The notes beneath the pieces are model-generated. The model was not told the origin of the DNA. It saw only the letters and a list, made by a program, of their open reading frames with translations, and ran no database searches. A DNA stretch of 41,595 nucleotides. Origin: Candidatus Omnitrophota bacterium (GTDB lineage Bacteria > Omnitrophota > Gorgyraeia > Tantalellales > Tantalellaceae). Position numbers and translations under genes: made by a program. The number at the start of each line of letters is the position of its first letter. Within the stretch, counting starts at the first letter, position 1. Location of the stretch: assembly GCA_015231405.1 (NCBI GenBank), contig JADGBR010000012.1:1-41595 (forward strand), given 5' to 3'. Positions 1-41,595 of this stretch are shown here, one piece after another.

Positions 1-3000
1 CGGGGCGAAAGAGACGCATTTCGTGTACACAAAGGAGGAGACGCGAATGCCTTGTCCGGAGTAAGGGATGTAATGGACCATATCGTGCGGGTAGGGTTCT
101 TTACGAAACCGGCAAGAAACATACACGCGGGAGAAAGGTTCAGTTTCGAGACCACCCTCGACCTGGAGTATCCATACGACGTTCCGAAAGATTTCCGGGA
201 TCTGTTAAGGATGCCCGGCTGGCAGGCTGACGAAGTCCTTGAACGGATCGACGATCCGATGCTGGTGGAGATGATATCCGTTTACTTGAAGAATGATCCA
301 GGACCTGACGCGGGCGGAGAAGGAGCCGGAACGAGAATAAGGAAAGTGCTCGAGTTCATAAAAGGTAAATTTCCGTACCGGAAAAGGTACGGGCTTATGG
401 AAAAACTTCTCGGGATAGACCAGATGCACGCGTTATACGAAGAGGAGATCGTCGATGAGGATACCGGAATGACCGTTTCCGTGTTCAGCGGGACGTTCAA
501 GAATGGGCTTTTGGACTATTGCGAAAAAGAGTTCGGCGGCGACTACGAGAAAATAATCCGATACCTGTATGAGATGTTCACCCGAGACCAGGCTTTGAGC
601 GTCATTGAGAACCTGGCTGAGCGGATCTACGAGGAAACGCTCAGGAACGATGCGAAGGGTGAGGTCGACCCTGATCGGCAGGAACTCGCGATAGCGTTCT
701 TTGAGTTCATCGCGTCGCGAACGGTAGAATCGAGGAGCTTTACATTTAAACCCTATAATGTCTCGAAATATCTGGACCTGACTGAAAGAAAGATCAAAAG
801 GGATTTCCCGGATAAGAACCACTCCGGGATCCGCCCGGCTACCTACCGGGCGATCAAGCTGCTTACCGCCTCGGCGCCGTTATTTGTTTCCGCGGAATTA
901 ACGCAAGAAGCGGGAAAACGCCCCCTGACCGGTGAAAAAAAATCTTTCAGCGACTGTTATTACGGGTGGAACGAAAGGGACGCCAGAACGGTATGGGGGA
1001 CAAAACCCCTCAGCCAGTCCAGGTTCGTGACATTATTACCGCTACTTACCATAGGGGAAATTGAGGAGCTTCTCGGTATAAGAAAAGAGCTGGAAGCGTC
1101 AAAGAAATATATTGAATACAGGCATAACTACCAGGTCAACCCTTTCTATCTCGATACATACTCCGATATTCTTCTGAATCTGCTCATACGTAAAAAGATG
1201 GATGCCAATTGGGGTTTGAACAAGGACCCGGCAAAACTCATGGACGAATTCATGTCACCCTCATGGGTGTCGTCCGTCGAGTATGATCTTAAGGGAATAA
1301 CTAAGAACGCCCCGGAGGACCTGATCAAGATGCTCGGCGGTCTCCCGGTGCCGACAAAAGCCTTCGAGGAGACGATAGAAAAGTACGTAGAAGCCAAAAA
1401 ATGCTACGGATCGATCCCGGAATTCGCGAAGCTGATAAACCCGCCGAGCGTAATGACAGTGGCGGCCAATGGTTACCAGGAAAGGCTGAACGGCATAAAA
1501 AAACATGTGCAGGGAAAGCAAAAGGTACCCTACAGGGATGTCGTCTCGCAACTGGCGCGCGACACGTCGCTTTACAGCAAACTTTACTCGGAGTATCTCG
1601 ATAAGTGCGGCGAGGGGTATGTCAGGGGCGATCTAAAGCCTATGGACTTGAGGTTCGAATGGTTGAAAGGAAATATCCCGGAAATATCGCTGATGCGGGA
1701 TAGTATTTTCGACCTATGGGAAGCGGACGTCTTCCCCGAGGTGCTCAGCAATTCGTCGCGCGTGTACAAGCTCATATTGCAGCTGAGATCCGCTAAAAAA
1801 GGCACAGAAGTGCTGTCGGGGGGTATGTCGATATGGCAGATGGTGAACAGCCTCGAGGACGACATGGGAAAAATACAGTGCCTGGGCGAGCTCGATAAAA
1901 TGCCTCCGGAAAGACTTAGAGGCATACTGGATTTCTACCGGAAGGCCATACCCCAGGTCTTCATGTTGCAGAAGAAATCGCGTTTCGGGGCGATAGCTTA
2001 CAGGATATGGGAGATGCTGCCGGAGAACAAAGACAAAGGGTTTGGTGAGAGGATGGAAGCGATAAGCGGCCTCATGCCGGAACCGAGCGTATTGAGGGAC
2101 GGTGTTCTCATAAAAATGTCGAATAAATACATGACGCAGTTCGAAGAGGAGGGACGGGTCACGGACCTCTTATATGAGAATAACCTCATAAGTGACGATG
2201 AGGACCTGCGCGTTCATGATTTTCTAATGGATAACATAATAAGCAATTTTTCAACGGCCGGTACGAAAGCCAGGGTGGATATCCTCTTGTGGTTCATCGG
2301 GAGAATAAAGAAGCCGCCGTTCGTGGAGGAGCTCGAGGGAACGCTTAGCGTGGATTTCAGCACACTTCCGGGAGATCTTAAGTTCATGCCGGAATCGCTC
2401 AGGCACAGGGCCATGGAAGCGTTCATGCTCGGGGACAACGGCGTACTGGACCCGGATACGGAGAAACAGTTGCTGTTCATGGACCATTTTCTGGGTGAGA
2501 TCTTCGATGATGTGTTCCCGGAAGGGACGCGGGGCCTTGAAGACGGGGACAGGATCATACTGAAAGACGTGTTCCGCGCCATAATGCGCGCGTATCCCCC
2601 ATACCGCCGGGTTCAGGTGGTAAAGACCCTCGCGGACCTGAAATACAGGGCGGATTTCAATGAAGTCGATACCGGGGACAGACTTGCGGTGCTGCTCGGC
2701 TCGCTCGGGCCGGTGGGTATAAAAGTGGCCCAGTATTTTTCTGAGAGCAGGACGCTCGTGCCCGACGACGATCTCAGGAGAAAGCTGGGGCACTTAAGGA
2801 GCAACGCCCCGGAGATCCCGAAGCTCTCGCTTATGAGCGTGCTTATAAACGAGACGCCGCTTAAGGGGCATCTTGTAAAAGGAGTGGGTGACAAGGTCGG
2901 GGTAGCCAGCGTAAAACAGGTCAACAGGGGAATGTGGGTTGATCTGGACAAGCTCCATATCCTGATCTTCGCCAGGGCTTCAGATCAGGATAAGAGAGTG

Positions 3001-5658
3001 CTGGAAAAGACTGACATAGGTCAGAGGACAGAGATCATTGACCAGGATACAAGGGCCGGGTATCTTCTGGATAAGGCCAGGGAATACGGGGTTGATCCGG
3101 GCGATGCCCGGGTAAAAGTAGTATATAAAGTGGCGAGGCCCAGCCTGGACAGCACGCTCGAAGTTGATTTTAAGGCCATGGAGGCCGTAGCTCGTGAGTT
3201 CAAGAACATCGAGCGTGACGGCCATGTCATAGACGTGAGGGACCTTGTAGATACGGTACAGGGATGGATCAAAAAAGAAAAAGATTTCAGGAACGAGGCC
3301 AGGTTCCATAATGCCATCTCAAGAAAAGAGATGGATTATTCCTATCTTTCAGGGTATGAAAAGAAAGCCGGCGTGGAACTTCGTGACCCTAAAGTCTATT
3401 TTAACACGGGTTCCGTTATGGTCGAGGAGGAAGTGCCGGGTGTGCCTCTCTACGTGCTAGGCATGGATAAAGTAAAAGTCAGTGAAGACGACATCGTTCG
3501 CCTTCTGGAATGCTCAAAAACGGAAGCTATGGATATAAAAATGAAGTTCCGCCGGCTTTTCGGCCCGGAGGCGGAAGAGCCAATTTTCCAGGAGGAGGAC
3601 GGAACCCAGAGCCCTTTAGGGGAATATACAGCCGAGGAAATGGACCGCATGGAAAGGATATATGTGTATTTGCTTAAAGCCGGTTCTCCCGGATCGAGCA
3701 TAAAGGAAGATGTGATAGCGTTGGCCGGTTTGAAAAACGGGGATATCCGCGACCTGTTGAGACACATGCTACTGCACCAGTTGTTCGTGGACGGGAAGTT
3801 CCATGCCGATCTTCATCAGGGTAATATTCTTATCACCCCCGATAAAGGGCTCTATCCGATAGACAGGGGAAACGTGGGGTTCATTAATGAAAAGCAGCGC
3901 GAAGCGGCGAAAAAGACGATGCTCGGGATATTCCTCCGGGACGCAGGTATGACACTCGAAGGGATCAACGCGTTTTTTAAGAGCTCCGGGGAGGGAGGGG
4001 AAGAACGCTTGAGCGGAATTAGGCGGCAGGATATCGAGAAGATCCTGGGTGAAGAAGAGATGTTCGAGGTGACTTTAAAACTTGTTTCATCTAAAGCGAT
4101 AGAAGGCATGAAGAAATACAAAGGAGCGGATGATTTTTCTACCGTGATGAAGGCGTTCACCCAGGCAATATATCTTTTCCCGACGACGATGAGCGAAGGA
4201 AGGGATACCATGGATGTTCTTCTCGGGTACATTAACGGAGGTGGTACAAGCCTTCAGCGCGGAGCCGTCGAAAAGGGCCTCGGCGCGTGGGGCAGGATAG
4301 AGATCATGCGGCAGGCGGAGTCCGAACAGAGGCTTAAGCAGCAGAAAGATGGCAGAGAGAAACTAAGGAAGGCCATCATGCATAAAGTAAAGAGATACAC
4401 TGACGGCATGTATCTCAAAAAATGGTGGCAACCGGTCTTTCTGCGGCTCGCTGCTTCCGTGGTGGGAAGGACAGCAGCCTACATTGACGCGGTCAGGGCG
4501 GAGCTCGTAAGCTATGTGAAAGAGAACTTCCTTGCTGTCGTCATGGAACACAAAAGTGAAATGATGGCGAACTCGCCGGGCGGTATATCAAATTCGATAG
4601 AACGCCTAATAACCGCGAAGAACCTTGAGAAGTTGGTCATGGATTTTTTCAGGTACAAGTACAGGGAAAGCCCGCGGAAGAACCTCGTAATGGGCATGGC
4701 GCGCGTGACCATAATATTGCTGTACCCGTTCAGGAATATAATAGCCAGAAAGGTCCGGGAATGGTTCCGGGCGAACTGGGTAGAGATCCTTGATAAGATG
4801 ACTGCCGGTATGGAGATCGCCAGCGCCATGGATCTTTTTGAGGTCTTATTTGCAGAAAGTGGCGATGAGTTCAAGGATAAACTGATATCAGGGTTCAGCG
4901 GGCCTACCGGTATCACGGCGATCGATATTATGAGGAAGGGTATCATAAGGGCAGGCGTGAATTCCGGGTTTACCTCTTTCGGAGGGACGCCATTCCTGGA
5001 AAAAACGCCGGCAGGCGATACCGGAACGAAGTCCGTATCTGAATGTAGGAACGTCATCCGGTCGCATTCGAGAGTCGCGGGTCGCAGGGTAACCGTACTT
5101 ATGCCCAGGACAGGCGATCACGAAAAAGCCGTGGATCCCATGAAGCACTGGCAGCAAGTGCGTTCCGACCTCAAGGACGAATATCAGATCAATAATATCT
5201 CGCTTAGGTTCTTCGACAAAGATGAAGCGGGATCCGCCATGGAGGCCGTTAAAAAGGAACTCGACGGCTCCCCGGACATGTACGCGCTGGTGTATGTGCC
5301 GGACGACATATATGAAGCGCACAAAGGCCTTTTCTCGGCTGAAGAAAGGTTCATCGGTGTCAGGGAAAAGTTCGACGATGATGGGAAATCGGAACTTATG
5401 ATCAATACGCACGTAAGCATGGCGCTCGGCATAATCACCATCGCATCCAGCGGGCTCGAAAACGACCCGATAAAGGACCTTCTCATAAATGAGATCGCGT
5501 CACTTCTGGAAAAACTGGGAGACGCCCATGGCGCCGAGAATGTCCGCAATAACTGGAAGAGCCTGATCGACGGCACGGTCACGATAAAGATCATCCCATA
5601 TTCTGAAGAGATCGAACAGAGGATGCTTGAGGAAGAAGCCGTCCTGACGGCGCTGTAA
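1..5658 (+). CDS. Giant protein with embedded UbiB/ABC1-like kinase domain (5' end probably outside window)
   Basis: The frame is open from base 1 to the stop at 5656-5658. A TTG at 52 would give 1868 residues, but no stop precedes it, so the gene may begin upstream. Numbering from that TTG, residues about 885-1275 follow the UbiB/ABC1 (AarF) order. There is a KxGQ-like segment (IKVAQ, about 887-891), an alanine-rich-loop-like ASVKQV, a VVYK segment after an insertion of about 60 residues, EKDFRNEA as the helix-C glutamate region, HADLHQGN with H1251, and DRG at 1271 in place of DFG. The flanking ~880 and ~590 residues are helical and match no family I recognise. UbiB-type kinases are atypical lipid- or quinone-linked kinases; the substrate here is unknown. 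The altered KxGQ and DFG motifs leave activity uncertain. No signal peptide can be judged because the start is not secure. Confidence 0.8.
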   Translation, partial: RGERDAFRVHKGGDANALSGVRDVMDHIVRVGFFTKPARNIHAGERFSFETTLDLEYPYDVPKDFRDLLRMPGWQADEVLERIDDPMLVEMISVYLKNDPGPDAGGEGAGTRIRKVLEFIKGKFPYRKRYGLMEKLLGIDQMHALYEEEIVDEDTGMTVSVFSGTFKNGLLDYCEKEFGGDYEKIIRYLYEMFTRDQALSVIENLAERIYEETLRNDAKGEVDPDRQELAIAFFEFIASRTVESRSFTFKPYNVSKYLDLTERKIKRDFPDKNHSGIRPATYRAIKLLTASAPLFVSAELTQEAGKRPLTGEKKSFSDCYYGWNERDARTVWGTKPLSQSRFVTLLPLLTIGEIEELLGIRKELEASKKYIEYRHNYQVNPFYLDTYSDILLNLLIRKKMDANWGLNKDPAKLMDEFMSPSWVSSVEYDLKGITKNAPEDLIKMLGGLPVPTKAFEETIEKYVEAKKCYGSIPEFAKLINPPSVMTVAANGYQERLNGIKKHVQGKQKVPYRDVVSQLARDTSLYSKLYSEYLDKCGEGYVRGDLKPMDLRFEWLKGNIPEISLMRDSIFDLWEADVFPEVLSNSSRVYKLILQLRSAKKGTEVLSGGMSIWQMVNSLEDDMGKIQCLGELDKMPPERLRGILDFYRKAIPQVFMLQKKSRFGAIAYRIWEMLPENKDKGFGERMEAISGLMPEPSVLRDGVLIKMSNKYMTQFEEEGRVTDLLYENNLISDDEDLRVHDFLMDNIISNFSTAGTKARVDILLWFIGRIKKPPFVEELEGTLSVDFSTLPGDLKFMPESLRHRAMEAFMLGDNGVLDPDTEKQLLFMDHFLGEIFDDVFPEGTRGLEDGDRIILKDVFRAIMRAYPPYRRVQVVKTLADLKYRADFNEVDTGDRLAVLLGSLGPVGIKVAQYFSESRTLVPDDDLRRKLGHLRSNAPEIPKLSLMSVLINETPLKGHLVKGVGDKVGVASVKQVNRGMWVDLDKLHILIFARASDQDKRVLEKTDIGQRTEIIDQDTRAGYLLDKAREYGVDPGDARVKVVYKVARPSLDSTLEVDFKAMEAVAREFKNIERDGHVIDVRDLVDTVQGWIKKEKDFRNEARFHNAISRKEMDYSYLSGYEKKAGVELRDPKVYFNTGSVMVEEEVPGVPLYVLGMDKVKVSEDDIVRLLECSKTEAMDIKMKFRRLFGPEAEEPIFQEEDGTQSPLGEYTAEEMDRMERIYVYLLKAGSPGSSIKEDVIALAGLKNGDIRDLLRHMLLHQLFVDGKFHADLHQGNILITPDKGLYPIDRGNVGFINEKQREAAKKTMLGIFLRDAGMTLEGINAFFKSSGEGGEERLSGIRRQDIEKILGEEEMFEVTLKLVSSKAIEGMKKYKGADDFSTVMKAFTQAIYLFPTTMSEGRDTMDVLLGYINGGGTSLQRGAVEKGLGAWGRIEIMRQAESEQRLKQQKDGREKLRKAIMHKVKRYTDGMYLKKWWQPVFLRLAASVVGRTAAYIDAVRAELVSYVKENFLAVVMEHKSEMMANSPGGISNSIERLITAKNLEKLVMDFFRYKYRESPRKNLVMGMARVTIILLYPFRNIIARKVREWFRANWVEILDKMTAGMEIASAMDLFEVLFAESGDEFKDKLISGFSGPTGITAIDIMRKGIIRAGVNSGFTSFGGTPFLEKTPAGDTGTKSVSECRNVIRSHSRVAGRRVTVLMPRTGDHEKAVDPMKHWQQVRSDLKDEYQINNISLRFFDKDEAGSAMEAVKKELDGSPDMYALVYVPDDIYEAHKGLFSAEERFIGVREKFDDDGKSELMINTHVSMALGIITIASSGLENDPIKDLLINEIASLLEKLGDAHGAENVRNNWKSLIDGTVTIKIIPYSEEIEQRMLEEEAVLTAL

Positions 5659-5738
5659 TCTGTGTGCGCCCCTTCCGATCAAAAAAATGATATAGCCATG
5701 ATCGAGAACGGCCCCCACGCCGAGTGTCTTATCCTATT

Positions 5739-5768
5739 TTGATAAAAGATAAGACCTAATGTTATACT
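5739..5768 (+). promoter_or_regulatory. Possible sigma-70 promoter in the long intergenic region
   Basis: TTGATA (5739-5744), an 18-base spacer and TATACT (5763-5768). It overlaps an 8-bp inverted repeat (GTCTTATC at 5725-5732, GATAAGAC at 5747-5754). No gene starts within 400 bases downstream, so it is either fortuitous or serves an unseen transcript. Confidence 0.3.
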
Positions 5769-5883
5769 GAGGAAGATCACGAACAGCAACCGCTCGTTAA
5801 CCGGGGTCATGGATCACAATGTGTTAATGGACGTAATGAGATTGTGTCGCAATTCGAATATTAGCTTGATCCGTCATTTATTC

Positions 5884-5961
5884 TTTTACCTTTTACACTT
5901 TACCCTTTATCCTTTGGATCCCCTTGGAATTTAGAGTTTGGGGTTTAGAGTTTGAAGTTCA
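5884..5961. repeat. Two adjacent heptamer repeat islands
   Basis: Positions 5884-5911 read as four degenerate heptamers: TTTTACC, TTTTACA, CTTTACC, CTTTATC. Positions 5927-5954 read as four more: GAATTTA, GAGTTTG, GGGTTTA, GAGTTTG. They lie in the 512-base gap between the giant gene and the YjbQ gene. The organisation resembles the short tandemly repeated repetitive (STRR) heptamers known from cyanobacteria. Two further islands with other heptamers occur at 13236 and 36921. Confidence 0.75.
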
Positions 5962-6016
5962 GGATCTCATTATCAAAGTCAGCATAGAGTGTTACACTAT
6001 CTTGGATTACAACTAG

Positions 6017-6045
6017 TTGGCAATAACAATTCATGCACATATACT
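6017..6045 (+). promoter_or_regulatory. Strong sigma-70 promoter for the YjbQ gene, inside an inverted repeat
   Basis: TTGGCA (6017-6022), 17-base spacer, TATACT (6040-6045). A perfect 9-bp inverted repeat brackets it (TTACAACTA 6007-6015, TAGTTGTAA 6047-6055), and a small palindrome AGTGTTACACT lies just upstream. The placement suits a repressor operator. It would leave a leader of about 120 bases before the start at 6171. Confidence 0.55.
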
Positions 6046-6170
6046 ATAGTTGTAACCTTGAGGCGAAATGGATATAAAAAAAATGCGGGTGAGATACAGC
6101 TTTTAGGAAGGGCTAATAGTGCCAGATATGTTCCAGCCGATCCCGAAGGCATATTAAAGGGAGATGACAA

Positions 6171-6587
6171 ATGAGATCGCATACAGAATACCTCTGGATC
6201 AATACAAAAGACCGGTATGATATCGTGAACATAACGCCACAGGTCGAAGAGGCGCTCTCGAAGAGCGGGGTGAAGGAAGGGTTATGTCTTGTCAACAGCA
6301 TGCACATTACGAGTTCGGTTTTTATAAATGACAATGAGCGGGGCCTCCACAAAGATTTTCTTGTCTGGCTCGAAAAACTCGCCCCTTACGGAAAAGACAA
6401 ATACCAGCACAACCTGACCGGCGAAGACAACGGCGACGCCCACTTGAAACGGACGATAATGGGAAGAGAAGTGGTTGTCGCGATAACAAAAAGCATACTC
6501 GATTTCGGCCCATGGGAACAGATCTTCTACGGCGAATTCGACGGCCAGCGCAAAAAACGCGTTCTTGTGAAGATCATCGGGGAATAG
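6171..6587 (+). CDS. yjbQ: YjbQ/UPF0047 family protein (secondary thiamine-phosphate synthase type)
   Basis: This is a 138-residue cytoplasmic protein of normal length for UPF0047/YjbQ. Family landmarks are visible: the [12 protein letters not shown] segment near residues 43-54, the [15 protein letters not shown] segment with its conserved histidines around 82-96, and the [17 protein letters not shown]-terminal strand pair. Members can show weak thiamine-phosphate synthase activity, but the physiological role is unsettled. An AAGGGAGATG ribosome site sits seven bases before the ATG. The gene stands alone, with its own promoter (6017-6045) and a hairpin starting at its stop codon. Confidence 0.9.
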
Positions 6588-6634
6588 TCAGACTGTGTCA
6601 GAAAGCGTAATAGAGGGACACAGCCTGACTATTT
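6586..6634 (+). terminator. Hairpin after the YjbQ gene
   Basis: A 14-base arm (6586-6599) pairs with 6617-6630 with one mismatch, and ATTTT follows. The arm ends (GTCAG...) resemble the REP-like palindromes further on, so it may be a repeat recruited as a terminator. Confidence 0.5.
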
Positions 6635-6658
6635 TAAACGGATAGTAATTCTATTCAA

Positions 6659-6699
6659 TAAAAAAATACCGACGACCGGGTCCCCGACCCGGTCGTCGG
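6659..6699 (-). terminator. Rho-independent terminator on the minus strand
   Basis: A perfect 14-bp GC-rich stem (6669-6682 with 6686-6699) has a CCC loop. On the minus strand it runs into a T tract (complement of the A run 6661-6666). It implies, or once implied, a minus-strand gene immediately to its right. Confidence 0.75.
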
Positions 6700-6736
6700 A
6701 TGCAGTTATCTGGAAATTCCGGATAACTTCCGCGCC

Positions 6737-6976
6737 TTAACGCTCCTCATAGCCGAAAGCGGCCCCGCGGAGCGGGATATCATTGTGACGCTGGTCGTGA
6801 ATATGATAAACGGGAATAATAAATTCCCGGGTATTTACTTCGACCCTGTAAATCCAATACGACATGATGCTGTCCCGGTCGCATGATATCATTTCGTGTT
6901 CCTGAATAGGGATAAACAGGGTAGCTGGTAAATAATTATCCAGATTGACAAGTCCTTGATTGAGGTTAGAATAAAA
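6737..6976 (-). pseudogene. Possible RelE/ParE-type toxin remnant
   Basis: A minus-strand frame ends at 6737, about 40 bases before the minus-strand terminator. Its last 60 residues contain YWIYRVEVNTREFIIPVYHIH, which is like the closing strands of RelE/ParE toxins. The upstream part of the open frame (6992-7033) is a dispersed palindromic repeat, so the N-terminus looks lost. No partner antitoxin is visible. I read this as a decayed C-terminal fragment and the assignment is tentative. Confidence 0.3.
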
Positions 6977-6991
6977 CCATGAAAACAAATA

Positions 6992-7033
6992 ATACGGATT
7001 GCTTCGTCGCTGGCGCTCCTCGCAATGACGTTC
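6992..7033. repeat. Interspersed palindromic repeat (half copy)
   Basis: It holds the GATTGCTTCG...CTCGCAATGACG type sequence found as dispersed palindromes in many bacteria. Its minus-strand reading (RHCEERQRRSNP) is the usual spurious peptide signature. It lies 25 bases before the AddA-like start. A fuller copy is at 10268-10347. Confidence 0.75.
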
Positions 7034-7057
7034 CGTTAAGGAAGTATTTTTCAAAGT

Positions 7058-10000
7058 ATGTCTAAGAACAACTCAAATATCCCCATTACATTTCCCGGCG
7101 TCGACGTGGTCGAAGCTTCGGCGGGGTCGGGGAAGACTTACGCGCTGGCTAAGAGGTTCATTCAGCTTTTGATGCATCCGGGGATGGACCAGTTCGAGGA
7201 TCCGCTTAAGAGCGTGATGGCGGTCACGTTCACTAATAAGGCGACGGTCGAGATGCGGTCCCGGATGATCGAGTTCCTGAAAAGGATAGCGCTCGACGAT
7301 TTTAAGGATAAGGATACGCGCGCGGATATTCTCGGGACGCTCGAAGTGTCTCCGGCCCAAGCCGCGAAGAAAGCGGTCCTCATACTCGACGCGATACTCG
7401 AGAATTACGGCAGTTTTCAGGTGCGCACCATGGACAGTTTCGTGAATACCCTCATTAAAAGCTCGGCGTTCCATCTTGGGCTTTCACCCCGGGCGAGGAT
7501 CAAGGATGAATACCGTCCTTATCTCGAGTTCGCGCTGGAAAGGACCATCGACAGGGTGGATACGGATAAAGGCGTCCGGAAAGCCCTCGAGAGGTTCCTG
7601 GATTATTATATTTTCGTCGAGCAGAGGGACGGGTGGTTCTCGCGGAAGGATATGATAGGCTTATTGGACGCGCTCTTTAATTTTTCAACGAGCTACGGAG
7701 GCGAGTTCAGCCGGTCGAACGTGAAGCTAAGCGATATCATGAAAATGGAGGACGATCTCGTTGCGAAAGTTAACGGCCTCGTCGAGGTGGGCGCTCCCGA
7801 AGGCGTAAATATGACGTTCTGGAACGGCCTCGATAACTTCAGTATGAACGGGTTTTCCAAAGGCTTATCGGCGAGTTTTGATAAAGACGAGTTCAAAATG
7901 AAAAAAGGGTACCCTGCTCCCAAAGGCATGGCGGCGCTCTGGGACCCGATCAGGAAGGGCATAATAAAATATGTCGAAGCTAAATGCTATGACGGGCTGG
8001 ACGCCTATATCGAGATGTTCGATATTGTAAGGGACGATATGAGGGCGATCGCTGGGGAAGATGAGGTCATTTTTCTCCCTGAGCTGAACGTTATGGCCGG
8101 GAAACTTTTTAAGTCCGGCGGGATCGACATATCCGAACTCTATTACAGGCTCCAGGCCAGGATCCGGCATTATCTCATAGACGAGTTCCAGGATACGAGC
8201 AAGCTGCAGTGGGCTAACTTTGAGCCGTTAGTCGAGGAGGCGCTCTCGAACGGGGGGACACTCTTCTATGTGGGAGACAAGAAACAGGCCATTTTCGGGT
8301 TTAGGGGCGGGACAAGCCTTCTTTTTGACGGAGCGAGGCAGAGTTTCCGCTCTTTTGAGCCCAGGATAAAGGCGCTCGACAAGAATTACAGGTCGCGTGA
8401 GAATATCGTGAATTTTAACAACAATATTTTTTCATACGCGAATATAACGAGGTTATTGGATGCGATCGAAGAGAGAAAAAATATTCAGGTGATATTTTCG
8501 GTTGAGGAACGAAGCATGGTCTTGGACGCGTATCATGGCGCTCGGCAGTCTTTTAAGGAGGGGAAGGAAGGCGGTTTTGTCCGTTACGAGATACTGGACG
8601 CGGATGAGGCGGCCCCTGACGGGACGGAGGACAGGGGATCTGACGGATCGGGGGAAGATATCGGGGAAGAAGAACACGTTATCCCTGAGTCGATGCGGGA
8701 AAAGATCGGCGCGCTTATCTCTGACATAACCGCCAGGTATACCTACGCGGATATCGCCATCCTTGCCAGGACCAATAGCGACGTGAAGGAAATAACGTCA
8801 TGGCTTCTCGATGCCGGTATACCGGTCGAGAGCGAACGGACGCTGTCCATAAAGGAACATTTTCTCATAAAACAGATACTCGCGCTCCTCGGGTTCCTTT
8901 CGAGCCCAATAGACGATCTCGCCTTCGCAGCGTTCATCCTGGGCGATATTTTCGGGAAGATAACCGGCGTAGATAACGCAGGGATCAGGGATTTCCTGTT
9001 CGAACTGAGGGTCGAACGCGGCAAGGAGAGGGAAGAAGCCTTGTATTCGATCTTTAGGAAAAAATATCCCGCTATCTGGGATGACCTTATCGACGGGCTT
9101 TTTAAGAGCGTCGGCTTCGTCCCGCTGTATGAGCTTGTCATAACGATCTACCGCAGGATGAATGTCATCCGGAACTTTCCGGAATACCAGGGCTTTTTCA
9201 TGAAGTTCCTCGAGATAGTGAGGCGGAAGGAGGAAGACGCGCCGGGTATACGCGAATTCCTGGACCTTTTCGAAAGGATAGACGACAGGGAAATGTACGT
9301 GAGTGTCCCGCGGCTAGAGGCGGTGAGCGTCCTCACGGTGCATAAGGCCAAGGGTCTGGAGTTCCCTGTGGTGATAGTGCCGATGCTGAAAATGGACTTG
9401 AAGGTAGGGGCGGGGAGCCAGACGCTCAGGAAGCCTTACATTATCCGTGACGGAGAAGGCGGGTCATTGCGGCTGGCTCAGCTAAAAAAGGATCTTATCC
9501 GGTTCTCCGACGATCTGACGAAAGAATATTCGAAAGAGTACGCGCGGGCCCTTCTCGACGAGCTGAATAGCGTATATGTCGCATTGACAAGGGCCGAGGA
9601 TGAACTTTACGTTTTTATTCCGCAAAAAAGCGGGAATTCGCGGAATATAGCGCTCTCCTTATTTGACGAAAATGTCCGGGAAATAGGCGTAAAACGGGTT
9701 AAGGCGGAGAAGAAGAAAGAGGGTGACGAAATAATGGCGCTGGGCGCGTCCGAATACTCCGACTGGCTGTCTTTCCTCAGGGAAGAAACGACCGACGGTA
9801 ACGAGCTCGTCAACAGGCGAAGGCTGTTCGAAGGCGAGGTCTGTCACAGGATGCTGAGCTATATTCTCGATCTTTCCGGAGGTGATATGGACGCGCTCAT
9901 CGGGGACGCTGTAACTAAGACTGTTAGCGAGTTCCCTGAACTTTCTTCGGGGGATATCTCGAAATACAGGAAAAAAATAACGGCTCTGGTCAAAGATAAG

Positions 10001-10261
10001 TCGCTCGCGCATATTTTCTCGACCCAGATCGCCGCCGTATATAACGAAATGGAAGTGGTCGACCGTAACGCCATGACGAAACGAATGGACAGGGTGATCG
10101 TTACGGATAAAAAAGCCATAGTCGTTGATTATAAGAACTCTAAAGGCGACTACGCCGCCCAGGTGAAAGAATATATGTCGCTGCTAAAGGATATTTATCC
10201 GGGACGGGTTGTCGAGGGGTATCTTCTATATCTTGATACTCATGAATTGGAGGAATGTTGA
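7058..10261 (+). CDS. addA: AddA/RecB-like UvrD-family helicase-nuclease
   Basis: This 1067-residue protein is one subunit of a double-strand-break end-processing complex. SF1A motifs occur in order: Walker A SAGSGKT with K26, Walker B DEFQDT from D375, the VGDKKQAIFGFRGG motif near 405, LTVHKAKGLEFP near 764, and YVALTRAEDELYV near 840. A RecB-family nuclease closes the protein, with CHRMLSY near 930, MDRV, then VVDYKN with D1024 and K1026, and a Q-x3-Y helix. All catalytic positions appear intact. The family resects ends and loads recombinase for homologous repair. It is followed, after an 80-base palindromic repeat, by the AddB-like gene, so the two probably form one unit. The ATG at 7058 is preceded by only a weak ribosome site. 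Confidence 0.9.
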   Translation: MSKNNSNIPITFPGVDVVEASAGSGKTYALAKRFIQLLMHPGMDQFEDPLKSVMAVTFTNKATVEMRSRMIEFLKRIALDDFKDKDTRADILGTLEVSPAQAAKKAVLILDAILENYGSFQVRTMDSFVNTLIKSSAFHLGLSPRARIKDEYRPYLEFALERTIDRVDTDKGVRKALERFLDYYIFVEQRDGWFSRKDMIGLLDALFNFSTSYGGEFSRSNVKLSDIMKMEDDLVAKVNGLVEVGAPEGVNMTFWNGLDNFSMNGFSKGLSASFDKDEFKMKKGYPAPKGMAALWDPIRKGIIKYVEAKCYDGLDAYIEMFDIVRDDMRAIAGEDEVIFLPELNVMAGKLFKSGGIDISELYYRLQARIRHYLIDEFQDTSKLQWANFEPLVEEALSNGGTLFYVGDKKQAIFGFRGGTSLLFDGARQSFRSFEPRIKALDKNYRSRENIVNFNNNIFSYANITRLLDAIEERKNIQVIFSVEERSMVLDAYHGARQSFKEGKEGGFVRYEILDADEAAPDGTEDRGSDGSGEDIGEEEHVIPESMREKIGALISDITARYTYADIAILARTNSDVKEITSWLLDAGIPVESERTLSIKEHFLIKQILALLGFLSSPIDDLAFAAFILGDIFGKITGVDNAGIRDFLFELRVERGKEREEALYSIFRKKYPAIWDDLIDGLFKSVGFVPLYELVITIYRRMNVIRNFPEYQGFFMKFLEIVRRKEEDAPGIREFLDLFERIDDREMYVSVPRLEAVSVLTVHKAKGLEFPVVIVPMLKMDLKVGAGSQTLRKPYIIRDGEGGSLRLAQLKKDLIRFSDDLTKEYSKEYARALLDELNSVYVALTRAEDELYVFIPQKSGNSRNIALSLFDENVREIGVKRVKAEKKKEGDEIMALGASEYSDWLSFLREETTDGNELVNRRRLFEGEVCHRMLSYILDLSGGDMDALIGDAVTKTVSEFPELSSGDISKYRKKITALVKDKSLAHIFSTQIAAVYNEMEVVDRNAMTKRMDRVIVTDKKAIVVDYKNSKGDYAAQVKEYMSLLKDIYPGRVVEGYLLYLDTHELEEC

Positions 10262-10267
10262 TAACTT

Positions 10268-10347
10268 CGTCATTGCGAGGGCGCAATAGCGCCCGAAGCA
10301 ATCTATAAAAGTTTATATAGATTGCTTCGCTTCGCTCGCAATGACGG
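10268..10347. repeat. Interspersed palindromic repeat between the AddA and AddB genes
   Basis: The arms start CGTCATTGCGAG on the left and end CTCGCAATGACG on the right. The left arm has an extra GGCGC-aata-GCGCC mini-hairpin. The AddB-gene ATG at 10341 lies inside the right arm. Confidence 0.85.
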
Positions 10348-13196
10348 ACCATAACGGTAGAAGGTCAGATTTGAATAAGATAATTTGTTATAGCCCCAGG
10401 GAGAACTTTATCGGGAAACTGGCCGCGCATATCGATGCGGCGTACATGAAGCCCGGCAAGGATATGCGGAGGCTCGCCTGCGTCTTCGAGGGTAAACGCC
10501 CGTCGTTTTTTCTTAAGAAAGAGCTCTCTTCGCGTTTCCCCGGGACTTTCATCCCGCCCAGGGTATTCTCGATCGACGAATTCGCTTCTTACTTACTGAG
10601 TAAGAAGCGTCCCGTTAAACCTGTTCTCACTATGGACGCCTGCTACATGATCTACAATATCATAAAGGACAGAACGCCCGAAATACTCGAGAAAAGGGGC
10701 GGTTTCGCCGAGTTCCTGCCATGGGCCAGGGAGATAGCGGGATTCATCGATCTTATCGACGCCGAAGGGATACCCTCCGAAAAACTTTCCGGCGTAGAGG
10801 CGAGCGCTTCCATCGGTTACGACGTGCCGGAAAATATCAATAAGGTGCTCCGTAATATCGTTCTTATCCGGAGCGAATACCATAAAAGGTCCGAGGAAAA
10901 AGGCGTTTATCCAAGAGGTTTCAGGTACAGCATTCTCGCTCGAGAGATAGATAAAGAATGTTTCGCCGAATTTGACGAGATCTATTTCTGCGCTTTTTAT
11001 TTTATGCAGAAGACGCTCGTCGACGTGGCGAAATTTATTTGTTCCGCCGGTAAGGGGACGTTCTTTTTCCAGGCCGATGACGAGTCCGGCGGGCCTGTCG
11101 CCGAAATAGCCGCTTCTCTCGGCGTTGGCGTAAATTTCGAAAAGGGAACGCTGCCGGACGCCAAAAAGATCAGCTTGTATTCCGCGTCTGATACGCATGG
11201 ACAGGTCGCCGCCGCGCGGGATATCCTGAAAAAGAACTTGGCCGACCCGGGATCTACCGTCGTCGTTCTCCCTGACGCGGAAGCCGTCATACCGCTCATT
11301 TCCGAACTCGGTTCGGGTTTCGGCGATTTCAACGTTTCTCTGGGGTATCCTCTCAAAAGAAGCGCGCTCGCCGCGCTATTCGCCCTTATCGTGAAAGCCC
11401 AGAAGACGAGGAGATCCGGCAAATACTATACGAAGGATTATATATCTGTAATATCCCAGCCTCTCGCTAAGAACATGCTCGTCGAGTCGGATGAGCGTAT
11501 CACGAGGATCGTCGTCCATAAGATCGAGGAATACCTTATTTCGAACGACTCCGGCGGGATATCGGGGAGCATTTTCATCGAGCTTGCCGATATCGTAAAT
11601 GAAGATAAGATCTACGCTAACGCCGAAGAGACTTTCGGGTATATGGGTATCACCGCGCTTCCGGACGACATAAGGCGCGTGGTCGAATATCTCCACGAGA
11701 CCTTCTTTACGACATGGGAAAATATCACGACCCTCGCCGGATTCGCCGGGGCGCTCGAGAAATTTCTCGAACGCATGGCGTCGACGAGCGCGCTCGGCAA
11801 GTATCCCCTTAACGTAAAGACGGCCGAAAGGTTCTGGGCCATAGCCGACGAGATGAAAGGCGCTTCATGCGGCGCCGAAACTTTCAGGAAAGAGGAGATA
11901 TTCAGGATTTTCAATAATATCCTCGAAAGCGAAATGCTGAAATTCTCGGGGTCGCCGCTCAAGGGCCTCCAGGTCCTGGGTATCCTGGAAACTAGGGCCG
12001 TCAATTTCGATAACGCCGTTATCCTGGACGCGAACGAGGGGAAACTCCCCGCCGAAAGTCCGGACCATCCGCTCATCCCGAACGAGATCACCAGGAGCCT
12101 TGGCGTCGATATGGCGAAGAGAGAGGAGAAGGTCCAGGAATATCTCTTTAACCGCCTCATAAAATTCGCCAAAAGGGTGGATATCATCTATGAAGAAGCG
12201 ACCGGAAAGGAACGGAGCCGTTTTCTCGAGAAGACGCTCTGGGCTCTCGAGAAAGAGAAAAAGATTTTCGAGACCGTTAAGGCCCGTAAGGCCGGGTTCC
12301 GGGCGAGTATCTCCGGGAAAGAACGCTCTATCCCCAAGGGCCGGCGGGTAGCTGAATTCCTCATGGGGCACAGATATTCGGCCAGCAGCATCAATACGTA
12401 TCTCAACTGTCCTCTCCAGTTCTATTACCGCTACGCGCTTTTACTCGAGGAAAAGGACGAGATCTCCGATGTCGTCGAAGGCAGCGATATCGGCACTTTT
12501 ATCCACGAGCTGTTAGAGGCCGCTTATAAGCCGTTCATCGGGAAAAGACCCGAAATAGACGAAGGTTTTCGCGAAGCGCTGTTCAACGATCTCTCGAAAA
12601 AGTTCAAATATGTGTTCAGTAAGAAGATGCGAGCCGATTCGTTCATTCTCGAGACCGTGATGCGCGGTAAACTCGAAATGTTCCTGAAACACGAGTCCGA
12701 GCGCGACATTGAAGAGATACTGTATCTCGAGGAAAAGTTCACTCCGGATTTGGTCCTCCCGTCGAACACTTTCAAATTCCAATATACCGTCGACAGGGTA
12801 GATAAGCTCGGCGACGGGTCGATCCTGGTACTGGATTATAAGACCGGCCTCGACGCGAAAAAGCCCGTGGAAACGAAAAAGCTTGGCGGGATGGTCTATG
12901 ACCGCCGAGCGATCAAAAACAAAATTAGGTCGTTTCAGCTCCCGCTGTATTATCTCTTCGAAAAGGAAAAATATCCCGGACGGGAGATGAACGCCGCGCT
13001 CTATAGCCTGAGGAAACCCGGTTTAAAATATCTCATTACTCCGGGGAAGACCGATATCGCCCTCACCATGGAAATATGCCTTAGATCCCTGGACGCCATC
13101 ATGGCCGAGATCATCGATCCTGACGTCCCGTTCAGCGCTGATACTGACGATAACACGTCGTGCAGGTATTGTCCCTTCGGGGGGATGTGTTCTTAG
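10341..13196 (+). CDS. addB: AddB-like nuclease subunit with predicted 4Fe-4S staple
   Basis: The protein has 951 residues. The C-terminal third is an AddB/RecB-type PD-(D/E)XK nuclease: a YSASSINTYLNCPLQFYYRY entry segment with C690, GTFIHELLE, then VLDYKTG. It ends in C941-x2-C944-x5-C950, the spacing of the iron-sulfur staple of AddB. The N-terminal region is helicase-like, but where AddB often has Walker A this protein reads YSPRENFIGKL, so ATP binding is probably lost. It should pair with the AddA-like protein for end resection. The ATG at 10341 lies in a palindromic repeat with no ribosome site. TTG at 10371, behind GAAGG, is a credible alternative that starts just before the first conserved strand. 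Confidence 0.88.
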   Translation: MTDHNGRRSDLNKIICYSPRENFIGKLAAHIDAAYMKPGKDMRRLACVFEGKRPSFFLKKELSSRFPGTFIPPRVFSIDEFASYLLSKKRPVKPVLTMDACYMIYNIIKDRTPEILEKRGGFAEFLPWAREIAGFIDLIDAEGIPSEKLSGVEASASIGYDVPENINKVLRNIVLIRSEYHKRSEEKGVYPRGFRYSILAREIDKECFAEFDEIYFCAFYFMQKTLVDVAKFICSAGKGTFFFQADDESGGPVAEIAASLGVGVNFEKGTLPDAKKISLYSASDTHGQVAAARDILKKNLADPGSTVVVLPDAEAVIPLISELGSGFGDFNVSLGYPLKRSALAALFALIVKAQKTRRSGKYYTKDYISVISQPLAKNMLVESDERITRIVVHKIEEYLISNDSGGISGSIFIELADIVNEDKIYANAEETFGYMGITALPDDIRRVVEYLHETFFTTWENITTLAGFAGALEKFLERMASTSALGKYPLNVKTAERFWAIADEMKGASCGAETFRKEEIFRIFNNILESEMLKFSGSPLKGLQVLGILETRAVNFDNAVILDANEGKLPAESPDHPLIPNEITRSLGVDMAKREEKVQEYLFNRLIKFAKRVDIIYEEATGKERSRFLEKTLWALEKEKKIFETVKARKAGFRASISGKERSIPKGRRVAEFLMGHRYSASSINTYLNCPLQFYYRYALLLEEKDEISDVVEGSDIGTFIHELLEAAYKPFIGKRPEIDEGFREALFNDLSKKFKYVFSKKMRADSFILETVMRGKLEMFLKHESERDIEEILYLEEKFTPDLVLPSNTFKFQYTVDRVDKLGDGSILVLDYKTGLDAKKPVETKKLGGMVYDRRAIKNKIRSFQLPLYYLFEKEKYPGREMNAALYSLRKPGLKYLITPGKTDIALTMEICLRSLDAIMAEIIDPDVPFSADTDDNTSCRYCPFGGMCS

Positions 13197-13235
13197 TGTG
13201 GGGCTTGCGGATTAGGGGTTGTCGTGATATAAATA

Positions 13236-13263
13236 GACCATGGACTATGGACCATTGACCATG
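13236..13263. repeat. Heptamer repeat island upstream of serS
   Basis: Four contiguous heptamers: GACCATG, GACTATG, GACCATT, GACCATG. They create spurious in-frame start codons ahead of serS. Confidence 0.8.
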
Positions 13264-13308
13264 GACCTGTTTTGTGTCGGATGTGAGATCAAAGAGGGAT
13301 GGGGGAAT

Positions 13309-14589
13309 ATGATCGATCCTAAATTTATAAGGGATAATGCGGAGAAGGTGCGGAAGTACCTTAAGGACAGGAAGAACAACTGGGACATCGATAAGTTCCT
13401 CGCACTTGACGAAGAAAGACGTAAGATCATTTTCGAGGTAGAGGAGCTTAAAAAGAGTAAGAACATCGCGTCGAAGAAGATAGGCGACCTTATTAAGGAA
13501 AAGAAAGACCCCGCGCTAGCCAAGGACGAGGTCAATAAGATTACCGCCGCCATCAAAGAACTTGACGAGAAAGTCGCTTCCATCGAGGAAGAATTCAGGA
13601 AGATGCTGGATTTTATCCCGAACATACTTCATGAAAGCGTCCCCGTAGGGACAAGCGAAAAAGACAATAAAGAGGTCAAAAAATGGGGCGAGATCCCGAA
13701 ATTCTCGTTTAAACCCAGAGACCACGTTGAGCTCGGCGAGATGACGGGCATACTTGACCTTGCGAGGGCGGCTAAGATATCCGGGCATGGTTTTCCTCTG
13801 TATATAGGGAAAGGGGCCAAGCTTGAAAGAGCCCTTATCAATTTTATGCTGGATATCCACGTGAACGAGCACGGCTACACTGAAGTTTTCCCTCCTTTCA
13901 TAGTGAACAGGGAAAGCATGCGCGGCACGGGACAGCTCCCGAAGTTCGAGGAAGAGATGTACAAGCTTGACGCCGAGGACAGTTTCCTCATCCCCACCGC
14001 GGAAGTTCCTTTAACGAATATGTTATCCGGCGAGACCATCCCCGAAGAAGCCCTGCCGAAATACTTCACCGCTTACACGGCCTGTTTCCGGAGAGAAGCC
14101 GGCTCATACGGTAAGGACACCAGGGGCATAACGCGCGTTCACCAGTTTAATAAAATTGAACTGGTCAAATTCGTGAAGCCCGAGACATCCCTCGTCGAGC
14201 TCGAAAAACTCCTTGCCGACGCCGAGGATATCCTCTTAAGGCTCGAGCTTCCATACAGGGTGATCGAACTATGTACCGCCGATATAAGTTTTGCGGCTCA
14301 CAAATGCTACGACATAGAACTTTGGGCCCCGGGGACAGGTAGATGGCTCGAGGTCTCGAGCTGTTCCGTTTTCTCGGATTTCCAGGCGAGACGGGCGAAC
14401 ATAAAATACCAGCCCGCCGACAGGAACGAGAGATCTCGTTTTCTGCACACACTGAACGGCTCGGGCGTGGCGCTCGCCAGGCTCTTTATCGCCATAGTTG
14501 AGAATAACCAGCGAGAGGACGGTTCAATAACTATCCCGGGCGCGCTCGTGCCTTATTTCGGAGCGAGCGAGATAAAGAACGGTCTCTAA
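13309..14589 (+). CDS. serS: Seryl-tRNA synthetase
   Basis: This 426-residue class II synthetase charges tRNA-Ser. The N-terminal coiled-coil arm (about 30-105, rich in K and E) is typical. Motif 2 reads FRREAGSYGKDTRGITRVHQF and motif 3 reads NGSGVALARLF near the end, followed by the usual IPGALVPYFG tail. I chose the ATG at 13309 because MIDPKFIRDN matches the family N-terminus and GGGGG lies just upstream. The longer frame from 13240 starts inside a heptamer repeat and adds 23 unrelated residues. A membrane protein gene follows after two bases. The tRNA-Ser gene is only 3.4 kb downstream, probably by chance. Confidence 0.95.
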   Translation: MIDPKFIRDNAEKVRKYLKDRKNNWDIDKFLALDEERRKIIFEVEELKKSKNIASKKIGDLIKEKKDPALAKDEVNKITAAIKELDEKVASIEEEFRKMLDFIPNILHESVPVGTSEKDNKEVKKWGEIPKFSFKPRDHVELGEMTGILDLARAAKISGHGFPLYIGKGAKLERALINFMLDIHVNEHGYTEVFPPFIVNRESMRGTGQLPKFEEEMYKLDAEDSFLIPTAEVPLTNMLSGETIPEEALPKYFTAYTACFRREAGSYGKDTRGITRVHQFNKIELVKFVKPETSLVELEKLLADAEDILLRLELPYRVIELCTADISFAAHKCYDIELWAPGTGRWLEVSSCSVFSDFQARRANIKYQPADRNERSRFLHTLNGSGVALARLFIAIVENNQREDGSITIPGALVPYFGASEIKNGL

Positions 14590-14591
14590 AT

Positions 14592-15293
14592 ATGGATCTT
14601 ATTATCCGCCTCATAAAGTCAGTGGTCGGCGTTCTTATGATCCCGCTGGCCTTTTCCGTCGCAAGATGTTTCTATATCGAATTCTCCCACCTGAAAGAGA
14701 TCGGCGCTTCTTTCATGGTTATGGAGAGGGGGGTCCTGGCCTATGCGCTTATGCATACGCTTCTTTTTCGTCCCGTCTACCTTTACGTCGTAGGGCATGA
14801 GCTGGTCCATGTTATCGCGACTTGGATATGCGGCGGCAAAATAGCGTCGTTCAATATAGCGAAATCGGGCGGCAGCGTCGTGACTTCCAAAACAAATATT
14901 TTCATAGAGCTCAGCCCATATTTTGTACCTATCTACACGATCCTGCTTGGCCCGATCTTTATTTTTTTAGGCAGTGTTTTCCATAGTAAAGCGGATCTGA
15001 ATATGACGTTCTTATTTTTTGTAGGTTTTACCTTGGCCTTCCATTTTGTCATGACCACGGAAGTCCTGAAAATGGAGCAGTCCGATGTCGCTAAATCGGG
15101 CGTTATTTTTTCTCTGATGCTGATTTTTATCCTCAATATGGTCTTAATGATCGGCTATTTTTCACTTATTTTCAATGAGCTATCCTTTGTAAACTTTGCA
15201 AAAGCTACATATAGGTCAACGCTTCATTCATATCAAGCATTATTCACGCAATTGAGCGGGTTTTCCGACTTCGTAACATCAAAAATAAGATAG
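14592..15293 (+). CDS. Membrane protein with HExxH motif, M50-like
   Basis: The 233-residue integral membrane protein begins two bases after the serS stop, so it is probably cotranscribed and translated by coupling. Hydrophobic segments lie at roughly 5-25, 45-68, 105-130, 140-155 and 165-195. HELVH (H69-E70-x2-H73) lies at the end of the second, the position of the zinc motif in intramembrane M50-type (site-2 protease-like) peptidases. ELSPYFVPIY (about 104-113) could play the role of the second conserved segment. A third metal ligand (NPDG-type) is not evident. It could be a compact putative zincin rather than a true regulated protease. No substrate can be named. Confidence 0.65.
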   Translation: MDLIIRLIKSVVGVLMIPLAFSVARCFYIEFSHLKEIGASFMVMERGVLAYALMHTLLFRPVYLYVVGHELVHVIATWICGGKIASFNIAKSGGSVVTSKTNIFIELSPYFVPIYTILLGPIFIFLGSVFHSKADLNMTFLFFVGFTLAFHFVMTTEVLKMEQSDVAKSGVIFSLMLIFILNMVLMIGYFSLIFNELSFVNFAKATYRSTLHSYQALFTQLSGFSDFVTSKIR

Positions 15294-15439
15294 AAACCGA
15301 TGCAATAATGTTAAAGATAAAATATCTTGATTTCTCGCTTTTCAAACTGCTAATTCTGGGGTATACTACATGTGTTAGCGAAAGATAAATTAGGAACAAT
15401 ATTTCTAATAAACATACATGAAGAGATCGTGGAGATAAC

Positions 15440-15922
15440 ATGAGGATCATAAGAAAAAAAACAATAATAATAAACTTCACGCTTATGGCATTTGTGCTTT
15501 TGGTATGCGGTAAGAGCGCGACAGCCTTATCCGCGGAGTCCTCTGATAACAGTTTCCTCGCGAGGATATCGAAAAAGAACGAAGGTATACAGGGTATTTC
15601 CCAGGATCATATGGAATTGAACGACATTTACAAGAGCAAGGTTAAGAAGGTCATAATGCAGCTTGAAGTGGCCGCGGCGAATAAATCCGGGAAATCTAAC
15701 GATAACAGCTCATCAGATAGGAAATATATGGACAGGCTGGAGAACAAATTGAACGTTCTCATCAAAGAGACGCTTAACGAAGTCGACAGTGCGAAACAGA
15801 TGACAGTTACATTCAGTCCGACGATGATCGGTAATCTTCTGCCGGAATCAAAATTCGATAAAGTCGATATGGAAAAGACAATGGATAAAGAACAAACTCA
15901 CCTGGAGTGTAAGAAGGAATAA
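15440..15922 (+). CDS. Small secreted helical protein, unknown
   Basis: This protein has 160 residues. A signal peptide is clear: MRIIRKK, a hydrophobic core, then a likely cut after ALSA near residue 31. The mature part is charged and helical (K, E, D and N rich) with no cysteine. GGAGATAAC precedes the ATG. A possible TATACT -10 box lies about 75 bases upstream of the start. I recognise no family. The gene converges on the secreted helical protein gene to its right, with five bases between the stops. The two are similar in size and character but not in obvious sequence. Confidence 0.7.
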   Translation: MRIIRKKTIIINFTLMAFVLLVCGKSATALSAESSDNSFLARISKKNEGIQGISQDHMELNDIYKSKVKKVIMQLEVAAANKSGKSNDNSSSDRKYMDRLENKLNVLIKETLNEVDSAKQMTVTFSPTMIGNLLPESKFDKVDMEKTMDKEQTHLECKKE

Positions 15923-15936
15923 AGTGACTATTCCTT
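15914..15936. terminator. Short hairpin shared by two convergent genes
   Basis: A perfect 8-bp stem, AAGGAATA (15914-15921) with TATTCCTT (15929-15936), spans both stop codons. The T tracts are short, so it is at best a weak bidirectional terminator. Confidence 0.35.
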
Positions 15937-16437
15937 TGTTAGTTTCCTGAGCATATCCTCGTTTTCCGTTATTCCCTGTTTGGTGATATTGGCGAGTTTT
16001 TCTATATTCCTTTTCGATATCTCGATCTGGCGCTTAGTGTCCTCGCTTTTGGCCTCATTGAGGGTTTCCTTGAGATACTCTATGTCGAACTGGCACTGGT
16101 TGTTAACGAAGGCCAGCCATTCGTTCAGGATCTTATTGGTGGCCTGTGTCAGGCCCTCCTTGGTCGCGAACGTAACCTTAAATATCCTGAAATAAGCCTC
16201 TATGGTAGTAAGCGCCGAAGTGTTCAGCTCGAATATCCTCTCGAGTATCCTCACATCGTTGCCGGCAGAAGCCCTTATGGAATCCGGGAGCACCTGACCC
16301 TGGCTTGCTATGGATGACCTTATGTCGAAAAGGCTTTCAATATGGTCGAATTCAAGGGAGTACGAAGAGGGTGTGTAAACCCCTGAGAAGCCAATAAGGA
16401 ACAAAAAAAATATTGAGACAAAAAATTTTCTAAACAT
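15928..16437 (-). CDS. Secreted alpha-helical protein, unknown
   Basis: This protein has 169 residues on the minus strand. Residues 1-28 form a signal peptide (MFRKFF, phenylalanine-rich core, SSYS cut region). The mature part is almost entirely helical and coiled-coil-prone, with stretches such as IEISKRNIEKLANI. It has a single cysteine and no recognisable catalytic motif. A good sigma-70 promoter lies 45 bases upstream (16482-16509). It is transcribed divergently from the DUF6973-like gene, with both promoters in the same 160-base gap, so the two may share regulation. Function unknown. Confidence 0.75.
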   Translation of the reverse strand: MFRKFFVSIFFLFLIGFSGVYTPSSYSLEFDHIESLFDIRSSIASQGQVLPDSIRASAGNDVRILERIFELNTSALTTIEAYFRIFKVTFATKEGLTQATNKILNEWLAFVNNQCQFDIEYLKETLNEAKSEDTKRQIEISKRNIEKLANITKQGITENEDMLRKLTKE

Positions 16438-16481
16438 TATAATTCAGGGGTTTTAGCTATAGCACAACTACGCCCATAAAA

Positions 16482-16509
16482 AGTATAACATAAAAAGCTG
16501 AAATAACAA
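16482..16509 (-). promoter_or_regulatory. Sigma-70 promoter for the minus-strand secreted protein
   Basis: On the minus strand: TTGTTA (16509-16504), 16-base spacer, TATACT (16487-16482). The expected leader is about 38 bases. Confidence 0.6.
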
Positions 16510-16540
16510 ATTCCTAAATATACTGAAAATTAAGGAAATG

Positions 16541-16549
16541 TGATATACT
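16541..16549 (+). promoter_or_regulatory. Extended -10 promoter for the DUF6973-like gene
   Basis: TGATATACT has the TGn extension directly before TATACT. No good -35 box is present. The start codon at 16600 follows 50 bases later, behind AAGGATAGGTGA. Confidence 0.45.
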
Positions 16550-16599
16550 TATCTGAGCCCGGAAACCTTCCCGATACCGATAATTCTAAGGATAGGTGA

Positions 16600-17694
16600 A
16601 TGAAGAGGAAATTCCTGGTATACTTATCTTTATTTCTGGTGGTATCTTTCGTTGCCGGAGAGTACCTGTATTTGATGGCGCCGGAAATTGTCGATAAGGC
16701 TTCCCGGAAGGCCATAAAAGTCGTCACGAAAGTGATGAATAATGAAGGCATCAAGTTCGAAAGGCTTGACTATAATTGGGTTCTGGTAAAAGGAGTTTCG
16801 GGTATATCCTGGAACGACGTCAACATATCCATTAACGTCAATAAGGGCTCAGCAGAGGAAGATAAAAAGTTCTTTTACATGTACGTTAAAGAGGCGGAAT
16901 TCTCCGTTCAGAACCTGCTGGCTGAGACATTTCTGATAAATATTCGGGATATAAGCGTCATCCGGGGTAAAGGCCTGAACGCTTTCGCCAACTGGCTGGG
17001 AGAGTATGAGATACCTCTTGAGGATAATAACTTCAAGATCCTTTTTCGTCTGGATATTTTTAATCCCTCGAACGCCATTCTTCAGCTTGAGCAGTACTAT
17101 TTTAATTTCGTGCGGTTCATGAAGGATTCGAGGGGTTATATGCCCATGTCGTCATCCATAAGCACCTCTTTCATGATCAACGATGAACCCTTTAAGGTCA
17201 GATTGGAGATAGTGTTCAATAAACAGGAAGGCGAGTACGGAATGCAATTGAACATAAATGACCTTAGATCCATTTCGGCGATTATGCCTAACCCGATGAA
17301 CGAACTCGAATTAGGTATTATTTCGAAGAACCCGGATAAAGCCTCAACGCTCTTTGGTATATGGCGTAGGTCGATCGACGAGTGGAAAAAAACGGAGAAG
17401 ACCCGACCCGAGTTAGCCCACGCCTACAGGCATGTGTTCTGGAGCTATCTTCTCACGAACGCCTACGGCCAGGATTTCGCGCGAATGGTGACCGACGCCC
17501 ATGAGAGCAACGAGGGATCGGAGCTGGATCACGAGATGGATCAGAAGAACAACGAACTGGGACGGGAATACGCGGCTAGGGGCTACCAGGAGTACGAGCT
17601 TCTGGATAAACTGTCGAAAGATCCCAATGCCGTGCGATCCGAAAAAGAAATCGGCCTGGCGCGGCAACTAATAACAATGATGAAAGGACAATAA
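16600..17694 (+). CDS. Membrane-anchored protein with C-terminal DUF6973-like domain
   Basis: This protein has 364 residues. An N-terminal signal anchor (about 5-26) is followed by some 240 residues of beta-rich sequence. The opening, a helix and then GVSGISWNDVNI, recalls AsmA-type periplasmic proteins. The last 95 residues carry HAYRHVFW (H274, R277, H278), DAHE (H301, E302) and a later DQKNNELGRE. This is the histidine-rich pattern I associate with DUF6973, a domain of unknown function also seen at the ends of polymorphic toxins. The conserved H, R, D and N residues suggest an enzyme. The domain would be periplasmic. It has its own promoter and no immunity-like gene directly beside it, so a toxin role is not supported here. 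Confidence 0.7.
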   Translation: MKRKFLVYLSLFLVVSFVAGEYLYLMAPEIVDKASRKAIKVVTKVMNNEGIKFERLDYNWVLVKGVSGISWNDVNISINVNKGSAEEDKKFFYMYVKEAEFSVQNLLAETFLINIRDISVIRGKGLNAFANWLGEYEIPLEDNNFKILFRLDIFNPSNAILQLEQYYFNFVRFMKDSRGYMPMSSSISTSFMINDEPFKVRLEIVFNKQEGEYGMQLNINDLRSISAIMPNPMNELELGIISKNPDKASTLFGIWRRSIDEWKKTEKTRPELAHAYRHVFWSYLLTNAYGQDFARMVTDAHESNEGSELDHEMDQKNNELGREYAARGYQEYELLDKLSKDPNAVRSEKEIGLARQLITMMKGQ

Positions 17695-17888
17695 TAAAAT
17701 ACCCGATTAATATAGACGAAGAAGCGAGGTCTTGCGGTTTTGTTCTTTACGAAGCGCCCGCCGGATGTGGAAAACATTCGACAATTGAGAAAGTGTTCTA
17801 CCCGGGGGAGATACGCAACTCCTTTTCAAACTCCCTAAAATGTGCTAATATTTCAAGCTGTAGGTTCATGACCTGAGACACACATTCG

Positions 17889-17975
17889 CGGCGGTCTTGC
17901 GACCGAACGAAGAGAGGAAGTCCCCAGGGGGGATGACCGAGCGAAGCGAGGGAATCCCCGAAGGGGAAAAACCGT
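17889..17975. repeat. Palindrome-rich repeat upstream of tRNA-Ser
   Basis: It contains GACCGAGCGAAGCGAGGGAA-type REP sequence and the small hairpin TCCCC-GAA-GGGGA. The stretch 17953-17978 is repeated exactly at 21716-21741, joined there to the 3' part of the tRNA. Confidence 0.65.
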
Positions 17976-17989
17976 TGTGATAGAAAGTT

Positions 17990-18077
17990 GGAGGCGTGGC
18001 TGAGTGGTTTAAAGCGGCGGTCTTGAAAACCGTTGTTCCGCAAGGAACCGTGGGTTCGAATCCTACCGCCTCCGCCA
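17990..18077 (+). tRNA. tRNA-Ser (anticodon UGA)
   Basis: The 88-base cloverleaf is complete. Acceptor GGAGGCG (17990-17996) pairs with CGCCTCC (18067-18073), with discriminator G and encoded CCA (18075-18077). The D arm is TGGCTGAG...; the anticodon loop CTTGAAA gives UGA. A class II variable arm GTTCC-GCAA-GGAAC and a GTGGG-TTCGAAT-CCTAC T arm follow. Its 3' 52 bases recur at 21731-21782 with one change, and its last seven bases recur at 20370-20376, making this the anchor of the integration array to the right. Confidence 0.97.
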
Positions 18078-18078
18078 G

Positions 18079-18187
18079 CCTTCGCCAGATTAAATAAAGA
18101 GCTTATGGCTTCGGCTGGCACGGCCAGTCAGGCGAAGGCTGCCCGCCGAAGCTATAAGCTCTTTATATGATTTAGCGAAGGCGGGCA
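18079..18187. repeat. Long inverted repeat abutting the tRNA 3' end
   Basis: The left arm (about 18079-18116) and right arm (about 18149-18187) match over about 38 bases with a few differences. Both run GCCTTCGC...ATAAAGAGCTTAT...GCTTCGGC. The loop itself carries nested GGCGAAGGC copies. It begins one base after the encoded CCA of tRNA-Ser and ends 20 bases before the GIY-YIG gene. Confidence 0.85.
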
Positions 18188-18206
18188 TATCGGGTATTAT
18201 CGTCCC

Positions 18207-18449
18207 ATGCATTACGTTTATATTCTCATATCTGAATCATTCAAAGACAAAAAATACATCGGCTATACACTCGATATTGAAGAGCGATTAACTGCGCATA
18301 ATAACGGACAAGTCCCTTCGACAGCTTCTTTCAAACCATGGAAAATTTCAGGATATACGGCTTTTACTGATAAAGGAAAAGCTTTGAAATTCGAAAAATT
18401 CCTGAAGTCTTCTTCAGGCAGAGCATTTGCAAAAAAGCGACTTCAATAA
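18207..18449 (+). CDS. Small GIY-YIG family nuclease
   Basis: This 80-residue single-domain protein has the full GIY-YIG core: YVYIL (Y3, Y5), YIGY (17-20), R27 in DIEERL, H31, and E63 in KFEKFL, so it should be an active metal-dependent endonuclease. The length matches the stand-alone UPF0213/YhbQ-like group, and the basic C-terminus GRAFAKKRL is typical. No strong ribosome site precedes the ATG. It lies between a long inverted repeat touching tRNA-Ser and repeat module A, whose terminator has lost its left half at the junction. The gene plus inverted repeat therefore looks like a unit inserted between the tRNA and its terminator. Confidence 0.85.
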   Translation: MHYVYILISESFKDKKYIGYTLDIEERLTAHNNGQVPSTASFKPWKISGYTAFTDKGKALKFEKFLKSSSGRAFAKKRLQ

Positions 18450-18461
18450 TACCGTTTATGG

Positions 18462-18631
18462 TAGCCCTTTTTTATTTCCATATACCGCACCTATACTTGC
18501 AACGTTCTCATCCGCCTAAGCGGAAGCCCATAAAGGGTTCAAAACCGCACGCTTTAACCCGCTTAGCCACGCTCGGGAAATAGCGGAATTTTAGTAATTC
18601 TGTGAACATTTTAGTCCCTGATTAGTCCCTG
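18462..18631. repeat. tRNA-linked module, copy A
   Basis: It starts at TAGCCCTTTTTTATTTCC, the right half of a terminator, and continues through a segment whose minus strand resembles the 5' half of tRNA-Ser. That part includes GCGTGGCT.AG.GG.TTAAAGCG and a variable-arm-like hairpin. It ends in two AGTCCCTG boxes (18613-18620 and 18624-18631). Copies B and C follow at 20370 and 21783. Confidence 0.85.
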
Positions 18632-18885
18632 TGTGGACACCAGATATTGTAATCCCACGTCAGGGGGAATGTTTGACATGCGACACCGGTCACAAACCCT
18701 TGCCATCGCCTCCAGCGGTCCATCGCTTCTTCGATTATACCCGCGTACAATTGATTCAATTCCGGATATTATGGTAACAGTAAAGTAGCACGACTTCTAA
18801 TTTACTGAAAGAAGGAGGCGTTATGAAAAGAAGCAGTTTAATGTTGATCGTTATAGGATGTACATGTTCCCCCAAGGAGATAGAC

Positions 18886-19263
18886 ATGAGAAAACTAACA
18901 TCAATAAACGGGTTAAAGCTTTTGGCGATAAAAGTCTGTTTGATCATAACGGCCGCGATTATGGCAGGAGGCGTTTCACTGAACGCGCAGGATCTCGAAT
19001 CGACAAGGGTAGTGCAGAAAGCATGTGTTGTTAAGGACACAGACACGTTCTATGATACTGTCACTATTTCTGGCAGGGATAACATGATGTTCTATACCTC
19101 TCAGGATAACGCACTGACGTTCAAGGTGACTGAAGATGCCACCATAAGACGCCAAAGTAGGGGCGTAGAGCTGTCAGATGCGGTACCGGGAGAAAGCTGT
19201 TCCGCAAGGTATTACACAGGTAAGGACGGTAAGCCTGTTTTACTGGATCTGGAGCTTAAGTAA
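18886..19263 (+). CDS. Small exported protein with DUF5666-like beta-barrel fold, tentative
   Basis: From the ATG at 18886 the protein has 125 residues, with a signal peptide and a likely cut after SLNA. AAGGAG lies six bases before that start. An in-frame ATG at 18823 also has a consensus AAGGAGG but would add 21 residues in front of the signal peptide. The mature part alternates strands (DTVTISGRDNMMFYT, LTFKVTEDATIRRQ) and ends with LSDAVPGESCSARYY and DGKPVLLDLEL. This is the pattern of small OB-like periplasmic proteins such as DUF5666. It is cargo in the segment between modules A and B. Function unknown. Confidence 0.65.
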   Translation: MRKLTSINGLKLLAIKVCLIITAAIMAGGVSLNAQDLESTRVVQKACVVKDTDTFYDTVTISGRDNMMFYTSQDNALTFKVTEDATIRRQSRGVELSDAVPGESCSARYYTGKDGKPVLLDLELK

Positions 19264-19346
19264 AGAGGAGCGCGGTGAAGAGCGCATGGGGTATGCAGGC
19301 ATGCAGACAGTGTGTATAACCATCTATAAAACAATCACTTCCAAAA

Positions 19347-19453
19347 CAAATCCGGGTAACTATTCACCTGGAATGCAGACATGGTACATATCTCAATAGC
19401 GATCAATAATTTGCGAATTAAATTCGGGTATCAAATTAAGTTACCCGGATTTG
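19347..19453. repeat. Perfect 15-bp inverted repeat
   Basis: CAAATCCGGGTAACT (19347-19361) and its exact complement AGTTACCCGGATTTG (19439-19453) are separated by 77 bases. The 288 bases between 19264 and 19551 hold no gene, only this pair and the tandem repeat that follows. Confidence 0.8.
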
Positions 19454-19463
19454 ATTTGTAACT

Positions 19464-19545
19464 TGTAATGTCAAATAGGTTACGTAACATGTCTGCGAGG
19501 ATTATGTAATGTCAAATAGGTTACGTAACATGTCTGCGAGGATTA
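19464..19545. repeat. Two tandem 41-bp repeats with a central palindrome
   Basis: Units 19464-19504 and 19505-19545 are identical. Each contains the palindrome GTTACGTAAC. They end six bases before the truncated regulator gene, so they could be operator sites or a recent slippage duplication. Confidence 0.9.
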
Positions 19546-19551
19546 AGAGCT

Positions 19552-19920
19552 ATGAAGAATAATGGCTCTTTAAAGCCGGAATTTGAGATAGATGAGGATC
19601 GTACGTATTTTCTGATCCGGTTGCCTATCCATCCCAAAGCGAATGCGATAATGGTTGAGCATATTGAGGCCCCAGTCGAGGCCCCAGTTATTCTTAGCGA
19701 AACAGACAAGAAAATAATGTTATCATTGGGAGGACGGGAGCTTGCGAGGAATGAATTGCTGCATGTTCTCGGCTATTCACAACCAACTGGTAATTTTAAA
19801 AAGGCTATTGAAAAATTGATTCAACACGCGTTCATAGAAAGAACTATTCCCGATAAGCCCAATAGTCGTTTACAGAAATACCGCATGACAGCAAAGGGGC
19901 GAAAAAGATCCGGGGAATGA
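19552..19920 (+). pseudogene. Truncated AlbA_2/RecG-like transcriptional regulator, C-terminal part
   Basis: This 122-residue frame opens with NGSLKPEFEIDEDRTYFLIR and LPIHP, which in full-length AlbA_2-type (RecG-like, divergent AAA) regulators sits near the end of the ATP-binding-like domain. It continues with a winged helix (about 60-115: ELARNELLHVLGYSQPTGNFKKAI). The roughly 300 N-terminal residues of the family are absent, and the sequence immediately upstream is a tandem repeat. I therefore read it as a 3' remnant, though a retained stand-alone winged helix is possible. It lies among other truncated genes of the module A-B segment. Confidence 0.7.
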
Positions 19921-19933
19921 AAAGAACATAGTA

Positions 19934-20137
19934 TTACCTAAGGAAATATTCGCTAATATAAATCTCAAAAATGTTCCTCTTTAACCGGATCTTTACAATC
20001 TTCGATTTCGGTATCCAGATCTTCGGGTTTCTGCTGACTAAGATGGCTTTTTCGGTTTCATGATGAATTTGTACTTGAATCCAAATGTATCTGGGTTTCG
20101 GGCGTGATAGGGTGGATAGTGAAATGTACGGCCACAT
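19934..20137 (-). CDS. Small 67-residue protein coupled to the recombinase remnant
   Basis: The ATG at 20137 follows AAAGGAGAAATAACC, the best ribosome site in the array, two bases after the stop of the recombinase fragment. The centre reads HHETEKAILVSR and KIWIPKSKIVKI, a pattern seen in short proteins of mobile elements. The C-terminus is strand-like and basic. No function can be assigned. Its coupling to a serine-recombinase C-terminus suggests it belonged to the same mobile element. Confidence 0.65.
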   Translation of the reverse strand: MWPYISLSTLSRPKPRYIWIQVQIHHETEKAILVSRNPKIWIPKSKIVKIRLKRNIFEIYISEYFLR

Positions 20138-20139
20138 GG

Positions 20140-20370
20140 TTATTTCTCCTTTCTTTTTGTGGATTTACACGCTTGATAATAACGATAAGCTTTTTCGGCT
20201 ACGCAGAGGCTGATGCCAAGGGAATCGGCTATTTTTTGATAGGGCAGGCCTAGAAGACGGAGTTCGGTTACTTTTTGGGCGTGTTTTTGATATAATGGGA
20301 TCGGTTTGGCGGATTCTATCTTGATCTTCGCCGTGAGCTCGGCGGCGGTTCGAATTGGTTGCAGTTGGGT
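20140..20370 (-). pseudogene. Serine recombinase C-terminal fragment
   Basis: The minus-strand frame reads PIPLYQKHAQKVTELRLLGL followed by PYQKIADSLGISLCVAEKAYRYYQ. This is the helix-turn-helix tail that closes some large serine recombinases. The catalytic and recombinase domains are missing: at about 20370 the frame runs into the tRNA 3' end of module B, so only the last 70-odd codons survive. It marks a lost recombinase gene cut at a module junction. A second, shorter fossil of the same segment lies at 32521-32568. Confidence 0.6.
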
Positions 20371-20579
20371 CCGCCAAAATACAAAACAAGGGCTATTGGA
20401 AAACCACCGATAGCCCTTTTTTATTCCCATATACCGCATCTATACTTGCAACGCTTTCATCCGCCCAAGCGGATGCCCATAAAGGGTTCAACCCCGCACG
20501 CTTTAACCAGCTCAGCCATGCCAGAGTATTAGCGGCATTTTAGTAGTTTTGTGACCATTTCAGTCCCTGGTTAGTCCCC
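20370..20579. repeat. tRNA-linked module, copy B
   Basis: It begins with the last seven bases of tRNA-Ser (TCCGCCA, 20370-20376) and AAATACAA, then a terminator (20390-20422), the minus-strand tRNA-like segment and two boxes (CAGTCCCTG, TAGTCCCC). It aligns end to end with copy C and, from the terminator's right half, with copy A. Confidence 0.9.
20390..20422 (+). terminator. Rho-independent terminator in module B
   Basis: GGGCTATTGG (20390-20399) pairs with CCGATAGCCC (20407-20416), followed by six T. It is the terminator expected after a tRNA, now separated from the tRNA body. Confidence 0.85.
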
Positions 20580-20639
20580 ATAATAGGGCTTGCCAATGTA
20601 ATCTAATTGTATTACAATCGTAATACTGGGAGATAACAA

Positions 20640-21212
20640 ATGAAAGCATTGAATCTATTTAATTCAAAGACCCGCAAGGAACTGTTCAGGTTATACTTTA
20701 CCAATCCTGACCAAGCTTACTACTTGAGGCAATTGGAACAGACTATAAATATCCCCGTCAGTATGATTCGAAAAGAGCTGATAGCTTTAGAACAAGAGGG
20801 GCTTTTCGGGTCATATCGAATGGGAAACCTCCTTTTTTATAAGCTCAATAAGGACTACCCTATATTTCAAGAGCTTAAAAGTATAGTGTTCAAAACTATC
20901 GGTCTGGAAGGTACTCTTAGAGATGCTCTTTCTAAAGTCCAGGGCATAGAACAAGCTTTCATCTATGGTTCATTCGCCAAGGGGGGGGAACATTCTAAAA
21001 GCGATGTGGATATATTTTTGGTAGGTTCAATAGATGAAAATGCCGTTATCAAAGCCATTAAATTGGTAGAACGTTCAACTAAGCGGGAAGTAAATTATAC
21101 CCTGTATACTCGGAAAGAGTACAAACACAAGAAGATGGCCAAAGATTCTTTTATTGAAAATGTTCTGGAAAATCCTATAATAATGCTCATGGGTGAAAAA
21201 AATGAGCTTTGA
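20640..21212 (+). CDS. Winged-helix / MNT nucleotidyltransferase antitoxin
   Basis: This protein has 190 residues. Residues 1-75 form a winged helix (YYLRQLEQTINIPVSMIRKELIALEQEGL). Residues 100-170 form a minimal nucleotidyltransferase domain with GSFAKG (110-115) and SDVDIFLVG (D122, D124), the metal-binding pair of the family. In MNT-HEPN systems this protein modifies or neutralises the HEPN toxin; the winged helix suggests it also regulates its own operon. The stop overlaps the HEPN start by 11 bases. The ribosome site is GGGAG. The pair is the cargo between modules B and C. The downstream toxin has a premature stop, so the antitoxin may now be free of its target. Confidence 0.85.
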   Translation: MKALNLFNSKTRKELFRLYFTNPDQAYYLRQLEQTINIPVSMIRKELIALEQEGLFGSYRMGNLLFYKLNKDYPIFQELKSIVFKTIGLEGTLRDALSKVQGIEQAFIYGSFAKGGEHSKSDVDIFLVGSIDENAVIKAIKLVERSTKREVNYTLYTRKEYKHKKMAKDSFIENVLENPIIMLMGEKNEL

Positions 21213-21666
21213 TAAACTTATAGAAAAATATTTGTCAGAAAATCTGGTCAAAAAAGAAAAGGCATCCACACTGGCTGTTGAAAAAGCCATCCAACGCAGT
21301 TTAAAAGACCTTGAATCCGCAAAAGCTAATCTTGCCATAGATGAAGGCATCTCTTATACAGTGGCGTACTTGGCAATGTTAAGGGCCGGCAGAGCTCTTA
21401 TGCTGCTTAAAGGCTATCGACCTTCGGGTGAATACCAGCATAGGACAGTAGTTGAGTTTGTCGGCCAATTATTAGGCAAAGACTATGAAGCTGTAATTGA
21501 CCGGTTTGATAAAATGAGGAAGAAACGAAATTTATTTACGTACGAAATTGACATTACTATTTCAGGCACGGAGGCAAGGAACGCTTTTTAAGTAGCGGTT
21601 GAGTTCGTTGAATTAATTAAAAAGATTATCAAGCAAGAAATCCCACAGAAACACTTTGATTTTTAA
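21202..21666 (+). pseudogene. HEPN-domain toxin with in-frame nonsense codon
   Basis: The HEPN protein starts at ATG 21202, overlapping the MNT gene, and stops at TAA 21589-21591 after 129 residues. The frame then stays open for 24 more codons to 21666, reading VAVEFVELIKKIIKQEIPQK and HFDF. These are the helix and closing residues expected of this HEPN subfamily. An A-to-T change turning AAA into TAA would explain it. The basic motif RKKRNLFTY (R109, N110, Y114) that marks the active site is before the stop. The truncated product lacks its last helix and may be unstable or inactive. If real, this is a decaying toxin. Confidence 0.75.
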
Positions 21667-21715
21667 TAACCACTACCAATCGTGAACAGGCCCTATGCAG
21701 TTCCCAAATAGCAGT

Positions 21716-21782
21716 AATCCCCGAAGGGGAAAAACCGTTGTTCCGCAAGGAACCGTGGGTTCGAATCCTACCGTCTCCGCCA
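21716..21782 (+). pseudogene. Chimeric tRNA-Ser fragment
   Basis: Bases 21716-21741 equal the region upstream of the intact tRNA (17953-17978). Bases 21731-21782 equal the tRNA's 3' 52 bases (18026-18077) except C to T at 21774. The two matches overlap in AAAACCGTTGT, which occurs both upstream of and inside the tRNA. It lacks the acceptor 5' strand, D arm and anticodon, so it cannot be functional. Confidence 0.9.
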
Positions 21783-21987
21783 AAATACAATTGAAGGGTT
21801 ATCGGCTAAATACTGATAGCCCTTTTTTATTTCCATATACCGCACCTATACTTACAACGTTCTCATCCGCATAAGCGGATGCCCATCAAGGGTTCAACCC
21901 CGCAAGCTTTAAACTGCTAGAGCCACGCCTGAGTAATAGTTGTATTTAACGGATTTTCTTGCCATTTTAGTCCCTGGTTGGTCCCTG
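21783..21987. repeat. tRNA-linked module, copy C
   Basis: AAATACAA, terminator, minus-strand tRNA-like segment and two boxes (TAGTCCCTG, TGGTCCCTG) follow the tRNA fragment directly. This is the longest junction and shows the original order: tRNA 3' end, terminator, tRNA-like segment, boxes. Confidence 0.9.
21796..21828 (+). terminator. Rho-independent terminator in module C
   Basis: GGGTTATCGG (21796-21805) pairs with CTGATAGCCC (21813-21822), followed by six T. Confidence 0.85.
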
Positions 21988-22166
21988 TGACAGTCTCTGG
22001 ATCTGGTCGGAATAAACATTGGTGAGAGATAGATATTTGTTTCGCAGCATAACATAGATCAGTAGGGTAAGCAAAGCGGCTGAGTTCCTGATCTTCCTAA
22101 TGATTTACGTGATTTCCTGCGCTCTGCGCATTTGATTTTCTGCGGTTTTTACGTTAGAAACGTGTC

Positions 22167-22262
22167 TTGTCTAATAGATTAAACGCATTGTCAAAAATAG
22201 ACACCAAAAACCTTATAATTCATTGTTGCAATTCACCAGGTGCTTGTCTAACACGTTTAACC
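22167..22262. promoter_or_regulatory. Direct repeats upstream of the sigma-54 promoter
   Basis: TTGTCTAATAGATTAAACG (22167-22185) and TTGTCTAACACGTTTAACC (22244-22262) share 15 of 19 bases. They lie about 115 and 40 bases before the -24 box, a suitable range for an enhancer-binding activator. The rest of 21988-22364 holds no gene. Confidence 0.4.
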
Positions 22263-22298
22263 TAAGCCGGTTATGAATAGTACAGTTAACCTAGTACA

Positions 22299-22315
22299 TT
22301 GGCACAGTATATGCT
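22299..22315 (+). promoter_or_regulatory. Sigma-54 promoter of the PEP-CTERM gene
   Basis: TTGGCAC (22299-22305) and ATGCT (22311-22315) place GG (22301-22302) and GC (22313-22314) exactly ten bases apart, the defining -24/-12 spacing. The start codon is 50 bases downstream. PEP-CTERM genes in other bacteria are often controlled by the PrsK/PrsR sigma-54 system. Confidence 0.7.
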
Positions 22316-22364
22316 GATAAGTTAGTTGTGATAACGTGCAAACACAAAAAAGGATGGGTGTAAT

Positions 22365-23117
22365 ATGCGAAAAATACTCGTATGTCTTACTGTGGGGGTC
22401 ATGCTAATGTTTATCTCTGAAACGGCGCGCGCGGCAAACACTACAATAGATGAGTTTGACAACCCATCGTTCGTCGAATTATTACCTGCCTACGGTACTA
22501 CGGAACACCGGGTTGACACGGGACTGCCCGACGTTATCGGCGGCTCCAGACAAATTGATTATACTCGATACTCACCCGGCAATACGGGTTTGTCCGCAGG
22601 AACTGATTACAGTGACAGTTTTTATATTAAGCAATCATCCGCTCCCGGGCAGGCATCGATGTCTACTTCGGCCAGTAACTGGGGTGAATTCTATCTTACT
22701 TACGACGCGAACGGATCCGGGTTGAATACGGATTTCTCCCAAGTCGATCAAATGGAAGTCAACTTCTGGGTCGACCATCTGGGGTTTGTAAAACCCAGCG
22801 CCATGTCCATTATGCTTACCGATGGAAATGGTACTTCATACGAACAAAAAACTATCTGGTCAACTAATAGCTTGATCGATAATTGGTTGACCGAGAGTTT
22901 CCCCTTGGCTGAATACGCCGCGCACGGTGTCAATCTTACTGATGTCGATCAGATCAGATTCTATTATGAAGGTGATCAGGCTAACGATGCATCGTTCGAT
23001 AATATTCGTTTTACTTCTTCCTCCTCTACGCCCGAACCAGCCTCTATGATCCTCTTCGGCATCGGCGGAATAGCGATGGCCGGGATAAAAAAACTACGGA
23101 AAAGGCCCAAAAAGTGA
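22365..23117 (+). CDS. PEP-CTERM sorting-domain protein
   Basis: This protein has 250 residues. It has an N-terminal signal peptide (cut after ARA, about residue 25), a beta-rich body with acidic and aromatic strands resembling a carbohydrate-binding jelly roll, and a C-terminal sorting signal. The signal is P223-E224-P225, a hydrophobic helix (ASMILFGIGGIAMAGI) and the basic end KKLRKRPKK. Exosortase should cut at the PEP motif and pass the protein to the cell surface or exopolysaccharide layer. No exosortase is in the window, so it must be encoded elsewhere. AAGGATGGG precedes the ATG. A sigma-54 promoter lies directly upstream. Confidence 0.93.
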   Translation: MRKILVCLTVGVMLMFISETARAANTTIDEFDNPSFVELLPAYGTTEHRVDTGLPDVIGGSRQIDYTRYSPGNTGLSAGTDYSDSFYIKQSSAPGQASMSTSASNWGEFYLTYDANGSGLNTDFSQVDQMEVNFWVDHLGFVKPSAMSIMLTDGNGTSYEQKTIWSTNSLIDNWLTESFPLAEYAAHGVNLTDVDQIRFYYEGDQANDASFDNIRFTSSSSTPEPASMILFGIGGIAMAGIKKLRKRPKK

Positions 23118-23179
23118 CGGTGCATTTATCACATATCTAGTCCATATAGACGCCGTACGTATCAATATGCGGGATTAAT

Positions 23180-23238
23180 CGTCAGACCTTATATTTATAC
23201 AAAATTAAAAGTTTCTGTGTAGATATGAGGGATGGTCC
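23180..23238. repeat. REP-like palindrome (GTCAGACCT family), copy 1
   Basis: The left arm, GTCAGACCT then ATATTTATACA, faces TGTGTAGATATGAGG...GGTC. It is preceded by GGATTAA as in the copies at 23617 and 24806. It fills most of the gap between the PEP-CTERM gene and the next gene. Confidence 0.75.
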
Positions 23239-23248
23239 CAATACTCTC

Positions 23249-23278
23249 GAAAACCCACAGAAACCCTTCGATTTTTAA
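23249..23278 (+). pseudogene. Fossil of a HEPN gene 3' end
   Basis: Nine codons and a stop read ENPQKPFDF, against EIPQKHFDF at the 3' end of the HEPN gene (21637-21666). The bases around the stop (GATTTTTAATA) match too. Nothing upstream is recognisable because a REP-like palindrome adjoins it. Confidence 0.5.
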
Positions 23279-23369
23279 TAGGAACTACTTCCGTCCGGTG
23301 CCTGCTTGAGTTAAAATAAAACGACGAGTATGTGAATATGACGATGTCCCTATACACCCGGAGCCGCTA

Positions 23370-23648
23370 ATGAGATCAACGCTATTTTGTCTATTCTTAT
23401 CCGCCCTGCTATTCTCAGTGCCGGTTGACGCGGAAGAGATAATCAAACTCGATGACGGGACCGGGATGCGCGGGAATATAATCGCGTGGAGCTCGGGTAA
23501 AACTTCGTTTTATTTCAAGCCGGCGAACAAAAAATCGAAACCGCGCTGGGTATCGATGAGCCATGTTAAAAGCATCGAATATGAAGGAGTGCCGGTTCGA
23601 AATAATCAGGGATTAACGATCAGACCTCATATTTACACAAAAAAATAA
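23370..23648 (+). CDS. Small secreted protein, unknown; C-terminus supplied by a repeat
   Basis: This protein has 92 residues: a signal peptide (cut after VDA, about residue 21) and a short strand-rich body. KLDDGTGMRGNIIAW looks like a small SH3-like or Sm-like barrel strand pair, and RWVSMSHVKSIEY closes it. The last 12 codons (from 23610) lie in a REP-like palindrome: GLTIRPHIYTK is what that repeat encodes, and the same peptide pattern (GLIVRPYIYTK) can be read from the copy at 23174. The original C-terminus was probably replaced by the repeat. No ribosome site of note; function unknown. Confidence 0.65.
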   Translation: MRSTLFCLFLSALLFSVPVDAEEIIKLDDGTGMRGNIIAWSSGKTSFYFKPANKKSKPRWVSMSHVKSIEYEGVPVRNNQGLTIRPHIYTKK

Positions 23649-23660
23649 GTGTCTGTGTAG
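23617..23660. repeat. REP-like palindrome, copy 2 (right arm decayed)
   Basis: ATCAGACCTCATATTTACACA is followed by TGTCTGTGTAG, but the rest of the right arm is lost. The copy contains the stop codon of the preceding small gene. Confidence 0.65.
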
Positions 23661-23787
23661 CACCCCAATACCTTCCTAAAAGCTCTCTTCTCGGCATAAT
23701 ACGATCATCCCCGAGCTGCCCATGGATAGTAGTTGATACAAGCAAGAAAAGAAGATATTATTATACCTGAGTTGAGCGACTTTATAT

Positions 23788-24789
23788 ATGAGGAAGATCA
23801 TCCAATTTGTATTATTTGTTAGCCTGTTCGGTGTGATCATGCAGAGCGCGGGATCTGAAAACGTGAAAAAAATTTCAATATTCAATGCAGAAACAGGAAA
23901 AGTCGAAGAAGTGGAGCCCGTTGAAAGGTCCGAGGCTGAATGGAAGAAGATCCTGTCGCCGGAGCAGTATCGCATAACCCGCCTTAAGGCGACAGAAGAG
24001 GCTTTTACGGGGAAGTGCGGTATCGGCGCCGCGGGTCTATACAGATGTGTCTGTTGCGGAACGGGTCTGTTCAGGGTAGACGAAAAATTCGAATCAGGAA
24101 CGGGCTGGCCGAGTTTTTGGAAGCCTGTTTCCGAAATGAATATAACCGAGGAGCCCGATAACAGCCAGGGGATGAAGCGCGTGGAGGCGCGGTGCGCCAG
24201 ATGCGGCGCTCACCTGGGCCATGTATTCGAGGACGGTCCGCCTCCGACTTACAAACGCTACTGCATTAACGCCGCCGCGTTAAAATTCTCACTGATGATC
24301 TCAGGGAAAGCCCGTAAAAACGATACAGCCGTTTTCGCGGCCGGATGCTTCTGGGGGGTCGAAGAAACTTTCAGGGTTTTAGAAGGCGTAGTTTCGACAC
24401 AGCCCGGTTACGCCGGAGGCAAGACCAAAGATCCGACATACGAGGAGGTCTCCGCTGATAATACCGGCCACGCGGAAGCGGTGAAGATCGAATATGATCC
24501 TTCGCGAATATCTTACGGCGAACTTCTTGAAGTATTCTGGAGAACGCATGACCCTACGACATTGAACAGGCAGGGCCCGGATATAGGCGCGCAATATCGT
24601 TCGGTCATATTTTATGTTAATGAAGATCAAAAAAGAGAGGCGGCGGCGTCAAAAGAAAAAATGGAAAAGTCCGGAAAATACAAAAATAAGATCGTGACCG
24701 ATATGGTGTCCGCCGGGGAATTCTATCCGGCCGAGGAATACCACCGGAAGTATTACATGAAACGCGGGATAAAGTCCTGCCCGAGATAA
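23788..24789 (+). CDS. msrBA: Exported MsrB-MsrA fusion, methionine sulfoxide reductase
   Basis: The protein has 333 residues and an N-terminal signal peptide (about 1-22), so it repairs oxidised methionines outside the cytoplasm. MsrB (about 45-170) comes first, with zinc ligands C87, C90, C136 and C139, and RYCIN with catalytic C159; it reduces the R sulfoxide. MsrA (about 178-333) follows, with GCFWG (C187), YAGG, a GHAE motif and GAQYRS; it reduces the S sulfoxide. The domain order is the reverse of the common A-B fusion. No thioredoxin-like domain is attached, so electrons must come from a separate partner. Both active sites look intact. Confidence 0.95.
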   Translation: MRKIIQFVLFVSLFGVIMQSAGSENVKKISIFNAETGKVEEVEPVERSEAEWKKILSPEQYRITRLKATEEAFTGKCGIGAAGLYRCVCCGTGLFRVDEKFESGTGWPSFWKPVSEMNITEEPDNSQGMKRVEARCARCGAHLGHVFEDGPPPTYKRYCINAAALKFSLMISGKARKNDTAVFAAGCFWGVEETFRVLEGVVSTQPGYAGGKTKDPTYEEVSADNTGHAEAVKIEYDPSRISYGELLEVFWRTHDPTTLNRQGPDIGAQYRSVIFYVNEDQKREAAASKEKMEKSGKYKNKIVTDMVSAGEFYPAEEYHRKYYMKRGIKSCPR

Positions 24790-24805
24790 GAATGGTGGAT
24801 TAAGG

Positions 24806-24862
24806 GGTCAGACCTGATATTTACACAAATCAGAATTGTCTGTGCAAATATGAGGTCTGACC
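24806..24862. repeat. REP-like palindrome (GTCAGACCT family), copy 3
   Basis: The 22-base arms (24806-24827 and 24841-24862) match with two differences. This is the best-preserved copy. It follows the MsrBA stop by 16 bases and could act as a transcription end. Confidence 0.85.
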
Positions 24863-24889
24863 ACAATACTAGCTGTGTTTAAAAATGAT

Positions 24890-25072
24890 ATGAAGAAACT
24901 CTTTAAAACGTCGTTGATCTTAATAGCTGTAGCAATATGTTCGTACACCTTGGTTGGGTGTTCCACGGTGGTGTATAAGCGGAACAAAGATGAGTCAAAC
25001 CCCTGTGATCAAGGAGTGGAGACTCTTTTTAAGGTCCAGGGCCCAAGGGCCGTTATGCAAACAAAATTCTGA
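24890..25072 (+). CDS. Small lipoprotein, unknown
   Basis: From the ATG at 24890 it has 60 residues: KKLFKTS, a hydrophobic core and a lipobox LVGC with the lipidated cysteine at about residue 24, followed by STVVYKR. A GTG at 24875 would add five residues. The mature part is only about 37 residues, with one further cysteine. No conserved domain is recognised and the ribosome site is poor. It may be a decayed or very small outer-membrane lipoprotein. It starts 27 bases after the REP-like palindrome. Confidence 0.55.
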   Translation: MKKLFKTSLILIAVAICSYTLVGCSTVVYKRNKDESNPCDQGVETLFKVQGPRAVMQTKF

Positions 25073-25177
25073 TGACGAGGCTGGTTGTCGTACCGGCAGG
25101 CCCTTCTTTAAGTTTTATGCCGGATCTTTTGCGAACTGACAATTTGCGCATAACTCATTTTGGTATCTGTAATTGCT

Positions 25178-25206
25178 TTGCCTTGATGGTAAACGCCTTG
25201 TATAAT
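25178..25206 (+). promoter_or_regulatory. Consensus sigma-70 promoter
   Basis: TTGCCT (25178-25183), exactly 17 bases, TATAAT (25201-25206). It heads the two-gene unit at 25310, leaving a leader of about 95 bases in which I see no clear structure. Confidence 0.65.
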
Positions 25207-25309
25207 ACCGCTTGTTCATCTTGAATTGTTACTATGCGGTCAGTGGGATGAGAGCCGGTTCTAATGGGTTGAAATCTTGTCTGAACTAAATTTTAAAAGG
25301 CTGCCAATT

Positions 25310-25423
25310 ATGATCTTACGTTTAATAGTAATGGGGTTTTTGCTGGGGATAGGGATATACCTCGGTTTTGTTTTTGTCAGAGGGGTGTTGTTTTGGATCA
25401 ATAAAAGGGGTAATGTCCGGTAA
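25310..25423 (+). CDS. 37-residue single-pass membrane peptide
   Basis: The ATG at 25310 follows AAAAGG. The product is almost one hydrophobic segment (ILRLIVMGFLLGIGIYLGFV), then a short basic tail FWINKRGNVR that should be cytoplasmic. Its stop (25421-25423) overlaps the next gene's start (25413) by 11 bases, supporting translation of both. The consensus promoter 100 bases upstream also supports expression. Function unknown. Confidence 0.55.
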   Translation: MILRLIVMGFLLGIGIYLGFVFVRGVLFWINKRGNVR

Positions 25424-25664
25424 CAACGAGAGACGTGGGAATAGGCGGAAAGCAGCGCCCGTTCAGTTCATTAGCAAAGATTTCCCAGGTAAACAAACGA
25501 GTATGACAGAGGCAAATAGAAAGATCAGTGTTGCGGGCGGAGCCGGCGGAGAGATCGATTCCGCCAATCTGAATGAACCGATAGTGGCGTTTATCTTCGG
25601 CCCGAAGGGCCTGATGTACAACATCACTCTCGAAGCCGCGAAGATGTCAAGGATAAAGAAATAA
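25413..25664 (+). CDS. Small soluble protein coupled to the membrane peptide
   Basis: This protein has 83 residues from ATG 25413, preceded by AAAAGGGG. A longer frame from 25368 would overlap the upstream gene fully and is less likely. The N-terminus is basic and disordered (NNERRGNRRK). The C-terminal half (NEPIVAFIFGPKGLMYNITLEAAKM) looks like one strand, a glycine turn and a helix. I recognise no family. The overlap with the membrane peptide suggests the two act together. Confidence 0.5.
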   Translation: MSGNNERRGNRRKAAPVQFISKDFPGKQTSMTEANRKISVAGGAGGEIDSANLNEPIVAFIFGPKGLMYNITLEAAKMSRIKK

Positions 25665-25728
25665 TGCCCGCGGCATGGTTACAGGCTGGCTAGTTTGATC
25701 GAGACAAGCTGGCCGGATAATTCAGTAA

Positions 25729-25938
25729 AGACGCATCGGTTTTGACGGACGAAAATATCAGCGGACTTCCCAATACGTCCGTAAAGGTGACCGCGAAGAA
25801 CGGATATTATTGCGCTTTGAGAGCTTAAGCGCCGGGTGGGGTCGCAGTCACGCCGATGGATCGGCTCCGGACCAAAAAGGTTATGAAATATCACGGCATA
25901 TTAACATGTATAACGATGATGGAAGTGTCGTTTGGTGA
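25729..25938 (+). other. Open frame without start codon, possible gene remnant
   Basis: Stop-to-stop frame of 69 codons with natural-looking composition (SAGWGRSHADGSAPDQKGYE, NDDGSVVW end) but no ATG or GTG near its beginning. It may be the tail of a lost gene in the 307-base gap before the AsmA-like gene. Nothing else is seen in that gap. Confidence 0.25.
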
Positions 25939-25971
25939 TCCGATCGAAGACATCGTCAGAAGGGAGATCCG

Positions 25972-27081
25972 TTGGGACTGATCGTGAGGGTCGTAAAATT
26001 GTTGATGGTAACGGCGGTGATAGCTTCGGTAGTGACCGCGGGGGTATTCGCTTATTTCTCAACTTACGGGAAAGGCCTTATCGAGAAAACCCTCAGCGGA
26101 GTTCTCGGGTCGGCTTTCGAGTTCAGGACGGTTTCACTGGATATTTCGTCATGCTCGGTCAGTTTTAAGGGGGTTACTTTCGAGAATGTCATAGGGCTTG
26201 AACCGAAAGTGTTCAACGCCGAAAAATTCACGGTGAAGCTGAACAGCGCCGCCTTCGAAAAAGAAAAGAAAATAGTCCTGGACGAGATATTTATCGACGG
26301 GGCTTCCATGAACATAGAAAGAGGACCCGACGGCAAGATAGGGCTCATGTATCCTGTTCCGCGGAAAGACGGGACTGGTGAGACGGGAAAAAACCCGAAG
26401 TTCGGTAGCGAGCCGGGGCTCCATGACATGCTTGAGAGCGTAAGGAAAATAACCGTCAGGAACTCCGTGGTCAGATTCTGGGATAATATGTTCCGGGGCG
26501 GGTCTTTCCTCGTCATGTGCGATAACGTTTCCATGGATATAACGGTCGATACCGAGAAAGGAAGAGAGAACGGATACGTAGATGAGCAGCTTTCATCGAG
26601 TTTTGACATAACTAATATGCCGAACGCTCCCGGGCAGGTACGGCTCGGAGCGGGTTTAAAGGTTTACCGGCCCTTCATCGAGGCTTCAGTCAGCATTTCC
26701 GCCGGCAATGTGGATATAAAGGCCATAAAGCCTTACCTCGACCTTTATACCCCGTTCATTTTCACCCAGGGCGTGTTCGACGCGGACCTAAGAGCGGATC
26801 TTTCGAGAACCGACGTTAATTCATTGACCACGATCTACTTCCATTCGGTTAATGTGGCGGTCAATCCGGCCAAAAGGGATACGGAGTTCCTTGAGGCGTC
26901 GGTCGCTAAGATCGTTCCCTATCTCACGTCAAATCAGGGAGGGATCGTATTTGATTTTATCGTAAGCGGTCCCGTTAAAGCTCCCGCCGTGACCATGGGC
27001 CCGAAACTTAAAGAAGCCGCGGGCATGGTCGTTATGGGTGAAGTGGGAAGATATATCCAGAATATGCAGAATATCAAATAA
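25972..27081 (+). CDS. AsmA/DUF748-like periplasmic protein
   Basis: This protein has 369 residues. A signal anchor (about 8-29) is followed by the AsmA-type opening, a helix and then FRTVSLDISSCSVSFKGVTFEN. Long repeating beta strands follow (IFIDGASMNIER, KITVRNSVVRF, VDIKAIKPYLDLY, GVFDADLRADLS), ending in GGIVFDFIVSGPVKAPAV, as in DUF748 proteins. AsmA-family proteins form elongated periplasmic beta structures linked to lipid transport or outer-membrane homeostasis. The TTG at 25972 is chosen because GAAGGGAG lies at a good distance before it. A perfect palindrome follows three bases after the stop and separates it from the next gene. Confidence 0.8.
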   Translation: MGLIVRVVKLLMVTAVIASVVTAGVFAYFSTYGKGLIEKTLSGVLGSAFEFRTVSLDISSCSVSFKGVTFENVIGLEPKVFNAEKFTVKLNSAAFEKEKKIVLDEIFIDGASMNIERGPDGKIGLMYPVPRKDGTGETGKNPKFGSEPGLHDMLESVRKITVRNSVVRFWDNMFRGGSFLVMCDNVSMDITVDTEKGRENGYVDEQLSSSFDITNMPNAPGQVRLGAGLKVYRPFIEASVSISAGNVDIKAIKPYLDLYTPFIFTQGVFDADLRADLSRTDVNSLTTIYFHSVNVAVNPAKRDTEFLEASVAKIVPYLTSNQGGIVFDFIVSGPVKAPAVTMGPKLKEAAGMVVMGEVGRYIQNMQNIK

Positions 27082-27083
27082 TC

Positions 27084-27134
27084 GTGTCAGGCCTCCCCAT
27101 TGGACAAAAATTGTCCAATGGGGAGGCCTGACAC
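27084..27134. repeat. Perfect REP-like palindrome (GTGTCAGGCCTCC family), copy 1
   Basis: The 24-base arms (27084-27107 and 27111-27134) are exact complements with a 3-base loop. It lies three bases after the AsmA-like stop. A second copy is at 27604-27680, so the pair brackets one gene. Confidence 0.92.
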
Positions 27135-27151
27135 TGTTGGGGAGCGGTAAA

Positions 27152-27598
27152 ATGGCGGATCGAAAAAGACCTATCGTAAAGAAACCGGAAGAGATATTGG
27201 CTGATGTTTTCGCGGGGCATAGCGAAGCGGTGTCCTTGGGAAGCGAGAACGGGAAGAGGTATTTGCTGAATTTTATCGAAAAGTTCAACTCTATCCCTAA
27301 TTCGGTGAAGTTCTTTATCTATGATCTTCTTGCGGAAGACGCCTACCAGGCTGACGATCTTGTCTTATGCAGGCAGGCGGTAGTTCGTGCGGGGGAATAT
27401 CTGGAAGAGGCACGGGAGCAGGCAAGCCGGCAATTGACCGATTATCTGCCCGCACTCCGTTTCATCGAACGGGGGATATCGCTCATGGCCGAAGCAGGCG
27501 AATTTGAAGACGCCCTGTCCTTATGCGATCTGGCTATCGGGATAGGCCTGGGGAAAGCGTACGCGGCCAAAAAAGCTTCCATAGAAAAAATGCTGTAA
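27152..27598 (+). CDS. Helical, TPR-like protein bracketed by two palindromes
   Basis: This protein has 148 residues from the ATG at 27152, behind GGGGAGCGG. An earlier in-frame start at 27038 would run through the palindrome and is rejected. The sequence is soluble and all-helical. Residues about 50-130 resemble one or two helical hairpins of a TPR-like fold (ALRFIERGISLMAEAGEFED, ALSLCDLAIGIGLGKAYAAKK). No enzyme motif is visible. It is probably an adaptor or structural protein. Confidence 0.65.
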   Translation: MADRKRPIVKKPEEILADVFAGHSEAVSLGSENGKRYLLNFIEKFNSIPNSVKFFIYDLLAEDAYQADDLVLCRQAVVRAGEYLEEAREQASRQLTDYLPALRFIERGISLMAEAGEFEDALSLCDLAIGIGLGKAYAAKKASIEKML

Positions 27599-27603
27599 CG
27601 AAT

Positions 27604-27680
27604 AACGGTGTCAGGCCTCCCCATTAGACAAAATGTTACTTTTTCGTATTTTTTGTCCAATGGGGAGGCCTGACACCGTT
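27604..27680. repeat. REP-like palindrome (GTGTCAGGCCTCC family), copy 2
   Basis: The 30-base arms (27604-27633 and 27651-27680) pair with one mismatch and a 17-base loop. The palindrome sits six bases after the TPR-like gene stop and 18 bases before the flavoprotein start. Confidence 0.92.
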
Positions 27681-27698
27681 CAGGGGGAGGAGGGTGAT

Positions 27699-28346
27699 AT
27701 GAGGATAATGGCTATTAATGGGAGTCCGAGGAAGGAATGGAATACCGCTTCCATGCTGAAGAATGCGCTTCTTGGCGCTTCCTCTAAAGGGGCTGAGACG
27801 GAACTGGTGCATCTTTACGATCTTTGTTACAAGGGGTGCGTCAGTTGTTTCGCGTGTAAGGAGAAGGGAGGGAAGAGTTTTGGGACATGCGCCATAAAGG
27901 ATGATCTCTCGGATATTTTTAAAAAGGTCGAGGCCTCGGACGCGGTCATTTTAGGGTCTCCTGTCTATCTCGGCTCCGTTACGGGCGAGATGCAGTCGTT
28001 CCTGGAAAGGCTTATATTTCCCTATCTGGAATACACCGATCCGCCCGGAACGCTTTTCCCTAAAAAGATACCGACGGGGTTCATATACACTATGGGTATC
28101 CCGGAGAGCGGCCTGACGCAGTTCGGTTATGACCGCCGTTTCGCGGCGACAAGCGACATCCTTAAAAGGATATTCGGCTCGAACGAAATGGTATGCTCTT
28201 TCGACACTTACCAGTTCGAGGATCATTCGAAAGTTCATGCCCCGAGGTTCGATCCCGCGTTGAAGAAGAAAAGGCGTGATGAAATATTTCCGCTTGACCT
28301 CCGGAAAGCTTTCGACCTGGGGGTGCGTTTCGCGGCCGGGGTGTAG
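27699..28346 (+). CDS. Flavodoxin-like NADPH-dependent FMN reductase / iron-sulfur flavoprotein type
   Basis: This protein has 215 residues from ATG 27699, with GGGAGGAGG upstream. It opens with IMAINGSPRKEWNT, the FMN phosphate loop. C47-x2-C50-x2-C53 and C64 (CVSCFACKEK...GTC) form the cysteine cluster that can hold an iron-sulfur centre in iron-sulfur flavoproteins. GSPVYLGSVTGEMQSFLER binds the flavin ring. The protein probably moves electrons from NAD(P)H or ferredoxin to a small acceptor; which one cannot be told. An alternative start at 27633 lies inside the palindrome and is rejected. Confidence 0.88.
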   Translation: MRIMAINGSPRKEWNTASMLKNALLGASSKGAETELVHLYDLCYKGCVSCFACKEKGGKSFGTCAIKDDLSDIFKKVEASDAVILGSPVYLGSVTGEMQSFLERLIFPYLEYTDPPGTLFPKKIPTGFIYTMGIPESGLTQFGYDRRFAATSDILKRIFGSNEMVCSFDTYQFEDHSKVHAPRFDPALKKKRRDEIFPLDLRKAFDLGVRFAAGV

Positions 28347-28375
28347 GAAAGAATTTTTAAAAAGGAGGAAGTAAT

Positions 28376-30043
28376 ATGAATAAGTCGACCCTGTTTTGCC
28401 TGTTGTTCTGTTTCGCTGCTTTTTTGTCGGGAGCCGAGGAGAGCGTTCCCTCGTCGATAAAAGCCGTGACTTTATATCCTTCCGAGGCGCTTATTACGCG
28501 GGAGGCCGTTTTTAAGGCGGGAAAGGGGATAGATAAGATACAACTGGATATCGAGGCGTTCTACGTGGACGGGGATTCGGTATCCGCGGCGGTGTTCGGG
28601 GACGGCCAGACCATGGGCGTCCAGCTGAAAGAGAAATATCTCACGGAGATGCCCCAAGCCGCGGTGAAAGAGCTCGAAAAAAAACTCGAGGACCTGAAAG
28701 AGTCCCGGAAAGCCGCCGCGCATACCGGCGAGGTTCTCTCTAAAAAAGAGGAATTCCTCAACGGGGTCGTGAATTTCGCAAATGTTCAGGTGCCCGTGGA
28801 AATGAAGACATCTTTCCCAAAGCCGGAGGACCTAGCGGGAACGATGGATTTTCTGGGAATTAATTTCACACAGGTATATAAAGAGAGGGACCTCGTCGAG
28901 ATACAGCTCCGCGATATGGACAAAGAGATCGAGAGGGTCGAGAACGAGCTCGGCGCGGTGCGCGGCCCCGCTGACAGGGCAAAATACATGATAGAGATAC
29001 TATTCGACTCGAAAAAAGAGCAGGAGATCAGGATAGAGGCGAGCTACCTCGTCTCTTATGCCGGATGGGAGCCGCTCTACAGGGCCGACGTGCCGGCAGG
29101 GCTAGGCGCGCTGAATCTCACAATGTTCTCCTCGGCGAGGCAGACGACAGGTGAGGACTGGAAAAAGATAAAGCTCAGCCTGTCTAATGTTCAGCCTCTT
29201 CAAGGCGGAAGCCTTCCAGATCCGGGCAAATGGGATATATATCTTCTTCCTAAGGAGCCTCAGCCCGCGCCTGAGGTATGGATGATGAGAACAAGAAAGG
29301 CCATGGTAGCCTCGGAAATGGCCGATGCCGGCGTTTCGGCCGATCGGGAAGAAAGCGCTCCTCCCGCGGCGAAAAGTGACTTAGCGGGATACGCTTCGGC
29401 AACACGTTCCGAAACGGCGATGTCGTTCGAGTATCTTCTCCCAGAGCCGCTCGACATACCGTCGAGGGAGGAGAGTTCGGTCCTTCCGGTCTTCACTAAA
29501 AGCGTGAAGGGAGAATATTTTCATTTTTGCGCTCCCCAGGTGAATTCTCAGGTGTTCATGGTATGCAGGGCCGAAAGCGACCGCGAGATCCTAGGCGGCA
29601 TGCTGAACATCTATTTTGGCGGGAAGTATGTCGGTAAGGTATATCTTTCCGAAAAAAAGCCGGGCGAGTTCTTCGATATACCGCTCGGAGCCGACCGCGA
29701 GGTTAATGTGAAACGCGAGAAGGTGAAAGACAAACTCGATGAAACTTTCCTCGGCAAGATAGAAAGGCTGACGGTCATGCGGTCTCTTTCTTTCAGGATA
29801 ACCGTCGAGAATATGAAAGACAAACCGGCGCTCCTCCGGCTCGTCGACGCTATTCCCGTTTCCGCGACGGATAAGGTCGTGGTCAAGGATTTGGTGTTCT
29901 CAGTACAGCCTGACGAAAAGAATTACCTTGGAAAAGAAGGCGTCATGCTCTGGAAGATCCCATTAGGCCCGAAAGAAACTAAAACGGTGACGGTCGATCT
30001 CAATGTGACTTACCCGAAGGATGAGACTGTAGCGGGGCTGTAA
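28376..30043 (+). CDS. DUF4139 (mucoidy inhibitor MuiA-like) exported protein
   Basis: This protein has 555 residues. The signal peptide (about 1-20) is followed by the DUF4140 strand region (IKAVTLYPSEALITREA, 28-45), a coiled coil (about 92-130) and then DUF4139. That domain includes ASYLVSYAGWEPLYRADV and later TGEDWKKIKLSLSNVQP. The C-terminus has repeated strands ending with ETKTVTVDLNVTYP. The AAAAAGGAGG ribosome site is strong. This family is widespread in Gram-negative periplasms; the MuiA name comes from an effect on mucoid growth, but the mechanism is unknown. It is 29 bases downstream of the flavoprotein gene and may share its transcript. Confidence 0.9.
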   Translation: MNKSTLFCLLFCFAAFLSGAEESVPSSIKAVTLYPSEALITREAVFKAGKGIDKIQLDIEAFYVDGDSVSAAVFGDGQTMGVQLKEKYLTEMPQAAVKELEKKLEDLKESRKAAAHTGEVLSKKEEFLNGVVNFANVQVPVEMKTSFPKPEDLAGTMDFLGINFTQVYKERDLVEIQLRDMDKEIERVENELGAVRGPADRAKYMIEILFDSKKEQEIRIEASYLVSYAGWEPLYRADVPAGLGALNLTMFSSARQTTGEDWKKIKLSLSNVQPLQGGSLPDPGKWDIYLLPKEPQPAPEVWMMRTRKAMVASEMADAGVSADREESAPPAAKSDLAGYASATRSETAMSFEYLLPEPLDIPSREESSVLPVFTKSVKGEYFHFCAPQVNSQVFMVCRAESDREILGGMLNIYFGGKYVGKVYLSEKKPGEFFDIPLGADREVNVKREKVKDKLDETFLGKIERLTVMRSLSFRITVENMKDKPALLRLVDAIPVSATDKVVVKDLVFSVQPDEKNYLGKEGVMLWKIPLGPKETKTVTVDLNVTYPKDETVAGL

Positions 30044-30120
30044 GTCAATCAGTCTTTCGGTACAATGCAAATCAATACAAGGAGGTGTTTTTTTGTTTAT
30101 GTAATCAGGCTTTTGTATGG

Positions 30121-30126
30121 TATAAT
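30121..30126 (+). promoter_or_regulatory. -10 box of the secreted GNAT/kinase-like gene
   Basis: GGTATAATGAT, the same context as the -10 boxes at 32561 and 38363. No good -35 box is present. A consensus AAGGAGGTG (30080-30088) lies upstream but has no gene behind it. Confidence 0.5.
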
Positions 30127-30162
30127 GATTGGTCTTGATTTACAATTACAATACGGGTACCT

Positions 30163-32523
30163 ATGCATAAAAAAAATGGTAAGAGATGTTTATTTTGCCG
30201 GAAATTAATGGCTTTATCTGTCGCGTTGTTAATGTTGTTAAATGAACCTGGCTTCGGGCTTTCGCCGACTTCGTTTTTCAAACCTATTACGCGTTCGGGG
30301 AAAGATGAGACAGGTATGAAAGGCGGTCCGAACTCGGATCGATTTTTCCTCGAAGCGGTCTCTCAATATGCGGATAGCGCTAATTCCGTTTACGCCGGGA
30401 TCGGTATTTCGGAAAAGACAAAGACTGATGAGATCTCGGAACAGGTGGGTATGGCCGTAGACGCTTACAGGGAAAGCGCCGAGCATGTATCAGCGGATAA
30501 TAAGAGAGATATGAGCGAATTCCCGTTAATGCCCGCGGATATTTTCGGGCTCGATATAAGGAGAGAAATTACCGGGGATAGCCTGGAATTCGCGACGAAG
30601 CTGAACGACGAGACTTACAACGACAGGAATGATACGCGCGGGGTCCGTTATCCGGCAAAACCGTGGTTTGACACCTCAAAAAGCCTGATCTACACCCACG
30701 GGCGGTATTCTTTCAGGTGCCTCGAGAATATGAATATGAAAAAACACGGGAACGCGCAGTATGTTTTCGGTATTATGCGCGACGGCGAGATGATCGGCCA
30801 CGGGATCGCCATGCATTTAAAGGGTCAGAGGAACGCTCTTTTTCGGTACGGGATCCACAAACGTTTCAGGGAACGCGGTCACGGAAGCGCCGTGCTGCTT
30901 CCCCTTATGTCGATGTGCGTAAATACCGATACCGGGCTTTTTAGTGATGACGGCGTCGACCGGCTCGAACTTATGACAGGCGCTTTCCAGAACAAAAATG
31001 ACACATGGTATTACGACCTCTTAAAAAAGCTTCTCATTAAAGCTGGGTTCTTTCCGGGGAAGAACGATGGCCTTTGTTTTTCGCTAAAAACGAACTATTT
31101 CGACGTTAAAGAGGAAGAGGGGTATTACCCTGCGCCTGATGATATCAGGGTAGTGGAATGGATAAAGAAAGGAGTGTGGCAAGTTGTGGATAAAAAGTCC
31201 GGGCGTTCGTGGTTCATGAAGATCAAACAAAAGGATCAGACAGAAAGAGAGATCTTGGGGTACAAGCTCGCCTCCGAGGTAGGAGCGAATGGCGTCCCAT
31301 GGCTCGAATGGCGACTGGCCGATATCGACAACGAACGGAGGATGTTCGAGGAGGACATAGATGAACGCGTATGGGAAAGGGAGCTTAAGGAATTCGGTTA
31401 CGATCCCGAAAGAGGGGAAGGGATAGAGGACGCAAAGATCGTTCTGGTAAGGGATATCGACGATATGAAGGAGGAAGATATTCTCTTCGGTGGGCGGCCG
31501 TCGCTCTCTGATCTACTGGTATTTCTGGTGTTCACTTTCCCTGAGGATATTACCGAGGGATATAACAGTATCGTATCAGTAATGAACGGGGTTAAAAAAT
31601 TTTTCGTTTACGATCTTGAATCGATAGCGCATATAAGAAGCCCGGAAGCTCCGGTAGGGAGCTTTACGAACTGGATCAGAGAAAATCCCGGGGAATTGAC
31701 CCCCGCGAAGATAGAGTGGGCGATCAGAAGGGTTAAAGGCCTTACGGATGAAAGGTTGTCGAAATATGTTTCGGAGATGGGGGTAAGCGCTACTACCAAG
31801 GACTCCGTGCGGGAGGTGCTGGAAAGGAGAAGGGACAGCATCGAGGATATGGTAGAACGCGTCATCAGAGTGGCTATGAAAGGGTCAGAGCCCACGGATC
31901 CGGCCCCGATCGATGTCGAGACCGAGCGGAAGCATTCAGTCTCATTCAAAGACGAATTCGAGCTATTACAGAGGAAGGACGAAACGTCCGTTTCTTTCAT
32001 AGCCGTAAGCAACAGCTGGATAAAAGGGTATGAACACGGTAATGAGCAGTACGAGGCCCTCAATCCGCTGCTCTCAGGGATACGGAATTTCTGCAGGAAT
32101 AATCGTATAGCTTTCATAGAGGGAGATGACGGCAAAGTTGCCGGAGATGTGAACGCCCTTGATAGAGGCGCCAGGGGGATAGTGCTCGGAGGCAAAGAAG
32201 CGGTATCTCTTATCGAAACCCGTCGTAAGGAGCTTGGTATCGAAAAGAACGGTAACGTTCTCCTCGCGGAAGTTGACAGTTCGGACCTCAACGAGGAGAG
32301 CTATATGCGTCTTATGGAGATGCTTTCTTTGATGCTTTCTCTTTTGAGGTATCGGGGAATGCAGGGAGATTACATCGAGAAAAATACGGTCCATATACAG
32401 ATATCCCATCCCGAACTCGGCTTCCTTTTTGATGAAAATAGGAATGTCATAAAATTCTGTCCCGCCAAACCTGAGGACGTCGAGTCGCTTCGGCCCATCT
32501 ACGCCGCCCAGGCATCGGCGTAA
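30163..32523 (+). CDS. Large secreted protein with GNAT-like and kinase-like regions
   Basis: This protein has 786 residues. A signal peptide occupies about 1-33 (GFGLS cut region). Residues 165-310 resemble a GNAT acetyltransferase, with strands before RYGIHKRFRERGHGSAVL, where R236-x2-G239-x-G241 fits the acetyl-CoA pyrophosphate loop. Residues 330-490 resemble a kinase-like fold of the HipA or lanthionine-kinase sort: a strand pair with FMKIK (K353, K355), E361, N468 and D484 in FVYDLES. The last 170 residues form an alpha/beta domain of unknown kind. All these assignments are by pattern only. An exported acetyltransferase or kinase would lack the usual cofactors, so the regions may be binding folds or the protein may be retained. 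Confidence 0.6.
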   Translation: MHKKNGKRCLFCRKLMALSVALLMLLNEPGFGLSPTSFFKPITRSGKDETGMKGGPNSDRFFLEAVSQYADSANSVYAGIGISEKTKTDEISEQVGMAVDAYRESAEHVSADNKRDMSEFPLMPADIFGLDIRREITGDSLEFATKLNDETYNDRNDTRGVRYPAKPWFDTSKSLIYTHGRYSFRCLENMNMKKHGNAQYVFGIMRDGEMIGHGIAMHLKGQRNALFRYGIHKRFRERGHGSAVLLPLMSMCVNTDTGLFSDDGVDRLELMTGAFQNKNDTWYYDLLKKLLIKAGFFPGKNDGLCFSLKTNYFDVKEEEGYYPAPDDIRVVEWIKKGVWQVVDKKSGRSWFMKIKQKDQTEREILGYKLASEVGANGVPWLEWRLADIDNERRMFEEDIDERVWERELKEFGYDPERGEGIEDAKIVLVRDIDDMKEEDILFGGRPSLSDLLVFLVFTFPEDITEGYNSIVSVMNGVKKFFVYDLESIAHIRSPEAPVGSFTNWIRENPGELTPAKIEWAIRRVKGLTDERLSKYVSEMGVSATTKDSVREVLERRRDSIEDMVERVIRVAMKGSEPTDPAPIDVETERKHSVSFKDEFELLQRKDETSVSFIAVSNSWIKGYEHGNEQYEALNPLLSGIRNFCRNNRIAFIEGDDGKVAGDVNALDRGARGIVLGGKEAVSLIETRRKELGIEKNGNVLLAEVDSSDLNEESYMRLMEMLSLMLSLLRYRGMQGDYIEKNTVHIQISHPELGFLFDENRNVIKFCPAKPEDVESLRPIYAAQASA

Positions 32524-32568
32524 TTTAGTAAGTTCAATTACTTTTTGGGCCTGATTTTGGTATAATGA
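32521..32568 (-). pseudogene. Short serine-recombinase fossil overlapping a promoter
   Basis: On the minus strand 16 codons read SLYQNQAQKVIELTKL, against PLYQKHAQKVTELRLL in the fragment at 20140. The DNA shares TTACTTTTTGGGC exactly, and about 30 of 37 bases. On the plus strand the same bases supply TATAAT (32561-32566), the probable -10 box of the next gene. Confidence 0.4.
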
Positions 32569-32587
32569 GTCCGCCCAAAAAGGAAAA

Positions 32588-33904
32588 ATGGTCTTCACTT
32601 ATTCTTTTATAATAATCATCCTTATGCTCGCCCTCAACGCGGTGTTCGCCGCGTATGAGATGGCGCTGGCTTCCGTTACGAGGGCGCGGCTCAAGGGGCT
32701 CATCCAGGAAAAGAGAAAAGGCTCTGAGGAGGCTCTCTTCATGAAAGAGCGCATCGAGGGCAGTCTTGCTGTCATACAGGTCGGTATCACTGTCGTGGGG
32801 GCGGTCGCGGCCGCCGTGGGCGGCGCGGGCGTAGATGACGCGATGGCGCCGTTCCTGGTCGAAAGGTTCAAGATATCGCTTTTGATCGCGGATATCATGG
32901 CCCTCATCGTATTCATAATACCGCTATGCGTTTTTACGATCATCTTCGGCGAGCTTGTCCCGAAGAATTTCGCGCTTAAGAACAGGGAGTGGGTATGCCT
33001 AAAGCTGTCTCCGTCGATGAAAACCCTGTATTACGTTTTTTTTCCGGTCGTCTCATTCCTGGAATGGATCGTGAAGCTCATCACAGACATGGGCACCAGG
33101 AAGATCGAGGGGCTTGACGAGTACTCTATCCCGAACGTTCACGAATTGAAAGCGGCCGCTTCGGTGGCGAGGGCTTCACGCCTCATAGGGATACGCGAGG
33201 AAAAAATAGTTCACTCGGCGGTCGAGCTTTCGACCCGTTCGGTCAGGGAGATAATCCTGCCGGTTGACGAGATATTCGCGATACCGATCGACATACAACT
33301 GGTGGAAGTGCTCATAAGGGCCCACAAGGATATGCATACCCGTTTCCCGGTATGCACGCGTGCCGGCGACCCGCAGTCCATAACCGGGTACGTTAATTTC
33401 AAGGATATAATTTACGTTCTGCATTCGAACCCCTCCGATCCGAGCCTCAAGTCCATTGTGCGTCCGGTAAAATCTTTTTACGGGGATATGAAGATCTCTG
33501 CCGTTATGGAAGAGATGATCCAGGGCGGTCAGCACATCGGGCTGATCAAAGAGAAAAGCGAGAAGATAATAGGGATGGTCACTCTTGAGGATATTCTCGA
33601 GGAGCTGGTCGGCGAGATACATGACGAATACGACCGCCTTCCCGCATACGTTAACGCTTACGGGATAGGCTGGGTCATGGGTGGAGGCGTGCCTCTCGAA
33701 AAAGTGGCGCAGGCTACGGGCGTGGCGCTCTCCAAGCTTAGGCCGGAAGGCGTCCAGGGGCTTAACACCTTGGCGCAGTGGTGCCAATACGTTACGAAGG
33801 GCGAGCTGAAAGGCGCCGAGGCTTTTTATGAAGGCGGTCTCAGCGTGACCGTCCGCAAATTCAGGAGAAAACAGGTTCTGGAGGCGTTCGTTGAATTGGC
33901 ATGA
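32588..33904 (+). CDS. CNNM/CorC-type membrane protein (DUF21, CBS pair, CorC_HlyC)
   Basis: This 438-residue protein has the full family order. The DUF21 transmembrane domain (about 1-190) includes NAVFAAYEMALASVTRARL and a GELVPKNFAL segment. A CBS pair follows (about 205-330), with VREIILPVDEI and MVTLEDILEELVGEI marks. The C-terminal CorC_HlyC domain runs from about 350 to 430. Members are magnesium or cobalt efflux or homeostasis proteins, formerly annotated as hemolysins. AAAGGA precedes the ATG and TATAAT lies 22 bases before it. The last 14 bases overlap the ZIP transporter gene. It is the first gene of a five-gene operon. Confidence 0.93.
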   Translation: MVFTYSFIIIILMLALNAVFAAYEMALASVTRARLKGLIQEKRKGSEEALFMKERIEGSLAVIQVGITVVGAVAAAVGGAGVDDAMAPFLVERFKISLLIADIMALIVFIIPLCVFTIIFGELVPKNFALKNREWVCLKLSPSMKTLYYVFFPVVSFLEWIVKLITDMGTRKIEGLDEYSIPNVHELKAAASVARASRLIGIREEKIVHSAVELSTRSVREIILPVDEIFAIPIDIQLVEVLIRAHKDMHTRFPVCTRAGDPQSITGYVNFKDIIYVLHSNPSDPSLKSIVRPVKSFYGDMKISAVMEEMIQGGQHIGLIKEKSEKIIGMVTLEDILEELVGEIHDEYDRLPAYVNAYGIGWVMGGGVPLEKVAQATGVALSKLRPEGVQGLNTLAQWCQYVTKGELKGAEAFYEGGLSVTVRKFRRKQVLEAFVELA

Positions 33905-34694
33905 CGGGGCTGTAACACAGGCCCTTTTGGCGGGTATTTTTACTTGGTCGATGACGGCTCTCGGGGCCGGAGCGGTACTAATGACGAAAGAGGTCAGCCA
34001 GAAGGTCCTCGACGCCATGCTAGGATTCGCGGGCGGCGTTATGATAGCGGCAAGTTTCTGGTCTTTACTCGCGCCGGCTATTGAGATGTCGAGGGCGATG
34101 AATATAGCTCCGTGGGTCCCTGCCGCTATGGGCTTCATTCTCGGCGCGGCGTTCCTTCGGGTGCTTGACAAGGTCGTCCCTCATGTTCATCTCGGGTTCC
34201 CTGTCGAAGAGTCCGAGGGCGTGAAAACCTCGTGGAAACCCGGCACATTATTGTTTATGGCCATTACTTTGCACAATATCCCCGAAGGGCTGGCCGTGGG
34301 AGTGGCTTTCGGCGCCGTGGCAGCCGGTTTTCCCGAAGCGACGATCGCAGGGGCGATATCGCTTGCCGTCGGCATAGGCATACAGAATTTTCCCGAAGGG
34401 TTCGCGGTTTCCGTTCCTTTACGGCGCGCGGGTATGTCCCGGTCTAAAAGTTTCTGGTACGGACAGCTTTCGGCTATAGTTGAGCCGATAGCCGCCGTGA
34501 TAGGCGCCTCCGCTGTGTTACTGGCGAAACCGATACTTCCTTACGCTATGGCCTTCGCGGCCGGAGCCATGCTTTTCGTCGTGGTCGAGGAGGTCATTCC
34601 CGAATCCCAGCGGAACGGGAATACCGATATCGCCACCGGGGGCGCCATGATCGGTTTTCTCGTAATGATGATACTCGATGTCGCGATGGGATGA
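33891..34694 (+). CDS. ZIP family metal transporter
   Basis: This 267-residue protein has eight predicted membrane helices. The ZIP signature is clear: HNIPEGLAVGVAFGA in helix IV, followed by NFPEGFAV in helix V (metal-binding H, N, E and P residues), and a histidine-containing loop (VVPHVHLGF) between III and IV. It should import zinc or a related divalent metal into the cytoplasm. The TTG start (33891), behind GGAGG, overlaps the CNNM gene by 14 bases; no in-frame ATG serves better. Its place before two metal-dependent phosphohydrolases suggests metal supply, although those enzymes probably act outside the membrane. Confidence 0.92.
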   Translation: MNWHDGAVTQALLAGIFTWSMTALGAGAVLMTKEVSQKVLDAMLGFAGGVMIAASFWSLLAPAIEMSRAMNIAPWVPAAMGFILGAAFLRVLDKVVPHVHLGFPVEESEGVKTSWKPGTLLFMAITLHNIPEGLAVGVAFGAVAAGFPEATIAGAISLAVGIGIQNFPEGFAVSVPLRRAGMSRSKSFWYGQLSAIVEPIAAVIGASAVLLAKPILPYAMAFAAGAMLFVVVEEVIPESQRNGNTDIATGGAMIGFLVMMILDVAMG

Positions 34695-34717
34695 TAGCGC
34701 GTTGATAGGGGGGTGTT

Positions 34718-34864
34718 ATGTCTGTCTTCGTATGGGTTAAGAAATTTTTCCGCAAGAAAAAGGACAAAGGCGTGAGAACAGCCGATGGTGAGTCTTCTGC
34801 CGCGTCGCGCAAAAAAGACGAAGAGGCCGTTAAGGAAAGACTGAAGTCCCTGGGATACATGTGA
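34718..34864 (+). CDS. 48-residue peptide ending in a phosphatase-type tail
   Basis: The ATG at 34718 follows GGGGGG, and the stop overlaps the next start by four bases (GTGA). The N-terminus VFVWVKKFFRKKKDK is amphipathic and basic and could lie on the membrane. The C-terminus EEAVKERLKSLGYM matches the closing helix (acidic, then ERLxSLGY) that many alkaline-phosphatase-superfamily and sulfatase proteins carry at their own C-termini. Neither of the two phosphatases encoded directly downstream carries it. It may be a detached tail acting in trans; this is inference. Confidence 0.6.
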   Translation: MSVFVWVKKFFRKKKDKGVRTADGESSAASRKKDEEAVKERLKSLGYM

Positions 34865-36195
34865 GCATGAAAAAAGCGTTTATTATAGGTCTCGACTCAG
34901 CCCCGCCTGGTATCATATTCGACCGTAAAGAGGAGTTCCCCAATATCTCGAAGCTCATCGATAACGGCGTATCCGCCAAAATGAGGAGCATCCATCCACC
35001 GATAACAATACCCGCCTGGATGGCCATGGCGACAGGTAAAGACGCCGGCGCTCTCGGGATATACGGTTTTCGCCAGAGGGAAGGCGCCTCTTATGCCGGA
35101 ATACGGCTCTCCATGGCTAGTGACTTCATAGATCCAGCCATCTGGGATATTATCGGGGCTAAAGGCAAGAAATCCGTTCTCGTCTCGGTCCCGCCGAGTT
35201 ATCCGCCGCTTCCCGTCAACGGTTTCAGGGTGTCGTGTTTCATGACGCCTGACGCCGAAAGGGATTATACGTATCCGGCCGCGCTAAAGAAGGAAATAGA
35301 GGACAAATACGGCCCTTTCATTTTCGACGTTCCGTTCCGGAAAGGATCTAAGAGTAAGCTCAAGGACGATCTCTTCAAAATGGCGGACCAGCATATCGGA
35401 GTTCTGAAATATCTCATGATAACAAAACCCTGGGATCTTTGTATGTACGTTGATATAGGAGCTGACCGGGTACAGCACGCTTTCTGGGAGCATCCCGACA
35501 TAGTGGTCGATTACTATAAAAAGATGGACCGGGGCATAGGCGAACTCCTGGAAGGGCTTGATGACGATACTGTCGTTTTTATCGTATCCGACCACGGGGC
35601 GAAAACGATGAAAGGGTCTTTTGCCATTAACCAGTGGCTTATGGACAAAGGATATCTTGTCCTTGATGAGTCGCCCAAAAAGGGCCTCGAGATCGAAAAA
35701 GCAAAAGTGAACTGGTCGAAAACAAAAGTCTGGGCTTGGGGAGGATATTACGCCAGGATCTTTTTCAACGTAATGGGCCGAGAGGAGAAAGGGATCATAC
35801 CGCCCATGAGATACGAGATCTGGAGAGACAAGCTCATAGACGAGATCGAGGATATCAAAGGGCCAGGCGGCGAAAAATGGATTACGCGCGCGGCGAGGCC
35901 CGAGGAGTATTACAAGGAAATAAAGGGAGACTCACCGGATCTTATGGTGTATTTCGACGATCTGTCATACAGGGCCGCCGGGACCATGGGGCATGAAAGC
36001 GTATATCTCAGCGAGAATGACACGGGTCCAGACGGAGCCATGCATGACTGGGACGGGATATTCGTCATGTACGATCCTTTGGATAAAAGACCACGGAGGC
36101 TGGATACGATCAGTATACTTGACGTCGCGCCGACTATCCTCGACGTCATGGGGTTCGTTATACCGTCTGATATGCGGGGAAAGAGCATTTTATGA
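34861..36195 (+). CDS. Alkaline-phosphatase-superfamily hydrolase (type I phosphodiesterase/pyrophosphatase-like), cytoplasmic form
   Basis: This protein has 444 residues and no signal peptide. Metal and nucleophile positions are in place: D12 in IGLDS, T49 in PPITIPAW, DRVQH with D and H, VSDHG, and a late MHDWDG histidine. The family hydrolyses phosphate mono- or diesters or transfers phospho-groups using two zinc ions. The substrate is unknown; genes like this in other bacteria often sit with surface-glycan genes. The GTG at 34861 gives a four-base overlap with the peptide gene; ATG at 34867 is an alternative. The stop overlaps the next ATG by four bases. Confidence 0.87.
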   Translation: MSMKKAFIIGLDSAPPGIIFDRKEEFPNISKLIDNGVSAKMRSIHPPITIPAWMAMATGKDAGALGIYGFRQREGASYAGIRLSMASDFIDPAIWDIIGAKGKKSVLVSVPPSYPPLPVNGFRVSCFMTPDAERDYTYPAALKKEIEDKYGPFIFDVPFRKGSKSKLKDDLFKMADQHIGVLKYLMITKPWDLCMYVDIGADRVQHAFWEHPDIVVDYYKKMDRGIGELLEGLDDDTVVFIVSDHGAKTMKGSFAINQWLMDKGYLVLDESPKKGLEIEKAKVNWSKTKVWAWGGYYARIFFNVMGREEKGIIPPMRYEIWRDKLIDEIEDIKGPGGEKWITRAARPEEYYKEIKGDSPDLMVYFDDLSYRAAGTMGHESVYLSENDTGPDGAMHDWDGIFVMYDPLDKRPRRLDTISILDVAPTILDVMGFVIPSDMRGKSIL

Positions 36196-38264
36196 TATTC
36201 CTGGGTTACATCGATCCGGGTTCTGGTTTTGTTATCGCTACGGGGATCGGGGGATTCTTAGCGGCCATTTTTGGCGGGTTTCTGGGTGGGATCCTTCTCT
36301 TTTTCAAACGCATATTCAAATTCCTTAAAGATCGCCGGAAGGCCACGCGGGCGATTTTGGCGTTCTTATTAACGGTTTCAATTTGCGCTGGAGTTGTCAT
36401 GAACATGAACGGATCGGATTACCGGAACAGGCTGATAATATTGGGTTTTGACGGGCTCTCTCCGGATATGCTCGAACCTTTGATGGCGGGCGGGGAACTC
36501 CCGAATTTCGCTAAGCTGAAAGACGAGGGCTCGTACACCAGGATGTCCTCGACCAACCCGCCCCAGTCGCCGGTGGCGTGGACGGGTTTCGCCACGGGCA
36601 AAAATCCCGGGAAGAACGGTCTGTACGATTTCATAGTGAGGGATCCCATGGACTATTCCCTTAAACTTTCGATGTCGGATGTCTCGGGAGATAAAGCAAG
36701 AAAAGTCGTCAAGGCGAAGAGAATATGGGATTACGCTACTGATAAAAAAATCCCGGCTGTTATCCTGAACTGTCCTGTGACGTTCCCGCCGGACAGAATG
36801 AACGGCCGTATGCTCTCCGGCATGGGCGTCCCCGATATCCTCGGCACCGAAGGCACTTTCACATACTACACGACAGAAGACCCCCACGGCAAAGCAGACA
36901 CCGGCGGCAAGGTATTCTACGTCCCACGTCCCACATCCCACGTCCCACAATACGATTATGACATTTCACTCATCGGCCCAAAATTTAAAAAAGGAGAAGA
37001 AGTCTATAACTTCAAAGTCCCGGTGAAGGTCCAGATAAAAGACGCCGGGTACGCTATCGCCGAGTTCCAGAAAAAGAAAGTTGTCCTTAAAACCGGCGAA
37101 TGGAGCCCGTGGCAAGCCGTAACCTTCGATATCGTCCCGTTCAGGAAAGCGAAAGGCATATTCAGGTTTTACCTCAGGGAGGCAAACTCCGGATTTAAAC
37201 TTTACGTAAGCCCCATAAATTTCGACCCGCGCGATCCTCTTTTCCCGATATCCTATCCTAAAGATTACAGCCGTGAAATAGCCGAAAAGATAGGGTTATA
37301 TCATACCCAGGGCATGCCTATGGATACCTGGGCTCTTAATGAGGGTCGTCTTGAGGAAAAGCCTTTCATGGAGATGATGGAAGAAGTGCTTTCCTCGCGG
37401 AAAAAACTGCTCGATATGGAGCTGGCTAGGACCGATAGAGGCGTGGTATTCGCCTATTTCGAGTCGACCGATATCGTCCAGCATATGTTCTTTAGATACA
37501 ACGATCCCGAAAGCCCTCTTTACGTGAAAGACGGGGAGAAATACAGGGATATGATAAAGGACTGGTACAAGAAAATGGACCGCGTCCTGGGCGAGGTCAT
37601 GAAGAAACGGGGAAAGGACGATACGCTGATAGTCCTGTCCGATCACGGGTTCACATCGTTCCGAAGAGCGGCGCACCTCAACAGCTGGCTCAGGCAGAAC
37701 GGGTATCTCGAGCTCATCGATCCCTATCAGGAAGAGGGAGGCGAGCTTCTGGCGGATATCGATTGGAAAAAAACGAAGGCTTATTCCATAGGCTTCGGGG
37801 CGATATATATCAACCAGGAAGGGAGGGAAAGGGACGGGATAGTAAAGCCCGGAATTGAAACCGAAAAATTGAAAGACGAGATATCGGGAAAGCTCGGGAG
37901 TTGGGTTGACGCAAAAACTAACTGCAAGGTCGTTAGCCAAGTTTATAAAAAGGAAGAGATATTTTGGGGTCCGTTTACCGGTGAAATGCCCGACCTTTAC
38001 GCCGGTTTCAATAACGGATATCGTGCTTCATGGCAAACCGCTATAGGCGCGACCCCTAAGACGCTTCTGGAAGATAATATGAAAAAATGGTCCGGTGACC
38101 ACCTGGTCGATCCGGCTCTGGTCCCCGCTGTGCTATTCACCAACACGAAAATAACCAAAAAAGACCCTTCCATCCTCGACATAACCCCGACGGTGATGAA
38201 GATGATCGGGTATACTGAAAAAGAGATCGAGGACCGAGATTTGGACGGAACGCCGTTGTTCTAA
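36192..38264 (+). CDS. Membrane-anchored alkaline-phosphatase-superfamily hydrolase
   Basis: This protein has 690 residues. The N-terminus YIDPGSG and two hydrophobic segments (about 12-38 and 54-70) anchor it, leaving a large domain outside the membrane. Catalytic features: D87 in GFDGL, S126 in PPQSPVAW as nucleophile (serine where the partner has threonine), STDIVQH, LSDHGF and a late GDH. An insert of about 90 residues (roughly 240-345) rich in strands separates the halves. Within it, bases 36921-36948 are four heptamers encoding VPRPTSHVP. The start overlaps the previous stop (ATGA), so the two hydrolases are translationally coupled and perhaps act on related substrates. Confidence 0.87.
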   Translation: MIFLGYIDPGSGFVIATGIGGFLAAIFGGFLGGILLFFKRIFKFLKDRRKATRAILAFLLTVSICAGVVMNMNGSDYRNRLIILGFDGLSPDMLEPLMAGGELPNFAKLKDEGSYTRMSSTNPPQSPVAWTGFATGKNPGKNGLYDFIVRDPMDYSLKLSMSDVSGDKARKVVKAKRIWDYATDKKIPAVILNCPVTFPPDRMNGRMLSGMGVPDILGTEGTFTYYTTEDPHGKADTGGKVFYVPRPTSHVPQYDYDISLIGPKFKKGEEVYNFKVPVKVQIKDAGYAIAEFQKKKVVLKTGEWSPWQAVTFDIVPFRKAKGIFRFYLREANSGFKLYVSPINFDPRDPLFPISYPKDYSREIAEKIGLYHTQGMPMDTWALNEGRLEEKPFMEMMEEVLSSRKKLLDMELARTDRGVVFAYFESTDIVQHMFFRYNDPESPLYVKDGEKYRDMIKDWYKKMDRVLGEVMKKRGKDDTLIVLSDHGFTSFRRAAHLNSWLRQNGYLELIDPYQEEGGELLADIDWKKTKAYSIGFGAIYINQEGRERDGIVKPGIETEKLKDEISGKLGSWVDAKTNCKVVSQVYKKEEIFWGPFTGEMPDLYAGFNNGYRASWQTAIGATPKTLLEDNMKKWSGDHLVDPALVPAVLFTNTKITKKDPSILDITPTVMKMIGYTEKEIEDRDLDGTPLF
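36921..36948. repeat. Heptamer repeat island inside a coding region
   Basis: GTCCCAC, GTCCCAC, ATCCCAC, GTCCCAC. It is read in frame within the membrane-anchored hydrolase, in the strand-rich insert away from the catalytic motifs. Confidence 0.85.
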
Positions 38265-38338
38265 CCTACCTGCCGTAGTCCCTATCACACGGGGAATCCC
38301 GTTTAGCATGTTGATTTCTATTCTTCACTATAGAAGTA

Positions 38339-38368
38339 TTGACCAATCTAACTATTTTATGGTATAAT
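38339..38368 (+). promoter_or_regulatory. Sigma-70 promoter of the second giant gene
   Basis: TTGACC (38339-38344), 18-base spacer, TATAAT (38363-38368). A perfect 9-bp inverted repeat (ACTATAGAA 38327-38335, TTCTATAGT 38386-38394) brackets it, as at the YjbQ promoter. The short ACGGG-GAAT-CCCGT hairpin just after the previous stop may end the operon. Confidence 0.65.
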
Positions 38369-38402
38369 GATGCGAAATTGTAACTTTCTATAGTATTAAA
38401 AT

Positions 38403-41400
38403 ATGCAGTTAACTTATCATATGCCTAGCATTATTAATAAAGTCATATCTGTATTATTATCGGGGGTGCTGTTCTTTGGTGATATATCATCCGCGATAGA
38501 AACACGTCCAATAATTATTCCCCAACAAAACGACAAACTCTCTCCTGTTTCCGGGTTCAGCGAGGAAGATCTTGAGGCAGTATCCAAGGCGATGCAGCGG
38601 CTTGGCCTTGCGACAGGGAGCGGTTCCACCTTAGAGCAGAGGGAATATACGGCTTTTCTTTACGCGAATAGCCTTATCGCAAGAATTTTAACGAGATACG
38701 GGGGTAATGTCGAGGCTGATCTTCTCAAGGAATTGATACAAAAGCATATCGGGGACCAATACGATTCGGAAAAGTTCAAATGGGGCAAACTCGAAAGGAA
38801 TAATGCCGGGGTATACAGGCTTCCGGTAGAGAGTGAACAGGGTCAGCCGGTAAAGGCTTTATATTATTTTCTGCCCGGAGCCGGAACTCGAGGCTTAATG
38901 GAAATGTCCGGGAAGGTCGGGAAATACGATGTCAGGGTTTTCGCGGAGAAAGGGAAGAAAGTTTCGGATAGCGAAGAACTCAAGGAAGGGCAAGTGGTCC
39001 TTTTTATCCGCCGGAACCGCGAGACAGGCAATTATATTTCGGCGGTGGAACTTGTCGTGAGGAAAGTATTGGACGCCGCGGACGGTAAAGAGGTCATATT
39101 GCAGAAGGGCGGCTATTTGAGCGATACGGCCGTTAACGCCGTCCATTCGTATTTCGGGGACAGAGGTGAAAAGCTTTTCGTTCAGGACGAGATCTTTATG
39201 CTCGGAGATCCAAAACCGGCAAAGAAGAAGGAGCGCCGCGGAAAAAAGAAAGGCAAAGGGTTCGATCCGTCGGGTAACTCTCTTCCCGCGTACGCGGATC
39301 TCGGCATCGACAAGAACCTCAAAGCGGATTTCACGGCGGGCGAGATATCGAAAATGATAGATCTCGCGGTCAAGGGGGACATAGCCGCGATAAGGGCCAT
39401 GCATGTAACTACCGGAGATAATTCCTTCGGGGAGCTGATCAGGATCTCTTTCATTAAACTATCGGAAAGGATAGCTAAACTGCCTGACGGCGAGAAAGCC
39501 ACGGTTGGAGGCATATTAAGGTCGCCCCATAATACCGCACTAACGATCAATAGCCTGTCGATCGAGACGGCCAGCCGGGGGATCTTTCGGAAACGTATGG
39601 GTATGTTCGGGAGAATGCTTGGGAGAGCTTCTGCCAGATATTTCGACAAAAAAAATAAAAAAGTTTCGATAGTCCTGGACATGCGTTTCGTAAAGGCTCT
39701 TCTCTCAGGCGGGTATAGGGATATCGCTGCCGAGATACTGGCGGAGAGGCTGGCCCATGAGCTGGCGCATGATAATGAACTCAGGGAGGAATATCGCGAG
39801 AACAATGAGGAAACGCGGGTAATAATTTACGTGGATATACCGCTCTTTAAGGCCATCAGGGATAACGCACCTCTTCGTTCATCCATAGAAAGGTTCAGGC
39901 AAAATAAGCGTTTGTCGTTGACGATGTACCATTCCGGAAGGTATTTCAGGAAGCTCGAGGAGTGGTCCGGTATCCCGGGCTATAAGGGCCTATTCAAAAT
40001 CGTTCATGCCTATATTAAGAGCGTGTCTACTGGCCCTTGGGAGGGAAAGGGGTACCCTGTTCCCGTGGCGGTCAGAATGGCAGGGGGCATATATGAGCCG
40101 GGGTCGATAGTTGATTATTTTAATCTCATTTTATCCAATGAGTCAATTAATAGCCCGGATAGCGGGATAAGTCTCGGGGAGATAGCCAGCCGCGTTGGAG
40201 CGGATCAAGCCGATATAAAACGGGCAATGGCTTTTCTGGTCCGGACCCTCAAGATCGTAATGTCGGACACGGGACATTTAAGCAGGGATGCTCGTTACTA
40301 TATTCCTGAAAGCGTAAGGATAAAAAGGAACCTGTTGATCGCGCTTTTATCGGCGAAAGGCCTTAGTGAAGTAAAACAAAAAATAAGTCATGAAGAAGGG
40401 CTGGAAATATCGCGGCTGGTATCCTTTGTCAGCCTCCACTACCATGATCCCGACCTGAGAGTGCCGGATAATAGGGCGCCTATTACCCCGGGCATTCTTG
40501 TCGCCGGGATGAAAGATGTGCTCGGGAATATGGATGAGTTGCGAACTGTTCTTTCGAACGGGCTTGAGCCTTATTCAGATAGGGCCGGGAAGAGCAAAAA
40601 TAGAACCGGGAATAACGGATACACCAGCGAGAGATCACCCGGTAGTGTCATTCTGTCGATGGTAGGGAAAAACAGGGATTTTATAGATACCGGCGCGTTC
40701 TCTGCACTGATCAGACGCGGCGGCATCGGTTTCGTAATCGACCCCGCGTATGTGTCGCTTCAGGAAAACGGGTTTTACGCGGCGGGCAGACACCTGTCGC
40801 CGGGGTCTTATTACAGGCCATGTTACCAGGGGCCGCACGGGTTTATTTATAACAGCATGATATACCGCCGCGGAAAGGGCTTTAATGTGCCTTTTGACGC
40901 CGTTATGAGCGAAAGAGCCATCCCGCGGGGAGCTATTAAAAAACTGGTTTTGAACCGTTTATCGAGGAGCGCGGAAACGCGATCTACTTTTAATGAGGAG
41001 CTGGGGGCAGTCAGAAAAATATTAGCGGAAGAATTCCCCTTAGAGGGTATACAGATAATCGACGAGTTCGGATGGATATGGTATGAACAATCGGCGTTCT
41101 CCCATGATACGGTAAGCTCGAAAGAAAAGATAATAGACGGCCTGATAGGGCTCGTCAACGACGAGGGCTTTAGGACCAATATGGGTATAGCTAATCAGGG
41201 AATGGATGAAAATGAGCTTAGAAGGGCCCTGGACATGCTGGGTCCTCTGGATGGCGCCGATATTCTTTTCGCGGGAGAAGGTGTGACCGTAATGCCGTTA
41301 CTGGCCCTTCTCAAAGGCGCGAAGAAGGTGACGATAGCGGACGCAGAAGACTCTATCAATGCCAGATGGGGTGTGATGATCGATCTTTTCAGGGATGACC

Positions 41401-41595
41401 TCCGGAAAGTAGGCATAGAACTTTCGCCGAAGAATATAAGGGTGTGCAAAATGAACATGATCAGGGAGGGGGTCCCATACGGGAAGTACACTCATGTGGT
41501 TTGTTTGAATGTCTTTAACCCTATTCCCAATACAATGCGGGAGCTTGACCGGGGAAGCGTTCCTTTTAATAAAATGGGATCGGCAGTTATGGGCT
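38403..41595 (+). CDS. Giant exported multidomain protein, 3' end outside window
   Basis: The frame is open from ATG 38403 to the window edge, at least 1064 residues. Residues 1-31 are a signal peptide (core KVISVLLSGVLFF, cut near ISSA). Residues about 40-440 are mixed alpha/beta with a lysine-rich linker (KPAKKKERRGKKKGK). H452-E453-L-A-H456 sits in a helix (LAERLAHELAHDNE), the pattern of a zinc-dependent gluzincin or an HExxH-containing peptidase. Residues about 590-650 look like a winged helix (LGEIASRVGADQADIKRA). From about 950 a Rossmann-like methyltransferase start appears: DILFAGEGVTVMPLLALL, then KKVTIADAED. No ribosome site is clear, but a strong promoter is present. The whole is not a family I can name. 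Confidence 0.75.
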   Translation, partial: MQLTYHMPSIINKVISVLLSGVLFFGDISSAIETRPIIIPQQNDKLSPVSGFSEEDLEAVSKAMQRLGLATGSGSTLEQREYTAFLYANSLIARILTRYGGNVEADLLKELIQKHIGDQYDSEKFKWGKLERNNAGVYRLPVESEQGQPVKALYYFLPGAGTRGLMEMSGKVGKYDVRVFAEKGKKVSDSEELKEGQVVLFIRRNRETGNYISAVELVVRKVLDAADGKEVILQKGGYLSDTAVNAVHSYFGDRGEKLFVQDEIFMLGDPKPAKKKERRGKKKGKGFDPSGNSLPAYADLGIDKNLKADFTAGEISKMIDLAVKGDIAAIRAMHVTTGDNSFGELIRISFIKLSERIAKLPDGEKATVGGILRSPHNTALTINSLSIETASRGIFRKRMGMFGRMLGRASARYFDKKNKKVSIVLDMRFVKALLSGGYRDIAAEILAERLAHELAHDNELREEYRENNEETRVIIYVDIPLFKAIRDNAPLRSSIERFRQNKRLSLTMYHSGRYFRKLEEWSGIPGYKGLFKIVHAYIKSVSTGPWEGKGYPVPVAVRMAGGIYEPGSIVDYFNLILSNESINSPDSGISLGEIASRVGADQADIKRAMAFLVRTLKIVMSDTGHLSRDARYYIPESVRIKRNLLIALLSAKGLSEVKQKISHEEGLEISRLVSFVSLHYHDPDLRVPDNRAPITPGILVAGMKDVLGNMDELRTVLSNGLEPYSDRAGKSKNRTGNNGYTSERSPGSVILSMVGKNRDFIDTGAFSALIRRGGIGFVIDPAYVSLQENGFYAAGRHLSPGSYYRPCYQGPHGFIYNSMIYRRGKGFNVPFDAVMSERAIPRGAIKKLVLNRLSRSAETRSTFNEELGAVRKILAEEFPLEGIQIIDEFGWIWYEQSAFSHDTVSSKEKIIDGLIGLVNDEGFRTNMGIANQGMDENELRRALDMLGPLDGADILFAGEGVTVMPLLALLKGAKKVTIADAEDSINARWGVMIDLFRDDLRKVGIELSPKNIRVCKMNMIREGVPYGKYTHVVCLNVFNPIPNTMRELDRGSVPFNKMGSAVMG

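What the first reader, a model, noticed from the sequence alone, without database searches (positions are those of the whole stretch)
1..5658. UbiB-type kinase domain buried in a giant protein
UbiB proteins are normally about 500 residues. Here the motifs sit in the middle of at least 1868 residues, with a 60-residue insertion before the VVYK strand and with KVAQ for KxGQ and DRG for DFG. The frame is also open to the left edge. A kinase module of this kind inside a giant protein is, as far as I know, undescribed.
Basis: partly seen in the sequence, partly recalled or inferred. Interest (0 to 1): 0.6.

Follow-up and report, generated by a model that had tools for sequence, protein, structure and literature searches.

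The report
UbiB-like kinase inside giant protein
A large gene at the left edge of this bacterial contig really does carry a UbiB/COQ8-like kinase inside a giant protein; complete relatives pair the kinase with a metal-dependent peptidase and mostly begin with an export-signal-like segment, an arrangement I did not find described.

Summary
Confirmed. Window 1-5658 is one open frame (1885 aa, cut by the contig edge) with an ABC1/UbiB kinase domain at residues about 891-1416 (Pfam E 5.6e-23; predicted fold nearest human COQ8A, Z 13.5). It is not a frame error: the same genome has five further giant ORFs (2325-3773 aa) with this domain and no stand-alone UbiB was found. All five carry an M48 zinc-peptidase domain upstream; of 14 such kinase ORFs examined, 10 do, two have it in the preceding overlapping ORF, two are cut at contig ends. 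The window protein is thus probably the C-terminal half of about 3,600 aa. The giants' kinases are split from 18 ordinary UbiB proteins (100/99.6). Catalytic residues are nearly all kept. The organism is very probably Omnitrophota. Many giants of this genome begin with a signal-like segment plus a 550-aa module found in 103 of 193 genomes of the phylum, in ORFs up to 35,113 aa, and end in a conserved EVLRSL-like tail. Best reading: an exported peptidase-kinase; whether it acts in another cell or at its own envelope is unresolved. The first 34 bases look chimeric.

The parts
1..34 (.). Probably chimeric contig end: exact copy of C79:643-676, antisense to the coding frame of C79
1..5658 (+). Open frame, 1885 aa, C-terminal part of a giant protein (estimated about 3,600 aa by comparison with paralogue C11)
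1918..2640 (+). Helical region before the kinase (residues 640-880), shared by the giant kinases
2671..4248 (+). UbiB/COQ8-like kinase domain, residues 891-1416
2722..2733 (+). KxGQ motif as KVAQ (908-911)
2899..2910 (+). Ala-rich loop as GVAS (967-970)
2947..3114 (+). Insertion before VVYK (about 983-1038), only in the window protein, C11 and C13
3127..3129 (+). Nucleotide-binding Lys K1043 (VVYK)
3277..3297 (+). ExD and alpha-C Glu (E1093, D1095, E1099)
3802..3825 (+). Catalytic loop HADLHQGN (1268-1275)
3862..3864 (+). Metal-binding Asp D1288 of DRG (DFG position)
4957..5655 (+). C-terminal domain (1653-1885) shared with giants C11, C13b and with the fragment C12, which shows no kinase
5584..5655 (+). 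C-terminal tail (last 24 aa, ending VLTAL), a variant of the ...EI..E...A..EVLRSL-COOH tail of giants in this genome

Best explanation
SHOWN by sequence and model: the ORF is the C-terminal part of one member of a paralogous family of giant Omnitrophota proteins whose complete members read: signal-like hydrophobic N-terminus; in several, a conserved module of about 550 aa; an M48 zinc-metallopeptidase domain; a long linker; a divergent UbiB/COQ8-like kinase domain preceded by helices; and a tail that in many giants of this genome ends in EVxRSL-COOH. INFERRED: the N-terminal segment exports the protein or anchors it with its body outside the cytoplasm; the kinase domain binds Mg-ATP with a COQ8-like active site in which the KxGQ and ExD helices lie over the substrate cleft, so that it works as an ATPase or small-molecule/lipid kinase more than as an ordinary protein kinase, in step with the neighbouring peptidase; and, because it needs ATP, its working place is most likely another cell (prey or host) or an ATP-containing contact zone.
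For: Kinase. Paralogues as single ORFs. M48 upstream in the same ORF in 10 of 14 kinase ORFs, in the preceding overlapping ORF in 2, and 2 cut at the 5' contig end; Pfam M48 above cut-off in 5 of 5 complete own-genome paralogues; HExxH and E.DAD in 6 of 6 aligned M48 domains. Catalytic residues over 14 rows: K1043 in 13, alpha-C Glu in 13, D1270 in 14, N1275 in 14, D1288 in 14. Giants against 18 standard UbiB rows: one branch, 100/99.6. Signal-like N-termini in module-bearing giants of this genome: hydrophobic peak >= 2.0 in 25 of 32, against 6.9% of control windows; net charge higher before than after the segment in 31 of 32, one tie. Tail: S at -2 in 25 of 33, L at -1 in 22 of 33. Other payloads in the family: AAA, FHA, methyltransferase, PGM. 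COQ8A active-site behaviour: passages of PMC4718504. Predatory or host-dependent traits of Omnitrophota and unexplained giant ORFs: passages of PMC10066038.
Against: No direct evidence of export, cleavage, activity or target. The window ORF itself shows neither signal nor M48, because the contig ends. Signal-likeness was judged by hydrophobicity and charge, not with a trained predictor. Sec export of 3,600-aa, partly ATP-dependent enzymes would be unusual, and cytosolic-type payloads could equally mean that the proteins stay inside. The glycine found at the first alanine of AAAS in 11 of 14 rows is not shown to change activity; C66 and G015 lack the glycine after the DFG-position Asp; one of 14 (G135a) lacks the VxxK lysine and the alpha-C Glu.
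Confidence: 0.55

Rival explanations
1. The giant is exported or anchored but works at the bacterium's own envelope: an M48 quality-control or processing peptidase (HtpX/BepA/OMA1-like in kind, recalled) coupled to an ATP-sensing or lipid-handling UbiB-like module; housekeeping and not an effector.
For: The conserved core is M48 plus kinase, present also without the N-terminal module (C66, G020, G154, G135a). E. coli UbiB, yeast Coq8 and COQ8A have ATPase activity stimulated by analogues of quinone intermediates (passages of PMC7263595).
Against: Six kinase paralogues and 38 ORF pieces with the same N-terminal module in one genome, with unlike payloads, look more like a diversified arsenal than housekeeping. 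ATP is scarce outside the cytoplasm (general knowledge).
Confidence: 0.28
2. The kinase domain is a pseudokinase or structural scaffold inside a giant surface protein.
For: The Phe of DFG is kept in only 1 of 14 rows, the glycine after the DFG-position Asp is missing in C66 and G015, and KxGQ is often KxAQ. Protein kinase activity in trans had not been demonstrated for UbiB, Coq8 or COQ8A (PMC7263595 passage).
Against: K, alpha-C Glu, catalytic Asp, Asn and metal Asp are kept in 13 or 14 of 14 rows at low overall identity.
Confidence: 0.12
3. An ordinary UbiB used in quinone biosynthesis or its regulation that was fused by chance.
For: UbiB models match (TIGR01982 E 1.2e-27).
Against: 96.5 bits against an equivalog cut-off of 487.55. 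The giants are separated from standard UbiB, including standard UbiB of the same class, by a branch of 100/99.6. Six such genes in one genome and no standard one found.
Confidence: 0.03
4. Assembly or frame artefact joining unrelated genes.
For: The first 34 bases are probably a foreign piece.
Against: The rest of the ORF aligns to two paralogues over more than 1,100 columns in one frame, 30-32% identity.
Confidence: 0.02

Closest known systems
UbiB/COQ8/ADCK atypical kinases (PF03109)
   Same: Fold, ExD, catalytic and metal residues
   Different: Part of ORFs of 1328-7817 aa (fragments included) instead of about 550 aa, fused or adjacent to M48; AAAS mostly GxAS; DFG mostly DxG; separate branch in the tree
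M48 metallopeptidases (PF01435; HtpX, BepA, OMA1 recalled as examples)
   Same: HExxH and the downstream E.DAD acid ligand in the paralogues
   Different: Inside a giant, upstream of a kinase; the window fragment itself lacks it
Giant ORFs of Omnitrophota (Seymour et al. 2023, PMC10066038)
   Same: Same phylum, giant ORFs, few annotated domains (passages)
   Different: That paper, in the passages seen, gives adhesion or polysaccharide roles and calls most giants of one class poorly conserved; here many share one N-terminal module (103 of 193 genomes)
ChaN / erythromycin esterase (EreC) / HopBA1 fold group
   Same: Predicted fold of the N-terminal module of the paralogues: 2g5g Z 8.4, 6xcs 7.6, 5t09 7.5
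   Different: Long helical insert, no convincing Pfam match, Foldseek itself gives no E <= 0.001

Membership tests
UbiB/ABC1 superfamily (PF03109) | Profile score over the curated cut-off | tested here: met
   81.8 bits against 22.9
UbiB/ABC1 superfamily (PF03109) | COQ8-like kinase fold with N-terminal extension | tested here: met
   5i35 Z 13.5, 351 aligned, rmsd 4.2; TMt 0.57-0.65 to COQ8A chains
UbiB/ABC1 superfamily (PF03109) | KxGQ, Ala-rich loop, VxxK, ExD, HxDxHxGN, DFG motifs | tested here: inconclusive
   In the window VxxK, ExD and HxDxHxGN are present; KxGQ reads KVAQ, AAAS reads GVAS, DFG reads DRG
Canonical UbiB (TIGR01982 equivalog) | Score over the equivalog cut-off | tested here: not met
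   96.5 bits against 487.55; the ORF is about three times too long even as a fragment
Canonical UbiB (TIGR01982 equivalog) | Groups with standard UbiB in a tree | tested here: not met
   14 giants against 18 standard, 100/99.6
Canonical UbiB (TIGR01982 equivalog) | Supports quinone biosynthesis | not testable with these tools
   needs complementation
M48 peptidase (upstream domain of the paralogues, not of the window fragment) | Pfam score and HExxH with downstream Glu | tested here: met
   5 of 5 complete own-genome paralogues over the cut-off; motifs in 6 of 6 aligned domains
ChaN/EreA-like fold group (N-terminal module of the paralogues) | Fold match standing above background | tested here: inconclusive
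   Z 7.0-8.4 to six such chains, near the background level stated by the tool; model pLDDT 68.4
ChaN/EreA-like fold group (N-terminal module of the paralogues) | Catalytic His/Glu constellation (expectation from recall) | tested here: inconclusive
   H28, E56, H424 of A2 invariant in 5 of 5; not superposed on EreC
Secreted effector / polymorphic toxin | Export or delivery demonstrated | not testable with these tools
   only signal-like N-termini

The most novel reading that the evidence does not exclude
Omnitrophota carry a phylum-wide system of giant exported proteins, built on one N-terminal module and, at least in this genome, a C-terminal -SL tail read by unknown machinery, that delivers cytosol-type enzymes (UbiB-like kinase with M48 peptidase, AAA ATPases, methyltransferases and others) into partner or prey cells; the window encodes one such peptidase-kinase effector.
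Probability: 0.3. Interest if true: 0.88.

Novelty: new variant of a known kind. Interest (0 to 1): 0.62.

Why it matters
UbiB/COQ8 proteins are known as roughly 550-aa proteins whose true activity is debated (PMC4718504, PMC7263595, passages). A deep side branch in which nearly all catalytic residues survive, in a genome where no standard UbiB was found, and with an M48 peptidase next to it wherever the upstream part is intact in the ORFs examined, offers an independent test of what this fold does. The shared N-terminal module and tail also give a handle on the giant ORFs of Omnitrophota, whose roles are called poorly understood (PMC10066038, passages): they can now be recognised by profile and their payloads compared.

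Tried and rejected
Frame error or chimera for the whole ORF: rejected. Ordinary UbiB: rejected. A first RpoB tree used the wrong strand for some rows and was discarded; one search replaces it. Further weak ABC1 matches (G013, G173, G143, G145, G041) did not match the kinase profile when fetched and were left out; weak matches in short ORFs (267, 579, 427 and 457 aa) were not followed. For the tree, 6 of the 11 standard UbiB loci of the class passed my length and motif filter (L052, L053, L055, L056, L059, L060); the other 5 were dropped by the filter, not by choice. Natural equivalents of COQ8A A339G: not claimed; the glycine of the giants is mostly at the first alanine, and my placing of A339 as the third alanine is recalled. 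Whether C79 is the missing upstream part (it carries part of the N-terminal module, residues 3-344, and M48, 469-614; by alignment to C11 it would end a few hundred bases before the window begins) is likely but unproven; it could belong to another giant. A start at TTG52 of the window is not excluded. For the N-terminal module Foldseek gave no match at E <= 0.001; no family is claimed absent from a fold list.

Full report
What was reported.

Check of the observation. The frame 1-5658 (+) is open over 1885 codons. Pfam ABC1 matches at E 5.6e-23 and TIGR01982 at E 1.2e-27, the latter far below its equivalog cut-off. A nine-row alignment of residues 640-1430 with relatives (A1) gave an AlphaFold2 model of mean pLDDT 80.8 and pTM 0.78. 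Foldseek's ten matches with E <= 0.001 are all COQ8A, MSMEG_1954 or Rv3197, and VIA-align puts COQ8A 5i35 first, Z 13.5, rmsd 4.2, 351 residues aligned, window residues 891-1416. The profile also finds these chains by sequence.

The left edge. The window is bases 1-41595 of contig C3 (84,065 bp) of a 3.66 Mb genome in 93 contigs. Bases 1-34 are identical to C79:643-676 (E 1.6e-9). C79 (3401 bp) has one frame open from end to end on the other strand, and there the stretch lies in a segment that aligns with paralogue C11, so the copy at the window's edge is probably the foreign one. C79 carries part of the N-terminal module and an M48 domain and is a likely but unproven neighbour. Window residue 39 aligns near C11 residue 1748, which gives about 3,600 aa for the complete protein.

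Paralogues. The genome has nine ABC1 matches in six ORFs: the window's and ORFs of 2325, 3109, 3558, 3655 and 3773 aa; no ORF of standard UbiB size was found. The two nearest align with the window protein over 1,142 and 1,360 columns at 32% and 30% identity. All five complete ones carry Pfam Peptidase_M48 over its cut-off.

Relatives. Of 59 genomes drawn as relatives, 8, the own genome included, have a match to the window protein at E <= 0.001. In 197 genomes of the class, 23 have an ABC1 match at E <= 1e-5: eleven in ORFs of 555-597 aa with E <= 7.8e-77 (standard UbiB), the others weaker, mostly in long ORFs. With profiles built here (the kinase profile from nine of the ORFs, the M48 profile from six domains, so those rows match by construction), 14 kinase ORFs were found among those fetched: M48 upstream in the same ORF in 10, in the preceding overlapping ORF in 2 (G015; G135b, with masked bases between), and 2 (window, G025) cut at the 5' contig end. 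M48 in C66, G006, G020, G154 and G135a was found by profile without their being in it. The N-terminal module is present in C10, C11, C13, C29 and G004 and absent in C66, G020, G154 and G135a.

Active site. Over 14 rows: VxxK lysine in 13, alpha-C Glu in 13, catalytic Asp in 14, Asn in 14, metal Asp in 14. KxGQ varies as KxAQ in several and QLAQ in G020; AAAS has Gly at the first position in 11 of 14; DFG keeps Phe in one row only, and C66 and G015 lack the following Gly. The long insertion before VVYK is confined to the window protein, C11 and C13 among 10 aligned rows. In COQ8A the KxGQ and ExD elements lie over the substrate cleft, and a single Ala-to-Gly change in the Ala-rich loop switches nucleotide preference and permits autophosphorylation (PMC4718504, passages). 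In a tree with 18 standard UbiB proteins from several phyla, the 14 giants lie on one side of a branch, support 100/99.6; three giant rows have long branches, and the order within the giants is mostly unresolved.

Organism. RpoB groups the genome with a Candidatus Omnitrophota MAG (L106) at 100/99. A second Omnitrophota-labelled MAG with a partial RpoB did not join. Giant ORFs on this scale also fit Omnitrophota (PMC10066038, passages).

The wider family. The first 1,600 residues of C11 match 45 places in the same genome. After fetching, 38 ORF pieces matched the profile of the N-terminal module, some being duplicates or contig-edge pieces. Of 32 kept for the N-terminus (6 of 38 dropped as duplicates, edge pieces or 5' open), 25 have a hydrophobic peak >= 2.0, against 6.9% of control windows, and in 31 the net charge before the segment exceeds that after it. 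Of 33 C-termini (30 of the 38 pieces, plus the window, C66 and C12; C12 is a near copy of another), S is at -2 in 25 and L at -1 in 22; 19 end in SL, against 0.6% SL dipeptides in the same proteins; the window's own tail ends in AL. Payload domains found by Pfam in 17 of these giants include AAA_5, FHA, PGM, methyltransferase, ARMT1-like and TPR, with weaker CofD and cNMP_binding matches; many have none. Across 193 genomes of the phylum 103 have the module at E <= 1e-10, in listed ORFs of 446 to 35,113 aa, some being copies of about 520-550 aa.

Fold of the N-terminal module. Before the search I had noted a resemblance of the motifs to ChaN/EreA/TraB proteins from recall (note). The model is middling (pLDDT 68.4). 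Foldseek gave nothing at E <= 0.001. VIA-align lists ChaN 2g5g Z 8.4, EreC 6xcs 7.6, 2qgm 7.6, HopBA1 5t09 7.5, 3b55 7.1 and 6xcq 7.0 among unrelated rows of similar Z. This agrees with the expectation but is close to background.

Mechanism. Positive charges before a hydrophobic segment predict the body outside the cytoplasm. The kinase, ATPase and methyltransferase payloads need cytosolic metabolites. The two together favour action in another cell's cytoplasm, in a phylum with predatory or host-dependent traits (PMC10066038, passages), but action at the own envelope, or retention inside, is not excluded. All of this paragraph is inference.

Novelty. The kinase fold is known; its place in giant, M48-linked, signal-bearing proteins is, as far as the searches reach, not in print. 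bioRxiv, including the preprint on giant genes by West-Roberts et al. (seen only as a citation in PMC12057145), is not held. Papers of which passages were seen: PMC10066038, PMC11573180, PMC12057145, PMC12419801, PMC8542988, PMC4718504, PMC7877690, PMC7263595, PMC13386864; no paper was read whole.

Noticed in passing
window 38403-41595 (ORF continues to C3:42584): ORF of 1393 aa with a signal-like N-terminus and a tail ending DPVDLGELRKLYERERDVLVAA, like the tails of the giants; no Pfam match in the window part. It is followed by ORFs of 2132, 1688 and at least 1260 aa: a run of large ORFs.
   Followed up: partly
G000 (38 ORF pieces, loci L020-L026 and L179-L208); 103 of 193 genomes of the phylum: A conserved N-terminal module of about 550 aa (HIQDAHCN...LEGG...TGGFH) heads many giant proteins, in ORFs up to 35,113 aa, and also occurs in ORFs of about 530 aa.
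   Followed up: partly
C-termini of giants in G000: Tail ...I(K/P)(I/V)(D/N)xEEIxExxxAxxEVLRSL-COOH at the very C-terminus of many giants; no known sorting signal compared.
   Followed up: partly
window 7058-13196: UvrD/Rep-type helicase followed by a PD-(D/E)XK nuclease protein, looking like an AddAB pair, then seryl-tRNA synthetase: ordinary chromosome next to the giant.
   Followed up: no
window 16600-17694 and 28376-30043: A DUF6973 protein and a DUF4139/DUF4140 protein.
   Followed up: no
C12 and C13b in G000 (L026, L025): Two giant C-terminal regions 85% identical over 245 residues: a recent duplication among giants.
   Followed up: no

What the first reader, a model, noticed from the sequence alone, without database searches (positions are those of the whole stretch)
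38403..41595. Giant exported protein combining an HELAH motif, a winged helix and a methyltransferase-like fold
The long open frame carries a signal peptide and at least three enzyme-like or binding modules that normally work in different compartments. A Rossmann-like SAM site outside the cytoplasm would be unusual. The gene has a strong promoter inside an inverted repeat.
Basis: partly seen in the sequence, partly recalled or inferred. Interest (0 to 1): 0.6.

Follow-up and report, generated by a model that had tools for sequence, protein, structure and literature searches.

The report
Bookended exported multi-module Omnitrophota protein
The long gene encodes one of a large, undescribed family of soluble, export-tagged Omnitrophota proteins that always carry the same tail, usually the same head, and very different, apparently working enzymes in between; this gives the phylum's puzzling large proteins a common design that can be tested.

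Summary
The open frame, signal peptide, HELAH motif and promoter between inverted-repeat arms are real. The window ends at a 10-N assembly gap; across it the frame continues to 1393 aa. The host belongs to Candidatus Omnitrophota. HExxH plus a downstream Glu (E469) is invariant in 23 homologues, so a metallopeptidase-like module is well supported by sequence, though not by fold. The winged helix is plausible. The "methyltransferase" is not confirmed: no Pfam or NCBIfam match, an uninterpretable structure model, and the only homologue found has AEG where this protein has GEG.

The larger result is architectural. The protein is bookended: an N-cap (signal peptide, L[SA]PxSxF, about 110 aa) opens it and a C-cap of about 175 aa closes it. 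Neither cap has a Pfam or PDB relative. C-caps end 3-25 aa before the stop in 29 of 29 ORFs. About 30 ORFs carry both caps. Across 197 class genomes, C-cap occurs in 29, N-cap in 36, both in 27. Payloads differ completely (helicase, MutS, radical SAM, GNAT, methyltransferase, M20 and others), with key catalytic motifs intact where inspected. Best reading: exported enzymes delivered to another cell; the delivery step is inferred.

The parts
38403..41594 (+). Coding frame, first 1064 codons of a 1393-aa protein; continues through a 10-N gap to about C3:42584 outside the window
38339..38368 (+). Sigma70-like promoter TTGACC-18-TATAAT (11/12, TG before the -10)
   Evidence: consensus match only
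38327..38394 (.). 9-nt perfect inverted repeat ACTATAGAA / TTCTATAGT flanking the promoter
38403..38495 (+). Sec signal peptide, likely cleaved after A31 (S-S-A/I-E)
   Evidence: Layout conserved in N-cap homologues; no SignalP available
38538..38558 (+). Post-signal motif L46-S-P-V-S-G-F52 (family pattern L[SA]PxSxF)
38427..38948 (+). N-cap module, residues 9-182 (signal + motif + about 110-aa domain)
   Evidence: 18 of 19 family genomes, 36 of 197 class genomes; no Pfam or PDB match
38949..39221 (+). Segment 183-273, recurs in a 3715-aa frame of a relative
39537..39974 (+). HELAH module, residues 379-524, metallopeptidase-like
   Evidence: 28 of 292 class genomes; alignment A3
39756..39770 (+). 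H452-E453-L454-A455-H456
39807..39809 (+). E469, invariant, candidate third metal ligand
40101..40433 (+). Winged-helix-like segment, residues 567-677
   Evidence: Recurs in large ORFs L013, L120, L121, L122; model low confidence
41184..41594 (+). Rossmann-like segment (GEGVT at residues 958-962), methyltransferase identity not shown
   Evidence: one homologue L119; no family match
30163..32523 (+). Second protein of the same kind in this window: signal, LSPTSFF, weak GNAT-like region, C-cap ending 1 aa before the stop
   Evidence: 6e-15; 97.8%

Best explanation
The gene encodes a bookended, exported multi-module protein of an Omnitrophota bacterium. Shown by sequence: an N-cap (signal peptide, L[SA]PxSxF motif, about 110-aa domain), a variable middle (here a 183-273 module, a HExxH...E metallopeptidase-like module, a winged-helix-like segment and an unproven Rossmann-like segment) and a C-cap at the very C-terminus. 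Inferred: the signal sends the protein through Sec and is removed; the post-signal motif and the two caps are common handling parts (recognition, retention or packing, then release through an outer-membrane route such as a secretin); the middle is a swappable enzyme cargo. Because the family's cargoes need ATP, SAM, NAD or Fe-S clusters and keep their active-site motifs, they most likely work in the cytoplasm of another cell (prey, host or partner). Here the HELAH module would act as a metallopeptidase, either on a target protein or on the protein itself to free its cargo.
For: C-cap within 3-25 aa of the stop in 29/29 complete ORFs. At least 18 fetched ORFs carry both caps, and about 29 ORFs can be matched by contig and frame length between the two class-wide lists. 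Genome co-occurrence 27, against 5.3 expected (phylogeny not corrected). Payloads unrelated to each other: MutS_V, Upf1-like helicase, radical SAM with B12, response regulator, PPDK, HATPase, LMW phosphatase, GNAT, methyltransferases, epimerase, M20, GH130, with Walker A, CxxxCxxC and other motifs intact where inspected. Signal layout conserved and mostly no other TM segment. HExxH plus E invariant. Three secretins in the genome. Published host-dependent traits in the phylum (PMC10066038).
Against: No delivery machinery has been linked to the caps. No structure for either cap. Cofactor-dependent enzymes exported unfolded would have to refold elsewhere. Signal peptide judged by pattern, not by a trained predictor. 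No proteomics. Structure models of the HELAH and Rossmann regions are low confidence and had no significant fold match.
Confidence: 0.42

Rival explanations
1. The N-terminal segment is an uncleaved anchor that holds cytosolic-type enzymes at the inner membrane, and the modules act in the producing cell (signalling, nucleic-acid or metabolic functions). The caps serve assembly into a large complex.
For: Payloads are ordinary cytosolic enzymes with intact motifs; this needs no delivery system.
Against: Positive charges precede the hydrophobic segment and AxA-like sites follow it, which predicts N-in and the rest outside; the segment is short and signal-like.
Confidence: 0.25
2. Extracytoplasmic enzymes: exported and kept in the periplasm or on the surface by the caps, working on envelope or extracellular substrates.
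For: Some payloads would suit this (M20 peptidase, GH130, HExxH peptidase); signal peptide; secretins.
Against: Helicases, MutS, radical SAM, response regulators and kinases need cytosolic cofactors or substrates.
Confidence: 0.2
3. Domain hoarding: modules are accreted and serve as bulk scaffold or adhesion mass with little catalytic role.
For: Modules recur piecemeal in very large ORFs up to 19,582 aa; published giant ORFs have few recognisable domains (PMC10066038).
Against: Key catalytic motifs are kept in the payloads inspected; HExxH and E invariant across diverse homologues.
Confidence: 0.1
4. Assembly or gene-calling artefact joins unrelated genes.
For: A 10-N gap lies in this gene; a 58-N gap in L125 splits another.
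Against: The same bookended design recurs in many independent genomes, most without gaps.
Confidence: 0.03

Closest known systems
Giant ORFs of Omnitrophota (Seymour et al. 2023, PMC10066038), including the 39,678-aa protein of Velamenicoccus archaeovorus
   Same: Same phylum; large multi-module proteins proposed to act on other cells.
   Different: Those are over 20 kb and described as poorly conserved with few domains; the V. archaeovorus one and most in class Omnitrophia have multiple TM helices. The family here is mostly 600-6,700 aa, mostly lacks TM segments beyond the signal, has recognisable enzymes and two conserved caps.
Polymorphic toxins (CdiA/Rhs type; from general knowledge)
   Same: Conserved trafficking part joined to a variable enzyme cargo.
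   Different: There the variable part is the C-terminus; here the C-terminus is conserved and the middle varies. No immunity gene was sought.
T9SS cargo of Bacteroidota (signal peptide plus conserved C-terminal sorting domain; from general knowledge)
   Same: Same two-ended logic: Sec signal plus conserved C-terminal domain around diverse enzymes.
   Different: The C-cap is about 175 aa with an alternating alpha/beta sequence pattern and matches no T9SS model in NCBIfam; a SprA search was empty but uninformative.
Zincin metallopeptidases with HExxH...E
   Same: HExxH motif and a conserved downstream Glu.
   Different: No sequence match in Pfam or PDB; human MATCAP appeared among fold hits only at noise level (E 0.7 or worse).

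Membership tests
Zincin metallopeptidase | HExxH motif conserved in homologues | tested here: met
   Invariant in 23 of 23 rows of A3; 3 of the weakest further hits deviate
Zincin metallopeptidase | Conserved third metal ligand downstream | tested here: met
   E469 invariant, D478 nearly so; metal binding itself not tested
Zincin metallopeptidase | Zincin fold | tested here: inconclusive
   Core at pLDDT about 60-77 with HExxH on a helix; no significant PDB match
Zincin metallopeptidase | Proteolytic activity | not testable with these tools
   Needs purified protein
Class I SAM methyltransferase | GxGxG loop after strand 1, kept in homologues | tested here: not met
   GEGVT here, AEGPD in the only homologue L119
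Class I SAM methyltransferase | Acidic residue after strand 2 | tested here: met
   D980 conserved in L119
Class I SAM methyltransferase | Family or fold match | tested here: inconclusive
   No Pfam match; hhalign to the neighbouring methyltransferase-like domain pairs motif I but at E 0.23; model pLDDT 39.7
Winged helix DNA-binding domain | wHTH fold | tested here: inconclusive
   Recurring segment; helices predicted at low confidence
Omnitrophota giant ORF (published sense) | ORF longer than 20 kb | tested here: not met
   1393 aa, about 4.2 kb
Omnitrophota giant ORF (published sense) | Multiple TM helices (reported for many of them) | tested here: not met
   One N-terminal segment only
Polymorphic toxin | Variable C-terminal toxin domain | tested here: not met
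   C-terminus is the conserved part
Polymorphic toxin | Adjacent immunity gene | not tested
   -
T9SS cargo | C-terminal domain of a known T9SS sorting family | tested here: not met
   26 C-caps against NCBIfam, no such match
T9SS cargo | T9SS translocon in the genome | tested here: inconclusive
   PF14349 absent, but it also rang in none of the control genomes

The most novel reading that the evidence does not exclude
Some Omnitrophota families possess an undescribed delivery system in which a post-signal L[SA]PxSxF motif, an N-cap and a C-cap form a universal shipping frame for many unrelated cytosolic enzymes, giving each cell a large, rapidly diversifying set of exported effectors for host or prey cells.
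Probability: 0.33. Interest if true: 0.85.

Novelty: new variant of a known kind. Interest (0 to 1): 0.62.

Why it matters
Omnitrophota are widespread, tiny and thought to be host-dependent, but their large proteins have been described as poorly conserved and functionally opaque (PMC10066038). Two conserved caps give searchable handles that turn this into a defined protein family, make payloads listable genome by genome, and make the export question directly testable with reporter fusions. If the delivery reading is right, it is a new way to ship very diverse enzymes between cells.

Tried and rejected
Kelch repeat at the window end: PDB hits to designed SAKe proteins (E 8e-5) come from summing six near-identical repeats of about 4 bits each; rejected. 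MATCAP-like fold for the HELAH module: hits at noise. Viral carriage of the C-cap: none found in viral contigs. Gene pairs with N-cap and C-cap on separate ORFs: L125 is split by 58 N and L148 by one in-frame TAG, so probably single genes; L151 has no gap and stays open. SprA search uninformative. The promoter/inverted repeat was not pursued further; strong promoter-like sites occur before several related genes, but the inverted repeat was not checked there.

Full report
What is there. The finding is the 3' end of the window, a + strand frame from ATG 38403 open to the edge. The window is C3:1-41595 of an assembly of 3.66 Mb. Its edge coincides with ten N; beyond them the same frame continues and stops, giving 1393 aa. 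Two further large ORFs with hydrophobic N-termini follow, 2132 aa (kinase-like and methyltransferase-like matches) and 1688 aa (PPDK_N and response regulator). Neither carries the caps described below.

Host. Six relatives of the HELAH module found in named genomes are all Candidatus Omnitrophota / Omnitrophica MAGs, so the window is assigned to that phylum by inference from its relatives.

The stated parts. Signal peptide: K13, hydrophobic 14-28, S-S-A/I. The same layout with mostly clear AxA sites is seen across homologues, and no further TM-like segment follows. HELAH: residues 452-456 as stated. The module (379-524) was found in 28 of 292 class genomes, mostly inside large frames of up to 19,582 aa. 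In a 23-row alignment H452, E453, H456 and also E469 are invariant, and R449 and D478 nearly so. This is the pattern of a HExxH...E zinc site. It has no significant Pfam or PDB sequence match (two of 23 members weakly hit the putative metallopeptidase DUF4344, best E 0.0018) and the model, usable only in part, gave no significant fold match. The winged-helix-like stretch recurs in other large frames. The Rossmann-like stretch is weak: no Pfam match, one homologue with AEG for GEG, a poor model and a profile comparison at noise. The promoter and inverted repeat exist.

The design. No full-length homologue exists in 59 relatives; different parts match different large proteins. Residues 9-182 (N-cap) match the N-termini of many otherwise unrelated proteins in 18 of 19 family genomes, and the last about 175 residues (C-cap) match C-termini in 15 of 19. 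In fetched loci C-caps end 3-25 residues from the stop in 29 of 29 ORFs, and N-caps start within 60 residues of the start of the stop-to-stop frame, except for four internal copies in one 6677-aa frame. The position was not part of the selection; the presence of both caps partly was, because loci with both were preferred. The unselected class-wide searches give C-cap in 29 and N-cap in 36 of 197 genomes, both in 27 (hypergeometric 3e-23 before any correction for kinship), with about 29 ORFs holding both when matched by contig and frame length (my own matching of the two tables). Across 285 phylum genomes C-cap is seen in 29, all but one in the same class. The N-cap and C-cap have no significant relatives in PDB or Pfam (C-cap also not in NCBIfam).

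The post-signal motif. L[SA]PxS/T lies within 45 residues after the hydrophobic segment in 20 of 46 large ORFs, against 0.004 expected per window from the rest of the same proteins. This is partly circular, since the N-cap profile contains the motif and some window entries are duplicated in L002; proteins brought in through the C-cap or as neighbours (30163-32523, L123, two in L152, L134) show it independently.

The cargo. Pfam matches between the caps cover GH130, M20, epimerase, HATPase, metallophosphatase, methyltransferases, LMW phosphatase, GNAT, MutS_V, response regulators, PPDK, B12-binding with radical SAM, and Upf1-like helicases. Walker A, CxxxCxxC, the HATPase DNGAG box and response-regulator aspartates are intact where inspected. 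Several family members have no recognisable domain at all.

Interpretation. A signal peptide in front of ATP-, SAM- or Fe-S-dependent enzymes is only useful if the protein reaches another cytoplasm or if the signal is really an anchor. The charge distribution and cleavage-like sites favour export; the genome has three secretins. I therefore favour exported enzymes for use in another cell, at 0.42, with the anchored-in-own-cell rival at 0.25 and extracytoplasmic enzymes at 0.2. The architecture itself I hold at about 0.9, export at about 0.7; delivery into another cell is inference.

Literature. Omnitrophota giant ORFs are known (PMC10066038, PMC11573180, PMC12057145) and described as poorly conserved with few annotated domains. 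I found no description of these caps, within a library that lacks preprints and most subscription journals.

Noticed in passing
window 30163-32523 +: Second bookended protein in this window: signal, LSPTSFF, weak GNAT-like region, possible kinase-like stretch, C-cap to the end.
   Followed up: partly
window 1-5658 +: 5'-truncated 1885-aa frame with an ABC1 atypical kinase domain; no C-cap detected.
   Followed up: partly
L002 6551-18028: Two further large signal-bearing ORFs directly downstream (2132 and 1688 aa) with kinase-like, methyltransferase-like, PPDK and response-regulator modules but no caps.
   Followed up: partly
G000: Genome is 3.66 Mb, against 1.1-2.1 Mb for nearly all family relatives; at least 17 C-cap hits were scored.
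   Followed up: no
L129 6510-19830 -: Tandem pair of 2208- and 2212-aa bookended proteins, both with Upf1-like helicase (AAA_11/AAA_12) payloads.
   Followed up: no
L152: Four consecutive C-cap ORFs (920-1294 aa) in one relative, none with a Pfam match.
   Followed up: no
L148 5075-5077: Single in-frame TAG separates the N-cap half from the C-cap half of one gene; error, decay or readthrough not distinguished.
   Followed up: partly
L150: 6677-aa frame with four extra internal copies of the N-cap domain without signal, and a C-cap near its end.
   Followed up: no
L105, L095: HELAH-like modules inside open frames of 19,582 and 15,308 aa.
   Followed up: no
window 34861-38264 +: Two consecutive type I phosphodiesterase / nucleotide pyrophosphatase genes upstream of the finding.
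   Followed up: no
window 7058-13196 +: Adjacent UvrD-type helicase (with C-terminal nuclease-like match) and PDDEXK nuclease genes, resembling an AddAB pair.
   Followed up: no
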